The notes under the pieces: generated by a model
Database searches by the model: none
Told to the model about the DNA's origin: nothing
The model's input: the letters and a program-made list of their open reading frames with translations, nothing else
From: Streptomyces diastatochromogenes
GTDB taxonomy: Bacteria; Actinomycetota; Actinomycetes; Streptomycetales; Streptomycetaceae
NCBI RefSeq assembly: GCF_002242805.1
Contig: NZ_MCGQ01000038.1
Location: forward strand, 62,001 to 126,000
Reading direction: 5' to 3'
DNA: 64,000 bases
In this document: piece after piece, positions 1 through 64,000 of the stretch
Position numbering within the stretch: the first letter of the stretch is position 1
Layout: the number at the start of each line of letters is the position of its first letter
Program-made: the position numbers and the translations under genes

Positions 1-2409
1 ACACGGGACCCGCAGGGCGAGGTGCGGGCCGAGGTCGTACGGCTCGCACAGCGTGCCGGGGTGCGGTCCCTGCCCGACCTCGTGGTCGACCGGCTCGCCC
101 TCGATCCCGGCGCGGTCGTCCACGGCCGGGCCGGCCGCCGCACGCTCTGTCTGAACAGCGGCCTGCTGCACGCCCGTCGCGTGGACTCCGCCCGCTTCGA
201 GGCCGTGGTCCTGCACGAACTGGCCCACCTCCGCCACCGGGACGTGGACATCGCCTACGCGGTGACGGCACTGTGGCGGGTCTTCCTGGCGCTGGTCGTC
301 GTCCCGTACACGCTCCTGATCGGCGGGAGCCTGGTCGCGGCGCAGTTCTTCCATGTGTTCCTGGGCGCCGACGAGGTCTTCTGGCCGGCCAGCCGGCCGG
401 CCACGATCAAGGCGATCGCCGTCGCCGCGTTCCTGTTCCTGCTGGTCGTCCTGGCCCGCGCCGACACCCTGCGCCACCGTGAGCTGTACGCCGACCGGGG
501 CGCGGTCGCCCTGGGCGCCGACCCGGCCGTCTGGGCGGCGCAGGCCGAACGGCGTACCCAGGACCGCTCGGCGACCCGGGCCGTCACCTCGCTGTGGCGC
601 AGCCACCCCTCCTGGGCCGAGCGGTGGCAGTCGCTGCGCAACCCGGCGGGGTTGTTCACGCTGACGGACGTGCCGCTGTTCCTGCTCGGCGTGGTCACGC
701 TCGTCACCGGGAACGCGCTGGCGGCGGTGTGGAACAGGGACGCGGCCGCCTGGATCGTCGGGTCTCTCGCCGCGTGCGTGCTGACGGTCGCGGTCTGGCG
801 GGCGGTCCTGTACGCCGTCCACGCCCAGGCGCCCGGACCCAGGGGCATGCGGGCGGGGCTCGCCCTCGGGCTCGGCCTGGTCTGCGGGGAGCTGCTGTCC
901 GGGCCGACCGTACAGCCAGGCTGGTGGCCCGAGCACGTGGAACCGCTCCTCTTCCCGCTCCTCGGCTCCGTCGTCTTCGTCGCCTGGCTCGCCCAGTGCG
1001 TCCGGCTGCACCTGCGGGCCGCACCGAGCGGGCGTGCCGTGCCGCGCCGGGCCGTCCTCGGCACGGCCGTCGCCGGGTCCGTCGTGGCGGCTGCGGGGCT
1101 GGACTGGTGGCTGCACGAGGGCCAGCTGTGGATGACGGGGGACATCTTCGCGGCCGGCGGCATGTCGGAACTGGCCCGGGACTCCTTCCCGGGCCCCTGG
1201 GACAGCTTCGCCCCGTACGCGTCCGTGCTGCCCTGGATCGGCTCGGTGCTGATCAGCCTGGCCATCGCGGGCGCGTCCCCGACGAACGCCGCCGCCGCGG
1301 TGGCGCTGTGGGCGTATCCGGCAGTGCTGCTGTTACGGCGGCCGAGGACGGAGGGGCTGCGCTCCACCGTCCTCGCCGGGCTGGCCGGAGGCGTCGCGGG
1401 CGTCGCCGCCGTGGCGGCGGTGATGGCGTACGTCCACTCCTGGCGCCCTCCGCTGGAGGAACGGACCCTCGCCTACGGAGTGGTCTACCTGTGGTGGCGG
1501 GTGGTCGCCCTGTGGGCCGGGGTGGTGGGCACGGCGGCCGTGGTCGCCGCGACCACCCGCACCCACCGCCTGCCCCGTGCCCTGACGGCGGCGGCCATCG
1601 CGCAGGTCGTCGTGCTGGCCGGACAGTTCGTCCTCCAGGCCGCCGACGGCTGCCTCGGCCCGCTGCGGGTCATGGGCGACACCTGCCACGTGCTGCCCGA
1701 CGCCTCCTGGACACTGACCGAGCTGCTCGCCCAACCGGTGACACCGGCCTTCTTCGGAGCCGCCCTCGCCGCGACCGCCGCAGCCCAACTGCCCCGCGCG
1801 GAGTGCGAGTCGGTGTCCTCGGGCGCCGTACGACGCTCCTGGCCGGCCCGGACCGTGGTGGCCGTCGCGGGGGTGGCCGGGATCGTCCTCACGGCCGTCG
1901 TCACGAACCCGATGCCGGGCGACGGCAGCACGCCCTCGGCCGTGCCGGCCCGCCCCGAACCGGCCGGCACCGCCGAAAAGGTGCGCGACTTCCAGCTCCT
2001 GGCCTGGTTCAAGGTGGGCGGCCAGTCCGACATCGTGGCGCTGGCCAACCGGTACGACGAATTCGCGAAGTGGTTCAAGGGTGTGAACGCCGACAAGGGG
2101 TCCTTCGACGGCGACACCCTTCACCCCCTGTGCGACGACCTGGCTCGCGACACGGCCACCGCCCGCCGCCATCTACGGGTGCCCGACCCCGGCCTGGACC
2201 GGAAGTGGTCCACCCTGCTGGACCGCGGCGGGGACGCGGCCGGGGAGTGCAAGGCGGTCCTCGACGGCTCGGGGGACGACGTCGATCGCAACACCAGGAT
2301 GCTGCAGCAGCTCGTCGCAGCCTTCAAACAGGCACAGGTGACCCTGCCGCCCCTGACGGACCGTGTCTCCGCCGCGCTGAAAAGGTGGCCGGAGTGGAAG
2401 GCCGCTTGA
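1..2409 (+). CDS. M48-type membrane metallopeptidase, 5' end outside window
   Basis: The reading frame is open at the left edge, so the start lies upstream; at least 802 residues are present. A zinc-protease HEXXH motif (VLHELAHLRHRD) occurs near residue 75, as in the M48 (HtpX/Ste24-like) family, with membrane segments before and after it. A long multi-pass membrane region of roughly ten hydrophobic segments follows. The last 150 residues are polar and resemble an exported domain. The family cleaves membrane or lipid-modified proteins; no substrate can be named. An in-frame TTA leucine codon at 1333-1335 makes translation potentially dependent on the bldA tRNA. It converges on narI with an 11-bp gap. 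The fold assignment is good, the role unknown. Confidence 0.75.
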   Translation, partial: TRDPQGEVRAEVVRLAQRAGVRSLPDLVVDRLALDPGAVVHGRAGRRTLCLNSGLLHARRVDSARFEAVVLHELAHLRHRDVDIAYAVTALWRVFLALVVVPYTLLIGGSLVAAQFFHVFLGADEVFWPASRPATIKAIAVAAFLFLLVVLARADTLRHRELYADRGAVALGADPAVWAAQAERRTQDRSATRAVTSLWRSHPSWAERWQSLRNPAGLFTLTDVPLFLLGVVTLVTGNALAAVWNRDAAAWIVGSLAACVLTVAVWRAVLYAVHAQAPGPRGMRAGLALGLGLVCGELLSGPTVQPGWWPEHVEPLLFPLLGSVVFVAWLAQCVRLHLRAAPSGRAVPRRAVLGTAVAGSVVAAAGLDWWLHEGQLWMTGDIFAAGGMSELARDSFPGPWDSFAPYASVLPWIGSVLISLAIAGASPTNAAAAVALWAYPAVLLLRRPRTEGLRSTVLAGLAGGVAGVAAVAAVMAYVHSWRPPLEERTLAYGVVYLWWRVVALWAGVVGTAAVVAATTRTHRLPRALTAAAIAQVVVLAGQFVLQAADGCLGPLRVMGDTCHVLPDASWTLTELLAQPVTPAFFGAALAATAAAQLPRAECESVSSGAVRRSWPARTVVAVAGVAGIVLTAVVTNPMPGDGSTPSAVPARPEPAGTAEKVRDFQLLAWFKVGGQSDIVALANRYDEFAKWFKGVNADKGSFDGDTLHPLCDDLARDTATARRHLRVPDPGLDRKWSTLLDRGGDAAGECKAVLDGSGDDVDRNTRMLQQLVAAFKQAQVTLPPLTDRVSAALKRWPEWKAA

Positions 2410-2420
2410 CCGGTCCCGGG

Positions 2421-3143
2421 TCAGCTGCCCAGCCGCTCCCAGCCCCGCCGCTCCGGCCGCGGCCCGAGCTGTTTCGGATCCCGTGTCCGGTAGACGATGT
2501 ACGGCCGGAACAGGTACGGCACCGGTGCGCTGAACATGTGCACCAGCCGGCTGTACGGCACGAACGCGATCAGCAGCATGCCGATCACCGCGTGCACCTG
2601 GTACAGCACGGGCACGCCCGCCATCAGCTGCGTCCTCGGCCGGAGCGTGAACAGGCTGCGCGCCCAGGGGGCGATCGTCTCCCGGTAGTTGTAGCCGTCG
2701 CCGGAGGGGTGGGTGAGCTTGGCGGTCATGCCCAGCACGATCGCCGCGAGCAGGACGACGTACATCACCTTGTCGTTGGCCGTGGTGGCCCGGAACACGG
2801 GGGAGCGGGTCCGTCGACGGTATACGAGCAACAGGATCCCGAGGACCGTCAGCACTCCGGCCGCCGTCCCGCCGTACAGCGAGAACAGGTGGTAGGTGTG
2901 CTCGCTCACGCCCAGCGCGTGCGTCCAGGACATCGGCACGAACAGGCCCACCAGATGCCCGGCCAGCACGAACAGGATGCCGTAGTGGAAGCAGGGGGAG
3001 GCGATGCTCAGCAGTCTCGACTCGTACACCTGCGACGAGCGCGTGGTCCAGCCGTACTTGTCGTAGCGGTAGCGCCAGACGAGGCCGGCGACCAGGAGGG
3101 CGAAGGCGATGTAGGGCAGGGCGCCCCACAGGAGTGTGGTCAT
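2421..3143 (-). CDS. narI: Respiratory nitrate reductase gamma subunit NarI
   Basis: Membrane cytochrome b subunit, 240 residues, that passes electrons from menaquinol to NarH. Five hydrophobic segments are visible, and histidines suitable as haem b ligands sit in the helices (for example CFHYGILF, GHLVG and YQVHAVIG). The ATG start overlaps the narJ stop by 4 bp (ATGA at 3140-3143), so it is translationally coupled as the last gene of narGHJI. The length fits the family. Nothing is missing. Confidence 0.93.
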   Translation of the reverse strand: MTTLLWGALPYIAFALLVAGLVWRYRYDKYGWTTRSSQVYESRLLSIASPCFHYGILFVLAGHLVGLFVPMSWTHALGVSEHTYHLFSLYGGTAAGVLTVLGILLLVYRRRTRSPVFRATTANDKVMYVVLLAAIVLGMTAKLTHPSGDGYNYRETIAPWARSLFTLRPRTQLMAGVPVLYQVHAVIGMLLIAFVPYSRLVHMFSAPVPYLFRPYIVYRTRDPKQLGPRPERRGWERLGS

Positions 3144-3634
3144 GAGCGCACCCCGGTGTATACGGTCGGCAGTGTGGCGCATACCGCATCCAGGACGACC
3201 GCATACGGTGTGCCGTGGTCGGTCAGCCGGGACCGCAGCTGCTCCAGAGCGTCGCGGTACTCGGTCAGCAGATCGGTGTTGCCGGTGCGGGCGGTGAACT
3301 CCAGCACCGCCGGCAGGAAGTCCGGCAGCTCCTCGCCGCTGAACTCCAGGCCGTGCTCCCGGTAGACCTCCTTGAAGCGGACCAGTGACATGCCCCGCCG
3401 CCGGGTGTCGCCGTCCGACCACCAGCTCAGATACAGGCTGTGCCGGTTCCTGAAGTCGAAGACCTGCACATAGTGCTCGGCCAGCTCCTGCGGCTCGCTG
3501 ACCGCCGCGTGGTCGGTGAACGTCCGCAGCTGCGGGGCGGCTTCGCGCAGCAGCGGCAGCCGGGCGAAGAAGTCGTCGTCCGGGTAGGTCAGGCAGAGCG
3601 CCGCCGCCTGGTACAGCACCGCGTCCGAGGGCAT
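3140..3634 (-). CDS. narJ: Nitrate reductase assembly chaperone NarJ
   Basis: Cytoplasmic chaperone, 164 residues, of the NarJ/DmsD/TorD type. It holds apo-NarGH while the molybdenum cofactor is inserted and before docking on NarI. Family hallmarks are the helical N-terminus with a LTYPDDDF segment and the central HYVQVFDF...LYLSWW region. The ATG at 3634 is preceded by GGAGA. It follows narH after an 8-bp gap and overlaps narI by 4 bp. The last 20 codons contain a cluster of codons unusual for this genome (ACA, TAT, GAT, GTA). Confidence 0.92.
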   Translation of the reverse strand: MPSDAVLYQAAALCLTYPDDDFFARLPLLREAAPQLRTFTDHAAVSEPQELAEHYVQVFDFRNRHSLYLSWWSDGDTRRRGMSLVRFKEVYREHGLEFSGEELPDFLPAVLEFTARTGNTDLLTEYRDALEQLRSRLTDHGTPYAVVLDAVCATLPTVYTGVRS

Positions 3635-3642
3635 CAGGTCTC

Positions 3643-5238
3643 CTAGGCGTCGTCCGCGTGGTCGGAGGTCTGCCGCTTGCGCAGCAGATGGAAGTTCTCG
3701 ACGGACACCAGCGGCAGCTGTCTGCGGCCGGAGTCCTGCCCGAAGGGGCCGTCGCCGCCCATGCCCGGGCCGCCGTCGTAGTCGAGGCTGCACCCCGCGG
3801 GCAGTGCCGACTCCTCCAGCCGGCGGGCGTCGCCGACGGCGGCGGTCGGGATGACGTACCGCTCCTCGTACTTGGCGATGGCCAGCAGCCGGTACATCTC
3901 CTCGATCTCGTGCGGCCGCATCCCGACCGCGGACGCGATCGCCGGGTCCGGTACGTCACCGAGGTTGAGCGCGCGCATGTGGGAGCGCATCGCGGCGAGC
4001 TTGTCCAGCGAGGCCCGCACCGGCCCGGTGTCGCCCGCCGTGAACATCTCCGCCAGGTACTCCAGCGGGATGCGCAGCGTGTCGATCGCGCCGAACAGGT
4101 TCAGCGCGTCCTCCCCGTCGTGCCCGGTCCCGGTCAGCGCGTCCACCACCGGCGACAGCGGCGGGATGTACCAGACCATCGGCATGGTCCGGTACTCGGG
4201 ATGCAGCGGCAGCGCCACCCGGTACCTGCTGATCAGCGCGTGCACGGGGGAGCGGCGGGCGGCCTCGATCCAGTCGTGCGGGATGCCCGCCCGCTCGCAG
4301 GCCTGCCGCACCGCGGGGTCCTCCGGGTCGAGGAAGACGCCCAACTGGGCCTCGTACAGATCCTTTTCCTCGCGCACGGAAGCGGCCGCGGTCACCCGGT
4401 CGGCGTCGTAGAGGATCACGCCCAGGTAGCGCAGCCGGCCCACGCAGGTCTCGGAGCAGACCGTCGGCAGGCCGACCTCGATCCGCGGATAGCACAGGGT
4501 GCACTTCTCGGCCTTGCCGGTGGCGTGGTTGAAGTACACCTTCTTGTACGGGCATCCGGTCACGCACATCCGCCAGCCCCGGCACTGGTCCTGGTCGACC
4601 AGCACGATGCCGTCCTCGGCCCGCTTGTACATCGCCCCCGACGGGCAGGAGGCCACGCACGAGGGGTTGAGGCAGTGCTCGCAGATCCGCGGCAGATAGA
4701 ACATGAAGGTCTGCTCGAACGCGAACTTCACCTTCTCCGAGGCCTGTTGGCGGGTGCGCTCGACCATCGGGTCGAGGTCGCCGTAGGCCGGGGCGCCCGC
4801 AAGGTTGTCGTCCCAGTTCGAGGACCACCCGATCTTCATCGGCTTGCCGTCGAGGGACGACACCGGCCGGGCGACCGGGTAGTCGTCGCCGAGTGGGGCG
4901 TCGGTGAGGTTCCGGTAGTCGTACGTCCAGGGCTCGTAGTAGTCCTTGATCTCCGGCAGTTTGGGGTTGGAGAAGATCCCGGCGAGCTTGTGCAGCCGGC
5001 CGCCCGCCTTGAGCTTCAGGGCTCCGCGACGGTTCAGCTCCCAGCCGCCGCGCCACTTCTCCTGGTCCTCGTAGCGGCGCGGATAGCCCTGCCCGGGCCG
5101 GGTCTCGACGTTGTTGAACCAGACGTACTCCATGCCCCGCCGGTTGGTCCACGTCTGCTTGCAGGTGACCGAACAGGTGTGGCAGCCGATGCACTTGTCG
5201 AGGTTCATGACCATCGCGATCTGGGCCATCGGGCGCAT
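3643..5238 (-). CDS. narH: Respiratory nitrate reductase beta subunit NarH
   Basis: Iron-sulfur electron-transfer subunit, 531 residues. Cysteine clusters typical of NarH are visible in order: CIGCHTCSVTC near residue 16, CEHCLNPSCVASCP near 185, CRGWRMCVTGC near 219 (Trp within the cluster marks the [3Fe-4S] site) and CTLCYPRIEVGLPTVCSETC near 246. It carries electrons from the NarI haems to the NarG active site on the cytoplasmic face. Its ATG shares one base with the narG stop (TGATG at 5236-5240), so translation is tightly coupled. Confidence 0.95.
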   Translation of the reverse strand: MRPMAQIAMVMNLDKCIGCHTCSVTCKQTWTNRRGMEYVWFNNVETRPGQGYPRRYEDQEKWRGGWELNRRGALKLKAGGRLHKLAGIFSNPKLPEIKDYYEPWTYDYRNLTDAPLGDDYPVARPVSSLDGKPMKIGWSSNWDDNLAGAPAYGDLDPMVERTRQQASEKVKFAFEQTFMFYLPRICEHCLNPSCVASCPSGAMYKRAEDGIVLVDQDQCRGWRMCVTGCPYKKVYFNHATGKAEKCTLCYPRIEVGLPTVCSETCVGRLRYLGVILYDADRVTAAASVREEKDLYEAQLGVFLDPEDPAVRQACERAGIPHDWIEAARRSPVHALISRYRVALPLHPEYRTMPMVWYIPPLSPVVDALTGTGHDGEDALNLFGAIDTLRIPLEYLAEMFTAGDTGPVRASLDKLAAMRSHMRALNLGDVPDPAIASAVGMRPHEIEEMYRLLAIAKYEERYVIPTAAVGDARRLEESALPAGCSLDYDGGPGMGGDGPFGQDSGRRQLPLVSVENFHLLRKRQTSDHADDA

Positions 5239-8200
5239 CAGTACTCGACCTCCTGGCTGCGGCGGCGGATCACCGTCACCTCGTCACGCTGGTTGCCCGT
5301 CGGGCCCAGGTAGTTGAAGGCCCAGGACAGCTGGGCGTAGCCGCCGATCAGATGGGACGGTTTGAGGATCAGCCGGGTCAGCGTGTTGTGGATGCCGCCG
5401 CGCATTCCGGTGGTCTCCGTCTTCGGCACGTTCACCGTGCGCTCCTGTGCGTGGTGCATGTAGACGGTGCCGGCCGGCATCCGGTGCGAGACGACCGCGC
5501 GGGCGACGACCACGCCGTTGCGGTTGACCGCCTCGACCCAGTCGTTGTCCTGCACTCCGATCGCGTCCGCGTCCTGCGGGGACATCCAGATGTTCTGGCC
5601 GCCCCGGGAGAGGGCCAGCATGAACAGGTTGTCCTGGTACTCGGAGTGGATGGACCACTTGTTGTGCGGGGTGAGGTAACGGACCGTCACTTCCCGCTGT
5701 CCGTCCGGTCCGAGGCGTGGTTCGCCGAAGAGCCGGTTCATGTCCAGCGGCGGCCGGTACACCGGCAGCGCCTCGCCGAGTTCGTGGATCCAGTCGTGGT
5801 CGAGGAAGAAGTGCTGGCGGCCGGTGAGGGTGTGCCACGGCTTGCTGTGCTCGGTGTTCAGCGTGAACGCGGTGTACCGTCGCCCGCCCGACTCGCTGCC
5901 GGACCACTCCGGCGAGGTGATCACCGGCACCGGCGCCGCCTGCGTGTCGGCGTAGGTGATCCGCTTGCCCTCGTGCTCGGCGGCCAGATGCGCCATCTCC
6001 TGCCCGGTGCGCTGCTCCAGCGTGTGGAACCCCTGGGTGGCCAGGCGCCCGTTGGTGGTGCCGGACAGGGCCAGAATGGTGTTCGCGGCCTTCACGGCGG
6101 TGTCGAGCGACGGACGCCCCTGGTAGCCGACGCCGTTCAACTGCCGCAGATGCTCGACCTCTTCGTCCGGCCGCAGGGCGATCCCCTTGGCGGGCAGCCC
6201 GAGTTCCTCCACCAGCGGGCCGAGCGCGGCGAACTCGGCGCCGATCGCCGTGTAGTCCCGCTCCACGACGGTGAGGTGGGGCAGGGTCTGCCCGGGCACG
6301 GGGTCGCACTCCCCGCGCTTCCAGTCCAGGACCACCCCGCCGGGCTGGGCGGTCTCGCCCGGGGTGTCGTGCTGGAGCGGGGTCGCCACCAGGTCCCTGC
6401 GGACGCCCAGGTGGTCCACGGCCAGCTCGCTCAGCTTCTCGGCGAGGGCCTTGAAGGTGTCGAAGTCGGTGCGGGCCTGCCAGGGCGGGTCCACGGCCGG
6501 GGTGAAGGAGTGCACATAGGGGTGCATGTCGGTGGAGGAGAGGTCGTGCTTCTCGTACCAGGTGGCAGCGGGCAGCACCACGTCCGACAGCAGGGTGGAG
6601 GAGGTCTGCCGGAAGTCCAGCGACAGCAGCAGGTCGAGCTTGCCCTCGGGTGCCTCCTCCCGCCAGACGACGTCCCGGGGCCGTTCGCCGGGCGCGGCCT
6701 GTTCGGCGCGCAGCGAGGAGTGGGTGCCGAGCAGATGCTTCGTGAAGTACTCGGCGCCCTTCGCGGACGAGCCCAGCAGGTTGGCCCGCCACAGGGTGAG
6801 CACGCGCGGCCAGTTCTCCGGTGCGTCCGGGTCCTCGCAGGCGAACTTCAGGGTTCCCGCCCGGAGTTCGGCCACCGTCTTCGCCACCGGGTCGCCGAAC
6901 ACCTCGGCCAGCTCGAGTGGGTTGCGGTCGAAGGTCGGATACGACGGCATCCAGCCCACGCGGGCGGACAGGGCGAGACAGTCGGCCCCCGTCATCCCCG
7001 CGAACCGGCCCTCACCGAGCGGCGAGGCCAGCACGTCGGCGCCGAAACGGTCGTAGCGCCACTGGTCGGTGTTGAGGAACCAGTACCCGGTGCCGATCAT
7101 CTGCCGTGGCGGCCGCGCCCAGTCGGAGGCGGCGGCCAGCGTCGCCCAGCCCGTCACCGGACGGCACTTCTCCTGGCCGACGTAGTGCGCCCAGCCGCCG
7201 CCGTTGCGGCCCTGGCAGCCGGTGAGCTGGAGCAGGGCGAGGAAGGCGCGGTAGATCGTCTCGGAGTGGAACCAGTGGTTGGTGCCGGCGCCCATCAGGA
7301 TCATGCAGCGGCCTTTGGACCGCTCGGCGGTCCGCGCGAACTCGCGGGCGATCTTCACGCACTGGGCGGCCGGGACGGAGGTGTGCCGCTCCTGCCAGGC
7401 GGGCGTCGCCGGGGAGCGTGCGTCCTCGTAGGAGGCGGGCCAGCCGCCCGGCATACCGGGCCGCCACACCCCGTACTGTGCCAGCAGTAGATCGTAGACA
7501 GTCGTCACGAGCGGGCCGTCCGCGCCGCCCAGCCGGGTCGCCGGCACGCTGCGCCGCAGTACGTCCCCACGCCCCTGCCCGTGCTCCCCGCCCTCGGTGT
7601 CGAACCGCGGCAGCAGCACCTCGACGTGGGCCGCGATCTCACTGCCGTAGAGACTCAACTCAGGTTCGAAAGCGCCGAGTTCGAGATTCCACTTCCCCAT
7701 GCCGGACTCGGTCCAGCGGAAGCCCAGGGAGCCGTTCGGGACGACCGCGCGGCCACTCGCCCGGTCCAGGACGACCGTCTTCCACTGAGCGCCCTCGCCG
7801 GCCTGTCCGATGTCGCCGGCGCGCAGGAACTTGTCCGGTACGTACGCCCCGTCCCGCTCGCGCAGTGTCACCAGGAACGGCAGGTCGGTGAACTTCCGTA
7901 CGTAGTCCGCGAAGAACGGTGTCTCCCGGTCGACGAAGAACTCCTTGAGGATCACGTGTCCCATGGCGAGCGCCAGCGCGCCGTCGGTGCCGGGGTGCGG
8001 GTGCAGCCACTCGTCGGCGAACTTGGCGTTGTCCGCGTAGTCCGGCGCCACCACCACGACCTTCTGGCCGCGGTAGCGGGCCTCCGCCATCCAGTGCGCG
8101 TCCGGGGTCCGCGTCACCGGCACGTTGGAGCCCCACATGATCAGGTAGGCGGCGTCCCACCAGTCGCCCGACTCCGGTACGTCCGTCTGGTCGCCGAAGA

Positions 8201-8921
8201 CCTGCGGGGAGGCCACCGGCAGGTCCGCGTACCAGTCGTAGAACGACAGCATCGGCGCGCCGATCAGGGAGTGGTAGCGGGCGCCGGCCGCGTGCGACAC
8301 CATCGACATCGCCGGGATCGGGGAGAACCCGGCGATGCGGTCGGGCCCGTACGCCTTGATGGTGTGGACCTGGGCGGCCGCGACGATCTCCACGGCCTCG
8401 TCCCAACTCGCCCGCACCAGGCCGCCCTTGCCGCGCGCCCGCTGGTAACGGCGCCGCCGCTCCGGGTCGTTCTGCAGGTCCGCCCACGCCAGCACCGGGT
8501 CGCCGAGCCGCTGCTTCGCCTCCCGGTACAACTCCAGCAGCACGCCCCGGACGTAGGGGTAGCGCACCCGGGTGGGGGAGTAGGTGTACCAGGAGAACGC
8601 GGCGCCGCGCGGGCAGCCGCGCGGCTCGTACTCGGGGCGGTCCGGGCCCACCGACGGATAGTCCGTCTCCTGCGTCTCCCAGGTGATGATCCCGTCCTTG
8701 ACGTACACCTTCCACCGGCAGGAGCCGGTGCAGTTCACCCCGTGGGTGGAGTGCACCACCTTGTCGTGGCTCCAGCGGTCCCGGTAGAAGGCGTCCGCCT
8801 CCCGGCCGCCGGTCAGCGTCACGCTGTGCAGGTCGGGCGCCGGCGTGCCCGGCCGGAAGAACCGCCCGGTGCCCAGCAGTACAGCGCCGGGCTCCCTGGG
8901 TGGTTGCTGCGTGTCCGTCAC
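5238..8921 (-). CDS. narG: Respiratory nitrate reductase alpha subunit NarG
   Basis: Catalytic molybdo-bis(MGD) subunit, 1227 residues, that reduces nitrate to nitrite in the cytoplasm. The N-terminal [4Fe-4S] segment with His in place of the first Cys (STHGVNCTGSCRWKVYV, near residue 60) and the Mo-ligand region WGSNVPVTRTPDAHW are both present. The GTG at 8921 was chosen because AAGGGAG lies five bases upstream; an in-frame GTG at 8939 would add six residues. No twin-arginine signal is present, as expected for cytoplasmic NarG. Two copies of GTTCAGA lie 22-70 bp upstream. It is the first gene of narGHJI and probably supports anaerobic or hypoxic nitrate respiration, also in spores or stationary cells. 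Confidence 0.95.
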   Translation of the reverse strand: MTDTQQPPREPGAVLLGTGRFFRPGTPAPDLHSVTLTGGREADAFYRDRWSHDKVVHSTHGVNCTGSCRWKVYVKDGIITWETQETDYPSVGPDRPEYEPRGCPRGAAFSWYTYSPTRVRYPYVRGVLLELYREAKQRLGDPVLAWADLQNDPERRRRYQRARGKGGLVRASWDEAVEIVAAAQVHTIKAYGPDRIAGFSPIPAMSMVSHAAGARYHSLIGAPMLSFYDWYADLPVASPQVFGDQTDVPESGDWWDAAYLIMWGSNVPVTRTPDAHWMAEARYRGQKVVVVAPDYADNAKFADEWLHPHPGTDGALALAMGHVILKEFFVDRETPFFADYVRKFTDLPFLVTLRERDGAYVPDKFLRAGDIGQAGEGAQWKTVVLDRASGRAVVPNGSLGFRWTESGMGKWNLELGAFEPELSLYGSEIAAHVEVLLPRFDTEGGEHGQGRGDVLRRSVPATRLGGADGPLVTTVYDLLLAQYGVWRPGMPGGWPASYEDARSPATPAWQERHTSVPAAQCVKIAREFARTAERSKGRCMILMGAGTNHWFHSETIYRAFLALLQLTGCQGRNGGGWAHYVGQEKCRPVTGWATLAAASDWARPPRQMIGTGYWFLNTDQWRYDRFGADVLASPLGEGRFAGMTGADCLALSARVGWMPSYPTFDRNPLELAEVFGDPVAKTVAELRAGTLKFACEDPDAPENWPRVLTLWRANLLGSSAKGAEYFTKHLLGTHSSLRAEQAAPGERPRDVVWREEAPEGKLDLLLSLDFRQTSSTLLSDVVLPAATWYEKHDLSSTDMHPYVHSFTPAVDPPWQARTDFDTFKALAEKLSELAVDHLGVRRDLVATPLQHDTPGETAQPGGVVLDWKRGECDPVPGQTLPHLTVVERDYTAIGAEFAALGPLVEELGLPAKGIALRPDEEVEHLRQLNGVGYQGRPSLDTAVKAANTILALSGTTNGRLATQGFHTLEQRTGQEMAHLAAEHEGKRITYADTQAAPVPVITSPEWSGSESGGRRYTAFTLNTEHSKPWHTLTGRQHFFLDHDWIHELGEALPVYRPPLDMNRLFGEPRLGPDGQREVTVRYLTPHNKWSIHSEYQDNLFMLALSRGGQNIWMSPQDADAIGVQDNDWVEAVNRNGVVVARAVVSHRMPAGTVYMHHAQERTVNVPKTETTGMRGGIHNTLTRLILKPSHLIGGYAQLSWAFNYLGPTGNQRDEVTVIRRRSQEVEY

Positions 8922-9029
8922 GTGCGCTCCCTTGCTCACCCCATGGTTCAGAACCTAGGGGCGGGCAGGGATACGCACCTGTTCAGACCGCCGTACGGGT
9001 CACCGGGCGCGGGCGGGCACCCGTCCGGG

Positions 9030-9851
9030 TCAGGGCTTGCGCGCCACCCCCGCGTACACGGGCACGACACCCTCCGCCTGGGCCGCCACGTCCTCCGGCT
9101 CCGGACGCCACCCGTGCACGGGGATCACCCCCGGACCGAGGAGTTCCAGGCCGTCGAAGAACCGCCGGAACTCGGGCAGCGTGCGCGGGTGGAAGGGCGT
9201 GCCGCTCCTGCGGAACAGCTCGGCGGCCCGGGCCACCCCGTCCGGGCTGAGGTCCTGCGTGACCTGGGACAGGATCAGGAAGCTGCCCGGCGCGAGCCGC
9301 GCGACATAGCGCTCGACCAGGCCGTACACGTCGTCGTCGGCATCGGCCCCGTCGCCCAGGTAGTGGGTCAGTGCGACCAGGGACAGCGCCACCGGCCGGC
9401 CGAGGTCGAGGCTCTCCCCGGCCCGCGCGAGGATCGTCTCGGGGTCCCGGGCATCGGCGTGCAGGTACTCCGTGCGGCCCTCGGCGGAGCCGCGCAGCAG
9501 CGCCTCGGCGTGCCGCAGCACGATCGGGTCGTTGTCCGCGTACACCACCCTGGACTCCGGGGCCGCCTCCTGCGCCACCTGGTGCAGGTTGGGCTCGGTG
9601 GGGATGCCGGTGCCGATGTCCAGGAACTGCCGTATCCCCGCCCCGGCCGCCGCCCGCACGGCGCGGTGCATGAACCGGCGGTTGGCACGCGCCCCGCGCA
9701 CCGCCGTGCCGTCCGCGGCCAGGATCTTCCGGGCCAGCTCCTCGTCCACCGGGTAGTTGTCCTTGCCGCCCAGCCACCAGTCGTACACCCGTGCCGGGTG
9801 CGGCCTGCTGGTGTCGATCGCGGTGGGCGGCGCGGCGTCGGGTCCGGTCAT
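9030..9851 (-). CDS. SAM-dependent methyltransferase, DUF574/Methyltransf_19 type
   Basis: A 273-residue protein of a family abundant in streptomycetes. The conserved start (DTSRPHPARVYDWWLGGKDNY) and a Rossmann motif FLDIGTGIPTEPNLH near residue 80 identify it. The family is annotated as S-adenosylmethionine-dependent methyltransferase, but substrates are essentially unknown. It lies 90 bp downstream of an XRE regulator on the same strand, a recurrent pairing in Streptomyces. ATG start. The methyltransferase fold is well supported; the substrate is not. Confidence 0.85.
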   Translation of the reverse strand: MTGPDAAPPTAIDTSRPHPARVYDWWLGGKDNYPVDEELARKILAADGTAVRGARANRRFMHRAVRAAAGAGIRQFLDIGTGIPTEPNLHQVAQEAAPESRVVYADNDPIVLRHAEALLRGSAEGRTEYLHADARDPETILARAGESLDLGRPVALSLVALTHYLGDGADADDDVYGLVERYVARLAPGSFLILSQVTQDLSPDGVARAAELFRRSGTPFHPRTLPEFRRFFDGLELLGPGVIPVHGWRPEPEDVAAQAEGVVPVYAGVARKP

Positions 9852-9883
9852 GCGGTGTGTGCTCCTCGGCTGGTCACGGGGCG

Positions 9884-9936
9884 GTCGGAGGTCTCACCTG
9901 GCGGTCAGGGGTCATCGGGTTGTCGGAGGTCTCACC
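9884..9936. repeat. 15-bp direct repeat between XRE regulator and methyltransferase
   Basis: GTCGGAGGTCTCACC occurs at 9884-9898 and again at 9922-9936, 38 bp apart, each followed by GGTCAG within a few bases. The pair fills the intergenic space upstream of the methyltransferase. It could be a local duplication or a tandem binding site for the adjacent XRE protein; the sequence alone does not decide. Confidence 0.6.
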
Positions 9937-9941
9937 GGGGG

Positions 9942-10805
9942 TCAGAGGCTCCCGCGGTACTCCCGCAGCAGCTTCATCGTGCGCTGCGCGGAGGCGGCCC
10001 GGGCCGTCATGTGGTCCAGCACCTCCAGATGCGCCGAGACCTCCTGCCGGGAGTCCAGGTACAGGGCGCCGGTCAGGTACTCGGTGAACACCATGTCCGG
10101 GAGCTCCGGCTCGGCGAACCGGAACAGCGTGAACGGGGCGTACGTCCCCGGGTGCGGGCCGGCCGCGAACTCGGCGAGCTGAAGCGTGACCCGGTCCCGC
10201 TCGGCGTACTCCAGCAGCCGGTCCAGCTGGTCGCGCATCACCTCGGGCCGGATGCTCACCGGGCGCCGCAGCACCGTCTCGTCCATGATCACCCACAGAT
10301 GGGGCGGATCGTCCCGCTCCAGCAGCCGCTGCCGCTCCATGCGCAGCGACACATGCCGCTCGACCGTCTCCGGGCCGGTCTGCCCTATCGTCCCGGCCTC
10401 CATCACCTCGCGCGCGTACTCCTCGGTCTGCAACAGACCGGGCACGAAGTGCGGCTCGTAGGAGCGGATGATCCGGGCGGCGCCCTCCAGGCTCACATAC
10501 AGGCTGAACCAGTCGGGCAGCACGTCGTGGAACCGCTGCCACCAGCCGGGCTGGTTCGCCTCCTCGGCCAGCCGCACGAACGCGGCCGACTCCTCCTCGG
10601 GCACCCCGTAGGTGGTCAGCAGCACCTGCACGTACGGGATCTTCAGCGCGACCTCGGCCATCTCCATCCGCCGTACGGTCGCCGACGCCACCCGGAGCAC
10701 CCGGGCGGCCTCCTCGCGGCTGAGGCCGGCCGCCTCCCGCAGCTCCTGCAACCGCTTGCCGAGCACCACCTGGCCCACGGTGGGCGCGGCCCGCCGCTCA
10801 CTCAC
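9942..10805 (-). CDS. XRE-family regulator with DUF5753 domain
   Basis: A 287-residue protein with an N-terminal helix-turn-helix (residues about 12-68: LGKRLQELREAAGLSREEAARVL...) and a C-terminal DUF5753-like domain (LLQTEEYAREVM..., YLTGALYLDSRQEVSAHLEVLDHM). Such proteins commonly occur beside small partner genes in Streptomyces and act in development or stress gene regulation. The GTG at 10805 is chosen because a purine-rich GGGGAGG precedes it; an upstream in-frame start at 10850 would add a poorly conserved 15-residue leader. It is co-directional with the downstream methyltransferase. Confidence 0.85.
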   Translation of the reverse strand: MSERRAAPTVGQVVLGKRLQELREAAGLSREEAARVLRVASATVRRMEMAEVALKIPYVQVLLTTYGVPEEESAAFVRLAEEANQPGWWQRFHDVLPDWFSLYVSLEGAARIIRSYEPHFVPGLLQTEEYAREVMEAGTIGQTGPETVERHVSLRMERQRLLERDDPPHLWVIMDETVLRRPVSIRPEVMRDQLDRLLEYAERDRVTLQLAEFAAGPHPGTYAPFTLFRFAEPELPDMVFTEYLTGALYLDSRQEVSAHLEVLDHMTARAASAQRTMKLLREYRGSL

Positions 10806-10901
10806 GCCACGCCCTCCCCTACGCGCCGAAGTATGCGCGCAGTCTGCCATGCGACGCCGTCTCGCACAGGCGGTCGAAGAGAGTCGGCTCGGGCGGGTTC
10901 G

Positions 10902-11777
10902 TCAACCGGCCAGCATGTGCAGGTACTTGGTGGTCGCCGGGTCCGCGGGTAGGAACGTCTCGATGGCGAGCTCGGCGACCGTGACGTCCATGGGCGTGTT
11001 GAAGGTGGAGATCGACGACACGAACGACAGGATCCGGCCGTCGTGCTCGATCTGCATCGGCAGCGCGAAGTACGGCACCGGCTCGGCCGGTTCGACGCCG
11101 GGCGCGTCCTCGGGCACCGGGTAGGCGGCCACCTCCTCGTACAGGGCACGCAGTTGGTCCGAGCGGTGCAGGGCGATCTCCCGCTCCATCTGCGCCAGCA
11201 GATGCCCGCGCCACTCCCGCAGGTTGCGGATGCGCGGGGCGAGCCCCTCCGGGTGCAGGGTCAGCCGCATCGCGTTCGGCGCCGGCGTCATCAGCTTCTC
11301 GGGGACGCCCTCCAGCAGCATCGTGATGCCCCGGTTGGCGGCCACCACGGTGTACCCGGCGTCGACCACCAGCGCCGGATACGGCTCGTACCCCTGGATC
11401 AGGCGCTCCATGCCGTCGCGCAGCGCGTCCAGCGCCGGGTCGTCCAGCGGGGTCTCCGGGTAGTGCGGGGCGTAACCGGCCGCCAGCAGCAGGGCGTTGC
11501 GCTCGCGCACCGGCACGTCCAGGTGCTCGGCCAGCCGCAGCACCATCTCCTCGCTGGGCCGGGAGCGGCCGGTCTCGATGAAACTGATGTGCCGGGCGGA
11601 GGAGTCGGCGCGCAGCGCCAGCTCCAGCTGCGAGATCCTGCGCCGCTCCCGCCAGGCGCGCAGCAGCGGGCCCACGCCCTTGTCGGCTTTATCGGCTCTG
11701 TCTGCCCTGTTGGCCTTGTCGGTCCTGTCGGCGGGGGTGGCGGCGGATGCGTGGAGGCCGGTCGCGACAATGGTCAT
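10902..11777 (-). CDS. XRE regulator with MmyB-like ligand-binding domain
   Basis: A 291-residue protein. An N-terminal low-complexity stretch (repeated ADKA/ADRA units, residues 10-33, from a degenerate 9-bp DNA repeat at about 11680-11735) precedes a helix-turn-helix (residues about 35-95, SQLELALRADSSARHISFIETGRSRPS) and a C-terminal PAS-like domain of the MmyB type (residues 110-285, starting YEPYPALVVDAGYTVVAANRG). MmyB-like domains are thought to bind fatty acids or other small ligands. It diverges from the ADP-ribosylglycohydrolase gene over 68 bp that contain TACGGACGACCGTA, a short dyad next to its own start, so self-regulation and control of the neighbour are plausible. Confidence 0.85.
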   Translation of the reverse strand: MTIVATGLHASAATPADRTDKANRADRADKADKGVGPLLRAWRERRRISQLELALRADSSARHISFIETGRSRPSEEMVLRLAEHLDVPVRERNALLLAAGYAPHYPETPLDDPALDALRDGMERLIQGYEPYPALVVDAGYTVVAANRGITMLLEGVPEKLMTPAPNAMRLTLHPEGLAPRIRNLREWRGHLLAQMEREIALHRSDQLRALYEEVAAYPVPEDAPGVEPAEPVPYFALPMQIEHDGRILSFVSSISTFNTPMDVTVAELAIETFLPADPATTKYLHMLAG

Positions 11778-11845
11778 ACGGACGACCGTAGTCGAGGTGT
11801 GCGTCCGACGACCGCAACCGGGCACCGGAGTTGAGGAGCACCCGC

Positions 11846-12922
11846 ATGAACCAGCCGTGGCAGCAGTCCTGGGAAGCCGCGGCGGTGTACCGGTCCCGGG
11901 TCCGCGGCTGTCTGCTCGGCGGAGCCGTCGGCGACGCCCTCGGCTATCCCGTCGAGTTCGCCTCCCTCGACCGGATCCGCTCCCTGCACGGCGAGCGCGG
12001 GGTCACCGGCCTGGTCCCCGGCGGGCACGGGATGGTCGGCCGGATCAGCGACGACACGCAGATGACCCTGTTCACCGTCGAGGCCCTCGTCCAGGCCCAG
12101 GCCCGGGAGCGGGAGAAGGGGATCGGCGGAGGCTGGTCCCTGCTGCTGCGTCAGGCGTACGAGCGCTGGCTCCAGACCCAGTCGAAGCCGGGCCCCGAGG
12201 AGGCCGAACCGCCGCACGGCGCAGGCCTGCTCGCCGAGGCCTGGCTGTATGCCCGCCGCGCCCCCGGCAACGCCTGCCTGTCCGGGGTCGCCCAGATGTA
12301 CCACCCCGACCCCCAGCTCCCGCTCGACGGCAGGCCGGGGGAGATCAACCCGGACTCCAAGGGCTGCGGCGCGGTGATGCGCTCGGCCCCCTTCGGGCTC
12401 GTCAACCCCGCCGGCGCGGCCTTCGCCATGGCCGCCCGCGGCGCCCAGATCACCCACGGCCACCCCACCGGCTACTACGCGGCGGGCGCCCTGGCCGCGA
12501 TCGTGGCCCACCTCGTCGCCGGGGACTCCCTGGAGGGCGCGGTGCTGAGCACCCTGCGGCTGCTGGGTCGGCACCCCGGCCACGAGGAGACCTCGGCCGC
12601 CCTGCGCGAGGCCCTCGACCTGGCCGCGGACGGGTCGCCGACCGCGGAGAAGGCCGAGTCCCTCGGCGCGGGCTGGGTCGCCGAGGAAGCCCTCGCCATC
12701 GGCGTCTACTGCGCCCTGGCCGAGCCCCGCGTCAAGGACGCCCTGCTGCTGTCCGTCAACCACTCGGGTGACAGCGACTCCACCGGTTCGATCTGCGGCA
12801 ACCTGCTCGGCGCCCGGCACGGCGACGTCGGCCTGCCGCACGCCTGGGTCGAGCGGGTGGAGGGGCGCGCCCGTATCGCCGCACTGGCGGACGACCTCGC
12901 GGCGGAGCGCGTACGGGGCTGA
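11846..12922 (+). CDS. ADP-ribosylglycohydrolase family protein
   Basis: A 358-residue cytoplasmic hydrolase of the DraG/ARH family, which removes ADP-ribose from proteins or small acceptors using two Mg2+ ions. The metal-site motifs are intact: GAVGDALGYPVEF near residue 32, RISDDTQMT near 68 and NHSGDSDSTGSICGN near 306. The ATG at 11846 is preceded by GAGGAG. Downstream at 48 bp is the PCD-like gene. The substrate cannot be predicted from sequence. Confidence 0.9.
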   Translation: MNQPWQQSWEAAAVYRSRVRGCLLGGAVGDALGYPVEFASLDRIRSLHGERGVTGLVPGGHGMVGRISDDTQMTLFTVEALVQAQAREREKGIGGGWSLLLRQAYERWLQTQSKPGPEEAEPPHGAGLLAEAWLYARRAPGNACLSGVAQMYHPDPQLPLDGRPGEINPDSKGCGAVMRSAPFGLVNPAGAAFAMAARGAQITHGHPTGYYAAGALAAIVAHLVAGDSLEGAVLSTLRLLGRHPGHEETSAALREALDLAADGSPTAEKAESLGAGWVAEEALAIGVYCALAEPRVKDALLLSVNHSGDSDSTGSICGNLLGARHGDVGLPHAWVERVEGRARIAALADDLAAERVRG

Positions 12923-12970
12923 CCGTGGCAGGCTGAACGCGTACCAACCCGCCCCGAAGGGAGACCGGTG

Positions 12971-13276
12971 ATGGCCGTCGAACCGCTGTCGCAGAAGGAG
13001 ATCGAGGACCGGCTGGCCGAGCTGCCCGGCTGGTCGGTGGACGGCGACCGCCTCACCCGCACCTACCGGCTCGGCTCGCACTTCGCGGCCACGGCGCTGG
13101 TCGTCCACATCGCACGCATCCAGGACGAACTGGACCACCACTCCGACCTGACCCTCGGCTACAACACCGTCTCCCTCAGCGTGAACACCCACAGCGCGGG
13201 CGGCGCCATCACCGAGAAGGACTTCGCGCTCGCCCGCAGGGTGGAGGACATCGCCCCAGGTCACGGACCACACTGA
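12971..13276 (+). CDS. Pterin-4a-carbinolamine dehydratase-like protein
   Basis: A 101-residue protein of the PCD/DCoH family, which dehydrates 4a-hydroxytetrahydropterin to recycle pterin cofactors. The family signature is recognisable (ELDHHSDLTLGYNTVSLSVNTH followed by GGAITEKDF), but the usual HHP is HHS here, so activity is likely but not certain. The ATG at 12971 has GAAGGGAGA at good spacing; a GTG one codon upstream is also possible. The next gene begins 5 bp downstream, suggesting a two-gene unit. No aromatic amino acid hydroxylase lies nearby, so the physiological partner is unknown. Confidence 0.8.
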   Translation: MAVEPLSQKEIEDRLAELPGWSVDGDRLTRTYRLGSHFAATALVVHIARIQDELDHHSDLTLGYNTVSLSVNTHSAGGAITEKDFALARRVEDIAPGHGPH

Positions 13277-13281
13277 GGGGC

Positions 13282-14031
13282 GTGCTGAACTACGACAAGG
13301 AAGCCGACGCCTACGACGCGTCCCGCGGCGGCGAGCCGCGCGCCGAAGCCGCCACGGAAGCCGTCCTCGGCCTGATCCCCGACCGGCAGGGCCGCCTCCT
13401 CGACGTCGCCTGCGGCACCGGCATCGTCACCCGGCGCCTGGCCGCCTCCCGCCCCGGGCTGCGGGTGACGGGCGCGGACCTCGCCCCCGGCATGGCCCGC
13501 ATGGCCGCGGCCCGCCTGCCCGGCGCGGTCCTGCTGGCCGACAGCCGCCGGCTGCCCTTCGCCGACGCCACCTTCGACGCAGTCACCAGCATCTGGCTGC
13601 TGCACCTGCTCTCCGACCCCGCCGACGTCCGCGCCGTCGTCGCCGAGTGCGCCCGCGTGCTGCGGCCCGGCGGGGTCTACGTCACCACCGTCGACAAGGC
13701 CGCCGCGCACGACGTCGGCAGCGACATCGACACCGTCCTGGCCCCGCGCCCCCGCCGCCCCGCCCAGGACGCCGCCGAAGCCGTCACGGCCCACGCGGCC
13801 GAGCACCGCCTGCAACCGGCCGGACAGGCCTCCTTCCCCGGCCTCGGCCAGGGCCGCAGCCCCCGCTCCACCATCGCCGACCTGCGGCGCGGCTGGTTCA
13901 CCGCGCTGCAGCCCGGCGATCCGCGCATCGAGACGTTCGCCGAAGACCTGGCCCGCCTCCCCCACCAGGACCGCCCGCGCCCCGACCCCGTCTTCCGCGT
14001 GCGCGCCTTCAGGAAGCCGGCGGCCGCCTGA
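13282..14031 (+). CDS. Class I SAM-dependent methyltransferase
   Basis: A 249-residue UbiE/Methyltransf_11-like protein. Motif I is LLDVACGTGIVTRRLA near residue 39, the acidic motif TGADLAPGMARMA follows, and the post-I segment FADATFDAVTSIWLLHLL is typical. The substrate is unknown. The GTG start is 5 bp after the PCD-like gene, so the two are probably co-transcribed. Its 3' end overlaps the convergent gene at 14009 by 23 bp. Confidence 0.85.
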   Translation: MLNYDKEADAYDASRGGEPRAEAATEAVLGLIPDRQGRLLDVACGTGIVTRRLAASRPGLRVTGADLAPGMARMAAARLPGAVLLADSRRLPFADATFDAVTSIWLLHLLSDPADVRAVVAECARVLRPGGVYVTTVDKAAAHDVGSDIDTVLAPRPRRPAQDAAEAVTAHAAEHRLQPAGQASFPGLGQGRSPRSTIADLRRGWFTALQPGDPRIETFAEDLARLPHQDRPRPDPVFRVRAFRKPAAA

Positions 14032-14476
14032 AGTCCATCGTCCAGTTGGTCACCCACGTCCTCTCGCCGTCCACCGAGAACGCCTGCTCCCAGCGGGCGG
14101 CGGTCGGCGAGACCCCCGACCAGACGAACCGCACCCGCACGTCCTTGCCGCGGTACGCGTCGTCGCCGTAGAACTCGCCGCGGTCGCCCTCGAAGCGGCC
14201 GGTCACGGGCGGGAAGAGCTTGCCGCTGCGGCTGGCCGACCAGTTCAGGGACCACTGTCCGGTCTCATGGTCGAAGAGCCGCAGCGTGAGCCCCTTGGCG
14301 CCCAGGTGGGGCATGTCGATCTCGTCGATGTTCGCGGCGCCGTCGAACAGCGGCCGGCAGCGGCTCGTGGCCGGGAACTCCTCCCAGTCGCTGCCGGGGT
14401 CCAGGAAGTCGGTGCGGCGGCGGTTGAGGACCTGCCACGCGCCGTGGAAGAAGTCGAAGTCGTGCGGGCTGCTCAT
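14009..14476 (-). CDS. DUF1579-like conserved protein
   Basis: A 155-residue soluble protein without a signal peptide. The pattern FDFFHGAWQVLNRRR at the start, GLTLRLFDHETGQWSLNW in the middle and RWEQAFSVDGERTWVTNW at the end resembles DUF1579/lipocalin-like beta-barrel proteins. No catalytic motif is recognised. It overlaps the upstream gene by 4 bp (ATGA at 14473-14476) and overlaps the convergent methyltransferase by 23 bp. With that partner it forms a two-gene unit divergent from a WYL regulator, the usual arrangement for a repressor-controlled small-molecule response unit. Confidence 0.7.
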   Translation of the reverse strand: MSSPHDFDFFHGAWQVLNRRRTDFLDPGSDWEEFPATSRCRPLFDGAANIDEIDMPHLGAKGLTLRLFDHETGQWSLNWSASRSGKLFPPVTGRFEGDRGEFYGDDAYRGKDVRVRFVWSGVSPTAARWEQAFSVDGERTWVTNWTMDFRRPPAS

Positions 14477-14952
14477 GCGTGGTCTCCTGTGGTTCCCTCG
14501 GGCAGGCTGTCGGTCAAGTAGGCCTCCAGATCCGGGACTTCGGGGGTCAGCAGGTGCCGTACCCAGGCGTCCCGTTCGTGCCGGATCGGCGGCAGCTCCC
14601 AGACGCAGCCGATCCACGGCAGGTCCGGCCGGACGAAGTGCGCGGGATCGCGGTCCGGGCAGCCGAGCACCGGCTGGCCGGCCGCGGCTCCCCGGAAGTG
14701 CAGCACGTTGTCCCACACCCAGCTGTACGCGTTGAGGTAGGCGCCGTCGTCGCCGCCGCGGTGCAGCACCACGAACGTCGCCGGCGGAGTGCCGTCCGGC
14801 TCCGGCAGCAGCTCGGGCAGGATCGCGTACGCCGCCCGCTCCACCTCGGGCGCGATGCCCGCCGGGTCGGCGGTGACGTGGTAGCGCTTGACATGCCGTC
14901 CGGCCACCTCGATCGGCGGCGGCACGGTCAGCAGTTTCTCTCGGAAGGCCAT
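14473..14952 (-). CDS. Conserved hypothetical protein, first gene of WYL-controlled unit
   Basis: A 159-residue soluble protein that I do not recognise as a named family. It begins MAFREKLLTVPPPIEVAGRHVKRYHV and contains a WVWDNVLHFRG segment and many aromatic residues. No signal peptide or membrane segment is present. It is coupled by a 4-bp ATGA overlap to the DUF1579-like gene and is transcribed away from the WYL regulator; the 34-bp spacer holds part of a 27-bp palindrome. Confidence 0.75.
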   Translation of the reverse strand: MAFREKLLTVPPPIEVAGRHVKRYHVTADPAGIAPEVERAAYAILPELLPEPDGTPPATFVVLHRGGDDGAYLNAYSWVWDNVLHFRGAAAGQPVLGCPDRDPAHFVRPDLPWIGCVWELPPIRHERDAWVRHLLTPEVPDLEAYLTDSLPEGTTGDHA

Positions 14953-14971
14953 GAACGCGACGCTAGGCCCG

Positions 14972-14998
14972 CTTCACTGACACCCTGTGGCAGTGAAG
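14972..14998. promoter_or_regulatory. 27-bp near-perfect palindrome, probable operator of the WYL regulator
   Basis: Outer arms CTTCACTG (14972-14979) and CAGTGAAG (14991-14998) are perfect 8-bp inverted repeats. One mismatched base then separates each from inner arms CAC and GTG around a CCT centre, giving 11 of 12 paired positions per half. It sits between the divergent genes and covers the regulator's GTG start codons at 14987 and 14993. Binding there could block both promoters and the regulator's own start region. Confidence 0.75.
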
Positions 14999-15943
14999 TC
15001 CAGCCGTCTCGTCTCGATCCTGCTCCTGCTCCAGACCCGGGGCCGGATGACCGCCGCCCAGCTCGCCGAGGAACTGGAGGTCTCCGTGCGCACCGTCTAC
15101 CGCGATGTCGAGGCGCTGAGCGCGGCAGGCGTCCCGCTGTACGGCGACGCGGGCCACGCGGGCGGCTACCGCCTCCTCGACGGCTACCGCACCCGACTGA
15201 CGGGTCTCACCGCCGCCGAGGCCGAGGCCCTGTTCCTGGCCGGCGCCCCCGGCCCCGCCGCCGACCTCGGACTCGGCCCGTTCCTGGCCGCCGCCCAGCT
15301 GAAGGTCCGCGCCGCCCTGCCGCCCGAACTCCGCGGCCACGCCGACCGGATCAGCGGCCGCTTCCACCTGGACGCACCCGGCTGGTACGCGGACGCCGAG
15401 GCGACGCCTCATCTGCCGGCGGTGGCCGACGCGGTGTGGACGAGCCGGGTCCTGCACGTCGTCTACCGGCGCTGGCGCGAACCCACTGACGTCGAGCGCC
15501 GCCTGGAACCGTACGGACTGGTCCTGAAAGCGGGCCGCTGGTACGTCGTCGCAGGCCCCGGGCCGCGCACCTTCCGCGTCGACCAGATCCTCGAACTCGC
15601 GCCCTCGGAGGAGGAGTTCACCCGCCCCGACGACTTCGACCTGGCCGCCTACTGGACGGCGTACCAGCGCGACTTCCGCGACCGGCTGTACCGCGCCGAG
15701 GCGGTGGTCCGGCTGGCGCCGGGTGTGACGCTGTCGAGGGCGGTCGACGCACGTACGGACGACGACGGTTGGACCCTTGCCAGGGTCCCCATCGAGTCCG
15801 TCGACCACGCCCATGGCGAGTTTCTGCGCCTGGGCGCTGACATCGAGGTGCTCCAACCGCCTGAACTGCGCGCGAGCATCGCCCGCACCGTGGCCGAACT
15901 GGCCGGAATGTACGGCAACTCGACTCGGAGCGGCGGCGACTGA
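14987..15943 (+). CDS. YafY-type HTH/WYL-domain transcriptional regulator
   Basis: A 318-residue DeoR-like regulator. The N-terminal winged HTH spans residues about 3-60 (LLLLQTRGRMTAAQLAEELEVSVRTVYRDVEAL). A WYL ligand-binding domain covers about 140-215, ending LVLKAGRWYVVAGPG and FRVDQILEL. WYL domains sense nucleotides or small ligands. The start is uncertain: GTG at 14987 and GTG at 14993 both lie inside the palindrome, so a leaderless transcript or a slightly later start is possible. It is divergent from the two-gene unit at 14009-14952 and 39 bp upstream of the PL11 lyase, which may be read through from it. Confidence 0.88.
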   Translation: MAVKSSRLVSILLLLQTRGRMTAAQLAEELEVSVRTVYRDVEALSAAGVPLYGDAGHAGGYRLLDGYRTRLTGLTAAEAEALFLAGAPGPAADLGLGPFLAAAQLKVRAALPPELRGHADRISGRFHLDAPGWYADAEATPHLPAVADAVWTSRVLHVVYRRWREPTDVERRLEPYGLVLKAGRWYVVAGPGPRTFRVDQILELAPSEEEFTRPDDFDLAAYWTAYQRDFRDRLYRAEAVVRLAPGVTLSRAVDARTDDDGWTLARVPIESVDHAHGEFLRLGADIEVLQPPELRASIARTVAELAGMYGNSTRSGGD

Positions 15944-15982
15944 GTGGGCGGAACCCGTCCGTCCTCTCTGGAGGTTCGTCAC

Positions 15983-17860
15983 GTGCAGCACCCGCACAGG
16001 CACCGCAGACGCCGAGCCCTCCTCTCGGCAGTGACAACGGCCGCGGCCCTGGTCGCCGCCGGCCTCACCGCAGTGACCACCACCGGTACCGCCGAAGCCG
16101 CCACCGCCCGCCAGGTCGAGAAGCTCGACCGGGGCGTGGTCAGCGTCCACACCGACAGCGGCAACCTGGTCAGCTGGCGCTGGCTCGGCACCGACCCCGA
16201 CAACGTCTCCTTCAACGTCTACCGCGCCGGTACGAAGGTCAACTCGGCCCCGGTCACCGGCTCCACGACCTTCTTCCACGTCGGCGCCCCCGCCCAGGCC
16301 GACTACACGGTCCGCGCGATCGTGAACGGCGCCGAGCAGCCCGACTCCGTCCACGCCATCCAGTTCCGCACCGGCTACAAGGACGTACCGATCAGCCCAC
16401 CCGCAGGCGGCACCACCCCCGACGGGGCGTCGTACACCTACGAGGCCAACGACGCCTCCGTCGGCGACCTCGACGGCGACGGACAGCTGGACTTCGTCCT
16501 GAAATGGCAGCCGACCAACGCCAAGGACAACTCCCAGTCCGGCTACACCGGCGACACCTACCTGGACGGCGTCAAGCTCGACGGCACCCGCCTGTGGCGC
16601 ATCGACCTGGGCCGCAACATCCGCTCCGGCGCGCACTACACGCAGTTCCAGGTGTACGACTACGACGGCGACGGCAAGGCCGAGGTCGCCATGAAGACGG
16701 CCGACGGCACGGTCGACGGCACGGGCGCGGTGATCGGCAGCGCGTCCGCCGACCACCGCAACTCCAGCGGCTACATCCTCTCCGGCCCCGAATACCTGAC
16801 CATGTTCAACGGGCAGACGGGCAAGGCGATGCAGACCGTCGACTACGTCCCCGCGCGTGGCACGGTCTCCTCCTGGGGCGACTCCTACGGCAACCGCGTC
16901 GACCGCTTCCTGGCCGGGACGGCATACCTGGACGGCTCCCGCCCGTCGCTCGTCATGGCCCGCGGCTACTACACCCGTACGGTGATCGCGGCCTGGGACT
17001 GGCGGGGCGGCTCCTTCACGCGCCGCTGGACCTTCGACACCAACTCCTCCACCAACAGCGGCAAGGGCTACGACAGCCAGGGCAACCACCAGCTGTCCGT
17101 GGCCGACGTCGACGGCGACGGCAGGGACGAGATCGTGTACGGCTCGATGGCCGTGGACGACAACGGCAACGCCCTGTGGACCACGAAGAACGGCCACGGC
17201 GACGCCCTGCACGTGGGCGACCTGGACCCGTCCCGGCCCGGCCTGGAGGAGTTCAAGGTCGACGAGGACTCCTCGAAACCGTCCTCCTGGATGGCCGACG
17301 CGAAGACCGGCCAGGTCCTGTGGTCCACCGCCCCCAACGGCGACAACGGCCGGGGCGTGTCCGGGGACATCTGGGCGGGCAGCGCGGGCGCCGAGTCCTG
17401 GTCGTCGGCCGAGAGCGGCATCCGCGACCCGAAGGGCACGGTGGTCGCGAGCCGCAAACCGTCCAGCACCAACTTCCTGTCCTGGTGGGACGGCGACCCG
17501 GTACGCGAACTCCTCGACGGCACCCACATCGACAAGTACGGCACGTCGTCCGACACCCGACTGCTGACCGGCGCCTCCGTTCACTCAAACAACGGCACCA
17601 AGGCGACCCCGTCGCTGTCCGGCGACATCCTCGGCGACTGGCGCGAGGAGGTCGTCTGGCCGACGTCCGACAACACGGCCCTGCGCATCTACTCCACCCC
17701 GTACGACACCACCACACGCATCACGACCCTCCTCCACGACACCCAGTACCGCACGGCCCTGGCCTGGCAAAATACGGCTTATAACCAGCCGCCGCACCCG
17801 AGCTTCTTCATCGGGGACGGGATGGCGACGGCGCCGCGGCCGGCGGTGTACACGCCGTGA
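15983..17860 (+). CDS. Secreted rhamnogalacturonan lyase, family PL11
   Basis: A 625-residue exported enzyme that cleaves rhamnogalacturonan I by beta-elimination, leaving unsaturated galacturonosyl ends. An arginine-rich n-region, hydrophobic core and AEAA site (about residue 36) form a Sec signal. The mature protein matches YesW/YesX-type PL11: an N-terminal beta domain (RQVEKLDRGVVSVHT) and then an eight-bladed propeller with calcium loops DLDGDGQLDF, DYDGDGKAEVAMKTADG and DVDGDGRDEIVYGS. The GTG at 15983 has TGGAGG eight bases upstream. Its products are the expected substrates of the GH105 enzyme encoded at 40337, linking it to the pqq operon. A strong hairpin follows it. Confidence 0.93.
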   Translation: MQHPHRHRRRRALLSAVTTAAALVAAGLTAVTTTGTAEAATARQVEKLDRGVVSVHTDSGNLVSWRWLGTDPDNVSFNVYRAGTKVNSAPVTGSTTFFHVGAPAQADYTVRAIVNGAEQPDSVHAIQFRTGYKDVPISPPAGGTTPDGASYTYEANDASVGDLDGDGQLDFVLKWQPTNAKDNSQSGYTGDTYLDGVKLDGTRLWRIDLGRNIRSGAHYTQFQVYDYDGDGKAEVAMKTADGTVDGTGAVIGSASADHRNSSGYILSGPEYLTMFNGQTGKAMQTVDYVPARGTVSSWGDSYGNRVDRFLAGTAYLDGSRPSLVMARGYYTRTVIAAWDWRGGSFTRRWTFDTNSSTNSGKGYDSQGNHQLSVADVDGDGRDEIVYGSMAVDDNGNALWTTKNGHGDALHVGDLDPSRPGLEEFKVDEDSSKPSSWMADAKTGQVLWSTAPNGDNGRGVSGDIWAGSAGAESWSSAESGIRDPKGTVVASRKPSSTNFLSWWDGDPVRELLDGTHIDKYGTSSDTRLLTGASVHSNNGTKATPSLSGDILGDWREEVVWPTSDNTALRIYSTPYDTTTRITTLLHDTQYRTALAWQNTAYNQPPHPSFFIGDGMATAPRPAVYTP

Positions 17861-17864
17861 ACGA

Positions 17865-17901
17865 CGGTGGGTGCGGGCCCGAGAGGGGCGCGCACCCACC
17901 G
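17865..17901 (+). terminator. Hairpin after PL11 lyase
   Basis: Perfect 11-bp stem, CGGTGGGTGCG (17865-17875) pairing with CGCACCCACCG (17891-17901), with a 15-nt loop, starting 5 bp after the stop codon. There is no U-tract, as is common in Streptomyces terminators. Confidence 0.8.
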
Positions 17902-18039
17902 CTCACGAGTCGTGCGGGGCGGGGCACATGAACGGAACCGGTGGCCGGTCGCGCGTCGCGTGATGCACAATCAGCCTCGGCGACTCGTCGTGCCAGGCCT
18001 GCCGGGCACGACAACTGCACGTTTTGTCGGGGGAGTTAC

Positions 18040-18711
18040 TTGCCTATAGGTCCCATTCCGGTGCCGCTGGATCTGAAACTGGCGCCTGCCAAGTTCGGCA
18101 CGTTCCGACGGATACGACGTGTCTGGCGTTCGAGGAAGGCCCTGAAGGGTGTCACCCAGTGGGTGATCGACTGGGGCGTGCCCATGGCGGTCGGGGCGGG
18201 ACTTCTGTACTTCTACGCCGCTCGGTCCGCATCCCCCAGCAGGGTCTACAAGACCTTCGCCCTCATCGATCCGCCGCATGGCGCACTTCTGTGGACCGCG
18301 TCCCTGATCGGTTGGCTTCTGGTGCCTGCCATCATCGGTGGGTTCGCAGGTCATGTGATCGCCACCCGTATCAGCAGCGCCAAGTCGATCTCCACGGAGA
18401 CGCTGTTCCGGCAGCGAAAGCTGGGGCAGCGTATCCGGCCTCCGGGGCTGATCGACGACCTGCGGCGGTACTTCCACGGTCCCGTCGCCCAGCAGTATTT
18501 TGTCGACATGTGGGTGCGCGTCGCCCACCGGAACGACTGGGACCGAGCCCAGGACCACTGGGAGGTCTTCATCAGGGACATGGTCTCCACGCAGCAGTAC
18601 GCCCACCTGGACCGTCACGAGTGCCTTCGGCAGGCTCAGGGGACGGCCCGTCTCGCGCTGGCGGTGACCGCACGCGTGGGTCAGTGCATCGTGTGTGAAA
18701 GGCGGCGATGA
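18040..18711 (+). CDS. Membrane protein of unknown function, possibly DUF6313-like
   Basis: A 223-residue protein with two hydrophobic segments (about residues 45-62, VPMAVGAGLLYFYAA, and 85-110, LIGWLLVPAIIGGFAGHVIA) and a charged cytoplasmic C-terminal half. The arrangement resembles streptomycete DUF6313 proteins, but I cannot confirm it. A TTG start at 18040 is proposed because GGGGGAG (18029-18035) sits at the right distance; in-frame starts further up lack a ribosome site. It is coupled to the next gene by an ATGA overlap at 18708-18711. Base composition is slightly less GC-biased than that of its neighbours. Confidence 0.65.
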   Translation: MPIGPIPVPLDLKLAPAKFGTFRRIRRVWRSRKALKGVTQWVIDWGVPMAVGAGLLYFYAARSASPSRVYKTFALIDPPHGALLWTASLIGWLLVPAIIGGFAGHVIATRISSAKSISTETLFRQRKLGQRIRPPGLIDDLRRYFHGPVAQQYFVDMWVRVAHRNDWDRAQDHWEVFIRDMVSTQQYAHLDRHECLRQAQGTARLALAVTARVGQCIVCERRR

Positions 18712-19085
18712 CGGTGCGATCCGAGGACGCGGTCGAAATCGTGCGGGCGTCCCTTGCCCTCGCCTTTCCCGGCGCGTCGGTCGACGCCCTGGCCAGGGCT
18801 GCGGAGCACTTGCTGCGCTGGGGGGCGGAGGGCGCGGCCGAGCACATCACGCCTGAGCTGTCCGAGCGGATGCTGGAAGACCTCATGTTCCTGAGTGACT
18901 TCCAGCCGGGGGAGTATCGTCCCGCAGAGCCCGAGCGGCGCCGGCCCCAGGCGGCCCCATACCGTACCTGGTCCCGTCCTGATCAGGCCGAAGACGAGTA
19001 CCCCTTCCGGAGACGGCCACCCGACCCCGACGACGGGACCACCCGACGACGGGACCCCGGCGGCCCCCAGCCCAGCGCCGGTTGA
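18708..19085 (+). CDS. Small hypothetical protein coupled to membrane gene
   Basis: A 125-residue soluble protein. The first 65 residues look helical and folded (SEDAVEIVRASLALAFPG...LLRWGAEGAAEHITPEL), and the rest is an Arg/Pro/Asp-rich, probably disordered tail. I recognise no family. The ATG overlaps the upstream stop by 4 bp, so the two proteins probably work together, perhaps as membrane protein plus cytoplasmic partner. A perfect 13-bp stem terminator follows. Confidence 0.65.
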   Translation: MTVRSEDAVEIVRASLALAFPGASVDALARAAEHLLRWGAEGAAEHITPELSERMLEDLMFLSDFQPGEYRPAEPERRRPQAAPYRTWSRPDQAEDEYPFRRRPPDPDDGTTRRRDPGGPQPSAG

Positions 19086-19090
19086 CCGGC

Positions 19091-19119
19091 CCGTGTGCAA
19101 CGGCGCCCGTTGCACACGG
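19091..19119. terminator. Bidirectional terminator between convergent genes
   Basis: Perfect 13-bp inverted repeat CCGTGTGCAACGG (19091-19103) and CCGTTGCACACGG (19107-19119) with a 3-nt loop, located in the 42-bp gap between the hypothetical gene and the GH74 gene. It can serve both strands. Confidence 0.9.
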
Positions 19120-19127
19120 ACAGTCGG

Positions 19128-21794
19128 TCAGGCCACCGTGCAGGTCTGGTCACCCAGCCTGAACGACGTCGGTTTCGGGTTCGACCCCGTCCAGCTCCCG
19201 GTGAACCCGAAGCTCACGGACGAGCCGGCCGCCACGTTGGCGTTCCAGTTCAGGTTCTTCGCGGTCACCGCCGTGCCCGACTGGGTGTAGTCGGCGTTCC
19301 ACAGCTGCGTGATCTTCTGGCCGTCGGCGAAGGACCAGCCGAGTGACCAGCCGGTCCAGGCGGTTGAGCCGGTGTTGGCGAGCTGCACGTCCGCCTGGAA
19401 GCCGCCCGACCACTGGTTCGTGATCTTGTACGTCACCATGCAGGCGCCGGTGGGCGTCGGTGTCGGGTCGGTGCCGCCACCCCCGCCGTCACCGCCGCCG
19501 GTGTCGGAGGTGTCGCCGTAGATGACCCCCCGGCCGTTGGTCGAGACGTACACGCGGCCGTACACCCGCGGGTCGCCCGTGATCGCCGCGCCCGTCCAAC
19601 CCCACTGGTGGGCATCGTCGTTGATGCGGGTCCAGGTCGCGCCCTTGTCGGTGGAGCGGAAGATCCCGCGTACGCCACCGATCTTCGCGCTGGAGTAGAG
19701 GGTCTGGTACGACGCCCCGCTCGCCGCCTTGCCGAAGCCGATGGTGTCGGCCTGGTCGACGCCCCCGAGCTTGGTGAAGCTCGCGCCGCTGTCCGTGGAG
19801 TGCCACAAGCCGTACGCCCCGTCGGTCGCACCGCCCGCCAGCCACACGTCACCCTTCGTGCCGGGCAGCGCCTTGAAGCGCACGCTGCCGCCGCTGGGGA
19901 GACCGGTCGCGGAGGACGCCGTGAAGGTCGCCCCGCCGTCCGTACTCACGTAGAACTTGCCGGACTTGAAGCCGTAGAAGGTCTTCGGGTCGACCCGGTC
20001 CGACTCGACGACCGCGCCGGACGGGATGCCGCTCGACGCCGACCAGGACGAGCCGAAGCCGGTGGTGTACTGCACGCCCGTACCCGCCGGGCTCCACACG
20101 AAGCGGCTGCCGTCCGCGGCCGCCGCCACCGTGCCGCCGCCCGAGACGCCCGAAGGGTCCGTCCCCGCGAACCAGTTGGCGCCGTTGTCCGTCGAGAACG
20201 CGATGTGCGGGCCGGAGTCCAGGTTGCCGACGCGGACCACCGTGTTCGGGTTGGTCTCGGCGAAGTCCAGGCTGGTGGTCGTGGTGAAGGTGGGGGAGGT
20301 GTACATCATCGACGGGACCTTGGTGAGGTCCGTGTGGCGGAAGCCGCCGATGTCGCCGAGGGCGCTGAAGAGCTGGGCGCCGCCGGACGGGGGAGCGGCC
20401 AGGTCGTTGACCGCGGTCTCCTCCAGGCCCTGCACCATCGGCTTGACCGTGAACTGGCCGCCGCTGTCCCAGTTGTCCAGGTTCTCGGTGCCGTAGAGCG
20501 TGGCGCCCGTCCCGTACATCATGCGGGAGGAGTTGAACGGGTCGATCTCCAGGGACTCCGTCATCCAGCCCAGTTTCGGGGTCTGTTCGGGCGGGGACGG
20601 GTTCGCGCCGAACGTGAGCCAGGGGGAGGTGGAGACGTCGACCGTGTAGCGGTTCGAGCGGTTGGGGTACGAGGAGTAGTCCCAGGCCTTGGTCCAGGTC
20701 GCGCCGCTGTCCGTCGAGCGGAAGATCTGGGTGTCCGGCCACCAGGAACTGTACGCGGTCGCCATGAGGGTGGACGGGTGCTGACGGTCGACCGTCAGGC
20801 CGCTGAAGCCGTAGTAGGTGTCGGCCTCCGCCACCGGGCTGATGTTGGTCCAGGTGCCGGTCGCGGTCGCGTACCGCCACAGCTGGCCCTTGCCGCCGTC
20901 GTACGGGCCACCCTTGTCACTGTATGCGATGTACAGAATCCCGTTCTTCGCATCCAGTACGCCCCTGTGCGGCAGATAGCCGGTGGGCTGGCCGGCCACC
21001 CGCTGCCAGGTCGCGCCCGCGTCCGTCGACCGGTACACCGCGTTGTCCTTGTCGGCGACCCCGACGTAGATCGTCTTCGTCGCGCTGCCCGACGTCCCCG
21101 TCGACTCGTCGAACGTGACCCAGACGATCCCCTGGTTGTCGCTGGCGTACCCGGTCGAATCGCTCGGATCCTGCTGGTAGTTGCCCGGATCGGGGAAGCC
21201 GGTCACCTGCGACCAGGTCACCCCGGAGTCCGTCGACCGCCACAGGCCCTTGCCGCTGGGCGCCCCCAGATACAGCACGCTGTCCTTGTTCGGGTCGATC
21301 GCGAGGCGCTCGCCCATGCCCCGGCCGGGCATGTTGCCGCCCAGCTTGAACGGCAGATCCGTCTTCTGCCAGCTCGCGCCCCGGTCGGCGGAGCGCAGCA
21401 CCGCGCCGTTCCCGGGGTCCCAGCTGTTGGTGTACGTGCCGACCGCCGCGTACACCTTGTTCGGGTCGGCGGAGTCCGAGGCCAGGCTGACGACTCCGGT
21501 GTGGCCCCAGTCGTTCCAGCCGACCGGGTCCAGCAGCGGGGTCCAGGTCTTCGACGCCTCCTGCCAGCGGTAGGCGCCGCCGATGTCGGTACGGGCGTAG
21601 ATCAGGTTCTTCTCGGACCGGTTGAACACGATCCCGGGGACGAAGCCGCCGCCGTCGATCCGGGCGTTCTTCCAGGTGTACGTGTCGGCGGCGAGGGTCA
21701 CCTTGGCGGTGGAGGTGGCCAGTGCGGGCGGAGTGCCGACGAGCAGACCGGCGGCCAGCGCCAGCACGGCGGTGAGGATGCGGGTTCTTCGCAC
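19128..21794 (-). CDS. Secreted xyloglucanase, GH74 with C-terminal CBM2
   Basis: An 888-residue exported endo-xyloglucanase. A Sec signal (residues 1-26, ending ALA) is followed by the GH74 double seven-bladed propeller (about 35-745), with the typical entry NARIDGGGFVPGIVF and many BNR-like blades (STDSGATWTKAWD, STDKGATW). A Gly/Pro/Thr linker (about 746-780) leads to a family 2 carbohydrate-binding module (about 783-888) with two CBM2 cysteines and surface tryptophans. It cleaves xyloglucan and related beta-1,4-glucans at the plant cell wall. The GTG start has AGGAAGGA upstream. It lies 96 bp downstream of the GH48 gene on the same strand and may be co-expressed through or despite a hairpin in the gap. 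Confidence 0.95.
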   Translation of the reverse strand: MRRTRILTAVLALAAGLLVGTPPALATSTAKVTLAADTYTWKNARIDGGGFVPGIVFNRSEKNLIYARTDIGGAYRWQEASKTWTPLLDPVGWNDWGHTGVVSLASDSADPNKVYAAVGTYTNSWDPGNGAVLRSADRGASWQKTDLPFKLGGNMPGRGMGERLAIDPNKDSVLYLGAPSGKGLWRSTDSGVTWSQVTGFPDPGNYQQDPSDSTGYASDNQGIVWVTFDESTGTSGSATKTIYVGVADKDNAVYRSTDAGATWQRVAGQPTGYLPHRGVLDAKNGILYIAYSDKGGPYDGGKGQLWRYATATGTWTNISPVAEADTYYGFSGLTVDRQHPSTLMATAYSSWWPDTQIFRSTDSGATWTKAWDYSSYPNRSNRYTVDVSTSPWLTFGANPSPPEQTPKLGWMTESLEIDPFNSSRMMYGTGATLYGTENLDNWDSGGQFTVKPMVQGLEETAVNDLAAPPSGGAQLFSALGDIGGFRHTDLTKVPSMMYTSPTFTTTTSLDFAETNPNTVVRVGNLDSGPHIAFSTDNGANWFAGTDPSGVSGGGTVAAAADGSRFVWSPAGTGVQYTTGFGSSWSASSGIPSGAVVESDRVDPKTFYGFKSGKFYVSTDGGATFTASSATGLPSGGSVRFKALPGTKGDVWLAGGATDGAYGLWHSTDSGASFTKLGGVDQADTIGFGKAASGASYQTLYSSAKIGGVRGIFRSTDKGATWTRINDDAHQWGWTGAAITGDPRVYGRVYVSTNGRGVIYGDTSDTGGGDGGGGGTDPTPTPTGACMVTYKITNQWSGGFQADVQLANTGSTAWTGWSLGWSFADGQKITQLWNADYTQSGTAVTAKNLNWNANVAAGSSVSFGFTGSWTGSNPKPTSFRLGDQTCTVA

Positions 21795-21829
21795 GGTGGG
21801 GTCCTTCCTCGAGGGGAACGCGCGACGAC

Positions 21830-21862
21830 CGGGCGGCCCCCAGTGCGGGTGGGGACCGCCCG
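21830..21862 (-). terminator. Hairpin between GH48 and GH74 genes
   Basis: Inverted repeat CGGGCGGCCCC (21830-21840) with GGGGaCCGCCCG (21851-21862), eleven pairs with one bulged A and a 10-nt loop, in the gap downstream of GH48. It could terminate or attenuate transcription, lowering GH74 relative to GH48. Confidence 0.6.
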
Positions 21863-21890
21863 TCGCGGTACACGGAGCCTCAGCGGGGGT

Positions 21891-24806
21891 TTATTCGAGT
21901 AGCTCCGCGTACGAGCCCATGGCCAGGGCGATGTCCGCCTCGGCCCAGAAGCGGTGGTACGTGAACACGGGCGCGGCGCCGCCCTTGAGGTAGGCCTCGA
22001 TCTTCGACCAGGCCGGGTCGTTCTTGTAGAGGGACCGGATCGAGGAGAACGTCGAGGACGAGTTGATCGCGTCGCCGTTCGGCATCGTGCCGCTCCAGCC
22101 GCTCGGCACGTACACGCTGTCCCCGAACCTGCTGTAGTCGCTGCGGGTCTCGGGGACCGCGATGCCGAGGCTGTCCTGGTAGTTGGCCCACATGCCGTCC
22201 AGCAGCGCCTTCGCCGTCGACTTCGCCGTCGCGTCACCGGACTTGGCGGCGTAGTAGGTGAGCGTCTTGGCGTAGGCGGCCGTCACGCCGACGTCGTTCG
22301 TGTAGTCGGCGACCGTGACGTGCAGTCCGCTGTTGCCGCCGGGGCTCGACGCGTTCCAGGTGTCGGGCTGGCCCGACCACTGGAGGGTGGAGGGGATCCG
22401 GTAGGTGCCGTCCGGGTTGATCGTGGTCTTGGACAGCGCCCACTTCACCCACTTGTCGAGGACCGCCTTCGCGGTGGCGTTCCCGGTCTGCTGGTAGTAC
22501 TCGGCGACCCGCTCCATCGACCAGGCCTGGAACCCGAACCACTGGTTGGAGGGCGGGTCGTGGTAGACGGGCTGCCAGTCGTAGTACATGCCGTAGAACG
22601 TCGGCGTGCCCGCGGGCGGGGTGGCGTACCGGCCCTGCCAGCTGTTGGTCGCGCCGCCCGCGATCGCGCCCTCGGACGACTGCAGCCACTGGTAGAACTC
22701 CAGCTGCCGCTGCAGCGACTTGCCCCAGTCGGCGGCGCCGGTCGCCGACTTCGGCTTCAGGTCGGCGTAGGAGCTGAGCGCGTACGCCGCAAGGGGGTTC
22801 TGGTAGCCGCCGTGGACATGGCTGGAGCCGATGCGCCAGGCCCAGCCGGCGCTGGTGTCGGTGGCGCCGCCCCAGGCGTAGTACCAGGACAGCAGGTAGT
22901 GCGAGGCGTCCTTGCCGGTGCCGGCCGGGCAGGACGAGGCCCCCACACAGTTGCCGATCTTCTTGAAGTACTTGTCGTACATCGCGTACCGCAGGTAGTC
23001 GCCCATCTTCGCGGCCTTGGCGACCGTCGCGGACACGTCACCGCCCTTGCCCTGTCCCTTCGCCCACACGTCCGCCCAGTACGCGGCCTGCACCGCGCGC
23101 GCGTCCGCGTCCGGGGCGTCCGTGTACTTCCACTGCTTGGCGTAGGAGGAGTCGCCGGTGAACAGGTCCAGGTAGCCGTTGGTGCCGCCGTACTTGAAGG
23201 CGTCGCAGGTCGGCTGCGGGACGGTCTCCCAGACCGACTCCTGCGGACCGCGCTGGAAGGTGTTGATGTACGACGGCCCGGTGGCCGTCGGCCCCGCCTC
23301 GCACTTGCCGGGCTCGTTGCCGTAGCCGTAGACGTTGTCGACGTCCTGGATCCAGTGCATGCCGTAGACGTCGTCCGTGCCGTAGGCCGACTTCAGCTCG
23401 CCGGCGATCGGATCCGATCCGACCGACACCGACGTGTCCAGCTTCGCCGGATACTCGTTCGGCGTGTCCAGCTCCGGCGCGTACGTCGCCGGCTTCGAGG
23501 CGTTGTAGAAGGAGTTGGTCGGCTGGTCGGCGTGGGTCGGGATCATGTACTTCTCCATGAGGTCCCACGCGCCGTTGAACTTCGACCAGTCACCGGTGAC
23601 CTTGCCGTACATGGCCTGCAGCCAGAGAAGGTAGCTGTACGCCTCCGACGTGGTCTCGTGGCCCTGGTCCGGGGCCTCGACGATCAGCGTCTCCACCGAG
23701 TGGTAGGGGATGCCCTCGGGGGAGAAGTAGCCGTTCGCCGGGTTGGTGATCTTCCCGTACAGGTCCAGGAAGCGGGCGTCGTACGCCTTCGTCGCCGCCA
23801 GCTCGGTCACCGTGACCGTGGCCTTGGTGTGGCCGGTCGCCGAGGCGGTGAAGGTGGCGCTCCCGGTGCCGGAGGCGTCGGCCGTGATGGTCACCGGCTG
23901 CGCGGTGCTCCAGTTCGACGGGGTGAAGGTCAGCGAGGAGCCTCCGGTGACGGACAGCCCCGTGTTGCCGTCCGTGCGGGCCACGCTCACCGTCACACTG
24001 GCGCTCGGCTGCGTCGACAGCTTCACCGAGAACGAGCCCGTCCTGCCCTGCTGGATGCCCAGCTGGGCCGGCGTCGCCACGACGGCCGGTCCCGAGGCGA
24101 CCGTGATGCCGACCGGTGTGGACTCGGCGGAGGCGCCGAGGCTGTCGTACGCCTTCGCTACCAGCGAATGACTGCCCACGGCCAAGCTGGAGACCGAGAG
24201 CGAGTACGGCGCGCTCGTGTCGGTGCCCAGCAGCGTGGTGTCGTCGTAGAACTCCACCTTGCTGATCGTCGCGTTGTCGGCCGCCGCCGCGGTCGCCGCG
24301 AGCGGCACCGCGTCCCCCTGCGTGTAGACCGCGCCCGCGCCGGGGCTGGTCAGCACGGTGACCGGCGGCTGGTGCGCGCCGGCGCAGGTGGTGCCGTTGA
24401 CCGCGAAGGAGGCGGGGGCGGTGTTGGCGCCGCTGTAGGTGAACTGCGCCCCCGTGGAGACCGCGGCTCCGGCGGCGATCGTGCCGTTGTACGAGGCGTT
24501 CTGCACGGTGACGGTCTGGCCGGACTGGGACCAGGTGCCGTTCCAGCCGTTCGTCAGCTTCTGGTTGCCCGTGTAGCCGTAGGTCAGGGTCCAGCCGTCG
24601 ATCGCGGCCGTGCCGCGGTTGGTGATCGTGAGGTCGGCCGTGAAGCCGGAACCCCAGTCGTTCGTCTTGTAGTCGACGCTGCACTGAACGGTCGCCGCCT
24701 GCGCGGCGGTCGTGCCGGTGGCGAGCATCGTCAGGGGCAGGGCGAGCGCGGCCAGTGCGGCGGTCCACCACCGCCGCACGGCTCTGCGTCTGCGTCCGGG
24801 ATCCAT
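21891..24806 (-). CDS. Secreted reducing-end exocellulase, GH48 with N-terminal CBM2
   Basis: A 971-residue processive cellobiohydrolase acting from cellulose reducing ends. Order: signal peptide (1-38, ending AQAA), CBM2 (about 40-145), a bacterial Ig-like domain (about 147-238), a second beta-sandwich module (about 240-340) and the GH48 catalytic domain (about 343-971). The catalytic acid region [15 protein letters not shown], the substrate-tunnel motif [16 protein letters not shown] and the terminal [15 protein letters not shown] are intact. It is divergent from the GH5-GH6 genes over a 262-bp spacer with a perfect CebR box, so cellobiose-responsive induction is likely. It complements GH6, which attacks from the opposite chain end. 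Confidence 0.96.
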
Positions 24807-24862
24807 GTGCTGGTTCCTCCTTGCGGGCTTGCGGCTCGGGAAGAAGTCAAGGCTTGAACCAG

Positions 24863-24876
24863 TGGGAGCGCTCCCA
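24863..24876. promoter_or_regulatory. CebR operator (cellobiose-responsive)
   Basis: TGGGAGCGCTCCCA, a perfect 14-bp palindrome identical to the CebR (LacI-family) consensus of Streptomyces, lies 57 bp upstream of the GH48 start. In the known system CebR represses cellulase and uptake genes until cellobiose or cellotriose is present. Confidence 0.93.
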
Positions 24877-25006
24877 TAGTGAGGATGGGGGTGAGGACGG
24901 TCAAGGTGCTTGAAGAGTCGAAAAGATTCGACGGATCCGGTTGAGGAAAAGTCAAGCGCCGCGTATGGGCATTCAAGCCACTTGGCGCTACCTTCCTTCG
25001 CACCAG

Positions 25007-25020
25007 TGGGAGCGATTCCG
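25007..25020. promoter_or_regulatory. Degenerate CebR-like site upstream of GH5
   Basis: TGGGAGCGATTCCG keeps the left half of the CebR box and a weaker right half. It is 49 bp upstream of the GH5 start codon, placed to control the GH5-GH6 promoter. Lower affinity than the perfect site is expected. Confidence 0.7.
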
Positions 25021-25068
25021 TTCAGTCGACGCGTCCGTCACGACGCGCCAAGCTGCAAGGAGTCGCTC

Positions 25069-26544
25069 ATGCGACACCCCCCGCGTTCAGTACTTTTAGC
25101 CGTCGCCGGTGCGGTCGCGCTCCTCGGGAGCGTGGTCGTCCCGGTGGTCACGGCCCAGGGAGCCACGCCCGCCTGCACGGTGGAGTACGCCGTCACCAGC
25201 CAGTGGGACACCGGCTTCCAGGGATCCGTGAAGATCACCAACAACCGGTCCGCGCTGAGCAGTTGGCAGCTCACCTTCGACTTCGCGGGCGGCCAGAAGG
25301 TCACCCAGGGCTGGAACGCCAAGTGGTCCCAGTCCGGTACGACCGTGACGGCCGCCAACGAAAGCTGGAACGGCTCCCTCGGCTCCGGCGCGAGCGTCAG
25401 CGCCGGGTTCCTCGGCTCCTGGTCGGGGAGCAACGCCGTACCGACGACGTTCAAGCTCAACGGCACCACGTGCAACGTGGATTCCGACCCGACGACACCC
25501 CCGCCGACCGATCCGCCCCCGTCCACCGGCACCGCGCCCGCCCTGCACGTCTCGGGCACCAAGCTCGTGGACGCGGCCGGCAAGACCCACCGCCTGCTCG
25601 GCGTGAACCGCTCCGGCGGCGAGTTCATGTGCGTGCAGGGTTACGGCATCTGGGACGGCCCGGTGGACGACGCGGCGATCAAGGCGATCGCCGACTGGAA
25701 GGCCAACGCCGTCCGCATCCCGCTCAACGAGGAGTGCTGGCTGGGCCTTTCCAACATCAAGCCCGAGTACGGCGGCACGAACTACATCAACGCCGTGAAG
25801 GAGCTGGTGGCCCGCGTCGAGGCGCACGGCATGACGCCGATCCTCGAAATGCACTGGTCCTACGGCCAGTACACCGGCAACTCGGCCGGCTGCTCCGACG
25901 TACACGCCACCTGCCAGAAGCCGATGCCCGACCTGCAGTACGCACCGTCCTTCTGGGCGTCGGTGGCCGGCACCTTCAAGGACGACCCGGCGGCCGTGTT
26001 CGACCTGTTCAACGAGCCCTATCCGGACCGGGCGACCTCCAGCACGACGGACGCCTGGAAGTGCTGGCGGGACGGCGGCACCTGCCCCGGGATCTCGTAC
26101 GAGGTCGCCGGTGTGCAGGATCTTGTCGACAGTATCCGCGGCGCCGGGGCGAAGAACGTCATCATGGCCGGCGGGCTCGCGTACTCGAACGACCTGAGCC
26201 AGTGGCTGACGTACAAGCCCACCGACCCGACGGGCAATCTCGCCGCCGCCTACCACGTCTACAACTTCAACACCTGCGCGAGCGAGAGCTGCTGGAACTC
26301 CACGCTCGCCCCCGTCGCGGCCCAAGTACCGCTGGTCGCCGGGGAGATCGGCGAGAACACCTGCTCGCACGGGTTCGTCGACCAGGTCATGAAGTGGTTC
26401 GACGACCGGGGCCTGTCCTACCTCGGCTGGACCTGGAACACCTGGGACTGCTCCTCCGGCCCGTCCCTGATCTCCGCCTACGACGGGACACCCACCGCGT
26501 ACGGCATCGGGCTGCGTGACCATCTGCGCGCCCTCAACCCGTAA
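25069..26544 (+). CDS. Secreted endoglucanase-type GH5 with N-terminal CBM2
   Basis: A 491-residue exported cellulase. A signal peptide (1-32, ending AQGA), CBM2 (about 34-138), a Pro/Thr linker (140-162) and a GH5 TIM barrel (about 165-491) are visible. The acid/base glutamate is in FDLFNEPYPD and the nucleophile in VAGEIGENT. Cysteine-rich loops (EFMCVQ, NEECW, CSDVHATC) suggest disulfides. The ATG at 25069 follows AAGGAG. Codon 10 (25096-25098) is TTA, in the signal peptide, so translation may require the bldA tRNA. GH6 follows after 61 bp, probably in one transcript. Confidence 0.94.
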   Translation: MRHPPRSVLLAVAGAVALLGSVVVPVVTAQGATPACTVEYAVTSQWDTGFQGSVKITNNRSALSSWQLTFDFAGGQKVTQGWNAKWSQSGTTVTAANESWNGSLGSGASVSAGFLGSWSGSNAVPTTFKLNGTTCNVDSDPTTPPPTDPPPSTGTAPALHVSGTKLVDAAGKTHRLLGVNRSGGEFMCVQGYGIWDGPVDDAAIKAIADWKANAVRIPLNEECWLGLSNIKPEYGGTNYINAVKELVARVEAHGMTPILEMHWSYGQYTGNSAGCSDVHATCQKPMPDLQYAPSFWASVAGTFKDDPAAVFDLFNEPYPDRATSSTTDAWKCWRDGGTCPGISYEVAGVQDLVDSIRGAGAKNVIMAGGLAYSNDLSQWLTYKPTDPTGNLAAAYHVYNFNTCASESCWNSTLAPVAAQVPLVAGEIGENTCSHGFVDQVMKWFDDRGLSYLGWTWNTWDCSSGPSLISAYDGTPTAYGIGLRDHLRALNP

Positions 26545-26567
26545 GCCCCGCACAGGACTCTCGGAAG

Positions 26568-26589
26568 CCTCACGGAAGCCTCACGGAAG
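26568..26589. repeat. Tandem 11-bp repeat between GH5 and GH6
   Basis: CCTCACGGAAG occurs twice in tandem (26568-26578 and 26579-26589), with a third partial copy just upstream, in the 61-bp spacer before the GH6 ribosome site. It could influence message structure or stability; no regulator is recognised. Confidence 0.65.
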
Positions 26590-26605
26590 AAGGAAACCCG
26601 CACTC

Positions 26606-28324
26606 ATGAGTCGTACCAGAACCTCACTGCTCGCCGCCCTGGTGCTGGTCGCCGGGGCCTCCGGTGCGGCGCTCACCGCCGCACCGGCCGGCGCCGCCAC
26701 CTCCATCCCCTGCACCGTCGACTACAAGGTGCAGAACCAGTGGGACACCGGCTTCACCGCCGCCGTGACCATCACCAACAACGCGGCCGCCAAGTCGAGT
26801 TGGTCGCTGAAGTGGTCGTACGCCGGGAACCAGAAGGTCACCAGCTACTGGAACACGAAGCTCACCCAGAGCGGCACCGCCGTCACCGCCGGCAACGAGA
26901 CCTACAACGGCACGCTGGCGACCGGCGGTTCGGTCAGCTTCGGCTTCAACGGCTCCTACAGCGGCACCAACGCCGTACCCACCACGTTCACCCTCGACGG
27001 CGTCACCTGCAACGTCGACGACGGCGGCAGCGGCGGCGGGGGCGGAGGAGGCGGCGGGGGCGGCACCGGCACCCGCGTCGACAACCCCTACACGGGCGCC
27101 AAGGTGTACGTGAACCCGGAGTGGTCGGCGAAGGCCGCCGCCGAACCGGGCGGCAGCCGCGTCTCCAACCAGCCCACCGGCGTCTGGCTGGACCGCATCG
27201 CCGCGATCAACGGTGCGGGCGGAGGCATGGGGCTGCGCGCCCACCTGGACGCTGCCCTCGCCCAGAAGGGCAGCGGCGAAGAAGTCGTTCAGCTGGTCGT
27301 CTACGACCTGCCGGGCCGGGACTGCGCGGCACTGGCCTCCAACGGTGAACTCGGCCCCACCGAGATCGACAAGTACAAGACGCAGTTCATCGACCCGATC
27401 GCGACGATCCTGTCCGACCCGAAGTACGCCTCCCTCAGGATCGTCACCACCATCGAGATCGACTCGCTGCCCAACCTCGTCACCAACACCGGCAGCCGCG
27501 CCACCGCCACCGCCAACTGCGACACCATGCTCGCCAACGGCAACTACGTGAAGGGCGTCGGCTACGCCCTCGCCAAGCTCGGCGCCATCCCCAACGTCTA
27601 CAACTACCTCGACGCCGGCCACCACGGCTGGCTCGGCTGGGACGACAACTTCGGCGCGGCCGCCAACGTGTTCAAGCAGGCCGCCACCAGCGAGGGTGCG
27701 ACCGTGGACGACGTCCAGGGCTTCATCACCAACACGGCCAACTACAGCGCCCTGAAGGAGGACAACTTCACCATCAACGACAGCGTCAACGGCACCTCGG
27801 TACGCCAGTCCAAGTGGGTCGACTGGAACCGGTACGCCGACGAGCTGTCCTTCGCCCAGGCCTTCCGCAACCAGCTGGTCTCGGTCGGCTTCAACTCGAA
27901 CATCGGCATGCTGATCGACACCTCCCGCAACGGCTGGGGCGGCACCGCCCGCCCGACCGGACCCGGCCCGAAGACCAGCGTGGACACCTACGTCGACGGC
28001 GGCCGCTACGACCGCCGCATCCACGTCGGCAACTGGTGCAACCAGTCCGGCGCCGGCCTCGGCGAACGCCCCCAGGCCAGCCCGGCCGCCGGGATCGACG
28101 CCTACGTCTGGATGAAGCCCCCGGGCGAGTCCGACGGCTCCAGCAGCGCCATCGCGAACGACGAGGGCAAGGGCTTCGACCGCATGTGCGACCCGACGTA
28201 CACGGGCAACGCGCGCAACAACAACAACATGTCCGGCGCCCTGCCGAACGCCCCGCTGTCCGGACACTGGTTCTCCGCCCAGTTCCAGCAGCTGATGCAG
28301 AACGCGTACCCGCCGCTGCCCTGA
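26606..28324 (+). CDS. Secreted cellobiohydrolase, GH6 with N-terminal CBM2
   Basis: A 572-residue exported GH6 enzyme, exo-acting from the non-reducing end. A signal peptide (1-31), CBM2 (about 33-135), a glycine-only linker (about 140-152, from a GGC/GGG/GGA run near 27022-27069) and a GH6 barrel (about 155-572) are visible. The catalytic signature YDLPGRDCAALASNGE carries the proton donor; YLDAGHHGWLGW and DTSRNGWGG are also typical. Long loops and a length of about 420 residues for the catalytic domain favour the cellobiohydrolase over the endoglucanase type. AGAAGGA precedes the ATG. Confidence 0.94.
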   Translation: MSRTRTSLLAALVLVAGASGAALTAAPAGAATSIPCTVDYKVQNQWDTGFTAAVTITNNAAAKSSWSLKWSYAGNQKVTSYWNTKLTQSGTAVTAGNETYNGTLATGGSVSFGFNGSYSGTNAVPTTFTLDGVTCNVDDGGSGGGGGGGGGGGTGTRVDNPYTGAKVYVNPEWSAKAAAEPGGSRVSNQPTGVWLDRIAAINGAGGGMGLRAHLDAALAQKGSGEEVVQLVVYDLPGRDCAALASNGELGPTEIDKYKTQFIDPIATILSDPKYASLRIVTTIEIDSLPNLVTNTGSRATATANCDTMLANGNYVKGVGYALAKLGAIPNVYNYLDAGHHGWLGWDDNFGAAANVFKQAATSEGATVDDVQGFITNTANYSALKEDNFTINDSVNGTSVRQSKWVDWNRYADELSFAQAFRNQLVSVGFNSNIGMLIDTSRNGWGGTARPTGPGPKTSVDTYVDGGRYDRRIHVGNWCNQSGAGLGERPQASPAAGIDAYVWMKPPGESDGSSSAIANDEGKGFDRMCDPTYTGNARNNNNMSGALPNAPLSGHWFSAQFQQLMQNAYPPLP

Positions 28325-28339
28325 CGACACGGTGACACC

Positions 28340-28376
28340 CCGCCGGGGCCGGTCCTCCAGGGACGGGCCCCGGCGG
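28340..28376 (+). terminator. Hairpin after GH6
   Basis: CCGCCGGGGCC (28340-28350) pairs perfectly with GGCCCCGGCGG (28366-28376), 15 bp after the GH6 stop, ending the GH5-GH6 unit. The remaining 135 bp before the next start hold no recognisable gene. Confidence 0.85.
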
Positions 28377-28511
28377 ATCGCGAACTCCAGCGCACGCTCT
28401 CTGGTCCGCAGGTCGGTGTGCACCCGGTTTTTTGCCGTCCCGGCAACAGGACTGGCCCGCGCGCGGTGCGTCGGCGCACGCTGACCGCACCAGGACGAGA
28501 GGCTGACCACC

Positions 28512-29384
28512 ATGGCGCACCACCACCACGAGCACGGACCCACCGACGTCGACTGGGCCGAGATGGGCCCGCACCTCGAGGCCCAGGCGGAGCTGTTCAC
28601 CCCCGTCTACGAGCGTGTGATGGCCTGGCTCGGGAAGGAGGTGACCGAGCCGGGGCTGATCGTCGACGCGGGCAGCGGCCCCGGGGTCGTCGCCTGCCTG
28701 TTCGCCGAGACCTTCCCCGGGGCGCGGGTCGTGGCCGTCGACAGCACCGAGCCGCTGCTGGAGCGCGCCCGCGACCGCGCCGTACGGCAGGGCGTGGCGG
28801 ACCGCTTCGACATCCTCGCGGGTGAACTTCCAGGCGTGCTGGGCGAGTTGGACTACCCGGCCGACCTGCTGTGGGCCAGCCGCAGCCTGCACCACCTCGG
28901 CGACCAGCGGGCCGCGCTCACCGCGTTCGCCGCCCGGCTCGCCCCCGGCGGCACCCTGGCCCTGCTCGAAGGCGGCCTCCCCTCCCGCTTCCTGCCCCGG
29001 GACATCGGCATCGGACGCCCCGGACTGCAGGAGCGGCTGGACGTGGTGCAGGCGGAGTGGTTCGCGCGGATGCGCGCCGACCTGCCCGGCTCGGTCGCGG
29101 TGACCGAGGACTGGCCGGCCCTGCTGACCTCCGTCGGCCTGAAGCACACCCGCACCCGCAGCTTCCTGCTCGACCTGCCCGCCCCGGCGACCGACCGGGC
29201 CCGCACCTATGTCGCCGCCATCCTGTCCCGGTTCCGCCAAGAGATCGGCGAGAGCCTGGACGCCGAGGACCTGGCCACCCTGGACCGCCTGCTCGACCCG
29301 GCCGACCCGGCGAGCGTGCACCGCAGGCCGGACGTGTTCGTCCTGGGCGCGTACACGGTCCACACGGCGGTACGCCCCGTCTAG
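28512..29384 (+). CDS. Class I SAM-dependent methyltransferase with His-rich N-terminus
   Basis: A 290-residue protein. Motif I is LIVDAGSGPGVVACLFA near residue 52, followed by VVAVDSTEPLLERA. The first ten residues contain HHHHEH, possibly a metal-binding leader. The C-terminal part (FLLDLPAPATDRARTYVAAILSR...) resembles substrate-cap regions of Methyltransf_12/25 proteins. The substrate is unknown. It converges with the glycosyltransferase gene with a 12-bp gap. Confidence 0.85.
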   Translation: MAHHHHEHGPTDVDWAEMGPHLEAQAELFTPVYERVMAWLGKEVTEPGLIVDAGSGPGVVACLFAETFPGARVVAVDSTEPLLERARDRAVRQGVADRFDILAGELPGVLGELDYPADLLWASRSLHHLGDQRAALTAFAARLAPGGTLALLEGGLPSRFLPRDIGIGRPGLQERLDVVQAEWFARMRADLPGSVAVTEDWPALLTSVGLKHTRTRSFLLDLPAPATDRARTYVAAILSRFRQEIGESLDAEDLATLDRLLDPADPASVHRRPDVFVLGAYTVHTAVRPV

Positions 29385-29396
29385 CCGGCGCCGCGC

Positions 29397-30992
29397 TCAG
29401 CACCGCCCCGGCCGGGCGTACACGCTCACCCGGGCCCCGCGGACCGTCCGGGTCCCGCACTCCTTGAAGGCCGCGGAGAGCACCCGCCGCTTCACCGCCT
29501 CCCGCGGGTCCGGGCCCAGCGGCTGTCCGGCCGGATCGCGCAGGACGACGATCCGCCGGGCGGCGAGCAGCCGGGGGCGGATGACGGACGGCCCGGCCTC
29601 CGTGCCGTACAACGTGCCGGAGTCCCGCGGGGCTCGCTCCAGGGCGAGGTCGCGCAGACCGTGTACCGCCTGCGGGTCGACCAGCGACCACACCCGGCGC
29701 CGGCCGGGCAGGTACAGCACCCCGTCGGCCCCCTCGCCCGCCGAGCGGACGGCGGTGGCGACGGCGGTGACGTTGTCGAGGCGACTGTCCGGGGTGCGCA
29801 AGTACAGGGTGACGGGCAGCAGCGCGGCCACCGCGGCCAAGGCGGCCAGCACCGCTCCGGCCCGGAGTCTGCCGCCGGCCCGCAGCAGCCGGTCCAGGGC
29901 CGCGCCGACCAGCAGCGCGGTTCCCGCCTGGCCGTACAGCACGTACCGGTCCACGTACAGCGGCTTGACCAGGGACACCAGCATCAGCAGCGGCCCGGGC
30001 AGCGCGCACAGCGGCAGGGCGAGGGCGACCGGGCCCACCGTCCGGCCGGGCGTGCGCTGCCCCGGCAGCAGCGCGGCGCAGCCCGCACCGAGCAGGGTGA
30101 CCCCGGTGAGGCCCAGCAGCGCCCCGCTCCCCGGGCCGCCGATCCAGGCGACCTGCTCGGTTTGGCGCATACTGCATACAGTCAACGGCGTGATGCCGAC
30201 GATCACCGCGCCCGCGGCGAGTGCCCACTCGCGCCGGACCGCACGGGGGACGGCCACGGCGTGTGCGAGCAGGGCCAGTACGGCGAACTCGTGCAGCAGA
30301 CAGGCGCCCAGCAGGACGCCGGCGTAGCCGGCCCAGGCCCGGCCGGTCCCCAGCCGCACCGCGCGGACCAACAGGCAGGACGCCCAGACCACCAGCATGC
30401 AGACGACCGCATACGATCTGCCTTCCTGCGCATACCGCTGCACCGGCGGCAGCATCCCGAACACCACCCCGGCGAGCAATCCCGCCCCCGGTCCCGCAAG
30501 CCGCAGCCCGAGCAGGGCGAGCAGCCCGGCCGCCACCGCGGTCGCCAGCACCGACGGCAGCCGCAGCACCAGCAGCGGATCGGCTGCCCCGAACGCGCGG
30601 AACAGGCCGTGCATCAGCAGGTAGTACAGGCCGTGCACCGCGTCGGCGTGCTCCAGGGCCCGGCCCAGGTCCGGCAGCGGGCGCCGCGCCATGTCGTACG
30701 TCACCACCTCGTCCCGCCACAGGCTTCCGCCCCGCCGGACACCCCACAGACCGAGGGCGAGCGACAGCAGGACGGGGACGAGTACGACGAGTACGGGGAC
30801 CGGACCGGTCGGGCGCGGGACGGCCGGCGGAGCGGGCGGGCGCGCGGTCCTGGGGCTCTGGACGGTGGCGATGACGGACTCCGGTGCGTGTCGGGGAGGC
30901 GCGGCCCCGCGAGGGGGTTCCGCGCCGACGTGCACCGACGAGTTCAGGCGCCGGACGATTGATGGGCAGCCCCCGTCCGGCTCACCAATCAA
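29397..30992 (-). CDS. GT-C/GT39-like membrane glycosyltransferase
   Basis: An integral membrane protein of up to 531 residues with about ten hydrophobic segments from residue 65. The SLWRDEVVTYDMARRP motif after the first segment is the acidic signature of polyprenyl-phosphate-sugar-dependent GT-C enzymes (GT39/PMT-like). Such proteins transfer mannose or another sugar to proteins or lipids outside the membrane. The start is uncertain: TTG at 30992 gives the full frame, GTG at 30935 is an alternative, and neither has a clear ribosome site. Two short stretches (near 30165 and 30400) use codons unusual for the genome. Acceptor unknown. Confidence 0.8.
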   Translation of the reverse strand: MIGEPDGGCPSIVRRLNSSVHVGAEPPRGAAPPRHAPESVIATVQSPRTARPPAPPAVPRPTGPVPVLVVLVPVLLSLALGLWGVRRGGSLWRDEVVTYDMARRPLPDLGRALEHADAVHGLYYLLMHGLFRAFGAADPLLVLRLPSVLATAVAAGLLALLGLRLAGPGAGLLAGVVFGMLPPVQRYAQEGRSYAVVCMLVVWASCLLVRAVRLGTGRAWAGYAGVLLGACLLHEFAVLALLAHAVAVPRAVRREWALAAGAVIVGITPLTVCSMRQTEQVAWIGGPGSGALLGLTGVTLLGAGCAALLPGQRTPGRTVGPVALALPLCALPGPLLMLVSLVKPLYVDRYVLYGQAGTALLVGAALDRLLRAGGRLRAGAVLAALAAVAALLPVTLYLRTPDSRLDNVTAVATAVRSAGEGADGVLYLPGRRRVWSLVDPQAVHGLRDLALERAPRDSGTLYGTEAGPSVIRPRLLAARRIVVLRDPAGQPLGPDPREAVKRRVLSAAFKECGTRTVRGARVSVYARPGRC

Positions 30993-31050
30993 TCGCCGTA
31001 CGGGCGTTGTTAACGTGGAGGACGGTCACGGTCGACGGGGGAGGCGTTGC

Positions 31051-34000
31051 ATGGGGCGCCGGGAGAAAGCGCTGGATCCGGCGGCGGGGGTGGCGCAGCG
31101 GCTCGCGTACGAGCTGCGCAAGCTGCGCGACGAGGCGGGCACCCCGACCTACCGCGCCATGGCGGCGCGGGCCGGCTACTCCGGTCCCACCCTGTCCGCC
31201 GCGGCCGCCGGGGAACGGCTGCCCACCCTGCCTGTCCTGCGCGCCTTCGTCACCGCGTGCGGCGGCGACCCCGAGGAGTGGGAGCGCCGCTGGCACACGG
31301 CGGTCGCCGAGGCCGCCGCCACTCCGGCCCCCGACGAGGAGGCCGACAGCCCCTATCCGGGGCTCGCCCGGTTCGACACCGCGGACCGGGACCACTTTCA
31401 CGGCCGCGACGACCTGATCGCCGAACTCGCCGCCCACACCCGCCGCACCCGCGTCTGCGCGGTCGTCGGAGCCTCCGGCAGCGGCAAGTCGTCCCTGCTC
31501 CGGGCCGGACTCATCCCTGAACTGAGCGAACGAACCGACCCCGTGGAGCGGCCGGCCGCCATCCGTGTCCTCACCCCGGGCTCCCACCCGGCCCGCACTC
31601 ACGAGGCCCTGTTCACCCCGCACGACGGACCCGGCGACACCGTCCTCGTCGTCGACCAGTTCGAGGAGGTCTTCGCCCTCTGCCCGGACCCGGCCGAACG
31701 CGAGCTGTTCCTCGGCCGGCTGCTCACCGCGCTCGACCCCGCCTCCCGGCTCCGCGTCGTCCTGGCCGTGCGCGCCGACTTCTACGGCCGCTGCGCCGAC
31801 CACGCCGAACTGGCCCACGGGCTGCGCGACTCCACGCTCTTACTCGGCCCGATGACCGGCCGGCAGCTGCGCGAGGCGGTCGTACGGCCCGCCGCCGCGC
31901 ACCGGCTCGTCGTCGAACGCGCCCTGAGCGCACGGATCGTGGCGGACGTCGCCGGCGAGCCGGGCGGACTCCCGCTGATGGCCCACGCCCTGCGCGAGGT
32001 CTGGCGCCGCCGTACCGCCAAGACCCTCACCCTCGCCGCGTACGAGGCCGTCGGCGGGGTCCGCGGCGCGGTCGCCCACACCGCCGAGGACGTCCACGCC
32101 CACTGCACCGCGGCCGAAGCCACCGCCCTCCGCGCCCTGCTGCTGCGCCTGGTCACCCCCGGCGACGGCACCGAGGACACCCGCCGCCCGGCCGACCGCA
32201 CCGAACTCGGCACGGACGACACCACCGCCCGCGTCCTCGAACGCCTGGTCCGGGCCCGTCTGCTGACCGTCGACGGCAGCACGGTCGACCTCGCCCACGA
32301 GGCCCTGCTGCAGGCCTGGCCCCGGCTGCGCGGCTGGATCGACGCCGATCGCGAACGCCTGCGGGCGCACCGCCGCCTCACCGAAGCAGCGCTCGTCTGG
32401 GCGGAGTTGGACCGGGACGCAGGGGCGCTGTACCGCGGGGTGCGGCTCACCGAGGCCCGCGAGATGTTCCAGGAGAGCGAGCGGGAAGCGGAGTTGAACC
32501 GGCTCGAACGCGACTTCCTCACGGCGAGCGTCGAGTCGTACGAACGCGGTCGGCGCAGTGCCGTCCGGGCCGCGCGCCGACTGCGCCGGCTCATCGTCGC
32601 GCTCGCGGTGCTGCTCTGCGCCGCCCTGGTCACCGGCGCGGTCGCCTGGCGGCAGAGCGGGGTCAGCGCCCGGCAGCGCGACGAGGCCGAAGCCCGCCGG
32701 GTCGCCGCCCTCGCCGGCACCCTGCGCGCAACCGACCCCCGCACCGCCATGCGCCTCGCCCTCGCCGCCTGGCACACCGCCGACCTGCCCGAGACCCGGC
32801 AGGCCCTGCGCGGCGCCGCCGCACAGAGCGAACAGGACGTCTTCACCGCGCCCGAAGAGGGCGGCCGCTCGCTCAACGCGCCCTACTGGCTCAGTGCCGA
32901 CGGCCGGATCCTGACGACGGTCGCGCACGACCGAGCGACTCAGTGGGACGTGCGCACCCACCGACGCATCCGTGCCGTACGACGCGACGGGCTCTCCGCG
33001 GGTGTGAGCGGTGTCAGCGGGGACGGCCGGCTGATCGCCTACCGCGGCCCGCACCACCAGGACCTGGTGATCGCCGACCTGAGGAACGGCAGCACCCACC
33101 GCCTCGCCACCGGCTCCTGGACCGACACCGACGGCGCGTTCGGGCCGAGCGGCCGCACCTACCTGCAACGGGGACAGCCGACCGGCGAGCGCGCGACGCT
33201 GACACTGTGGGACGTCCGCACACAACGCGTTCTGCTCCGCTACGACCGGGCCGACCGCGACGGCCCGCTGCCGGTGCTCAGCCCCGACGAGCGCCACATC
33301 GCCTGGTGCACCGGCTACGGCGAGCGGCTGCGCGTCCTCGACGTCGCCGAGCGGCGCCTGGTGACCGTCCCGGTGCCCGCGGCGACCGAGCACCTGCTGT
33401 GCCGGGGCGACGAGCTGACCTTCACCTCCGACGGCCGGGCCGTGGCGACCGTGGTCTCCGACGCGGTCGTGAGCTGGGACTTCCACACCGGTCGGGAACG
33501 CCCCCGGCTGCCCCTGCCGGGCGGCACCGCCGTGGAGTTCGTCGGCGACTACGCGCTGACCTGGACGGCGTACTCCTCCCTCGCCCTGTGGCGCACGGAC
33601 CTGCCGGCCCCCGTCGACGACGGCCCACGCGAACCGCTGCTGACCGTCCCCCTCGCCACACCGTCCCTCACGGGCCTGCGCCTGGACCTCGCCGACGGCG
33701 TGCTGCGCTACGCGGAGCAGACGCGTACCGCTGTCGTCGGCACCGTCGCGCTGCACGGGCTCGTGGGCGGTGCGTGGCGGCAGAAGGCGGTGACCCGGGC
33801 CGCGTTCGACCGGGAGGGCCGGCCCGTGCGGCCCGGACCCGCGCCGACGGAGGACAGCATGGCCCTCGACCCGTCCGGCCGTTACGCCCTGACCACCGAC
33901 GGCACGCTTGTCGACGCCTCAACGGGCAAACAGCGAAAGGGAGTCGGCGGAGTGAGAGGGGAGGACCTGCTGGTGGCGGGAGCCTTCAGCCCCGACGGGA

Positions 34001-34428
34001 GGTATGCCGTGGTCGCCGACTTCCGGGGCCGGGTCACGCTGTGGGACGCGCGCACCTGGCGCCGGACCGCTGTGCTGCGGACGGTCGGCTCCACGACGCA
34101 GCGGACGGCGCTGGCGTTCTCCGCCGACGGCTCGCTGGTCACGGCAGGGGCGCCCGACGGGTCCGTCGAGGTGTGGGAGACGGCCTCTCCCCGCCTGCCG
34201 GCGGCCAGGCTGCCGGTCGGTGACGGGCCCGTACTGGCGGTCGGATTTCCGCAACACGGGGAGGAGTTGCACGTCGCGACCGCTCATCTGGCCGACCGTA
34301 CGGCCTCGTTGGAGCCGCGCCGGGCCGCGGCCACGGTGTGTGCGCGGACCGGAAGGGGGCTGGCCCAGGCGGAATGGCACCGCTACCTCCCCGCGGTGTC
34401 GTACAGCCCCACCTGCGACCGCACTTGA
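31051..34428 (+). CDS. HTH / STAND NTPase / transmembrane / beta-propeller sensor (nSTAND1 type)
   Basis: An 1125-residue multidomain protein. An XRE-like HTH (about 10-80) is followed by a STAND P-loop NTPase (about 95-500, Walker A GASGSGKSS near 140 and an acidic Walker B VLVVDQFEEVF near 197), a single hydrophobic segment (about 513-533) and a WD40-like beta-propeller (about 590-1110) with repeats such as LTLWDVRT, LWDARTWRR and VEVWETAS. STAND proteins are ATP-dependent switches whose propeller senses a ligand or invader; in actinomycetes this architecture occurs in regulation and in predicted conflict systems. The ATG at 31051 has GGGGGAGG seven bases before. TTA codon at 31840-31842. 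Confidence 0.85.
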   Translation: MGRREKALDPAAGVAQRLAYELRKLRDEAGTPTYRAMAARAGYSGPTLSAAAAGERLPTLPVLRAFVTACGGDPEEWERRWHTAVAEAAATPAPDEEADSPYPGLARFDTADRDHFHGRDDLIAELAAHTRRTRVCAVVGASGSGKSSLLRAGLIPELSERTDPVERPAAIRVLTPGSHPARTHEALFTPHDGPGDTVLVVDQFEEVFALCPDPAERELFLGRLLTALDPASRLRVVLAVRADFYGRCADHAELAHGLRDSTLLLGPMTGRQLREAVVRPAAAHRLVVERALSARIVADVAGEPGGLPLMAHALREVWRRRTAKTLTLAAYEAVGGVRGAVAHTAEDVHAHCTAAEATALRALLLRLVTPGDGTEDTRRPADRTELGTDDTTARVLERLVRARLLTVDGSTVDLAHEALLQAWPRLRGWIDADRERLRAHRRLTEAALVWAELDRDAGALYRGVRLTEAREMFQESEREAELNRLERDFLTASVESYERGRRSAVRAARRLRRLIVALAVLLCAALVTGAVAWRQSGVSARQRDEAEARRVAALAGTLRATDPRTAMRLALAAWHTADLPETRQALRGAAAQSEQDVFTAPEEGGRSLNAPYWLSADGRILTTVAHDRATQWDVRTHRRIRAVRRDGLSAGVSGVSGDGRLIAYRGPHHQDLVIADLRNGSTHRLATGSWTDTDGAFGPSGRTYLQRGQPTGERATLTLWDVRTQRVLLRYDRADRDGPLPVLSPDERHIAWCTGYGERLRVLDVAERRLVTVPVPAATEHLLCRGDELTFTSDGRAVATVVSDAVVSWDFHTGRERPRLPLPGGTAVEFVGDYALTWTAYSSLALWRTDLPAPVDDGPREPLLTVPLATPSLTGLRLDLADGVLRYAEQTRTAVVGTVALHGLVGGAWRQKAVTRAAFDREGRPVRPGPAPTEDSMALDPSGRYALTTDGTLVDASTGKQRKGVGGVRGEDLLVAGAFSPDGRYAVVADFRGRVTLWDARTWRRTAVLRTVGSTTQRTALAFSADGSLVTAGAPDGSVEVWETASPRLPAARLPVGDGPVLAVGFPQHGEELHVATAHLADRTASLEPRRAAATVCARTGRGLAQAEWHRYLPAVSYSPTCDRT

Positions 34429-34486
34429 CTTGGAGAACGCTCGAAGTGATGGACTGCGGGCGTTCACCGACACACAGGGGGAAACC

Positions 34487-35188
34487 ATGAACGACGCTCC
34501 GGTCGCGCTCATCACCGGCGGCGGCAGCGGTATCGGCGCCGCCGTCGCCCGGCAGCTGCTGGACGCCGGATACAGGGTCACGGTCACCGGGCGCGGCGAG
34601 CAGCGGCTGCGGGAGTTCGCCGACAGTCTGGGAAATCCCGACGAACTGCTGACGGTCGCCGGCAGCGCGTCGACCTTCGACGACATACAGGATGCGGTCG
34701 ACCGTACGCTCAAGGCATACGGTCGACTGGATACCGTCGTCGCCAACGCCGGCTCCGCCACCCACGACTCCGTCGCCGACGGCGACCCGTCCGGCTGGAC
34801 CGAGATGGTCCTCACCAACGTCCTCGGCCCCGCCCTGCTCATCCGTGCCTCCGTCGACGCGCTGAAGGAGACCGGCGGCCGGATCGTCCTCATCGGCAGT
34901 GTCGCCGGGTTCGTGAACACGCCGGGCAACCTCTACGGCGCCACCAAGTGGGCGGTCACCGGACTCGCCGAGAACACCCGGCGCCAGGTCACGGAGTTCG
35001 GCGTCGGTGTCACGCTGGTCGCCCCCGGCCGGGTGGAGACCCCGTTCTGGGACAGCTACGGCAGCCTGCCCCCGGGGCACCTCCTGACCGCGGACCAGAT
35101 CGCCGACTCGGTGGTCTGGGCGATCCGGCAGCCGGCCGGGGTCGACGTCAACACCGTGGTCATACGTCCGCTGGGTCAGCCCAACTGA
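34487..35188 (+). CDS. Short-chain dehydrogenase/reductase
   Basis: A 233-residue NAD(P)-dependent SDR. The cofactor motif TGGGSGIG is near residue 11, NAG near 88, the catalytic Ser in LIGSVAGF and YxxxK in YGATKWAV. All are intact, so an active classical SDR is expected; the substrate is unknown. The ATG at 34487 is preceded by AGGGGGA. The segment 34683-34740 uses codons rare in this genome. It converges on the GH75 gene with a 13-bp gap. Confidence 0.87.
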   Translation: MNDAPVALITGGGSGIGAAVARQLLDAGYRVTVTGRGEQRLREFADSLGNPDELLTVAGSASTFDDIQDAVDRTLKAYGRLDTVVANAGSATHDSVADGDPSGWTEMVLTNVLGPALLIRASVDALKETGGRIVLIGSVAGFVNTPGNLYGATKWAVTGLAENTRRQVTEFGVGVTLVAPGRVETPFWDSYGSLPPGHLLTADQIADSVVWAIRQPAGVDVNTVVIRPLGQPN

Positions 35189-35201
35189 CGTACGTGCGGC
35201 C

Positions 35202-35897
35202 TCAGTTGTTGGCGAGGAACTGCTTGGCCAACTGGTCCCCGAGGGAGACGGCCGCGCTGTGGCTCTCGATGGGGGAGACCTTGGAGTTCTTGAACAGGAT
35301 GTAGGTCACGCCGGAGTCGACCCCGCCGGTGGCCGGGTCGGGGTCGATGCCGAGCGCCTTGGCGGTGGCGTACGAGGCCTCACCGATGATCTTCGTGGGG
35401 CCGGTGTCGCCGACAACGGCGTACTCGACCTTGTTGTTGTAGATGACGGCGACGACACCGCCGCCCTTGATGCCGGCACCGGAGTAGTTCCAGATGCTGC
35501 TGGAGCTGGGCACCACGACGTACGGCAGCGACTCGGCCTTCAGGGGCTTGCCGTCGGACTGGTGGAAGGCGGTGTCGTCCTGGTACCAGGGGTCGCGGTT
35601 CTCGTTGCAGTTGGTGGTGCGCTGGCCGTCGCAGTCGATGTCCATGTCGGCCTTCCAGAACACCGCACCGTTCTTGCCGCACACGGGGATCGTGGCCGAG
35701 GTCTCGTCGTCGGTCTTGTACTTGCCGTTCGATATCTGCGAACAGGACGTCACCTTGGAGAGCAGGTCGGACGCGCTGACCGAGCCCTCCTGGGCGGAGG
35801 TGGGTGCGCGGTTGCCGGAGGCGTTGGCGGGCAGCACTCCGGCGGCGAGGAGGGCGGCTCCGGAGGCTGCGGCGAGGGTCAGTGTTCGAAGGCGCAC
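35202..35897 (-). CDS. Secreted chitosanase, family GH75
   Basis: A 231-residue exported endo-chitosanase. A Sec signal (1-27, ending ANASG) precedes the GH75 domain. The family signature FWKADMDIDCDGQRT near residue 80, with an acidic DxDCDG core, and paired cysteines (CSQ, CGKNG, CNENRD) are present. It hydrolyses beta-1,4-glucosamine chains such as chitosan from fungal walls. GTG start at 35897. A 19-bp near-palindrome of the CsnR type lies 17 bp upstream of the start, indicating repression lifted by chitosan oligomers. Confidence 0.9.
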   Translation of the reverse strand: MRLRTLTLAAASGAALLAAGVLPANASGNRAPTSAQEGSVSASDLLSKVTSCSQISNGKYKTDDETSATIPVCGKNGAVFWKADMDIDCDGQRTTNCNENRDPWYQDDTAFHQSDGKPLKAESLPYVVVPSSSSIWNYSGAGIKGGGVVAVIYNNKVEYAVVGDTGPTKIIGEASYATAKALGIDPDPATGGVDSGVTYILFKNSKVSPIESHSAAVSLGDQLAKQFLANN

Positions 35898-35913
35898 TGT
35901 GGGGGACCCTTCT

Positions 35914-35932
35914 GTTAGGAAAGTTTCCTTAC
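35914..35932. promoter_or_regulatory. CsnR-type chitosanase operator
   Basis: GTTAGGAAAGTTTCCTTAC is a 19-bp palindrome with one mismatched pair; the core AGGAAAGTTTCCT (35917-35929) is perfect. From memory it matches the operator recognised by the ROK-family repressor CsnR upstream of streptomycete chitosanase genes. Its position just upstream of the ribosome site fits repression of GH75. Confidence 0.75.
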
Positions 35933-36044
35933 CGGGTGCCGTACAAGGTGGCCCCTCCGGCATGTCCCCGTCAAGTCCTGGCACCGGATGCAGTGCATTG
36001 CCCCCCGGGGAACACTGGTCATGTCGAACTGGGAGGCGATCGTC

Positions 36045-36656
36045 ATGTTCGTACGCACCGTCTATGTGACCGGCGACCCCACGAAGATCGACACGGCCAT
36101 CAGAGCGCTGAACACCGAAGGGCGGGAACTGCTCGAGGAACGGCCGGGCTACCGCGGAGCCGGGGTCTTCGTGGACCGGGATCTCGGCAAGCTGCTGGGC
36201 GTGAGCTGGTGGGAAACGGCCGAGGCGCGGCAGAACAGCGACGAGGTCATGCGCGGCCGCAGGGACGCGCTGCTGGGGCCGTTCGCCGGCACGCTGACGG
36301 TGGAGAACTTCGAGGCGGTGGTGTACCAGCCGCTCCAGCCGCCGCGCATGGGCGGCGGACTGCGTGTCACGCGGGTGGAGTTCGACCCCGCGGACGCCGA
36401 TCTGGTCGCCGAGACCTTCCGGTCGACCGTCCTCCCGCGTCTTGAGACCCTGCCCGGCCTGGCCACGACGGGCCTGCTCATCGACCGCGAACGCGGCACG
36501 GGCCAGGTCGGCACCCTCTTCGTCGACCGCGACTCGATGGTGGTGTCGCGGGCCGGCCAGGCGGCGGCTCGGCACGAGGGCGTGGCCAAAGCGCATGTGA
36601 GCGTCGTCGGCCTGGAGGAGTTCGAGGTCGTGCACACGGACGTGCACGTCGGCTGA
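36045..36656 (+). CDS. Tandem antibiotic-biosynthesis-monooxygenase-like (ABM) protein
   Basis: A 203-residue soluble protein apparently built of two ferredoxin-like alpha+beta repeats: residues about 1-95 (FVRTVYVTGDPTKID..., LLGVSWWETAEARQ) and 105-200 (RVTRVEFDPADAD..., GTLFVDRDSMVVS). This resembles ABM or stress-response dabb domains. It may be a small cofactor-free monooxygenase or a scaffold; no substrate is known. The ATG at 36045 is preferred because GGGAGG lies eight bases upstream; an ATG at 36021 lacks one. Confidence 0.7.
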   Translation: MFVRTVYVTGDPTKIDTAIRALNTEGRELLEERPGYRGAGVFVDRDLGKLLGVSWWETAEARQNSDEVMRGRRDALLGPFAGTLTVENFEAVVYQPLQPPRMGGGLRVTRVEFDPADADLVAETFRSTVLPRLETLPGLATTGLLIDRERGTGQVGTLFVDRDSMVVSRAGQAAARHEGVAKAHVSVVGLEEFEVVHTDVHVG

Positions 36657-36709
36657 CCCGCTCCGACCCGTTCCGCACCAGCGTTCGAACGCGCCCCCCA
36701 GGACGGGAA

Positions 36710-36750
36710 ACGGCCGTCGGCCCCACCGCTCGGGTGGGGCCGACGGCCGT
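36710..36750. terminator. Strong bidirectional terminator
   Basis: Perfect 18-bp inverted repeat, 36710-36727 pairing with 36733-36750 (ACGGCCGTCGG... / ...CCGACGGCCGT), 5-nt loop, between convergent genes at 36656 and 36766. One of the strongest hairpins in the window. Confidence 0.93.
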
Positions 36751-36765
36751 GCGCCGGGCGGCTGT

Positions 36766-37602
36766 TCAGCCCATGTCGAAGGTGGCCGGGTCCGGGCCGA
36801 TACGGCGGTCCTCGTTCAGGGCGCTGATCGCCGCGAGGTCCTCGTCGTCCAGGCTGAAGTCGAACACCTCGATGTTCTCCTTGATCCGGGACGGCGTCAC
36901 GGACTTCGGGATCACGATGTTGCCGCGCTGGATGTGCCAGCGCAGCACGACCTGGGCCGGAGTGCGGTTGTGCTTCTGTCCGATGGCGACGATGGCCGGC
37001 ACCTCCAGCAGGCCCTTGCCCTGGCCGAGCGGCGACCAGGCCTCGGTCCTGATGCCCTGCTCCGCGTGGAACTCGCGCGCCGCGCGCTGCTGCAGGTGCG
37101 GGTGCAGCTCGATCTGGTTGACCGCCGGGATGACCGAGGTCTCCTCGATCAGCCGCCGCAGGTGCTCGGGCAGGAAGTTGGACACGCCGATCGCCTTGAC
37201 GCGGCCTTCGGCGTACAGCTTCTCGAACGCCTTGTAGGTGTCGAGGTACTTGTCCCGGGTCGGCAGCGGCCAGTGGATCAGGTACAGGTCCAGATAGTCG
37301 AGACCCAGCTTCTCCAGCGACACGTCGAAAGCGCGCAGCGTGGAGTCGTACCCCTGGTCGCTGTTCCAGAGCTTGGTGGTGACGAAGATGTCCTCACGGG
37401 GCAGGCCGGAGGCGGCGATGGCCTTGCCGGTGCCCGCTTCGTTGCCGTAGATCGCCGCTGTGTCGATGCTGCGGTACCCGGCCTCGAGCGCCGTGCCGAC
37501 GGCCTGCTCGGCCTCGTCGTCCGGCACCTGCCAGACGCCGAAACCCAGCTGGGGCATCTCGACGCCGTTGTTGAGGATGATCGGGGGGACCTTGCTGCTC
37601 AC
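36766..37602 (-). CDS. Aldo-keto reductase (2,5-diketo-gluconate reductase-like)
   Basis: A 278-residue NADPH-dependent TIM-barrel reductase. The catalytic tetrad is visible: Asp and Tyr in SIDTAAIYGNE, Lys in FVTTKLWN and His in YLIHWPLP. The C-terminal IPKSVTPSRIKEN binds the cofactor phosphate. It reduces aldehydes or ketones, probably sugar-derived or methylglyoxal-like. The GTG at 37602 fits family length; in-frame starts further up to 37650 lack conserved sequence. It is divergent from the pqq operon. Confidence 0.9.
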   Translation of the reverse strand: MSSKVPPIILNNGVEMPQLGFGVWQVPDDEAEQAVGTALEAGYRSIDTAAIYGNEAGTGKAIAASGLPREDIFVTTKLWNSDQGYDSTLRAFDVSLEKLGLDYLDLYLIHWPLPTRDKYLDTYKAFEKLYAEGRVKAIGVSNFLPEHLRRLIEETSVIPAVNQIELHPHLQQRAAREFHAEQGIRTEAWSPLGQGKGLLEVPAIVAIGQKHNRTPAQVVLRWHIQRGNIVIPKSVTPSRIKENIEVFDFSLDDEDLAAISALNEDRRIGPDPATFDMG

Positions 37603-37919
37603 GAGCTTCTTGATCCTTCGGTTGTCGACAGGTGGTACTCCCATCGTCAACGATCACGCGCCACCTTGCATTCCTGACCGCGGAATCCGCATCAACTGAC
37701 CGGTGAGTCAGTCTCCGGAGTCGCAGATTGGCCGGAAACGCATCCGACGTTATCGGTCCGGACCATTGACCGCGGCCCTTCGTCCCGGGACTCTGTATCG
37801 CGCCACCGGACGTGTCGCTGAACCCGGTGCACACATGTGAACGGCCTCTGACCATGGCCTCCGTCTGCCTCCGTCTGCCCTCTGAGAACCCCCACCCTCA
37901 GGAAAGCGGGTACGCGCAC
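37603..37919. promoter_or_regulatory. 317-bp divergent promoter region between AKR and pqqA
   Basis: No gene is seen here. The region contains an inverted repeat ACTGAC (37695-37700) / GTCAGT (37707-37712) around CGGTGA, of the size bound by TetR-like dimers. A perfect 10-bp palindrome GGTCCGGACC lies at 37755-37764. The base composition is less GC-rich than the flanks, as expected for promoters. No CebR box is present, so regulation differs from that of the cellulases. The region presumably drives the seven-gene pqq/pectin operon rightward and the reductase leftward. Confidence 0.55.
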
Positions 37920-38087
37920 ATGAACAAAACCCTGCCCCCGACCCCTCGTACGACCCTCCCGGACCCGAAGACATCGGATGAAAAGGTCTGGGAAAGCCCC
38001 GGCTACCAGGTCGTGGAGACCGCCCTCGAAGTGACCGCCTACGCGCTCACCGACCGCCGCGCACCCGAGCCGCCCCGGGCCTCATGA
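37920..38087 (+). CDS. pqqA: PQQ precursor peptide PqqA
   Basis: A 55-residue ribosomal peptide whose Glu and Tyr side chains become pyrroloquinoline quinone. The conserved core LEVTAYALTDR (residues 36-46) matches the family pattern LEVTLYISNR, placing the cross-linked residues at Glu37 and Tyr41. The peptide is longer than the usual 22-35 residues, with a Pro-rich leader and about 14 residues after Tyr41. The ATG is preceded by AGGAAAG with long spacing. It overlaps pqqC by 4 bp. The context pqqA-C-D-E makes the call firm despite the short length. Confidence 0.9.
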   Translation: MNKTLPPTPRTTLPDPKTSDEKVWESPGYQVVETALEVTAYALTDRRAPEPPRAS

Positions 38088-38857
38088 GTACGACGGTCCC
38101 GAGTACGGCCGTCCCGCGCATCGCGGACGCCTCGACCGTCCCTCGCCCTGACGCCGCCGTGGCCGCCTGGTCGCCCGCCGAGTTCACCGACCGGCTGCGC
38201 GCCGTCACCGCGGCCCGCTACCACGACCGGCACCCCTTCAACCTGCGGATGCACCGCGGCGAGCTGACCCCCGCCGAGCTGCGCCGCTGGATCGCCGCAC
38301 GCTTCCACTACCAGCGGCACATCCCCGTCAAGGACGCCCTGATCCTCGCGGGGCTCGACCGGCCCGAGCAGCGCCGCCTCTGGCTGCGGCGGATCCGCGA
38401 CCACGACGGCACGGGGGACGGCGGCCCCGGGAGCGAGGGCGGGATCGAGCGCTGGCTGCGGCTCGGCGAGGCGGCCGGGCTCAGCCGCGAGGAGCTGTGG
38501 GACACCTCCCGGGTGCCGCCCGGGGTGCGGTTCGCGGTCGAGGGGTACGTCACCTTCTGCCGGCTGCGCCCCACGCTGGACGCGGTCGCCGCCTCCCTGA
38601 CCGAGCTGTCCGCCCCGGACCTGATGCGCACCCGCATCGCCGCCTTCGAACGCCACTACCCGTGGATCGACCCGGCCGGTCTCGCCTACTTCCGCACCCG
38701 TGTCACCCAGGGCGCCCGCGACGGCGAGGAGGCCCTCGCCCTGGTCCTCGCCTCCGCCCGCACCCGTGAGCAGCAGGAACGGGCGGTGGCCGCGCTCACC
38801 TTCAAGTGCGAGGTGCTGTGGGCGCTGCTGGACGCGGTGGGCGGGGGCACTTCGTGA
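38084..38857 (+). CDS. pqqC: PQQ synthase PqqC
   Basis: A 257-residue cofactor-free oxidase that performs the final ring closure and eight-electron oxidation to PQQ. Typical all-helical PqqC features include HPFNLRMHRGELTPAELRRWIA near residue 48, FHYQRHIPVKDALIL near 75, RRIRDHDG near 105 and FKCEVLWALLDAV at the C-terminus. His and Arg residues of the active site lie in these segments. The order A-C-D-E here skips the usual pqqB. It overlaps pqqA (ATGA) and pqqD (GTGA). Confidence 0.95.
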   Translation: MSTTVPSTAVPRIADASTVPRPDAAVAAWSPAEFTDRLRAVTAARYHDRHPFNLRMHRGELTPAELRRWIAARFHYQRHIPVKDALILAGLDRPEQRRLWLRRIRDHDGTGDGGPGSEGGIERWLRLGEAAGLSREELWDTSRVPPGVRFAVEGYVTFCRLRPTLDAVAASLTELSAPDLMRTRIAAFERHYPWIDPAGLAYFRTRVTQGARDGEEALALVLASARTREQQERAVAALTFKCEVLWALLDAVGGGTS

Positions 38858-39177
38858 CCTCCTTACGTCCCGCAGCCCGCCAGAACGCGGCCGGCTGGGC
38901 TCCCGCCCTCGTCCCGAACGTGACCGCCTGGCGTCCCGCCCTCGCCCGGGGCGTGCTGCCGCGGCACGACCCGGTGCGGGACGCGGATCTGTTGCTGCTG
39001 CCGGAGCGTGTGGTCGTCCTGCACGGCCGCGCGGGCGCCGTCCTCGCGCGGTGCGACGGCAGCCGGACCGTGGCCGGCATCGTCGCCGAGCTGTCCGCCG
39101 AGTATCCCGGCGCACCCGTCGCCGCCGAAGTCCCGGACTTCCTGGCCGGGTTGCGGAAGGAGGGCTGGCTGACATGA
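38854..39177 (+). CDS. pqqD: PqqA-binding chaperone PqqD
   Basis: A 107-residue RiPP recognition element that presents PqqA to PqqE. The winged-helix PqqD domain covers residues about 28-107 (LLLLPERVVVLHGRAGAVL..., DGSRTVAGIVAEL, DFLAGLRKEGWL). The GTG start overlaps the pqqC stop (GTGA). The fourth codon (38863-38865) is TTA: VTSL encoded GTG-ACC-TCC-TTA. Placement right after initiation and at a coupling junction would make bldA tRNA supply decisive for pqqD and probably for downstream genes. It overlaps pqqE by 4 bp. Confidence 0.94.
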   Translation: MTSLRPAARQNAAGWAPALVPNVTAWRPALARGVLPRHDPVRDADLLLLPERVVVLHGRAGAVLARCDGSRTVAGIVAELSAEYPGAPVAAEVPDFLAGLRKEGWLT

Positions 39178-40340
39178 CGACCGTCGCTCCACCGTGGGCC
39201 CTGCTCGCCGAACTCACCCACGCCTGCCCGCTGCGCTGCGGATACTGCTCCAACCCTGTCGAACTGGTCGGTCGGTCAGCGGAGTTGACCACGGAACAGT
39301 GGGCCGGGGTGTTCGCACAGGCGGGCGCCCTCGGGGTCGTCCACACCCATCTGTCCGGCGGTGAACCGCTGCTGCGCCGCGACCTGCCCGACCTGGTGGC
39401 CGCCGCCGACGCGGCCGGCCTGTACACCCAGCTCGTCACCAGCGGGGTGGGCCTGGGCGAGCGGCGGCTGGCCGGGCTGGTCGAGTCCGGTCTTCGCAGC
39501 GTCCAGCTGTCCGTGCAGCACGCGGACCCCGCCGTCGCCGAACGCATCGCGGGCGCACGGTCGTTCGCGGCGAAGGAGCGTGCGGCCCGGCTGATCCGCG
39601 AGGCGGGACTGCCGCTCGGGCTCAACGCCGTCCTGCACCGCGGCAACCTCGACGCCCTGGACGAGCTGATCCGGCTCGCCGTGGCCTGGGGCGCTGACCG
39701 GCTCGAACTGGCCCACACCCAGTACCACGGCTGGGCGCTGCGCAACCGTGCCGCCCTGCTGCCCACACCCGGCCAGGTCGAACGGGCCCGCTCGACGATC
39801 GCCCGCTGGCGTGAACGACTGGGCGATTACCTGGAGTTGGTGTGGGTGGCCCCCGATCTGCTGGACGCCACCGCGAAGCCGTGCATGGGCGGCTGGGGCC
39901 GCATCTCGCTCACCGTCGCTCCCGACGGCACGGTCCTGCCCTGTCCGGCCGCGGGCAGTCTGCCGGGCCTGGACCCGCCGAACGTCCGAGAGCATCAACT
40001 GGGTGTGATCTGGCGGGAGTCGAAGGCCTTCAACGCCTTCCGGGGCGAGTCCTGGATGCCCGATCCCTGCCGTGGCTGCGCCCTGCGCGCCACCGACCAC
40101 GGCGGCTGCCGCTGCCAGGCCTACGCCCTCACCGGCGACCCCGCCCGCACCGACCCCGCCTGCCGGCACGCCCCTGACCACCACGTCGTACGCGACCTCG
40201 TGCATGACCTCGTGGGCGGGCCCAGGCGGCTCGCGTACGCCTACCGAGAAGCCCCGCGAGAAGCCCCGCAAGCCCAGCGAGAAGTCCCGCGAGACCTCCG
40301 GCGAGGCATCCGAGACCTCCAGCGAGAGGAAGGACCATGA
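39174..40340 (+). CDS. pqqE: Radical SAM cross-linking enzyme PqqE
   Basis: A 388-residue radical SAM-SPASM protein that forms the Glu-Tyr carbon-carbon bond in PqqA while PqqD holds the substrate. CPLRCGYCSNP (CX3CX2C) is near residue 19, followed by HLSGGEPLLR. Auxiliary-cluster cysteines are in CMGGWGR, VLPCPAAG, CRGCALR and GGCRCQAY. The last 30 residues are an unusual Arg/Glu/Pro repeat tail encoded by decaying 12-bp repeats (40246-40320). The stop overlaps the GH105 start (ATGA at 40337-40340), physically tying PQQ synthesis to the pectinase genes. Confidence 0.95.
   Translation: MTTVAPPWALLAELTHACPLRCGYCSNPVELVGRSAELTTEQWAGVFAQAGALGVVHTHLSGGEPLLRRDLPDLVAAADAAGLYTQLVTSGVGLGERRLAGLVESGLRSVQLSVQHADPAVAERIAGARSFAAKERAARLIREAGLPLGLNAVLHRGNLDALDELIRLAVAWGADRLELAHTQYHGWALRNRAALLPTPGQVERARSTIARWRERLGDYLELVWVAPDLLDATAKPCMGGWGRISLTVAPDGTVLPCPAAGSLPGLDPPNVREHQLGVIWRESKAFNAFRGESWMPDPCRGCALRATDHGGCRCQAYALTGDPARTDPACRHAPDHHVVRDLVHDLVGGPRRLAYAYREAPREAPQAQREVPRDLRRGIRDLQREEGP
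40246..40320 (+). repeat. Decaying 12-bp tandem repeat in the pqqE 3' end
   Basis: Units GAGAAGCCCCGC (40246-40257 and 40258-40269), then shortened or mutated copies (GAGAAGTCCCGC, GAGACCTCCGGC, GAGACCTCC). They encode a REAPREAP-like charged tail on PqqE and lie directly before the GH105 ribosome site. Slippage here could change the tail length in 4-residue steps without breaking the frame. Confidence 0.75.
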
Positions 40341-41521
40341 GACGCCGACCCCTGTGCGCGGCCCTGACGGCACTCGCGCTCACCACCGCCGGCCTGGCCG
40401 CACTCCCCGCGGCCGTACCCCCGGCGGCCGCCGCCCCCGCCCTGCCCCGGCCGGCCGCCGCCCCCGACTGGTCCACGGCCGTGGTCGACTCCACCATGGC
40501 CCGCTACACGCCGGCCGGCATCGGCGGCTGGTCGTACCCGGTCGGGCTCTACCTCTACGGCCAGTACCTCACCTACCGCCGCACCCACGACCCGCGCTAC
40601 CTCACCTACATCAAGACCTACGTCGACCGCTTCGTGAAGAGCGACGGCTCCATCGACCAGTCCTTCAACAGCCTGGACAGCATGCAGGCCGGCCGCCTCC
40701 TGGTGATCCTGCACCACGAGACCGGTCAGGACCGCTACCGCAGGGCGGCGAAGAAGATCCGCGACCGCCTCACCACCTACCCGCGCACGAGCGACGGCGG
40801 ATTCTGGCACGCGGACAACAGCAGCCGCGCCCACCAACTCTGGGCGGACGGCGTCTACATGGTGAACCCGTTCCTCGTCGAGTACGGCAGGGAGTTCGGC
40901 GACAGCGCGTACACGAACGACGAGGCGGCCAGGCAGCTCGCCGTCTACGGCAGCCATCTCCAAGTCGGCAACGGCCTGTTGAGGCACGCCTACGACGAGT
41001 CGAGAACCGCGAGCTGGGCCGACCCGCAGACCGGGCTCGCCCCCGAGCACTGGTGCCGCGCGGTCGGCTGGTACGCGATGGCGATCGTGAACGTCCTCGA
41101 CGCGATCCCGGAGAACCAGCCGCGACGGCCCCAACTCCTCGGCATCTTCCGGAACTTGGCGGCAGGTCTGGAGCGGTACCAGGACCCGGCCGGCGGCCGC
41201 TGGTTCCAGGTCATGGACAAGGGGGCGAGGAACGACGACTGGACCGAGACGTCCTGCTCCAGCATGTTCACCTACGCCCTCTCGCGCGGTGTGCAGCAGG
41301 GCTATCTCGATCCGCACTACGCGGCCGTCGCCCGGCGCGGCTACGAAGGCGTGCTGGCGAAGATCTCGGTCGGCGCCGACGGCCGCACGAACCTCGCCGA
41401 CATCTCCGTCGGCACGAACGTCGGCGACTACGCGTACTACGCCGCCCGCACCCGGGCCGTCAACGACTTCCACGGCCTGGGCGCCTTCCTGATCATGAAC
41501 GAGCAACTGCGAGGTGAATAG
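40337..41521 (+). CDS. Secreted unsaturated rhamnogalacturonyl hydrolase, GH105
   Basis: A 394-residue exported alpha/alpha6-barrel enzyme (GH88/GH105 fold, YteR/YesR-like). It removes the unsaturated galacturonosyl residue from products of rhamnogalacturonan lyase. A Sec signal spans 1-32 (ending AAAA). Typical segments are GGWSYPVGLYLYGQYL near 55, LWADGVYMVNPFLVEY near 172 and HWCRAVGWYAMAIVNVLDAIP near 238. AGGAAGGA precedes the ATG. Most characterised GH105 enzymes are intracellular, so a clear signal peptide is notable. Its substrate is made by the PL11 lyase at 15983. Confidence 0.9.
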   Translation: MRRRPLCAALTALALTTAGLAALPAAVPPAAAAPALPRPAAAPDWSTAVVDSTMARYTPAGIGGWSYPVGLYLYGQYLTYRRTHDPRYLTYIKTYVDRFVKSDGSIDQSFNSLDSMQAGRLLVILHHETGQDRYRRAAKKIRDRLTTYPRTSDGGFWHADNSSRAHQLWADGVYMVNPFLVEYGREFGDSAYTNDEAARQLAVYGSHLQVGNGLLRHAYDESRTASWADPQTGLAPEHWCRAVGWYAMAIVNVLDAIPENQPRRPQLLGIFRNLAAGLERYQDPAGGRWFQVMDKGARNDDWTETSCSSMFTYALSRGVQQGYLDPHYAAVARRGYEGVLAKISVGADGRTNLADISVGTNVGDYAYYAARTRAVNDFHGLGAFLIMNEQLRGE

Positions 41522-41525
41522 TGTC

Positions 41526-44500
41526 ATGAGCACGTCCAGAAGAGGGGTGCTCGGCGCCACGCCTTCGAGACACCCGAAGTGTTCGAGAACCCCCCACGGA
41601 AGAGGTGCGGCGGCGATCGTCCTGTGCGTCCTCGCCGTCGTCCTCGGCCTCACCCACCCCGCCGCCCTCGCGGCCCCCCAGCCGTCGCCCCACGCCGCCG
41701 TCTTCGACGTACGCGACTACGGCGCCAAGGGTGACGGCTCCAGCAACGACACCCCGGCCGTCAACAAGGCCATCACCGCGGCCAGTTCGGCCGGCGGAGG
41801 CACCGTCCGCTTCCCGTCCGGCACCTACAAGTCCAAGAACACCATCCACATGAAGAGCAACGTGACGCTCCAGGTCGACACGGGTGCCACGATCCAGGGC
41901 TCGTCCGCGGACACCTATGACCCGCCCGAGTCCAACGCCTACGACAAGTACCAGGACTACGGGCACAGCCACTTCCACAACGCGATGATCTACGGCGACC
42001 GGCTCACGAACATCGGCTTCGTCGGCGGCGGGGTCATCGACGGCGCCGGCAACCTGATCACCGGCAACCCGAAGCCGGGCGAGGCCGACAAGATCCTCTC
42101 GCTGACCCGCTGCGACGGCCTGCGCGTCGGCGACGGCCTCACCCTCCGACGCGGCGGCCACTTCGCGGCCCTCGTCAACGGCTGCAAGAACGTGACGTCG
42201 GACCACCTGACCATCGACACCGCGAGCGACCGCGACGGCTGGAACATCATCTCCACCACCAACGTCACGGTGACCCACGCGCGCATCAAGGCGAACGACG
42301 ACGCACTCGTCTTCAAGAGCGACTACGCCCTCGGCGCCGAGCTCCCCAACGGCCATGTCCGGGTGAGCGATGCGTACCTCTCGGCGAGGTGCTGCAATGC
42401 CCTGATGTTCGGCTCCGAGACCTGCGGCGACTTCTCGGACTACCAGTTCGAGAAGATCCGCATCGAGGGCGCCGACAAGTCCGGGCTCGGCATGGTCTCC
42501 ATGGACGGCGCGAAGATCTCCGACGTCCACTACCGCGACATCACCATGACCGACGTCCACTCGCCGATCATGCAGAAGATCGGCACGCGCAAGCGCTGCG
42601 GCAACAGCCCGGGCGTCGGCTCGATCAGCGACGTGACGTACGACGACATCACCGCCACCGGCACCAGCCCGTCCTTCAGCCCGACCCTGTGGGGCGAGAC
42701 CGGCCACCGGATCAGCGGCGTCACCTTCGACCACGTCGACATCACCGTGCCCGGCGGCAACGGCACCCTGTCCACCGCGGTGCCGAGCAACGACCCGAAC
42801 GACTACAACCCGAAGAGCATCGGCACCCGGCCGGCCTACGGCTGGTACCTGCACAACGCCGACAGCGTGCGGTTCACCGACAGCTCGGTGAGGTTCGCCG
42901 CGGACGACGGCCGTCCCGCGGTCATCGCCGACGCGGCGAGCGACATCCGCTTCACCCGCTTCACCGCACAGCGCGGCGGCGACTCCCCGCATGACGCCGG
43001 CTTCCAGAACGTCACCGGCTACTGTCTGACGGACAGCCACACCACCTCCGGCGGCGCCCTGCGGATCTCGTCCACCGGATCCACCGAGAACTGCGGTACG
43101 GCGGCCAGGCCCCTGGATCTGGAGAACCCCCGCCAGGACTTCCTCCGGGGCTCGGTCGGCGGCCTCTTCCTGCACTGGGGCCTGCGCACCGCCCCCGCCC
43201 ACACCAGCTGCGGCGCGTGGGAGAACGACGTCACCGGCGGCGGCTGGACACCGGACTACTGGGTGAACGAAGCCCGCAAACTGCATACGCAATACCTTGT
43301 ACTGGCTACCTTCCACAGTCGACTGGGCTACGCCCGCCCCTGGCCCTCGAAGATCCCCGGCTCCTGCTCCACCCAGCGGGACTTCCTCGGCGAGCTGATC
43401 GCCGCCGCCAAGGCCAAGGGCATGAAGGTCATCCTCTACATGACCGACGACCCCCAGTGGCACGCCGAGGGCGGCCACGAGTGGCTCGACTCGGCCGCCT
43501 ACTCCGCCTACAAGGGCAAGAACGTCGACCTGACCACCCGCGACGGCTTCGGGCAGTTCAGCTACGACAACTTCTTCGAGGTGATGGACCGCTACCCCGA
43601 CCTCGGCGGCTTCTGGATCGACAACGACAACGCGTACTGGGAGAGCCACGACCTCTACGCGCAGATCTATGCCAAGCGCCCCCACTACACGCTCAGCAAC
43701 AACAACGAAGACACGCCGATCATGGACATGATCAGCAACGAGCAGAAGACCGGCATGACGCCCGCATACGACTATCCGCAGGCTGTCTACACCGCCCAGC
43801 CCCGCCTGACCGAGGCCGACTTCAAACTCCCCTCGACCGGCGCCTGGTGGTACGACGGCTCCGACCCGTCCGTCGACCGTAAGCTCACGCTCGGCCGCCT
43901 CGTCACCGACGCCGGCTCCTCGGTCAAGTCGCTGATGGCCGAAACCGCCCAGGTCAACGGCAAGTTCCCGGCCAACCAGGCCGCCTTCAACAACTTCGCC
44001 GACACCTACCTCGACACCGTCTGGGAGTCCCTGCACGGAACCGAGGGCGGCGGCTACATGTACGGCGGCCTCAAGCCCGGCTTCTGGAACGACGGCGCCC
44101 ACGGCGTGACGACGATCAGCAGGGCGGACCCGAACCGCCAGTACATCCACGTCCTGACCCCGCCCAGCACCGGCACCCTGCGCATCCGCGACAACGGCTA
44201 CAGGATCGCGTCCGTCTCCAACCTCCGTACGGGCGCGGCGGTTTCGTGGTCGCAGGCCGGTGGCGTGCTGACGCTGACCGGTCTCGGCTCCTGGGACCCG
44301 TACGACACCGTCTTCAAGGTCACGACCGTCGGCCGCCAGGGAATCGCCACCGGCGTCGAGGTCACCGCGAGCGCCTCCGCGAGCGGCCACGCGGGCCAGG
44401 CCGCCGGAGACGGCGACCACCTCACCTACTGGGACAACAACAAGACCCTGCCCGTCAACCTCACCTTCGACCTCGGTGCGCCGAAGAAGGTGCAGTACAT

Positions 44501-46085
44501 CGGCCTCAACCAGCGCGAGGACTCCGTCGCCTACGCCCGCTCCGCCACCGAGCAGTCCGCCCGCATCAAGGACTACAAGGTGTTCCTGAGCGATGACGGC
44601 ACCACCTGGGGCAGCCCCGTGAAGACCGGGCAGCTCCCCAGCCGGCGGGGCATGCAGGGCATCGACCTCACCTCCGCGCACGCCCGCTACGTACGCCTGG
44701 AGGTCGACACCACCTGGGCCGCGTCGACCGACACCACCCGCTACCGGCGGCTGCGGATCGACGAGGCGTGGATCGGCACCGCGTACGCGACGCCGGCGCC
44801 TGTCACCGTCGAGTCGGACAACGGCCAGTCCCTGCGCCCCGCCATGGGCTGGAGCAGCTGGAGCTTCGTGCGCCGCCGGCCGACCGAGGCCAAGATCAAG
44901 GCGCAGGCGGACGCACTGGTGGCGAGCGGTCTCAAGGACCACGGGTTCGTGTACGTCAACCTCGACGACTTCTGGCAGAAGTGCGACTCCAACGGCTTCG
45001 TCGTCGACTCCTACGGCCGCTGGGCCGTGGACACCGCCAAGTTCCCGTCCGGGATCAGGGCGCTCGCGGACTACATCCACTCCAAGGGGCTGAAGTTCGG
45101 CTTCTACGTCACCCCGGGCATCGCCAAGAACGCGGTCACCGCGAATACGCCGATCGAAGGGACTCCGTACCACGCGAAGGACATTGCGGACACCTCGAAG
45201 ACGGAGAAGAACTACAACTGCAAGAACATGTACTACATCGACTACTCCAAGCCGGGCGCGCAGGAGTTCGTGAACTCGTGGGCGAAGCAGTTCGCGTCCT
45301 GGGGAGTCGACTACCTGAAGATCGACGGCGTGGGCAGCCAGGACATCCCCGACGTCCAGGCCTGGGACAAGGCCCTGCGCGCCACCGGGCGGCCCCTCAC
45401 CTTCGCCCTCTCCAACAACCTGCCGATCGCGAACGCCGCCACCTGGCGGCAGCTGGCCAACAGCTGGCGCACCCAGGGCGATGTGGAGTGCTACTGCGGG
45501 TCGGGCGCGAACGGCAGCGGCTACCCGCTCACGGACTGGTCCCACGTCTCCGCCCGCTTCACCTCGGCCGCCAACTGGCAGCCGTATGCCGGCCCCGGCG
45601 GCTGGAACGACCTCGACTCGCTGGAGATCGGCAACGGTGACCAGGTGGGCCTGACCGCCGACCAGCGGCGCTCGCACTTCACCCTGTGGGCGATGGCAGG
45701 CGCACCCCTGCTGCTCGGCACCGACCTCACCCACCTCGACCCCGTCGACAAGGCGATGCTCACCAACGACCGGCTGACCGGGGTCGACCAGGACGGGGTC
45801 GCGGCGAAACGGGTTGTGAACAGTGGGGTCAAGCAGGTCTGGAGCAAACAGGAGAACAGCGGCGACTACGTGGTCGCGCTGTTCAACACCGGTACGTCCG
45901 ACAACGCCACGGTCACCGTGAACTGGTCGCAGGTGGGTTTCACCGGCTCCGGTGACGTCACGGACCTCTGGTCCGGCTCTCACAAGGGTGTGATCACGGA
46001 CTCGTACAGCGCAACGCTGCGGCCGGGCGAAACACGGCTGATCCGTGTGAACCCAGTCAACAGCGCGCTGAGGGGAGAATCATGA
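41526..46085 (+). CDS. Multidomain pectinolytic hydrolase: GH28 / GH29-like / CBM32 / GH27
   Basis: A 1519-residue exported protein. A signal anchor spans about 28-50. A right-handed beta-helix of GH28 type covers 60-540 (VFDVRDYGAKGDG, ANDDALVFKSD), but the usual catalytic His segment is replaced by NALMFGSETC. A GH29-like barrel covers 545-935 (GLFLHWGL, YLVLATFHSRLGY, candidate nucleophile Asp in GFWIDND). An F5/8C (CBM32) module covers 940-1085. A GH27 barrel covers 1100-1519 (MGWSSWSF, VNLDDFW, YLKIDG with Asp1267 as nucleophile, RTQGDVE as acid/base). It probably trims galacturonan or rhamnogalacturonan backbones, fucosyl-like and alpha-galactosyl or beta-arabinopyranosyl side groups. 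ATG 41526 is 4 bp after GH105; GTG 41514 is possible. Confidence 0.88.
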   Translation: MSTSRRGVLGATPSRHPKCSRTPHGRGAAAIVLCVLAVVLGLTHPAALAAPQPSPHAAVFDVRDYGAKGDGSSNDTPAVNKAITAASSAGGGTVRFPSGTYKSKNTIHMKSNVTLQVDTGATIQGSSADTYDPPESNAYDKYQDYGHSHFHNAMIYGDRLTNIGFVGGGVIDGAGNLITGNPKPGEADKILSLTRCDGLRVGDGLTLRRGGHFAALVNGCKNVTSDHLTIDTASDRDGWNIISTTNVTVTHARIKANDDALVFKSDYALGAELPNGHVRVSDAYLSARCCNALMFGSETCGDFSDYQFEKIRIEGADKSGLGMVSMDGAKISDVHYRDITMTDVHSPIMQKIGTRKRCGNSPGVGSISDVTYDDITATGTSPSFSPTLWGETGHRISGVTFDHVDITVPGGNGTLSTAVPSNDPNDYNPKSIGTRPAYGWYLHNADSVRFTDSSVRFAADDGRPAVIADAASDIRFTRFTAQRGGDSPHDAGFQNVTGYCLTDSHTTSGGALRISSTGSTENCGTAARPLDLENPRQDFLRGSVGGLFLHWGLRTAPAHTSCGAWENDVTGGGWTPDYWVNEARKLHTQYLVLATFHSRLGYARPWPSKIPGSCSTQRDFLGELIAAAKAKGMKVILYMTDDPQWHAEGGHEWLDSAAYSAYKGKNVDLTTRDGFGQFSYDNFFEVMDRYPDLGGFWIDNDNAYWESHDLYAQIYAKRPHYTLSNNNEDTPIMDMISNEQKTGMTPAYDYPQAVYTAQPRLTEADFKLPSTGAWWYDGSDPSVDRKLTLGRLVTDAGSSVKSLMAETAQVNGKFPANQAAFNNFADTYLDTVWESLHGTEGGGYMYGGLKPGFWNDGAHGVTTISRADPNRQYIHVLTPPSTGTLRIRDNGYRIASVSNLRTGAAVSWSQAGGVLTLTGLGSWDPYDTVFKVTTVGRQGIATGVEVTASASASGHAGQAAGDGDHLTYWDNNKTLPVNLTFDLGAPKKVQYIGLNQREDSVAYARSATEQSARIKDYKVFLSDDGTTWGSPVKTGQLPSRRGMQGIDLTSAHARYVRLEVDTTWAASTDTTRYRRLRIDEAWIGTAYATPAPVTVESDNGQSLRPAMGWSSWSFVRRRPTEAKIKAQADALVASGLKDHGFVYVNLDDFWQKCDSNGFVVDSYGRWAVDTAKFPSGIRALADYIHSKGLKFGFYVTPGIAKNAVTANTPIEGTPYHAKDIADTSKTEKNYNCKNMYYIDYSKPGAQEFVNSWAKQFASWGVDYLKIDGVGSQDIPDVQAWDKALRATGRPLTFALSNNLPIANAATWRQLANSWRTQGDVECYCGSGANGSGYPLTDWSHVSARFTSAANWQPYAGPGGWNDLDSLEIGNGDQVGLTADQRRSHFTLWAMAGAPLLLGTDLTHLDPVDKAMLTNDRLTGVDQDGVAAKRVVNSGVKQVWSKQENSGDYVVALFNTGTSDNATVTVNWSQVGFTGSGDVTDLWSGSHKGVITDSYSATLRPGETRLIRVNPVNSALRGES

Positions 46086-48112
46086 AACGCGACAGAGTTC
46101 TCGTCTGGGGCCTCTCCCTGGCCCTGGCCGCACCACTGACCGGCCTGACCGGCGGCGTCGCCCGCGCGGCCACCGACTACCAGGCCGAGGACGCCCATAT
46201 CTCCCAGGGCACCGTGGCCACCAACCACACCGGCTACACGGGCACCGGCTTCGTCGACTACACCAACATCAAGGGCTCGTACGTGGAGTTCACGGTGAAC
46301 GCGGCCTCCGCGGGCACCGCAGCGGTCACCCTCCGCTACGCCAACGGCACCTCCACCGACCGGCCCATGGACATCTCCGTGGGCGGCACGGTCGTCGCGC
46401 CCGCCGTCTCCTTCCCGGCCACCGCCGACTGGAACACCTGGGCCACCAGGACCCTCACCGTGCCGCTCACCGCCGGATCCGACAAGATCCGCGCGACCGC
46501 CACCACGGCCGACGGCGGACCCAACCTGGACCGCATCAGCGTCGACGCCGCCACCGACACCCAGGCCCCCACCCGCCCCGGCCGGCCCGGCTGCTCCGAC
46601 ATCGGCGAGAACGGCCTCACCCTCGGCTGGGGCGCGTCCACCGACAATGTGGGCGTGACGGCGTACGACATCTACGAGCACGGCAACAAGATCGGTGAGG
46701 CGCCCGGGAGTTCGACCAGCAAGACACTGACCGGGCTCACCCCGAACACCACCTACAACCTCACCGTCATCGCCCGGGACGCGGCCGGCAACACCTCGCA
46801 GGCCAGCCCCGTCGTCGACTGCACGACCAAGCCCAGCTCCGACACCACACCGCCGACCGCCCCCGGCATACTGTCCACAGCCGACATCACATCGAATACA
46901 GTCGACCTCGGCTGGGGCGCGTCGACGGACGACCGCGCGGTCGTCGGCTACGACATCCGCAGCGACACCACCGTCTACAAGACCGTCACCAGCGGTACGT
47001 CGACCACCCTCACCGGTCTCGCCTGCAACAGCCCGTACACGCTGAACGTCGTCGCCCGCGACGCCGCCGGGAACGTCTCGCAGCCGAGCAACACCGTCAC
47101 CTTCACCACCAAGGCCTGCGCCACCGACGGCGGTGTCCCGTCCTCGATCGCCACGCTCTCCAGCGGCTGGACGATCCCCTGGGGCACCTACTGGCTGCCC
47201 GACGGCCAGTCCGCGCTGGTCACCGAGCGGGACGACTTCCGGGTCTGGAAACTGACCAAGAGCGGCACTCGGACCCAGGTGGGCACGGTCCCCAACGCCG
47301 TGACCACCAACGGCGAGGGCGGTCTGCTCGGAGTCGCCGTCGACCCCAAGTGGGACACCAACCACTACGTCTACTTCATGCACACCGCGTCCGAAGGCAA
47401 CCGGGTCGTCCGCATGACGTACGACGGCACCCAGCTCACCGACTACAAGATCCTGCTCCAGGGCATCAAGAAGAACCGCTACCACAACGGCGGACGCCTC
47501 GCCTTCGGCCCCGACGGCTATCTGTACGTCTCCACCGGCGAGGCCCAGACGCCCGACCTCGCGCAGGACAAGAACTCCCTCAACGGCAAGATCCTGCGCA
47601 TGACGACCGACGGAAAGCCGGCCCCCGGCAACCCCTTCGGCACCTACGTCTACTCCCTGGGCCACCGCAACCCGCAGGGCCTCGCCTTCGACCGGAACGG
47701 GCGCCTGTGGGAAGCCGAGTTCGGCAACAGCTCCAAGGACGAGCTGAACCTCATCAAGCCCGGCGCCAACTACGGCTGGCCGACCTGCGAAGGCAGCTGC
47801 TCCGTCGCCGGGATGACCAACCCCAAGGCCACCTGGAACGTCTCCGAGGCCTCGCCCAGCGGCATCGCCGTCGTCCGCAACGTGATCTACATGGCCTCCC
47901 TGCGCGGCGAGCGCCTGTGGCGCATCCCGATCAACGGCGACAACGAGAGCGTCGGCACGCCGACCGCGTACTACGTCGGTACCTACGGTCGACTGCGTAC
48001 CGTCACCAAGGTGCCGGGCGCCGACCAGTTGTGGCTGTCCACCACCAACTGCGACAACAACGGAGGAGCGGCGGACGGATCCGACAAGATCTTCAAGGTG
48101 ACGATCAGCTGA
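46082..48112 (+). CDS. Secreted PQQ-dependent aldose dehydrogenase with CBM35 and two Fn3 domains
   Basis: A 676-residue exported oxidoreductase. A signal peptide (1-30), CBM35 (about 32-155, YQAEDAHISQG...GFVDYTNIKGSYVEF), two fibronectin III domains (about 165-252 and 258-345) and a six-bladed soluble glucose/aldose dehydrogenase propeller (about 352-676) are visible. The propeller motifs RYHNGGRLAFGPDG (His as base), GHRNPQGLAF and DELNLIKPGANYGWP match PQQ-binding enzymes of the YliI/Asd type. It oxidises aldoses to lactones. CBM35 modules include ones that bind uronic or unsaturated uronic acids, fitting the pectin context. The start overlaps the preceding stop (ATGA), so the cofactor genes and the apoenzyme share one message. 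Confidence 0.92.
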   Translation: MKRDRVLVWGLSLALAAPLTGLTGGVARAATDYQAEDAHISQGTVATNHTGYTGTGFVDYTNIKGSYVEFTVNAASAGTAAVTLRYANGTSTDRPMDISVGGTVVAPAVSFPATADWNTWATRTLTVPLTAGSDKIRATATTADGGPNLDRISVDAATDTQAPTRPGRPGCSDIGENGLTLGWGASTDNVGVTAYDIYEHGNKIGEAPGSSTSKTLTGLTPNTTYNLTVIARDAAGNTSQASPVVDCTTKPSSDTTPPTAPGILSTADITSNTVDLGWGASTDDRAVVGYDIRSDTTVYKTVTSGTSTTLTGLACNSPYTLNVVARDAAGNVSQPSNTVTFTTKACATDGGVPSSIATLSSGWTIPWGTYWLPDGQSALVTERDDFRVWKLTKSGTRTQVGTVPNAVTTNGEGGLLGVAVDPKWDTNHYVYFMHTASEGNRVVRMTYDGTQLTDYKILLQGIKKNRYHNGGRLAFGPDGYLYVSTGEAQTPDLAQDKNSLNGKILRMTTDGKPAPGNPFGTYVYSLGHRNPQGLAFDRNGRLWEAEFGNSSKDELNLIKPGANYGWPTCEGSCSVAGMTNPKATWNVSEASPSGIAVVRNVIYMASLRGERLWRIPINGDNESVGTPTAYYVGTYGRLRTVTKVPGADQLWLSTTNCDNNGGAADGSDKIFKVTIS

Positions 48113-48118
48113 CGGTCG

Positions 48119-49945
48119 TCAGGCTCGGTAGAGGGCCTCGACCTCGTTCTCGTACGCCTTCTCGATCGCCTTCCGCTTCAGCTTCAACGACGGTGTCAGC
48201 AGGCCGTGTTCCTCGGTGAACGGCTGCGCCAGGATGCGGAAAGTGCGGATGGACTCGGCCTGGGAGACGAGGGTGTTGGCGGCGACCACCGCCCGCCGCA
48301 CCTCCGTCTCCAGGTCCGGGTCCCGGACCAGCTGAGCGGCCGTCAGATGCGGTTTGCCGCGCATCTGCAGCCAGTGCTCCACCGCCTCCTGGTCGAGGGT
48401 GACCAGGGCGGCGATGTAGGGGCGGTCGTTGCCGACGACGATGCACTGGTTGACCAGCGGATGGTCGCGGACCCGCTCCTCCAGGACACCGGGGGAGACG
48501 CTCTTGCCGCCGGAGGTCACCAGGATCTCCTTCTTGCGGCCGGTGATGGTCAGATAGCCGTCCTCGTCGAGGGAGCCGAGGTCGCCGGTGGCGAGCCAGC
48601 CGTCGTGCAGGGTCGCGTCGGTGGCCTTCTGGTTGTTGAGGTAGCCCTGGAAGACGTTGCCGCCGTGCAGCCAGATCTCCCCGTCGTCCGCGATGTGCAC
48701 GGTGACACCCGGGATGGTCTGGCCGACGGTGCCGTAGCGGGTGCGGTCGGGCGGGTTCGCGGTCGCCGCCGCCGTCGACTCGGTCAGGCCGTAGCCCTCG
48801 TAGATCTGCACGCCCGCGCCCGCGAAGAACAGGCCGAGGCGGCGGTCCATCGCCGATCCACCGGACATCGCGTTCCGGATCCGCCCGCCCATCGCCGCGC
48901 GGACCTTCGCGTACACGAGCTTGTCGAACAACTGGTGCTGCATCCTGAGGGCCGCCGACGGTCCCGGTCCGATGCCCCAGGCCTTGGCCTCGACGGCGTC
49001 GGCGTACTTCACGGCGACCTCGACCGCCTTCTCGAACGGCCCCGCCTTGCCGTCCTTCTCCGCCTTGCGCCGGGCCGCGTTGAACACCTTCTCGAAGATG
49101 TACGGCACCGCGAGGATGAACGTCGGCCGGAACGCGGCCAGGTCCGGCAGCAGCGCGGCCGCGTGCAGCTGCGGCTGGTGCCCGAAACGGACCCGGCCAC
49201 GGATCGCGGCGACCTCCACCATCCGCCCGAAGACGTGCGCGAGCGGCAGGAAGAGCAGGGTGGAGGCCTCGTCGCCCTTCTTGGAGTGGAACACCGGCTC
49301 CCACCGCTCGATGACGGTGTCCGCCTCGTACATGAAGTTCCCGTGCGAGAGCACACAGCCCTTGGGGCGGCCGGTCGTGCCCGAGGTGTAGATGATCGTG
49401 GCGACCGAGTCCGGGGTGACCGCCTGCCGGTGCCGGTGCACCACCTCGTCGTCCAGATGCGCGCCGGCGTCGTACAGCTCCTGCACGCAGCCCGAGTCCA
49501 GCTGCCACAGCTCCCGCAGCTGCGGGAGCCGGTCGATGACGGTGGCGATGGTCATCGCGTGGTCCTCGTGCTCCACGATCGCCGCCGACACCTCGGCGTC
49601 GTACAGCATCCAGAAGCACTGCTCGGCCGAGGAGGTCGGGTAGACGGGGATCACCTGGGCGCCGATCGTCCACAGCGCGAAGTCGAACAGGGTCCACTCG
49701 TAGCGGGTGCGGGACATGATCGCGACCCGGTCGCCGAACCGGATGCCCCGGGCGAGGAGCCCCTTGGCCAGGGCGAGGACCTCGTCGCGGAACTCGGCGG
49801 AGGTCACGTCCCGCCACTGTCCCGACTCGTCCTTGCGGCCCAGCGCGATGTGCAGCGGGTCCGTCCGGGCATGCTCGAAGACGACATCGGCCAGACCGCC
49901 CACCGGCGGCGCCGACGCCAACGGAGGGGTGGTGAACTCGCGCAA
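48119..49945 (-). CDS. Long-chain fatty acid-CoA ligase (AMP-dependent synthetase)
   Basis: A 608-residue ANL-superfamily enzyme that adenylates a fatty acid and transfers it to CoA. The P-loop motif YTSGTTGRPKG, the gate region YEGYGLTE and the hinge ATGDLGSLDEDGYLTITGRKKE are intact. The TTG at 49945 is chosen because GGGGAGCGAGGGA precedes it and homologs begin with REF..P; a GTG at 50002 would add 19 residues. It converges on the sugar dehydrogenase gene with a 6-bp gap and no hairpin. A palindrome at 50100-50117 may regulate it. Confidence 0.92.
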   Translation of the reverse strand: MREFTTPPLASAPPVGGLADVVFEHARTDPLHIALGRKDESGQWRDVTSAEFRDEVLALAKGLLARGIRFGDRVAIMSRTRYEWTLFDFALWTIGAQVIPVYPTSSAEQCFWMLYDAEVSAAIVEHEDHAMTIATVIDRLPQLRELWQLDSGCVQELYDAGAHLDDEVVHRHRQAVTPDSVATIIYTSGTTGRPKGCVLSHGNFMYEADTVIERWEPVFHSKKGDEASTLLFLPLAHVFGRMVEVAAIRGRVRFGHQPQLHAAALLPDLAAFRPTFILAVPYIFEKVFNAARRKAEKDGKAGPFEKAVEVAVKYADAVEAKAWGIGPGPSAALRMQHQLFDKLVYAKVRAAMGGRIRNAMSGGSAMDRRLGLFFAGAGVQIYEGYGLTESTAAATANPPDRTRYGTVGQTIPGVTVHIADDGEIWLHGGNVFQGYLNNQKATDATLHDGWLATGDLGSLDEDGYLTITGRKKEILVTSGGKSVSPGVLEERVRDHPLVNQCIVVGNDRPYIAALVTLDQEAVEHWLQMRGKPHLTAAQLVRDPDLETEVRRAVVAANTLVSQAESIRTFRILAQPFTEEHGLLTPSLKLKRKAIEKAYENEVEALYRA

Positions 49946-50099
49946 TCCCTCGCTCCCCGTTCCTGTGACGCTCCGCAGCGCCGTGAAAGCTACCCCACGC
50001 ACAGACGGGGCGGGAGGGGGTACGAAATCGCCCGATGCTCACCAACGGTCTGGCCGGTGCCCGGAAAATACGCTCACATGCGGAAGGGTCGGACAGAAT

Positions 50100-50117
50100 A
50101 CTTACGGTTCAGTAAGT
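50100..50117. promoter_or_regulatory. Palindrome upstream of acyl-CoA ligase
   Basis: ACTTAC (50100-50105) and GTAAGT (50112-50117) flank GGTTCA, forming an AT-rich dyad (TTAC-N6-GTAA) that stands out in this genome and resembles TetR-family operators of fatty acid genes. It is about 155 bp upstream of the proposed start, and transcription could begin between. Confidence 0.5.
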
Positions 50118-50124
50118 TTCGGTG

Positions 50125-50161
50125 CCGTAATCTCCACCGAATCTGTACGACCCGATTACGG
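50125..50161 (-). terminator. Inverted repeat downstream of DHA2 exporter
   Basis: CCGTAATC (50125-50132) and GATTACGG (50154-50161) are perfect 8-bp arms with a 21-nt spacer, 24 bp past the exporter stop. It could form a weak terminator or be part of the acyl-CoA ligase control region. Confidence 0.4.
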
Positions 50162-50184
50162 TCGGCATCCGCCTCCTGAGCGGG

Positions 50185-51684
50185 TCAGACGCGCGGCGCA
50201 GTCGTCTCTTTTGTCTGCGTCGCGGCAGCCGATTCCGTCACTCCGGTCCGCTGTGCGCGGGGCTCCCTGACCAGGGCCAGGACCAGCGCGCCCGCCACGA
50301 TCCCGGCAAGCCCCGCGGTCACCAGCGCCGTGTCGAGGCCGGAGGCGAACGCGGCCCGCAGCGTGTGCTCGGGGATCGAGCCGCGCAGCGCGCCCGCGCC
50401 GCCGCCCGCCAGCGTGTGCGCCGCACCGTCCGGGAGCGAGTCCCGCATCCGGGACGTCAGCACGGTGCCGAACACCGCGACCCCCAGCGCGTACCCCAGC
50501 TGCCGTACGGTGTTGACCGCACCGCCCGCCATCCCGGCCCGCTCCGGCGGCACCGACGCCAGCGCTGCCCCGGCCACGGTCGGCGACACGAACCCGGTGC
50601 CGACGCCCACCAGCACGAACCCCGGCACCAGCGCCGACCAGCCGGAGCCCGCGTCCAGCACCGCCTGGCAGATGTTCCCGGAACCGATCAGCAGCAGCCC
50701 GCCGCCGATCGTCAGCCGGGCCGGCACCCCGTGCAGCAGCTTGCCCACCAGCACGGCGACGATCATCGCCGCGACCGTCAGCGGCAGCAGCGTCAGCCCG
50801 CCGCGCACCGGACTCATGCCCAGCAGCGTCTGCATCCAGATCGACACGTACGGCGTCACCCCGAACGCCACCCCGTTGAACGCGAACGCCCCCGCCATCA
50901 CCCCCACGAACGCGGGCTTGCGCAGCAGCCCGAGGTCCAGCAGCGGATGCGCCGCCCGCCGCTCCACCAGCACGAAGACCAGCAGCGCCAGCGCCGCGCA
51001 CCCGAACGCCGTGAGCGCCGCCGGCGCCGTCCAGCCGTCCTCCCCGGCCCGCACCACCGCGTACGTCAGCCCGCCCGCGAAGCCGGCGAAGGCCGCCGTG
51101 CCCGGCCAGTCGACGCGCATCCCGCGCGGACCCCGCGACTCCGGCACCACCCGCAGGGTCAGCCACACCTCGACCACGCTCACCGGCAGGTTCACGAAGA
51201 AGATCCACCGCCAGCCCGGCCCCTCGGTGAGCAGGCCGCCCACTATCGGGCCGACGGCCGCGGCCCCGCCGCTCACCGCGCCCCACACCCCGAGCGCCGC
51301 CGACCGCCGCTGCCCCTGGTAGACCGAGCCCAGCAACGGCAGCGTCGTCGCGAACATCGCCGCCGCACCCACACCCTGCACCGCGCGCGCGGCCACCAGC
51401 ACACCCGGCCCGGACGCCAGCCCGCACAGCAGCGACGCCACCGCGAACAGCACCACACCCGCCACATGCACCCGGCGCCGCCCCAGCACGTCCGCGGCCG
51501 CTCCCACCCCGAGCAGCAGCGCCGCCAGCGCCAGCGCGTACCCGTCGACCACCCACTGCAGATCGCTCAGCGACGCATGCAGCGCACCGGCCATGTCCGG
51601 CAGCGCCACCACCACGATCGTCACGTCCAGCAGCAACATGAACGTGCCCAGGCACACGGCCGTGAGCGTCCCCCATCCACGCAT
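50185..51684 (-). CDS. DHA2-family MFS drug exporter
   Basis: A 499-residue, 14-helix major facilitator of the EmrB/QacA type that exports drugs with proton antiport. Helix 1 motif LLDVTIVVVALPDM near residue 18, the loop motif ADVLGRRRVHVAG near 66 and motif C-like GPIVGGLLTEGPGWRWIFFVNLP near 145 are typical. The ATG at 51684 has GGAG and GAGGA in front. It is divergent from the Lrp/AsnC regulator at 51794 with about 110 bp between, so it may be regulated by it. Confidence 0.92.
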   Translation of the reverse strand: MRGWGTLTAVCLGTFMLLLDVTIVVVALPDMAGALHASLSDLQWVVDGYALALAALLLGVGAAADVLGRRRVHVAGVVLFAVASLLCGLASGPGVLVAARAVQGVGAAAMFATTLPLLGSVYQGQRRSAALGVWGAVSGGAAAVGPIVGGLLTEGPGWRWIFFVNLPVSVVEVWLTLRVVPESRGPRGMRVDWPGTAAFAGFAGGLTYAVVRAGEDGWTAPAALTAFGCAALALLVFVLVERRAAHPLLDLGLLRKPAFVGVMAGAFAFNGVAFGVTPYVSIWMQTLLGMSPVRGGLTLLPLTVAAMIVAVLVGKLLHGVPARLTIGGGLLLIGSGNICQAVLDAGSGWSALVPGFVLVGVGTGFVSPTVAGAALASVPPERAGMAGGAVNTVRQLGYALGVAVFGTVLTSRMRDSLPDGAAHTLAGGGAGALRGSIPEHTLRAAFASGLDTALVTAGLAGIVAGALVLALVREPRAQRTGVTESAAATQTKETTAPRV

Positions 51685-51793
51685 GTCCTCAACTCCCTGT
51701 ACGACGGCTGCGTATCGCTCCGTACGATGCGTAGGACGCGGCCGATCAACCCGGAAAAGACCGCCACAGCGACGGAATCCGACGGGGGAGCAC

Positions 51794-52777
51794 ATGCTGA
51801 AGATGGAATCCGACACCTTCGATCACCTCGACCTCCAGCTGCTGTCCGCCCTGGAGGTCGACGCCCGGGCCTCCTTCAGCCGGATCGCGCAGGTGCTCGG
51901 CGTCTCCGACCAGACGATCGCGCGCCGCTTCCGCCGGCTGTCCGCCGAGGGCGGCCTCAGGGTCGTCGCCCTGCGCGACGCCGAGGCCCTCGGCCAGGAC
52001 CAGTGGATGCTCCGCCTGCGCTGCGCCCCCGACGGCGCCTCCGTCATCGCCGACGCACTCGCCAAACGCCCCGACACCGCCTGGATCGGCCTGGCCGCCG
52101 GCGGCACCGAGGTCGTCTGCATGACCCGGCCGCGCAGCCCCGGCGACCACGACGACCTCCTCCTCGGCAAGCTGCCGCGCACCCCGAGCGTGGTGGAGAT
52201 CCGCGCCCAGCAGCTCCTGCACCGCTTCTACGGCGGACCCACCGGCTGGCTGCGCAAGTTCCGGGCACTCGACGACGACCAGATCGCCGCCCTGCGCCCC
52301 GAGCCCCAGGCCCCGGCCGGACCGGCCCGCATCGACCCCGAGGACGAGCCGCTCCTCGCCGTCCTGGAACGCGACGGCCGGGCCGGCCACCCCGAACTGC
52401 AGCGCGCCACCGGCCGCTCCGAGTCCGCGGTCAAACGCCGCCTCGCCGCCCTGCTCGCCTCCGGAGCGGTGTACATCGACGTCGAGTACCACTCGGAGAT
52501 CCTCGGCTACTCCCGGGCCGCCGCCCTGTGGATCACCACCGCCCCCGCCGCCCTGCACACCGTCGGCGAGGCCCTCGCGACCCACGAAGAGATCGCCTTC
52601 GCCTCCGCCACCGCCGGCCCCTCGCACATCGTCGTCACCGCGGTCGTCCGCGACACGACCAGCCTGTACGGCTACCTCAGCGGACCGCTCGGCCGGCTGG
52701 AGGGCGTCCAGCACGTGGAGACCACGCCGTTCCTGCGCCGGGTCAAGCAGCTGACGTATCAGCGGCCGCCGCGCTGA
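51794..52777 (+). CDS. Lrp/AsnC-type regulator with two HTH/ligand modules
   Basis: A 327-residue protein built of two Lrp-like units: HTH 1 (residues about 7-55, LDLQLLSALEVDARASFSRIAQVLG), a first effector-like domain, HTH 2 (about 180-228, DEPLLAVLERDGRAGHPELQRATG) and a second RAM-like domain to the end. Fused double AsnC proteins are common in actinomycetes. Ligand and targets are unknown; the divergent exporter is an obvious candidate. The ATG at 51794 follows GGGGGAG closely; ATG 51803 is possible. The last 19 bp overlap the convergent LysR gene. Confidence 0.87.
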   Translation: MLKMESDTFDHLDLQLLSALEVDARASFSRIAQVLGVSDQTIARRFRRLSAEGGLRVVALRDAEALGQDQWMLRLRCAPDGASVIADALAKRPDTAWIGLAAGGTEVVCMTRPRSPGDHDDLLLGKLPRTPSVVEIRAQQLLHRFYGGPTGWLRKFRALDDDQIAALRPEPQAPAGPARIDPEDEPLLAVLERDGRAGHPELQRATGRSESAVKRRLAALLASGAVYIDVEYHSEILGYSRAAALWITTAPAALHTVGEALATHEEIAFASATAGPSHIVVTAVVRDTTSLYGYLSGPLGRLEGVQHVETTPFLRRVKQLTYQRPPR

Positions 52778-53637
52778 CCCCGGTGCAACCGGTCCCCGCC
52801 CGCCAGGACCGCCGCCGCCAGCGCGTTCGCCGCGCCCTCCGCCGCGCCCCGCCGCCGGCCGTGCACGAGGACGAAGTCCACCTTGCCCAGCTCCGGCAGG
52901 CCCGAACGGTCCGGCACCCGGAACAGCCCCGGCGGGATCAGCCGCCGCGAGTGGGCCATCACGCCGAGCCCCGCGCGCGCGGCGGCGATCAGACCGTTGA
53001 GGCTGCCGCTGGTGCACACGATCCGCCACTCGCGCCCCTGCTCCTCCAGCGCCTCCAGGGCGCGGGCGCGGGTGATGCCGGGCGGGGGATACACGATCAG
53101 CGGGACCGGCCGGTCGGGCTCCAGACGGACGTGTTCGGAGCCGACCCACACCAGGTCGTCGCGCCACACCAGCTCGCCGCGCGGGTCCTGCGGGCGCCGC
53201 TTGGCCAGCACCAGATCGAGCTTCCCCGCCGCCAGCTGCTCGTGCAGGGTGCCCGACAGCTCCACCGTCAGCTCCAGGTCGACCTCCGGGTGGTCGTGGC
53301 GGAAGCCCTCCAGGATCTCCGGCAGCCGGGTGAGGACGAAGTCCTCCGAGGCGCCGAAGCGCAGCCGGCCCCGCACCCGGGTGCCGGTGAAGAACGCCGT
53401 CGCCTGCTCGTGCACCTCCAGCAGCCTGCGGGCGAAGCCCAGCATCGCCTCGCCGTCCTCGGTCAGCTCCACGGAGTGGGTGTCCCGGGAGAACAGCTGC
53501 CGTCCGGTGGCCTCCTCCAGCCGGCGCACATGCTGGCTGACCGTGGACTGGCGCAGCCCGAGCCGCCGGGCGGCCTGCGTGAAACTCAGCGTCTGCGCCA
53601 CCGCCAGGAACGTGCGCAGGTGGGTGGGGTCGTACAC
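52759..53637 (-). CDS. LysR-family regulator
   Basis: A 292-residue regulator with an N-terminal winged HTH (LRTFLAVAQTLSFTQAARRLGLRQSTVSQHVRRLEEATG) and a LysR substrate domain from about residue 88. The GTG at 53637 (VYDPTHLRTF) is the conserved family start; GTG 53670 with a better-placed leader is possible. It is divergent from the SBF-like transporter, the classical LysR arrangement, and likely controls it. Confidence 0.88.
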   Translation of the reverse strand: MYDPTHLRTFLAVAQTLSFTQAARRLGLRQSTVSQHVRRLEEATGRQLFSRDTHSVELTEDGEAMLGFARRLLEVHEQATAFFTGTRVRGRLRFGASEDFVLTRLPEILEGFRHDHPEVDLELTVELSGTLHEQLAAGKLDLVLAKRRPQDPRGELVWRDDLVWVGSEHVRLEPDRPVPLIVYPPPGITRARALEALEEQGREWRIVCTSGSLNGLIAAARAGLGVMAHSRRLIPPGLFRVPDRSGLPELGKVDFVLVHGRRRGAAEGAANALAAAVLAGGDRLHRGQRGGR

Positions 53638-53780
53638 GGCGGCAGCGTACTCCTTGTCATCGCGGAACACGATGACAGTCAGAGTGGTATGCGGGATTCC
53701 CGATCGGTGCGGGGAAGAGGACGATGGAGAGGGGTCCTCCGGGCTCCCGCACGTACGTGACGAACTGCAAGTGGAGCACC

Positions 53781-54869
53781 GTGAAACGCCTGCGCTGGCC
53801 GAGCTGGATGCCGATCGACCCCTACATCGTGCTGCTGCTCGGCACGGTGGGCCTCGCGGCGCTCCTCCCGGCCCGGGGCACCGGCGCCGACGTCGCCTCC
53901 GGGGCTTCCACCGCGGCGATCGCCTTCCTCTTCTTCCTCTACGGCGCCCGGCTCTCCACCCGTGAGGCGCTGGACGGCCTCAGGCACTGGCGGCTCCACG
54001 TCACCGTCCTGGCCTGCACCTTCGTCATCTTCCCGGTGCTCGGTGTGGCCGCCCGCGGCCTGGTGCCGGTGGTGCTGACCCAGCCGCTGTACCAGGGGCT
54101 GCTGTTCCTCACCCTGGTGCCGTCCACGATCCAGTCGTCGATCGCGTTCACCTCGATCGCTCGCGGAAACGTGCCTGCCGCCATCTGCGCGGGCTCGTTC
54201 TCCTCGCTGGTCGGCATCCTCGTCACCCCGCTGCTGGCGGCCGGGCTGCTGGGCAACGACGGCGGCGGGTTCTCCGCGGACTCAGTGGTGAAGATCGTGC
54301 TCCAGCTGCTGGTGCCGTTCCTGGCCGGGCAGGTGCTGCGCCGCTGCGGAGTCAAAAGGGGCCGCGCGGAGCGCGTCGAGCAGGGTGGTGGCGGGCGACG
54401 GGCGGGCGACTTCGTCGCCCGGCACAAGAAGGTCCTCGGCCTGGTCGACCGCGGCTCGATCCTGCTGGTCGTCTACACCGCGTTCAGCGAGGGCATGACC
54501 CGGGGCATCTGGCACCAGGTCAGCCCCGTCCGGCTGGCCGCGCTGCTCGGCGTCGAGGCCGCCCTGCTGGCCGTCATGCTCGTCCTGACCTGGTACGGCG
54601 GCCGGGCGCTCGGCTTCGGCCGGGAGGACCGGATCGCCATCCAGTTCGCCGGGTCCAAGAAGTCCCTCGCCTCCGGTCTGCCGATGGCGAGCGTCCTGTT
54701 CGGCGCCCATGCCTCCCTGGCCGTGCTGCCGCTGATGCTCTTCCACCAGATGCAGCTGATGGTGTGCGCGGTCATCGCCAAGCGGCGCTCCCACGACCTG
54801 GACGAGCCCACGCAGGCGTCAGCCGCCCACGTGGTCCAGGGGCAGCCACAGGACCGTGTCCTTCGCTGA
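53781..54869 (+). CDS. SBF-like (bile acid:Na+ symporter family) transporter
   Basis: A 362-residue, about ten-helix protein of the SBF_like group (YfeH/RCH1-type). Conserved segments include FLFFLYGARLS near residue 52, LVPSTIQSSIAFTSIARGN near 112 and FAGSKKSLASGLPM near 292. An Arg/Gly-rich loop (about 195-220, RGRAERVEQGGGGRRAG) appears inserted between helices compared with the usual short linker. Substrate uncertain. The GTG at 53781 is preceded by GTGGAG. The 3' end overlaps the convergent sialidase by 51 bp. Paired with the divergent LysR gene. Confidence 0.87.
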   Translation: MKRLRWPSWMPIDPYIVLLLGTVGLAALLPARGTGADVASGASTAAIAFLFFLYGARLSTREALDGLRHWRLHVTVLACTFVIFPVLGVAARGLVPVVLTQPLYQGLLFLTLVPSTIQSSIAFTSIARGNVPAAICAGSFSSLVGILVTPLLAAGLLGNDGGGFSADSVVKIVLQLLVPFLAGQVLRRCGVKRGRAERVEQGGGGRRAGDFVARHKKVLGLVDRGSILLVVYTAFSEGMTRGIWHQVSPVRLAALLGVEAALLAVMLVLTWYGGRALGFGREDRIAIQFAGSKKSLASGLPMASVLFGAHASLAVLPLMLFHQMQLMVCAVIAKRRSHDLDEPTQASAAHVVQGQPQDRVLR

Positions 54870-56684
54870 CCGCGACACCTTCGGGTCGGCGAGTTCCTCG
54901 TCGGTCAGGGCGCGGTCCCAGACATGGACGTCGTCGATCGCTCCGGTGAAGAAGGCCCGGCTGTCCATGCGCTGACCGATGTGCACGCCGAAGGGCGAGT
55001 TGCGGCTGACGGAACCCGGCACATCGGCGACGGTGGACTGCATACCGTCGACGGACAGCGACAGCAGGCCGCCACCGCGCCTGAGGACGGCGTGATGCCA
55101 CTGGCCGTCGTTGTACGCGGTGTCCGTGCGCACGTACGCGGTCTGCGGTGCGGCCGCACCGTTCCGCACGGTGATCAGGCCCTGCAGGCGGTGGTTCGCC
55201 GGCTCGCCGCGCACCCACACCTGCGGCTGGGTGGTGCCGACGCCACCCATCCAGAGCAGCGGCTGCTCGCCGGTCGTGGCCGTGTACCGGAACCACAGGG
55301 AGGCCGTGAAGTCCCCGCTGCCGAGCGGAAGCCCGGGGCGGTACGGCAGGCGTACGGCATCGTCGCTGCCGTCGAACTCCAGCGCGCCGCCCACCACGCC
55401 GTCCGTCTCCTCGGCGCCGCCGAGCACCGCGGCCGGGCGGGCGTGCGGGGCGAGGTCGGCGGTGTGCGGGTCGGGGCCGCGGCGCGGGGCGAGCCAGTCC
55501 TCGGTGAAGCGGGCGAAGCGGATCTCGTCGCGTGCGTCGACCGCCCCGCCCTCGTACATCAGACCCGCCGTGTCGTGGTCGACGCGCACCAGGTCGGAGT
55601 AGCCGGACCAGTCCGTGGTGACGACCGTGCCGCGGTCCACGCTGTCCCAGGTGCGGCCGCCGTCGTAGGAGGAGCGGATCATCATCGTGCGGCGCCGGTC
55701 GGGGTCGCCGGGGCAGGAGAGCAGGATGCGGTCGCCCAGGCGCAGGATCGAGCCCTGCACCTGCGGGGTGTAGAGGTCCGGGAGGTCGCGGAAGGGCGCG
55801 GCGAAGCTGCCGCCGCCGTCCCGGCTGACGGCCTGGGTGCGGTGGCCGAGGTCGGTGCCGTCCTGCTCCCGGCCGCTGACCAGGACCGAGCCGTCGGTGC
55901 GTTCGGCGAGGGTGAGTTCGGAGGGCTTCTGCCGGAAGGTGCCGTCGGCGGCGATCGGCCAGGTGTCGGTGGCGCCGATCCGCCAGTGGCCGCCGTGGTC
56001 GTCGCTGACGATGAGCGCGGCGTGGTTGGCGGTGACCCGGCTGCCGTTCCACGTCTCGGTGTTGACCCCGAAGACCAGCCGGCCGGCGTACCGGCCGCGG
56101 GTGAGCTGGATGCCGTGCACGGGGCCGGTCGCGTACCAGGAGTTCCAGTCCGCGGGCAGGATCTCCGGGCTCAGATCGCGCGGCTCGGACCAGGTCAGTC
56201 CGTCGTCGTCGCTGTACTGCAGATGCGGGCTGCGGTCACAGGGCACCGAGCAACTGGCGCTGTCCGTACGCCCGGTGTTGTACGTCTCCGCGAGCCAGAT
56301 CCGGCCGGTGTCGCGGTCCACCATCGGCGCCGGGTTGCCGTGGGTGTCGCCCGCTCCCTCGTTGACCACCCGCAGCGGGCCCCAGGTGCGGCCGCCGTCG
56401 GTGGAGCGCTTGACCACGATGTCGATGTCGGCCGCGTCTCCGCAGTTGAGCACCCGGCCCTCGGCGAACGCGAGCAGCGTGCCGTCGGTCGTCCGGACGA
56501 TCGCCGGTATGCGGAAGCAGGCGTAGCCGGGATCCTGGGACGCCTTGAAGAGGATCTGCTGCTCGAAGTCGGTTGCGTCGGTGGCGGGTTGGGCGTGTGC
56601 CGGGTGCGGCAGCACTAGCAGAGCGGCCGCCGTGAGGGCGGCGGCCAGGCAGCTTCTGAGACGGGCGCTGATTCTTGACGGCAT
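54819..56684 (-). CDS. Secreted GH33 exo-sialidase with C-terminal LamG domain
   Basis: A 621-residue exported sialidase. Signal peptide 1-31 (ending AHA). The GH33 six-bladed propeller covers about 40-400, with the arginine-triad start FRIPAIVRT and Asp boxes STDGGRTWG, SDDDGLTWS, SDDHGGHWR and SYDGGRTWD. A LamG/concanavalin-like module covers about 430-600 (GALEFDGSDDAVRLPY, DFTASLWFRY, IDDVHVWDRALTDEEL). It releases terminal sialic acids or related nonulosonic acids from glycans. No sialate catabolism genes are seen nearby. 51-bp 3' overlap with the SBF-like gene. Confidence 0.92.
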   Translation of the reverse strand: MPSRISARLRSCLAAALTAAALLVLPHPAHAQPATDATDFEQQILFKASQDPGYACFRIPAIVRTTDGTLLAFAEGRVLNCGDAADIDIVVKRSTDGGRTWGPLRVVNEGAGDTHGNPAPMVDRDTGRIWLAETYNTGRTDSASCSVPCDRSPHLQYSDDDGLTWSEPRDLSPEILPADWNSWYATGPVHGIQLTRGRYAGRLVFGVNTETWNGSRVTANHAALIVSDDHGGHWRIGATDTWPIAADGTFRQKPSELTLAERTDGSVLVSGREQDGTDLGHRTQAVSRDGGGSFAAPFRDLPDLYTPQVQGSILRLGDRILLSCPGDPDRRRTMMIRSSYDGGRTWDSVDRGTVVTTDWSGYSDLVRVDHDTAGLMYEGGAVDARDEIRFARFTEDWLAPRRGPDPHTADLAPHARPAAVLGGAEETDGVVGGALEFDGSDDAVRLPYRPGLPLGSGDFTASLWFRYTATTGEQPLLWMGGVGTTQPQVWVRGEPANHRLQGLITVRNGAAAPQTAYVRTDTAYNDGQWHHAVLRRGGGLLSLSVDGMQSTVADVPGSVSRNSPFGVHIGQRMDSRAFFTGAIDDVHVWDRALTDEELADPKVSRSAKDTVLWLPLDHVGG

Positions 56685-56811
56685 GGTGCGACCTGCCCTT
56701 CATGCGTCGAGACATGTGGACATCCGGACATCCAACGTCCAACATGCGCCTCTCAGACGGTAGTTGGGGCCTCTGGCGCCTCACAAGAAGCGTGCAGCTA
56801 CTTCAGAGGGC

Positions 56812-57729
56812 TCACGGGCGCAGAACGACCTTCCCGAGGTTGGCCCGTGTCTCGATCACCTCGTGCGCCTTCGCCGCGTCCTCCAGCGCGAACTCGCCGT
56901 GCACGGCGGGCTTCAGGGTGCCGTCGGTGAACAGCCGCCACAGCTCCTGCCGCCACTGCTCGTACAGTTCCGGCCGGCCGCGGGCGATCAGCGCCATCTG
57001 GAAGCCGATCACCGACTTGGCGCCGACCAGCAGGTCGTACGCCTGGATCGTGCCGCCGCCCGAGCTGTAGGCGACCAGACGGCCGTGCGGGGCGAGCGCG
57101 GCGAGGGCGGGGGTGAGTAGATCGCCGCCGACCGCATCCAGTACACAGTCGACAGGCTCCCCCCAACTGTCGTCGCCATATCGAATACAGTCGTCCGCGC
57201 CCAGCGAGCGGACGAAGTCCGCCTTCGCCGGATCGGAGACGGCGCCCACCACCCGGCCCGCACCCCGCGCCCGCGCCAGCTGCACCGCGAGGTGCCCGAC
57301 CCCGCTCGCCGCGGCCGTGACCAGCACCGCCTCGCCCGCCACGGGGCGTGCCGCCGCCAGTGCGCCGAGCGCCACCAGTCCGGCGCGCACCAGGGCGACC
57401 GCGTCGACGGGGGTGGCGCCGTCGGGTACGGGGGAGGCCAAGGCCTCGTGCAGCAGGGCGAAGCCGGCGTACCCGTGGCCGAAGCACAGCCCGGTGACCC
57501 GGTCGCCGGCGCGGAAGCGGGTCACGCCCTCGCCGACGGCCACCACCTCACCGGCGATCTCGCCGCCCAGCGGGATCGGTTCGGCGGCCTCGGTGACCTT
57601 GCGGACGACGGGCAGGGTCACGCCGACCGCCTCGCAGCGCACCAGCAGCTCACCTGCGCCGGGCTCGGGGACAGGTGCCTCCTCCAGGAACAGGGGACCG
57701 CCGGTGGACTCGTACCGGACGCGACGCAT
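56812..57729 (-). CDS. Zinc-free MDR quinone oxidoreductase (Qor-like)
   Basis: A 305-residue NADPH-dependent medium-chain reductase. A GroES-like N-terminus (EAPVPEPGAGELLVRCEAVGVTLP) and a Rossmann domain with AAASGVGHLAVQLARARGA near residue 145 are visible; catalytic and structural zinc cysteines are absent, as in quinone or enone reductases. The ATG at 57729 follows GGAGG. It is divergent from a MarR regulator over three operator repeats, suggesting induction by electrophiles or phenolics. Confidence 0.9.
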   Translation of the reverse strand: MRRVRYESTGGPLFLEEAPVPEPGAGELLVRCEAVGVTLPVVRKVTEAAEPIPLGGEIAGEVVAVGEGVTRFRAGDRVTGLCFGHGYAGFALLHEALASPVPDGATPVDAVALVRAGLVALGALAAARPVAGEAVLVTAAASGVGHLAVQLARARGAGRVVGAVSDPAKADFVRSLGADDCIRYGDDSWGEPVDCVLDAVGGDLLTPALAALAPHGRLVAYSSGGGTIQAYDLLVGAKSVIGFQMALIARGRPELYEQWRQELWRLFTDGTLKPAVHGEFALEDAAKAHEVIETRANLGKVVLRP

Positions 57730-57754
57730 CGCAACCTCCAGGAGCGGGGATGGT

Positions 57755-57821
57755 CGTTGGGAGTACCCATGAATTCGTTGGGAGTCCCAACGGTAGCGGT
57801 GGTTCGTTGGGAAGTCCAATG
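57755..57821. promoter_or_regulatory. Three-copy operator array of the MarR regulator
   Basis: Consensus CGTTGGGAGTCCCAACG: perfect palindrome at 57776-57792, with degenerate copies at 57755-57771 (CGTTGGGAGTACCCATG) and 57805-57821 (CGTTGGGAAGTCCAATG). They fill the 113-bp divergent promoter between the quinone oxidoreductase and the MarR gene, so the regulator probably represses both. Confidence 0.87.
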
Positions 57822-57842
57822 ATTCTTCGGTAGGCTGCCCGT

Positions 57843-58280
57843 ATGGCCGAAGCACCCCTCCCCGCCATCCGCGCCCTGCCCAGCTGGCTCCTCGGCCGGG
57901 CCGCGGCCCGCGGCCGCTCCCTGGTCGCCGACGCCCTGGCGGCCGAGGGCATGAAGATGTGGCACCACGTGGTCCTCTCCGCCGTCCGTGATCTCGCCCC
58001 CGTCGCCCAGGCGGACCTCGGCCGCAGCGTGGGCCTCGACCCCAAGGACCTGGTCGGCGTCCTCAATGACCTGCAGTCCGCCGGCCTCGCTGTACGCGCC
58101 CCCGACCCCAAGGACCGGCGCAAGAACGCCGTGTCCCTCACCGGCGACGGCGCCCGCCTGCTCACCCGCTGCGAGAAGGCCGCGCGCGAGGCCAACGACG
58201 AACTGCTCGCCCCGCTGTCGCCGGCCGAACGCGATCAGTTCATGGGACTGTTGATCCGGATTTCCGGCACGGACGGCTGA
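57843..58280 (+). CDS. MarR-family transcriptional regulator
   Basis: A 145-residue winged-helix regulator. The recognition region is QADLGRSVGLDPKDLVGVLNDLQSAGLAVRAPDPKDRRKNAVSLT, with the beta-wing DRRKN typical of MarR. MarR proteins release DNA on binding phenolic ligands or on oxidation. Three palindromic repeats lie directly upstream, shared with the divergent quinone oxidoreductase. The isochorismatase-like gene starts 19 bp downstream and may be co-transcribed. Confidence 0.9.
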   Translation: MAEAPLPAIRALPSWLLGRAAARGRSLVADALAAEGMKMWHHVVLSAVRDLAPVAQADLGRSVGLDPKDLVGVLNDLQSAGLAVRAPDPKDRRKNAVSLTGDGARLLTRCEKAAREANDELLAPLSPAERDQFMGLLIRISGTDG

Positions 58281-58299
58281 TGACGGCTAACGTTCCGTC

Positions 58300-58827
58300 A
58301 TGACCGCAGCTCCCGTGCTCGATCCGCAGCGCACCGCCCTCGTCCTCGTCGACCTGATGGACCGCATCGTCGCGCTGCCCCTGGAACCCCGCAAGGGCAC
58401 CGAAGTGCTCGCCACCGCCGAGGAGTTGGTGGCCGCCTTCCGTGCCGCCGGGGCGCTCGTCGTCCTGATCCGGGTCGAACGCCCCGCGGTCGCCGAACAG
58501 CCGCCCGGCAGCGGGCTGGTGGCGGGGCTGCTCAGGGACGGCGACCTGGAGGTCGTCAAGCGCACCATCGGCGGCTTCCAGGGCACGGGCCTGGACGATC
58601 GGCTGCGCGAACGCGGCATCCGCACCCTGCTGTTCGGCGGCATCGCCACCAACCTCGGCGTCGAGTCCACCGCCCGCGCCGCCGCCGACCTCGGCTACGA
58701 CCTCGTCTTCGTCGAGGACGCCATGGCCGCGTTCACCGCGCCGGAGCACGAGGCGTCGGTCAGGCTCGACTTCCCGCGGCTCGGCACGGTCGTGACCGCC
58801 TCCCAGGTGCGCCTCGCGACCCGCTGA
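58300..58827 (+). CDS. Isochorismatase-like hydrolase lacking the usual Cys
   Basis: A 175-residue alpha/beta hydrolase of the isochorismatase superfamily. The catalytic Asp (VLVDLMDRI) and Lys (VVKRTIGGFQGTGLD) are present, but the nucleophile position reads GIATNLGVESTAR, with Gly where amidase members have Cys. This is the pattern of isochorismatase-type rather than nicotinamidase-type members. Substrate unknown. It lies 19 bp after the MarR gene and converges on an SDR with a 4-bp gap. Confidence 0.85.
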   Translation: MTAAPVLDPQRTALVLVDLMDRIVALPLEPRKGTEVLATAEELVAAFRAAGALVVLIRVERPAVAEQPPGSGLVAGLLRDGDLEVVKRTIGGFQGTGLDDRLRERGIRTLLFGGIATNLGVESTARAAADLGYDLVFVEDAMAAFTAPEHEASVRLDFPRLGTVVTASQVRLATR

Positions 58828-58831
58828 CCCC

Positions 58832-59551
58832 TCACACCAGCAGCCCGCCCCCGTCCACGGTCACCACCGACCCGGTGCTGTAACCGCCGCGCATCAGGTA
58901 CAGGTACGCCTCCGCCACATCCGCCGGCTCGCCGACCCGCCCCACCGGCAGCGACTCGGCGGACGACCGGAACAGCCCCTCCCGCTCGGCCTCCGGCAGC
59001 TCCCGCCACAGCTCCGTACGCACCACCCCCGGCGAGACCACGTTGACCCGGACCGGCGCCAGCTCCAGGGCCAGCGCCCGGGTCAGCGACTCCATCGCCC
59101 CGCACAGCGCCGCCGCGGCCGTCGTCCCCGGCATCGGCCGCCGCCCGGCGGTCCCGGTGGTCAGCACCACCGAGCCGCCCTCACGGATCGAGCCGGCGCC
59201 GTACTTCACGGCCGTGTACGCACCCCACAGCCGCGTGTCGAGGAACCTCCGGGCCCGCCCGAGATCCGCCTCGGCCAGGCTCTGCAGCAGCAGCGACTCA
59301 CCGGCCGTGTACACCAGGTGGTCGAAGCCGCCGATCCTCTCGAAGAAGCCGCGCACCGCGGCCTCGTCGTTCGCGTCCAGCACCCAGCCCTCGGCGTTCC
59401 CGGGCAGCCGCTTCAGCGCCGCGTCCACACTCTCCTGCCGGCGCGAGGCGACCACCACCTCGGCGCCCTCCCGCGCCGCACCCTCGGCAACCGCGAGCCC
59501 GATGCCCGACGTACCCCCGATGACGACGACGCGCTGTCCCTGCAGATCCAT
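58832..59551 (-). CDS. SDR-family protein lacking the YxxxK catalytic pair
   Basis: A 239-residue protein with an intact cofactor motif GGTSGIGLA near residue 12 and the C-terminal GSVVTVDGGG. Where SDRs carry YxxxK, this reads TTAAAALCGAMESL, with Ala in place of Tyr and no Lys; NAG is replaced by TAGE. It may bind NAD(P) without classical reduction, or use another residue. The ATG at 59551 is divergent from a LysR gene over 128 bp, so LysR control is likely. Confidence 0.85.
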   Translation of the reverse strand: MDLQGQRVVVIGGTSGIGLAVAEGAAREGAEVVVASRRQESVDAALKRLPGNAEGWVLDANDEAAVRGFFERIGGFDHLVYTAGESLLLQSLAEADLGRARRFLDTRLWGAYTAVKYGAGSIREGGSVVLTTGTAGRRPMPGTTAAAALCGAMESLTRALALELAPVRVNVVSPGVVRTELWRELPEAEREGLFRSSAESLPVGRVGEPADVAEAYLYLMRGGYSTGSVVTVDGGGLLV

Positions 59552-59679
59552 GATGCGTTCCTTCCTTGTCCTGCCTGGTGCGTCCAGCCTGCGATCGCGC
59601 CCGCCTCGCCGTCCAAGACCTCTTCCGTCCGCGGCGATACCCTGAAGGCATCGCCACCGGTACGACGGAAGGGGCGGCC

Positions 59680-60507
59680 ATGGACCTGGACCTGCGGAAG
59701 GTCCGCTACTTCGTGGCGGTCGCCGAACTGCTGCACTTCGGCCGCGCCGCCGAGCAACTGCACATCGCCCAGCCCGTCCTCAGCCGTCAGATCCGCGCAC
59801 TGGAGAAGGACTTGGGCGCGGAGCTGTTCGTACGCGACAGCCACGGCGTGACGTTGACGTCGGCCGGTCGTCAACTCCTGGACGACGCACGGCATCTGCT
59901 CGCGAGCGCGGACGCCGCACGCCGCCGGGTGCGGCGGGCCGCCCGCGGCCCGGGGCGCTTCGTCGTCGGGTTCCGCGCCGGGGTGGTCGTCACCCGCGCG
60001 CTGCGGGACTTCGGGGCCGCCCACCCGGACGTCGACGTCCACGCGCGCCGAGTCGAGTGGGACGACCAGGAGGAGCTGATTCTCGACGGCACCGTCGACA
60101 TCGCCTACGTACGACGCCCGGTCCGGGACCGGGGACTGAGGCTGCTGCCGCTGTACGGCGAGGCACGCGTGGCGATGCTGCCCGCCGACCACCGGCTCGC
60201 CGGCAAGCAGGAGCTGTGCCTCGCCGACCTGGTGGACGAGCCGAGGCTCAGCTACGCCCACCCGGGCCCCGACGACCTGCCGATCCGCACGATCGAGGAG
60301 AAGTTCGAGTGCGTGGCGAGCGGAGCCGGCATCACGCTCGTACCGGAGTCCGTCGCCCTGCAGTACTCCCGCCCGGACATCACCTACGTGCCGGTGCCGG
60401 ACGCGGAGCCCGACGAGGTGCTCCTGGCCTGGGAGGCACGCCGACGCTCACCGCTGATCGCCGGGTTCGTCACCGCCGCCCAGGCTCAGGCGGAAGCGGC
60501 CGGCTGA
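59680..60507 (+). CDS. LysR-family regulator
   Basis: A 275-residue regulator. N-terminal HTH (RKVRYFVAVAELLHFGRAAEQLHIAQPVLSRQIRALEKDLG) and a compact substrate domain from about residue 88. Divergent from the atypical SDR, which is its likely target. ATG at 59680 with GGAAGGGGCGG upstream. Followed by a hairpin shared with the convergent fdhD. Confidence 0.9.
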   Translation: MDLDLRKVRYFVAVAELLHFGRAAEQLHIAQPVLSRQIRALEKDLGAELFVRDSHGVTLTSAGRQLLDDARHLLASADAARRRVRRAARGPGRFVVGFRAGVVVTRALRDFGAAHPDVDVHARRVEWDDQEELILDGTVDIAYVRRPVRDRGLRLLPLYGEARVAMLPADHRLAGKQELCLADLVDEPRLSYAHPGPDDLPIRTIEEKFECVASGAGITLVPESVALQYSRPDITYVPVPDAEPDEVLLAWEARRRSPLIAGFVTAAQAQAEAAG

Positions 60508-60558
60508 GGCGGGGCCCCTGCGGCGCAGGGGGCGCTCCCCGCCGTTCGGGGCCCCGCC
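60508..60558. terminator. Bidirectional hairpin between LysR and fdhD
   Basis: GGCGGGGCCCC (60508-60518) pairs with GGGGCCCCGCC (60548-60558). The 29-nt interior contains a further small GC hairpin. Located in the 71-bp convergent gap. Confidence 0.8.
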
Positions 60559-60578
60559 GCCGTGTCGCGGGGGACCGG

Positions 60579-61427
60579 TCAGCCCTGGGCGGCCGCGGCC
60601 CGCAGGGCGATGCGGTCCTCGCCCGCGTACACGTTCATCGAGCTGCCCCGCAGGAAACCCACCAGGGTCAGACCCGTCTCGGCGGCCAGGTCCACCGCCA
60701 GCGACGAGGGCGCCGACACCGCCGCCAGCACCGGGATCCCCGCCATCACGGCCTTCTGCGCCAGCTCGAACGAGGCTCGGCCCGAGACCAGCAGGATCGT
60801 CCGCGACAGCGGCAGATCCCCGTTCTGCAGCGCCCGCCCGACCAGCTTGTCGACCGCGTTGTGCCGGCCCACGTCCTCCCGTATGTCCAGCAGCTCCCCG
60901 TCCTCGGTGAACAGGGCGGCCGCGTGCAGCCCCCCGGTCCGGTCGAACACCCGCTGGGCCGCCCGCAGCCGGTCGGGGAGGCTCGCCAGCAGCTCGGGGG
61001 TCACCCGGACCGGGGGAGTGTCGGCGATCGGCCAGCGCGCGGTCGTCCGCACGGCGTCCAGGCTGGCCTTGCCGCACAGCCCGCACGAGGACGACGTGTA
61101 GACGTTCCGCTCCAGGGTGAAATCGGGGAGGGCGATCCCCGGGGTGGTGCGGACGTCGACCACGTTGTAGGTGTTCGAACCGTCTACGGTCGCCCCGGCG
61201 CAGTAGACGATGTTCTGCAGATCGGATGCGGTGGCCAGTACGCCCTCGCTCACCAGGAACCCCGCCGCCAGCGCGAAGTCGTCGCCCGGTGTGCGCATGG
61301 TGATCGCGAGCGGCTTCCCGTTCAGCCGGATCTCCAGGGGTTCCTCGGCGACGAGCGTGTCCGGCCGGGTGGAGACCGCCCCGTCCCGGATGCGGAGCAC
61401 CTTGCGTCGTTCCGTGACTCGTCCCAT
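60579..61427 (-). CDS. fdhD: Formate dehydrogenase sulfurtransferase FdhD
   Basis: A 282-residue protein that transfers sulfur from IscS-like desulfurase to the molybdenum cofactor of formate dehydrogenases. The functional cysteines are in SSSCGLCGK near residue 113; RTPGDDFALAAGFL near 46, DVGRHNAVDKLVG near 190 and SGRASFELAQKA near 212 are family signatures. It lies 7 bp downstream of the iron-sulfur gene, so it is the last gene of the NuoEF-like unit. It implies that a molybdenum formate dehydrogenase exists, although no catalytic subunit lies in the window. Confidence 0.94.
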   Translation of the reverse strand: MGRVTERRKVLRIRDGAVSTRPDTLVAEEPLEIRLNGKPLAITMRTPGDDFALAAGFLVSEGVLATASDLQNIVYCAGATVDGSNTYNVVDVRTTPGIALPDFTLERNVYTSSSCGLCGKASLDAVRTTARWPIADTPPVRVTPELLASLPDRLRAAQRVFDRTGGLHAAALFTEDGELLDIREDVGRHNAVDKLVGRALQNGDLPLSRTILLVSGRASFELAQKAVMAGIPVLAAVSAPSSLAVDLAAETGLTLVGFLRGSSMNVYAGEDRIALRAAAAQG

Positions 61428-61434
61428 GTCCTGA

Positions 61435-62291
61435 TCAGCCCCGGTTCTGTACGTGCTGGTAGCCGAAACGGCCCTTGATGCAGAGGTTGCCGTGAGTCAC
61501 CGGATTGTCGTGCGGTGAGGTGACCTTCACGATCTCATTGTCCTGCACATGGAGCGTGAGGTTGCAGCCCACCCCGCAGTAGGCGCACACCGTGGTCGTC
61601 TCCGACTGCCTCGACTCGTCCCAGGTACCCGCCGCCCGCATGTCGAACTCGGATCTGAACGACAGCGCCCCCGTCGGGCACACCTCGATGCAGTTCCCGC
61701 AGTACACGCAGGCGGAATCGGTCAGCGGCGCCTCGTGCTCGACTGCGATCCGCGCGTCGAAACCGCGCCCGGCGACCGAGATCGCGAAGGTGTTCTGCCA
61801 CTGGTCGCCGCAGGCGTCGACGCACTTGTAGCACAGGATGCACTTGTCGTAGTCACGCACATACAGCTCGTTGTCGACCTTCGGTTCCTCGTGCAGCCGG
61901 GCCGCGCCGGGGCCGAAACGGTCGGGCTTCGCCTCGTACTCCTTGATCCACTCGGCGACCTTCGGGGTCGTCGACAAGTCGACCGAGGATGCCAGCAGCT
62001 CCAGCACGATCTTCCTGCTGTGCCGGGCCCGCTCCGTGTCCGTACGGACCTCCATCCCGGGCTCCGCCCTGCGCGAGCAGGCCGGCACCAGCGTCCGCGA
62101 CCCCTCCACCTCCACCACGCACACCCGGCAGGCGTTCTTCGGCCGCAGCGTGTCGCCCTCGCAGAGGGTCGGGATGTCCTTCCCCGCCGCCCGGCACGCG
62201 TCCAGGACGGTCGAGCCCTCCGGGACCCGGGCCGGCTCGCCGTCGATCGTGAACTCCAGCAGACGGCGCGGGATCCCCAGCGGTGTGACGG

Positions 62292-62295
<4 letters not shown>
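61435..62295 (-). CDS. 2Fe-2S/4Fe-4S protein like the N-terminal third of NAD-linked formate dehydrogenase alpha
   Basis: A 286-residue iron-sulfur protein. A plant-type [2Fe-2S] domain (residues about 15-95, CEGDTLRPKNACRVCVVEV), a NuoG-like segment, two [4Fe-4S] sets (CILCYKCVDACG near 150 and CVYCGNCIEVCP near 196) and the first piece of a molybdopterin-type [4Fe-4S] domain (CAYCGVGCNLTL near 237, ending CIKGRFGYQHV) are visible. It then stops, whereas FdsA/FdhA-type subunits continue for about 600 residues. The next gene, fdhD, starts 7 bp later in proper frame, so this is a real end. It is probably an electron-transfer partner of the fused NuoEF protein, coupled by a 4-bp overlap. Confidence 0.87.

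Positions 62296-64000
<1,705 letters not shown>

Follow-up and report, generated by a model that had tools for sequence, protein, structure and literature searches.

PQQ is a rare cofactor, and to our knowledge its synthesis has not been reported in eukaryotes. Among described systems, the fungal CcPDH (AA8-AA12-CBM1) is likewise a secreted PQQ enzyme, a pyranose dehydrogenase that bears a carbohydrate-binding module (PMC6881789, PMC4133262), and it is reported to drive LPMOs (PMC5960967). It differs from the protein studied here in its AA12 domain, described as having 15-20% identity to known bacterial quinoproteins (PMC6881789), its cellulose CBM1 and its own cytochrome. A CBM-bearing bacterial GSDH has already been published, namely the secreted CBM5+CBM10 protein of Teredinibacter turnerae (E7_MBN_03865 / TERTU_2567; PMC12055684); its CBM families are different, its host is Gram-negative, and the available portion of that paper mentions no pqq operon.

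Soluble aldose sugar dehydrogenases (3das, 2ism, 3a9g, 2g8s) and sGDH share the six-blade GSDH propeller of the present protein, although their solved chains comprise the propeller only, whereas here a CBM35 and two Fn3 domains are added and pqq genes lie in the operon. Counterparts of the CBM35, with the same fold and a uronate ligand in the crystal, are the Chi-CBM35 of Amycolatopsis CsxA (58-59% identity) and the Rhe-CBM35 of C. thermocellum (44-45%), joined to an exo-glucosaminidase and an esterase, respectively, whereas the present module is joined to an oxidoreductase. Known pqq operons with glucose dehydrogenase resemble the present one in pqqC, pqqD and pqqE (all over their cut-offs here), but here pqqB stands apart, polysaccharide hydrolases lie between pqqE and the dehydrogenase, and pqq loss is repeated; in two relatives (L086, L087) pqqC-E adjoin a CBM-less GSDH. 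No operon combining a PQQ biosynthesis cassette with wall-polymer hydrolases and a uronate-tethered PQQ dehydrogenase was found in the open-licence full-text literature. Within the same open-licence literature, PQQ with rhamnogalacturonan gave no paper on the topic by title among the 15 listed of 932 loose matches, CBM35 with sorbosone dehydrogenase gave only the Teredinibacter paper, and Streptomyces 'PQQ-dependent sugar dehydrogenase' with pectin gave none.

Domain architecture of the dehydrogenase

The window, the whole stretch of 64,000 nucleotides of Streptomyces diastatochromogenes DNA that was analysed, contains an open reading frame of 676 aa with an ATG start at 46082..48112 (+), with the following parts.

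46082..46168, + strand: signal-peptide-like region, aa 1-29 (sequence inspection; pLDDT <50 at aa 1-28)
46172..46540, + strand: CBM35, predicted uronate type, aa 31-153 (Pfam, PDB sequence match, Foldseek, residues)
46559..47110, + strand: two Fn3 domains, about aa 160-343 (PF00041 in two stretches; 1k85 match at 257-342)
47111..48109, + strand: predicted PQQ-type aldose (glucose/sorbosone) dehydrogenase propeller, aa 344-676 (PF07995; 3das; His468, Arg529, Asn530, Arg637, Arg639)

The product is thus predicted to begin with a secretion-like N-terminus, followed by a CBM35, a pair of Fn3 domains (E 3e-19 for PF00041, found in two stretches) and, at the end, a six-blade aldose dehydrogenase of the PQQ type. 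This order had been given in a preliminary description of the DNA and was confirmed by Pfam, PDB, AlphaFold2 and Foldseek, with the signal recognized by sequence inspection. The AlphaFold2 model, built from 31 natural sequences, has a mean pLDDT of 83.5 and a pTM of 0.59 with weak stretches at 1-28 and 568-579, so the model does not settle how the domains are placed relative to one another. Whole-protein relatives of at least 73% identity over the full or nearly full length occur in 29 of 295 Streptomyces genomes, own genome counted, and the reading frame is therefore not a chance one; in one of these carriers (G176) the match starts at residue 153, without the CBM35. Outside the 29 carriers, five genomes (G149, G164, G054, G284, G030) hold long forms of 48-51% identity and GSDH-only matches also occur, while second matches inside a carrier were ignored. 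Relatives are spread over 12 actinobacterial genera (80 named loci).

The assignment as a PQQ-type dehydrogenase is supported by PF07995 (235.4 bits against a cut-off of 25, E 1.4e-69, aa 365-656) and by 3das, the PQQ-bound Aldose Sugar Dehydrogenase, which is both the top PDB sequence match of the propeller (E 1e-92) and its best Foldseek match, with a TM (target) of 0.90. The motifs HNGGR, GHRNPQG, NYGWP and GRLR are common, in printed alignments, to the propeller, 3das, 2ism (HSGGR there) and 3a9g. With residue equivalence taken from alignments to 3das/2ism/3a9g, His468, Arg472, Arg529, Asn530 and Tyr564-Pro567 are present in 80/80 named loci and Arg637/639 in 79/80, the exception being an alignment gap in one frameshifted locus. 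The His base, the Arg-Asn and the Arg pair, which we take to be PQQ-contacting residues, accompany a profile score over the cut-off, as expected of a GSDH. This assignment of contacts partly follows PMC6881789. A propeller devoid of PQQ contacts, which would have spoken against the preliminary description, is not what sequence and fold indicate, and the protein is predicted to be a PQQ-dependent aldose dehydrogenase that would load PQQ and pass electrons from a sugar to an acceptor. The fungal-type AA12 family was rejected, as no AA12 chain appears among the 54 sequence matches listed and the best 50 fold matches, the best being Asd/sGDH. No electron-acceptor gene was seen in the operon, and the four AA10 genes of the genome all lie on contigs other than that of the operon.

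In the CBM region, Pfam reports CBM_6 at 46.6 bits (cut-off 28.9), CBM_35 PF16990 at 28.2 (cut-off 28) and CBM_35_2 PF18099 at 27.2 (cut-off 23). The nearest PDB sequence match is 2vzp, the CsxA CBM35 (E 3e-40 within the whole protein, 5e-42 for the CBM alone), and the next distinct proteins are 2w47/2w1w, 5x7o, 2w46/2w87 and 2w3j. Foldseek superposes the module on 2vzr, the CsxA Chi-CBM35 with glucuronic acid, at an rmsd of 0.6 Å and 59% identity, and on 2w47, with delta-4,5-anhydrogalacturonic acid, at a TM (target) of 0.93; profile and fold are both those of CBM35. Features described for the uronate subtype are a region A Trp, a region C Asn, a D2 His and a region E Asn with an Arg patch (PMC9843283), and the pattern recurs here as Trp117/120, Asn148, His49, Asn88 and Arg94, with regions assigned from the 2vzp alignment. 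Trp117, Trp120, Asn148, Asn88 and Arg94 are present in 78/78 loci with a CBM35 match and His49 in 77/78, counting the single best CBM35 per locus, which may belong to a neighbour protein where a locus has several; in the other two of the 80 loci (L141, L144) no CBM35 was matched. In some relatives, other proteins encoded at the locus (GH28, GH27, GH8, GH18-like, GH29-like or GH75) carry a CBM35, and locus L137 has as many as 11 copies. The module is accordingly described as a predicted uronate-type CBM35 whose ligand would be a uronic acid, in agreement with the earlier proposal, since the ligand in the crystals of its closest solved relatives is glucuronate or 4,5-unsaturated galacturonate. 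As a concept, the suggested likeness of this bacterial protein to fungal PQQ dehydrogenases that carry a CBM holds as well.

Operon organization and flanking genes

The dehydrogenase is the last gene in the order pqqA-pqqC-pqqD-pqqE-GH105-(GH28/GH29-like/F5_8C/GH27)-CBM35-dehydrogenase, with a 4-base stop/start overlap at 5 of 6 junctions. The operon and its upstream flank comprise the following features.

35202..36647, - strand: GH75 chitosanase-family gene, beyond the reductase (PF07335 E 3e-22; homologue in 18/80 named loci)
36766..37650, - strand: aldo/keto reductase (DkgA-like), divergent flank of the operon (PF00248; DkgA model 359.9 bits against a cut-off of 425)
37754..37771, + strand: promoter element CGGTCCGGACCATTGACC ahead of pqqA, resembling chitinase-promoter (dre-like) sites (alignment of 35 rows)
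37920..38087, + strand: pqqA, putative PQQ precursor peptide, 55 aa, EVTAY core (TIGR02107 16.4 bits against a cut-off of 20; motif, position; conserved in relatives)
38084..38857, + strand: pqqC, PQQ synthase (TIGR02111 265.7 bits, cut-off 240)
38854..39177, + strand: pqqD, PqqA chaperone (TIGR03859 68.9 bits, cut-off 46)
39174..40340, + strand: pqqE, radical SAM PqqA cyclase (TIGR02109 476 bits, cut-off 381.35)
40337..41521, + strand: GH105/GH88-type unsaturated uronyl hydrolase, YteR-like (PF07470 E 3e-92; YteR 1nc5 E 9e-77)
41514..46085, + strand: fusion GH28 - GH29-like - F5/8C - GH27, 1523 aa, or from ATG 41526 (Pfam, PDB)

Cofactor synthesis, uronide hydrolases and the tethered dehydrogenase are therefore placed together in one overlapping predicted operon. 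The GH105 retains the Asp replaced by Asn in 2gh4, and the parts of the fusion are separate genes in many relatives. pqqB is not in the operon, its own-genome copies being only at C44:77997 and C23:183862. The preliminary description had missed the upstream PQQ biosynthesis genes. The window also holds cellulases (GH48/GH6/GH5) and a PL11 lyase at 15983, whose unsaturated products had been proposed as the anchor of the dehydrogenase. This tie was not supported: the lyase is 30 kb away and outside the operon, is unmatched at E 1e-150 in 10/29 carriers, and is found in 0/80 named loci within flanks of up to 10 kb. It lies within 40 kb of the dehydrogenase in 16/29 carriers and near 4/11 pqq-linked operons, and was rejected as an operon partner, the relation being regional synteny only.

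Linkage, loss and selection of pqq genes

pqqC lies within 15 kb of the dehydrogenase in 11 of the 29 carriers, one of them (G127) with a partial pqqC under the cut-off, where uniform placement expects about 0.07. Both pqqC and pqqE are absent from 15/29 carriers, so any PQQ use there rests on outside PQQ; environmental PQQ scavenging is described as common in Gram-negatives (PMC12124388). On the tree, the local pqq genes of Streptomyces underwent at least 8 changes of state, not counting nine rows for which that state is unknown, and pqqA/pqqE remnants were found. In the named loci, where flanks reach at most 10 kb, pqq genes lying further upstream can be missed. For loci with pqqA wreckage, late pqq gain elsewhere is ruled out, as the remnants occupy the same site; several other pqq-less loci hold only promoter DNA at the site, so for those, gain in others is possible. 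For the dehydrogenase, dN/dS ranged from 0.07 to 0.21 in the five groups without pqq and from 0.13 to 0.16 in the two with pqq (seven groups of 3-5 loci, hand-chosen from the tree). The dehydrogenase is thus under purifying selection while local pqq genes vary, and many relatives seem to have dropped the cofactor genes and retained the enzyme.

Partner enzymes and promoter element

Across the 80 named loci, a uronide enzyme is present in 65, a chitin/chitosan-type enzyme in 59 and both in 49, against 0/36 for each class in control stretches that were evenly spaced, not randomly drawn, along four Streptomyces carriers. Counts and controls share one threshold, under which 5/80 loci have no partner class; a laxer one gives 66 uronide loci and 4 without partners, other classes being unchanged. 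Individual families include the PF14099 lyase (57/80; 0 matches in PDB), GH29-like (53/80), GH27 (46/80), exochitinase-like GH18 (40/80; 9buf 'Exochitinase 1', E 1e-48), chitosanase-type GH8 (19/80) and GH75 (18/80), while the window's own operon (L052) is without the PF14099 lyase and the exochitinase-like GH18. The nearest solved structures of the GH8 neighbour are 5xd0 'Glucanase' (E 1e-96), 7cju 'Glucanase | chitosanase' and 1v5c 'chitosanase' (E 2e-71). GH8 takes in glucanases, which weighs against the fungal-wall reading favoured below.

In the promoter alignment of the window and 34 named loci, CATTGAC is present in 35/35 rows and GTCC[AG]GACCATTGAC in 21/35, and the surrounding DNA is retained even where the pqq genes are gone. 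The element resembles the DasR-bound chiD site aatggtccgaaccatt (PMC4398421); against the DasR (dre) consensus A(G/C)TGGTCTAGACCA(G/C)T it has the GGTCCGGACCA core but a different centre, near the lower-scoring chiD site. The three own-genome copies with two mismatches lie upstream of a GH18 chitinase, beside an alginate-lyase-family gene and inside a regulator gene, and a three-mismatch scan gave 19 matches against 9 in the reversed control. The element suggests that the operon may be co-regulated with chitin and polyuronide genes. An element shared with the orphan pqqB was rejected, with no match near C23:183862.

Working model and target

Building on the anatomy, gene identities, conservation and pqq loss read from the sequence, the locus is interpreted, with slightly better than even confidence, as encoding a PQQ-type aldose dehydrogenase that is secreted and tethered through its CBM35 to uronic-acid ends or chains, in an operon that also makes the cofactor and uronide-directed hydrolases. 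The operon would be induced together with chitin and polyuronide genes; PqqD/PqqE and PqqC would process PqqA, with PqqB supplied from C44 or C23, and PQQ would exit the cell, where the secreted propeller would acquire it. The CBM35 would dock the enzyme where the neighbouring lyase and hydrolases have uncovered glucuronate or 4,5-unsaturated uronate. The propeller would oxidise freed aldose ends to lactones, and an external acceptor (AA10 LPMOs, perhaps) would receive its electrons.

A pectin breakdown site, as first proposed, is only partly supported, and at least two further readings compete with it. Under the pectin reading, the module would anchor the dehydrogenase at unsaturated galacturonate ends from rhamnogalacturonan/pectin lyases, with the operon degrading RG-I. 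The GH105 is nearest YteR, which acts on RG-I, and the GH28 is nearest the rhamnogalacturonidase model BT4146 (in L166, an alpha-galacturonidase model), in both cases under the cut-off. The second-nearest CBM is the Rhe-CBM35 of an RG acetyl esterase (named in PMC9843283), and PL11 is near the dehydrogenase in over half of the carriers. However, its absences recounted above, a chitinase-like promoter element and chitin/chitosan-type enzymes without a known pectin role in most loci leave this reading doubtful. According to PMC6097792, which cites Montanier 2009, the nearest relative of the module, the CsxA CBM35, binds bacterial-wall uronic acids and keeps CsxA attached to the cell that makes it. 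A CBM35 bound to the producer's own wall could keep a Gram-positive quinoprotein near the cell, its PQQ supply and the respiratory chain; such self-anchoring is nevertheless improbable, since the CBM35 copies on neighbouring hydrolases of several relatives suit substrate targeting equally well or better. That PQQ is not the cofactor everywhere, the propeller being PQQ-free or dying in pqq-less lineages, would agree with the 15 carriers devoid of pqqC and pqqE, but the comparable dN/dS ranges, the site residues retained in all but the frameshifted locus and the scavenging known from Gram-negatives make it very unlikely.

For the favoured uronic-acid-tethered dehydrogenase, a uronate-rich fungal wall (Mucorales-type glycuronan with chitosan) is the most likely target, held at roughly even confidence, and fits somewhat better than pectin; plant rhamnogalacturonan is a tentative candidate and the producer's own wall an unlikely one. 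The glycuronan of Mucorales walls is described as containing Fuc, Man, Gal and GlcA at 5:1:1:6, bound to a glucosamine polymer (PMC6433966). GH28 and the YteR-like GH105 are pectin-type families, which, like the cellulases and PL11 of the window, counts against a fungal wall. A speculative extension is an actinobacterial oxidative module against Mucorales-type walls, in which chitin/polyuronide-regulated, on-demand PQQ would load the CBM35-tethered dehydrogenase externally, wall sugars would be oxidised with electrons going to LPMOs, and Streptomyces lineages that repeatedly dropped pqq would live on their neighbours' PQQ. With the holoenzyme assembled outside the cell, PQQ would become a public good. 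The extracellular electron donor of bacterial LPMOs and PQQ as a shared good among Gram-positives both become testable in tractable soil bacteria, the latter because related strains that share the dehydrogenase under selection but differ in whether they have pqqCDE form natural matched pairs.

Architecture and structure of the dehydrogenase

The domain order proposed in the preliminary description for the 676-aa open reading frame at 46082-48112 (+), a signal-like N-terminus, CBM35, two Fn3 and a GSDH propeller, is borne out. Two of these domains are placed as follows.

46082-48112, +, aa 31-153: CBM35
46082-48112, +, aa 344-676: GSDH propeller

By sequence, the nearest PDB chains are the S. 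coelicolor aldose dehydrogenase 3das for the propeller (E 1e-92) and the Chi-CBM35 of CsxA for the CBM (E 3e-40). Queried alone against the PDB, the CBM matches, after CsxA, 2w47/2w1w, then 5x7o, 2w46/2w87 and 2w3j; 2w47, 2w87 and 2w3j are described as Rhe-, Xyl- and Pel-CBM35, respectively (PMC9843283). In an AlphaFold2 model built with 31 natural sequences (mean pLDDT 83.5, pTM 0.59), structure search matches the predicted propeller to PQQ-bound 3das (TM 0.90 of target) and the predicted CBM to the glucuronate complex 2vzr at 0.6 Å and also to the unsaturated-galacturonate complex 2w47. The expected PQQ-site and uronate-pocket residues are kept across the 80 named loci listed, with gaps in one frameshifted locus, while Tyr52 varies (Tyr in 67 of 78 listed loci). 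The protein is a GSDH/Asd-family dehydrogenase with a uronate-type CBM35; an AA12 assignment was not adopted. Same-locus orthologues without CBM35 occur in loci L141 and L144 (S. cellulosae, S. violaceoruber NRRL S-981) and genome G176 as natural deletion variants.

Fusion of a CBM to a PQQ dehydrogenase is not in itself new, since such enzymes are already known in fungal AA12 and a bacterial CBM5+CBM10-GSDH is described in Teredinibacter. Within the open-licence literature, as far as our searches reach, what is new is a PQQ dehydrogenase tethered by a CBM35, wall hydrolases sharing an operon with pqq genes, a conserved setting of chitin/uronide genes, and recurrent loss of pqq.

Operon organization

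The preliminary description recognized the dehydrogenase and overlooked the operon upstream of it, in which pqqA (37920), pqqC, pqqD, pqqE, a YteR-like GH105 gene and a 1523-aa fusion precede the dehydrogenase on the same strand. Features of this stretch include:

36766-37650, -: DkgA-like reductase, flanking the operon
37754-37771: promoter element CGGTCCGGACCATTGACC, upstream of pqqA
41514-46085, +: fusion of GH28, GH29-like, F5/8C and GH27 in one ORF

In profile searches PqqC, PqqD and PqqE score above curated cut-offs, and PqqA, with the EVTAY core present, scores 16.4 bits against a cut-off of 20. Five of the six operon junctions are 4-base stop/start overlaps; the sixth, between GH105 and the fusion, is an 8-base overlap from a GTG start or a 4-base gap from ATG. 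The parts of the fusion are separate genes in many relatives. Read from ATG it begins MSTSRRGVLGA, similar to how the lyase of its relatives begins (MSTSRWGTARRAVLGA in locus L053), as if a lyase gene had been deleted and its first codons left behind.

The operon contains no pqqB, of which the genome holds two copies elsewhere. One belongs to a second cluster on contig C44 with GSDH, pqqC, pqqD and pqqE. The other (G000:C23:183862-184746) is the terminal part of an open frame of 687 aa, in a stretch where no further pqq gene was found, and may serve the window operon. In 34 of the 55 listed Streptomyces loci the operon has the DkgA-like reductase beside it, as do the CBM-less pqq-GSDH loci L086 and L087; the reductase could handle aldose-oxidation products or reflect mere synteny. 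Further upstream, roughly 10-20 kb from the operon (19128-28324), are CBM2-bearing GH48, GH6 and GH5 genes together with one for a CBM2-BNR/Asp-box protein.

Distribution and partner genes

A scan of species genomes yielded 358 candidates, 80 of which are listed as named loci, in Streptomyces, Kitasatospora, Lentzea, Sphaerisporangium, Microtetraspora, Micromonospora, Dactylosporangium, Hamadaea, Fodinicola (frameshifted), Kribbella, Actinomadura, Nonomuraea, one Streptosporangiaceae and one actinomycete MAG. Among these 80, partners include the PF14099 lyase (57), GH29-like (53), GH105 (52), GH27 (46), GH28 (42), exochitinase-like GH18 (40), GH8 (19) and GH75 (18). Any uronide enzyme is found in 65, any chitin/chitosan-type enzyme in 59 and both in 49, with five loci lacking every partner class. 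At the same threshold, the partner classes are absent from 36 evenly spaced 20-kb control stretches of four Streptomyces carriers, a control set with no counterpart for the non-Streptomyces loci.

With flanks of up to 10 kb, pqqC or pqqE is local in 17 of the 55 listed Streptomyces loci against none of the 25 others. Two or more CBM35 are present in 9 of the 55 Streptomyces loci and in 23 of the 25 others, in part because the dehydrogenase itself has two and in part through adjoining hydrolases that bear one: GH28, GH27, GH8 and a GH18-like protein in L059, GH75 in L163, and GH29-like, GH27 and GH5 in L137. CBM35 looks like an address tag common to the enzyme set. Exochitinase-like GH18 also lies near the CBM-less GSDH genes of L086 (pqq-linked) and L197 (a paralogue on the genome's own contig C27), at 71% and 41% identity.

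Promoter element

All 35 aligned rows have the CATTGAC of the element, and 21 of the 35 have the palindrome GTCC[AG]GACC. The 10.5-Mb genome holds three further matches at two mismatches. One, directly upstream of a GH18 chitinase, carries TTGGTCCGAACCATT, which resembles the S. coelicolor chiD site aatggtccgaaccatt, reported as DasR-bound (PMC4398421). Another (G000:C47:18807-18824, locus L170) lies between a divergent alginate-lyase-family gene (3nfv match, E 2e-64) and a permease gene, and the last is within a LacI-type regulator gene. Allowing three mismatches gives 19 matches, where a reversed control gives 9; taken by itself the element is therefore weak evidence, and what speaks for it is its company. 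Near the L170 copy stands TGAACTATGTTCA, and several pqq loci have TGAACnnnGTTCA similarly placed after the element, a possible second operator.

Possible target polymers

Pectin as the polymer of the enzyme set is favoured by the YteR-like GH105 and by GH28, which is nearest a rhamnogalacturonidase model with a score below that model's cut-off. The PL11 lyase gene (15983 in the window), which the preliminary description tied to CBM35, also counts towards pectin; it is loosely linked, 20-35 kb off in 16 of 29 carriers and without a match in 10. A fungal wall may be the target instead, as suggested by GH8 (nearest PDB entries 5xd0 'Glucanase', 7cju 'Glucanase | chitosanase' and 1v5c 'chitosanase'), GH75 at the locus, the exochitinase-like GH18 (nearest 9buf; scoring just 17 bits against Pfam GH18), the PF14099-family lyase (no hit in the PDB), a CBM35 whose nearest relative is the one in CsxA, and the promoter element. 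The Mucorales glycuronan is reported to contain fucose, mannose, galactose and glucuronate and to be bound to a glucosamine polymer (PMC6433966). The enzyme list corresponds to this composition, pairing lyase and GH105 with uronate, GH29-like with fucose, GH27 with galactose, and GH8, GH75 and GH18 with chitosan and chitin. GH28 is hard to place in this scheme. The 4,5-unsaturated residue is identical whether derived from glucuronate or galacturonate, and CBM35 therefore need not distinguish them. By analogy with the reported behaviour of CsxA (PMC6097792), a third reading is that the enzyme may be tethered to the producer's own wall.

PQQ from the window operon would exit the cell and load the secreted propeller outside it; CBM35 would keep the dehydrogenase at sites of exposed uronate, where nearby freed aldoses would be oxidised at C1. 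Candidate electron acceptors are the products of four AA10 LPMO genes, which lie on contigs of the genome other than the window's; the fungal analogue, CcPDH, is reported as an LPMO driver (PMC5960967).

Probable repeated loss of pqq genes

Counting matches of at least 73% identity over nearly the full length, the dehydrogenase orthologue is carried by 29 of 295 Streptomyces genomes, the window's own among them. Fourteen carriers hold pqqC, and the same 14 pqqE; in 11 carriers the distance from the dehydrogenase to a pqqC is at most 15 kb, the pqqC of one of these 11, G127, being partial. The other 15 lack both genes, with pqqB still present in four (G182, G274, G067, G083). At pqq-less loci the promoter sequence is kept between the aldo/keto reductase gene and GH105. 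Some of these loci keep remnants as well: G274 has a pqqA with EVTAY changed to EVTGC and a 125-base pqqE piece, the pqqA of G083 is interrupted by an in-frame stop, and in G011 the start of pqqA continues as the signal peptide of a hydrolase. G182, G067 and G252 retain shorter scraps, weak as protein matches and placed at the same site by DNA matches; G252 holds pqqC and pqqE elsewhere in its genome.

A tree was built from 56 DNAs of the dehydrogenase domain: the window, 53 named loci and, as outgroups, two CBM-less sequences. Along it the local pqq state changes at least eight times, or at least five when just the starred branches are relied on; this count by itself cannot separate gain from loss, which the wreckage does for loci that have it. 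Propeller dN/dS is 0.07-0.21 in five pqq-less groups against 0.13-0.16 in two pqq groups. These observations are most simply explained if the cofactor genes were lost several times while the enzyme stayed under selection. In strains lacking pqq the enzyme would rely on neighbours' PQQ; PQQ scavenging is described as established in Gram-negatives (PMC12124388). The plain form of L086 and L087 (reductase, pqqC-E, CBM-less GSDH) suggests the origin of the modular form, a direction that we infer. In G243, G032, G141, G284 and G053, pqqC matches cross an in-frame stop, probably just beyond their end.
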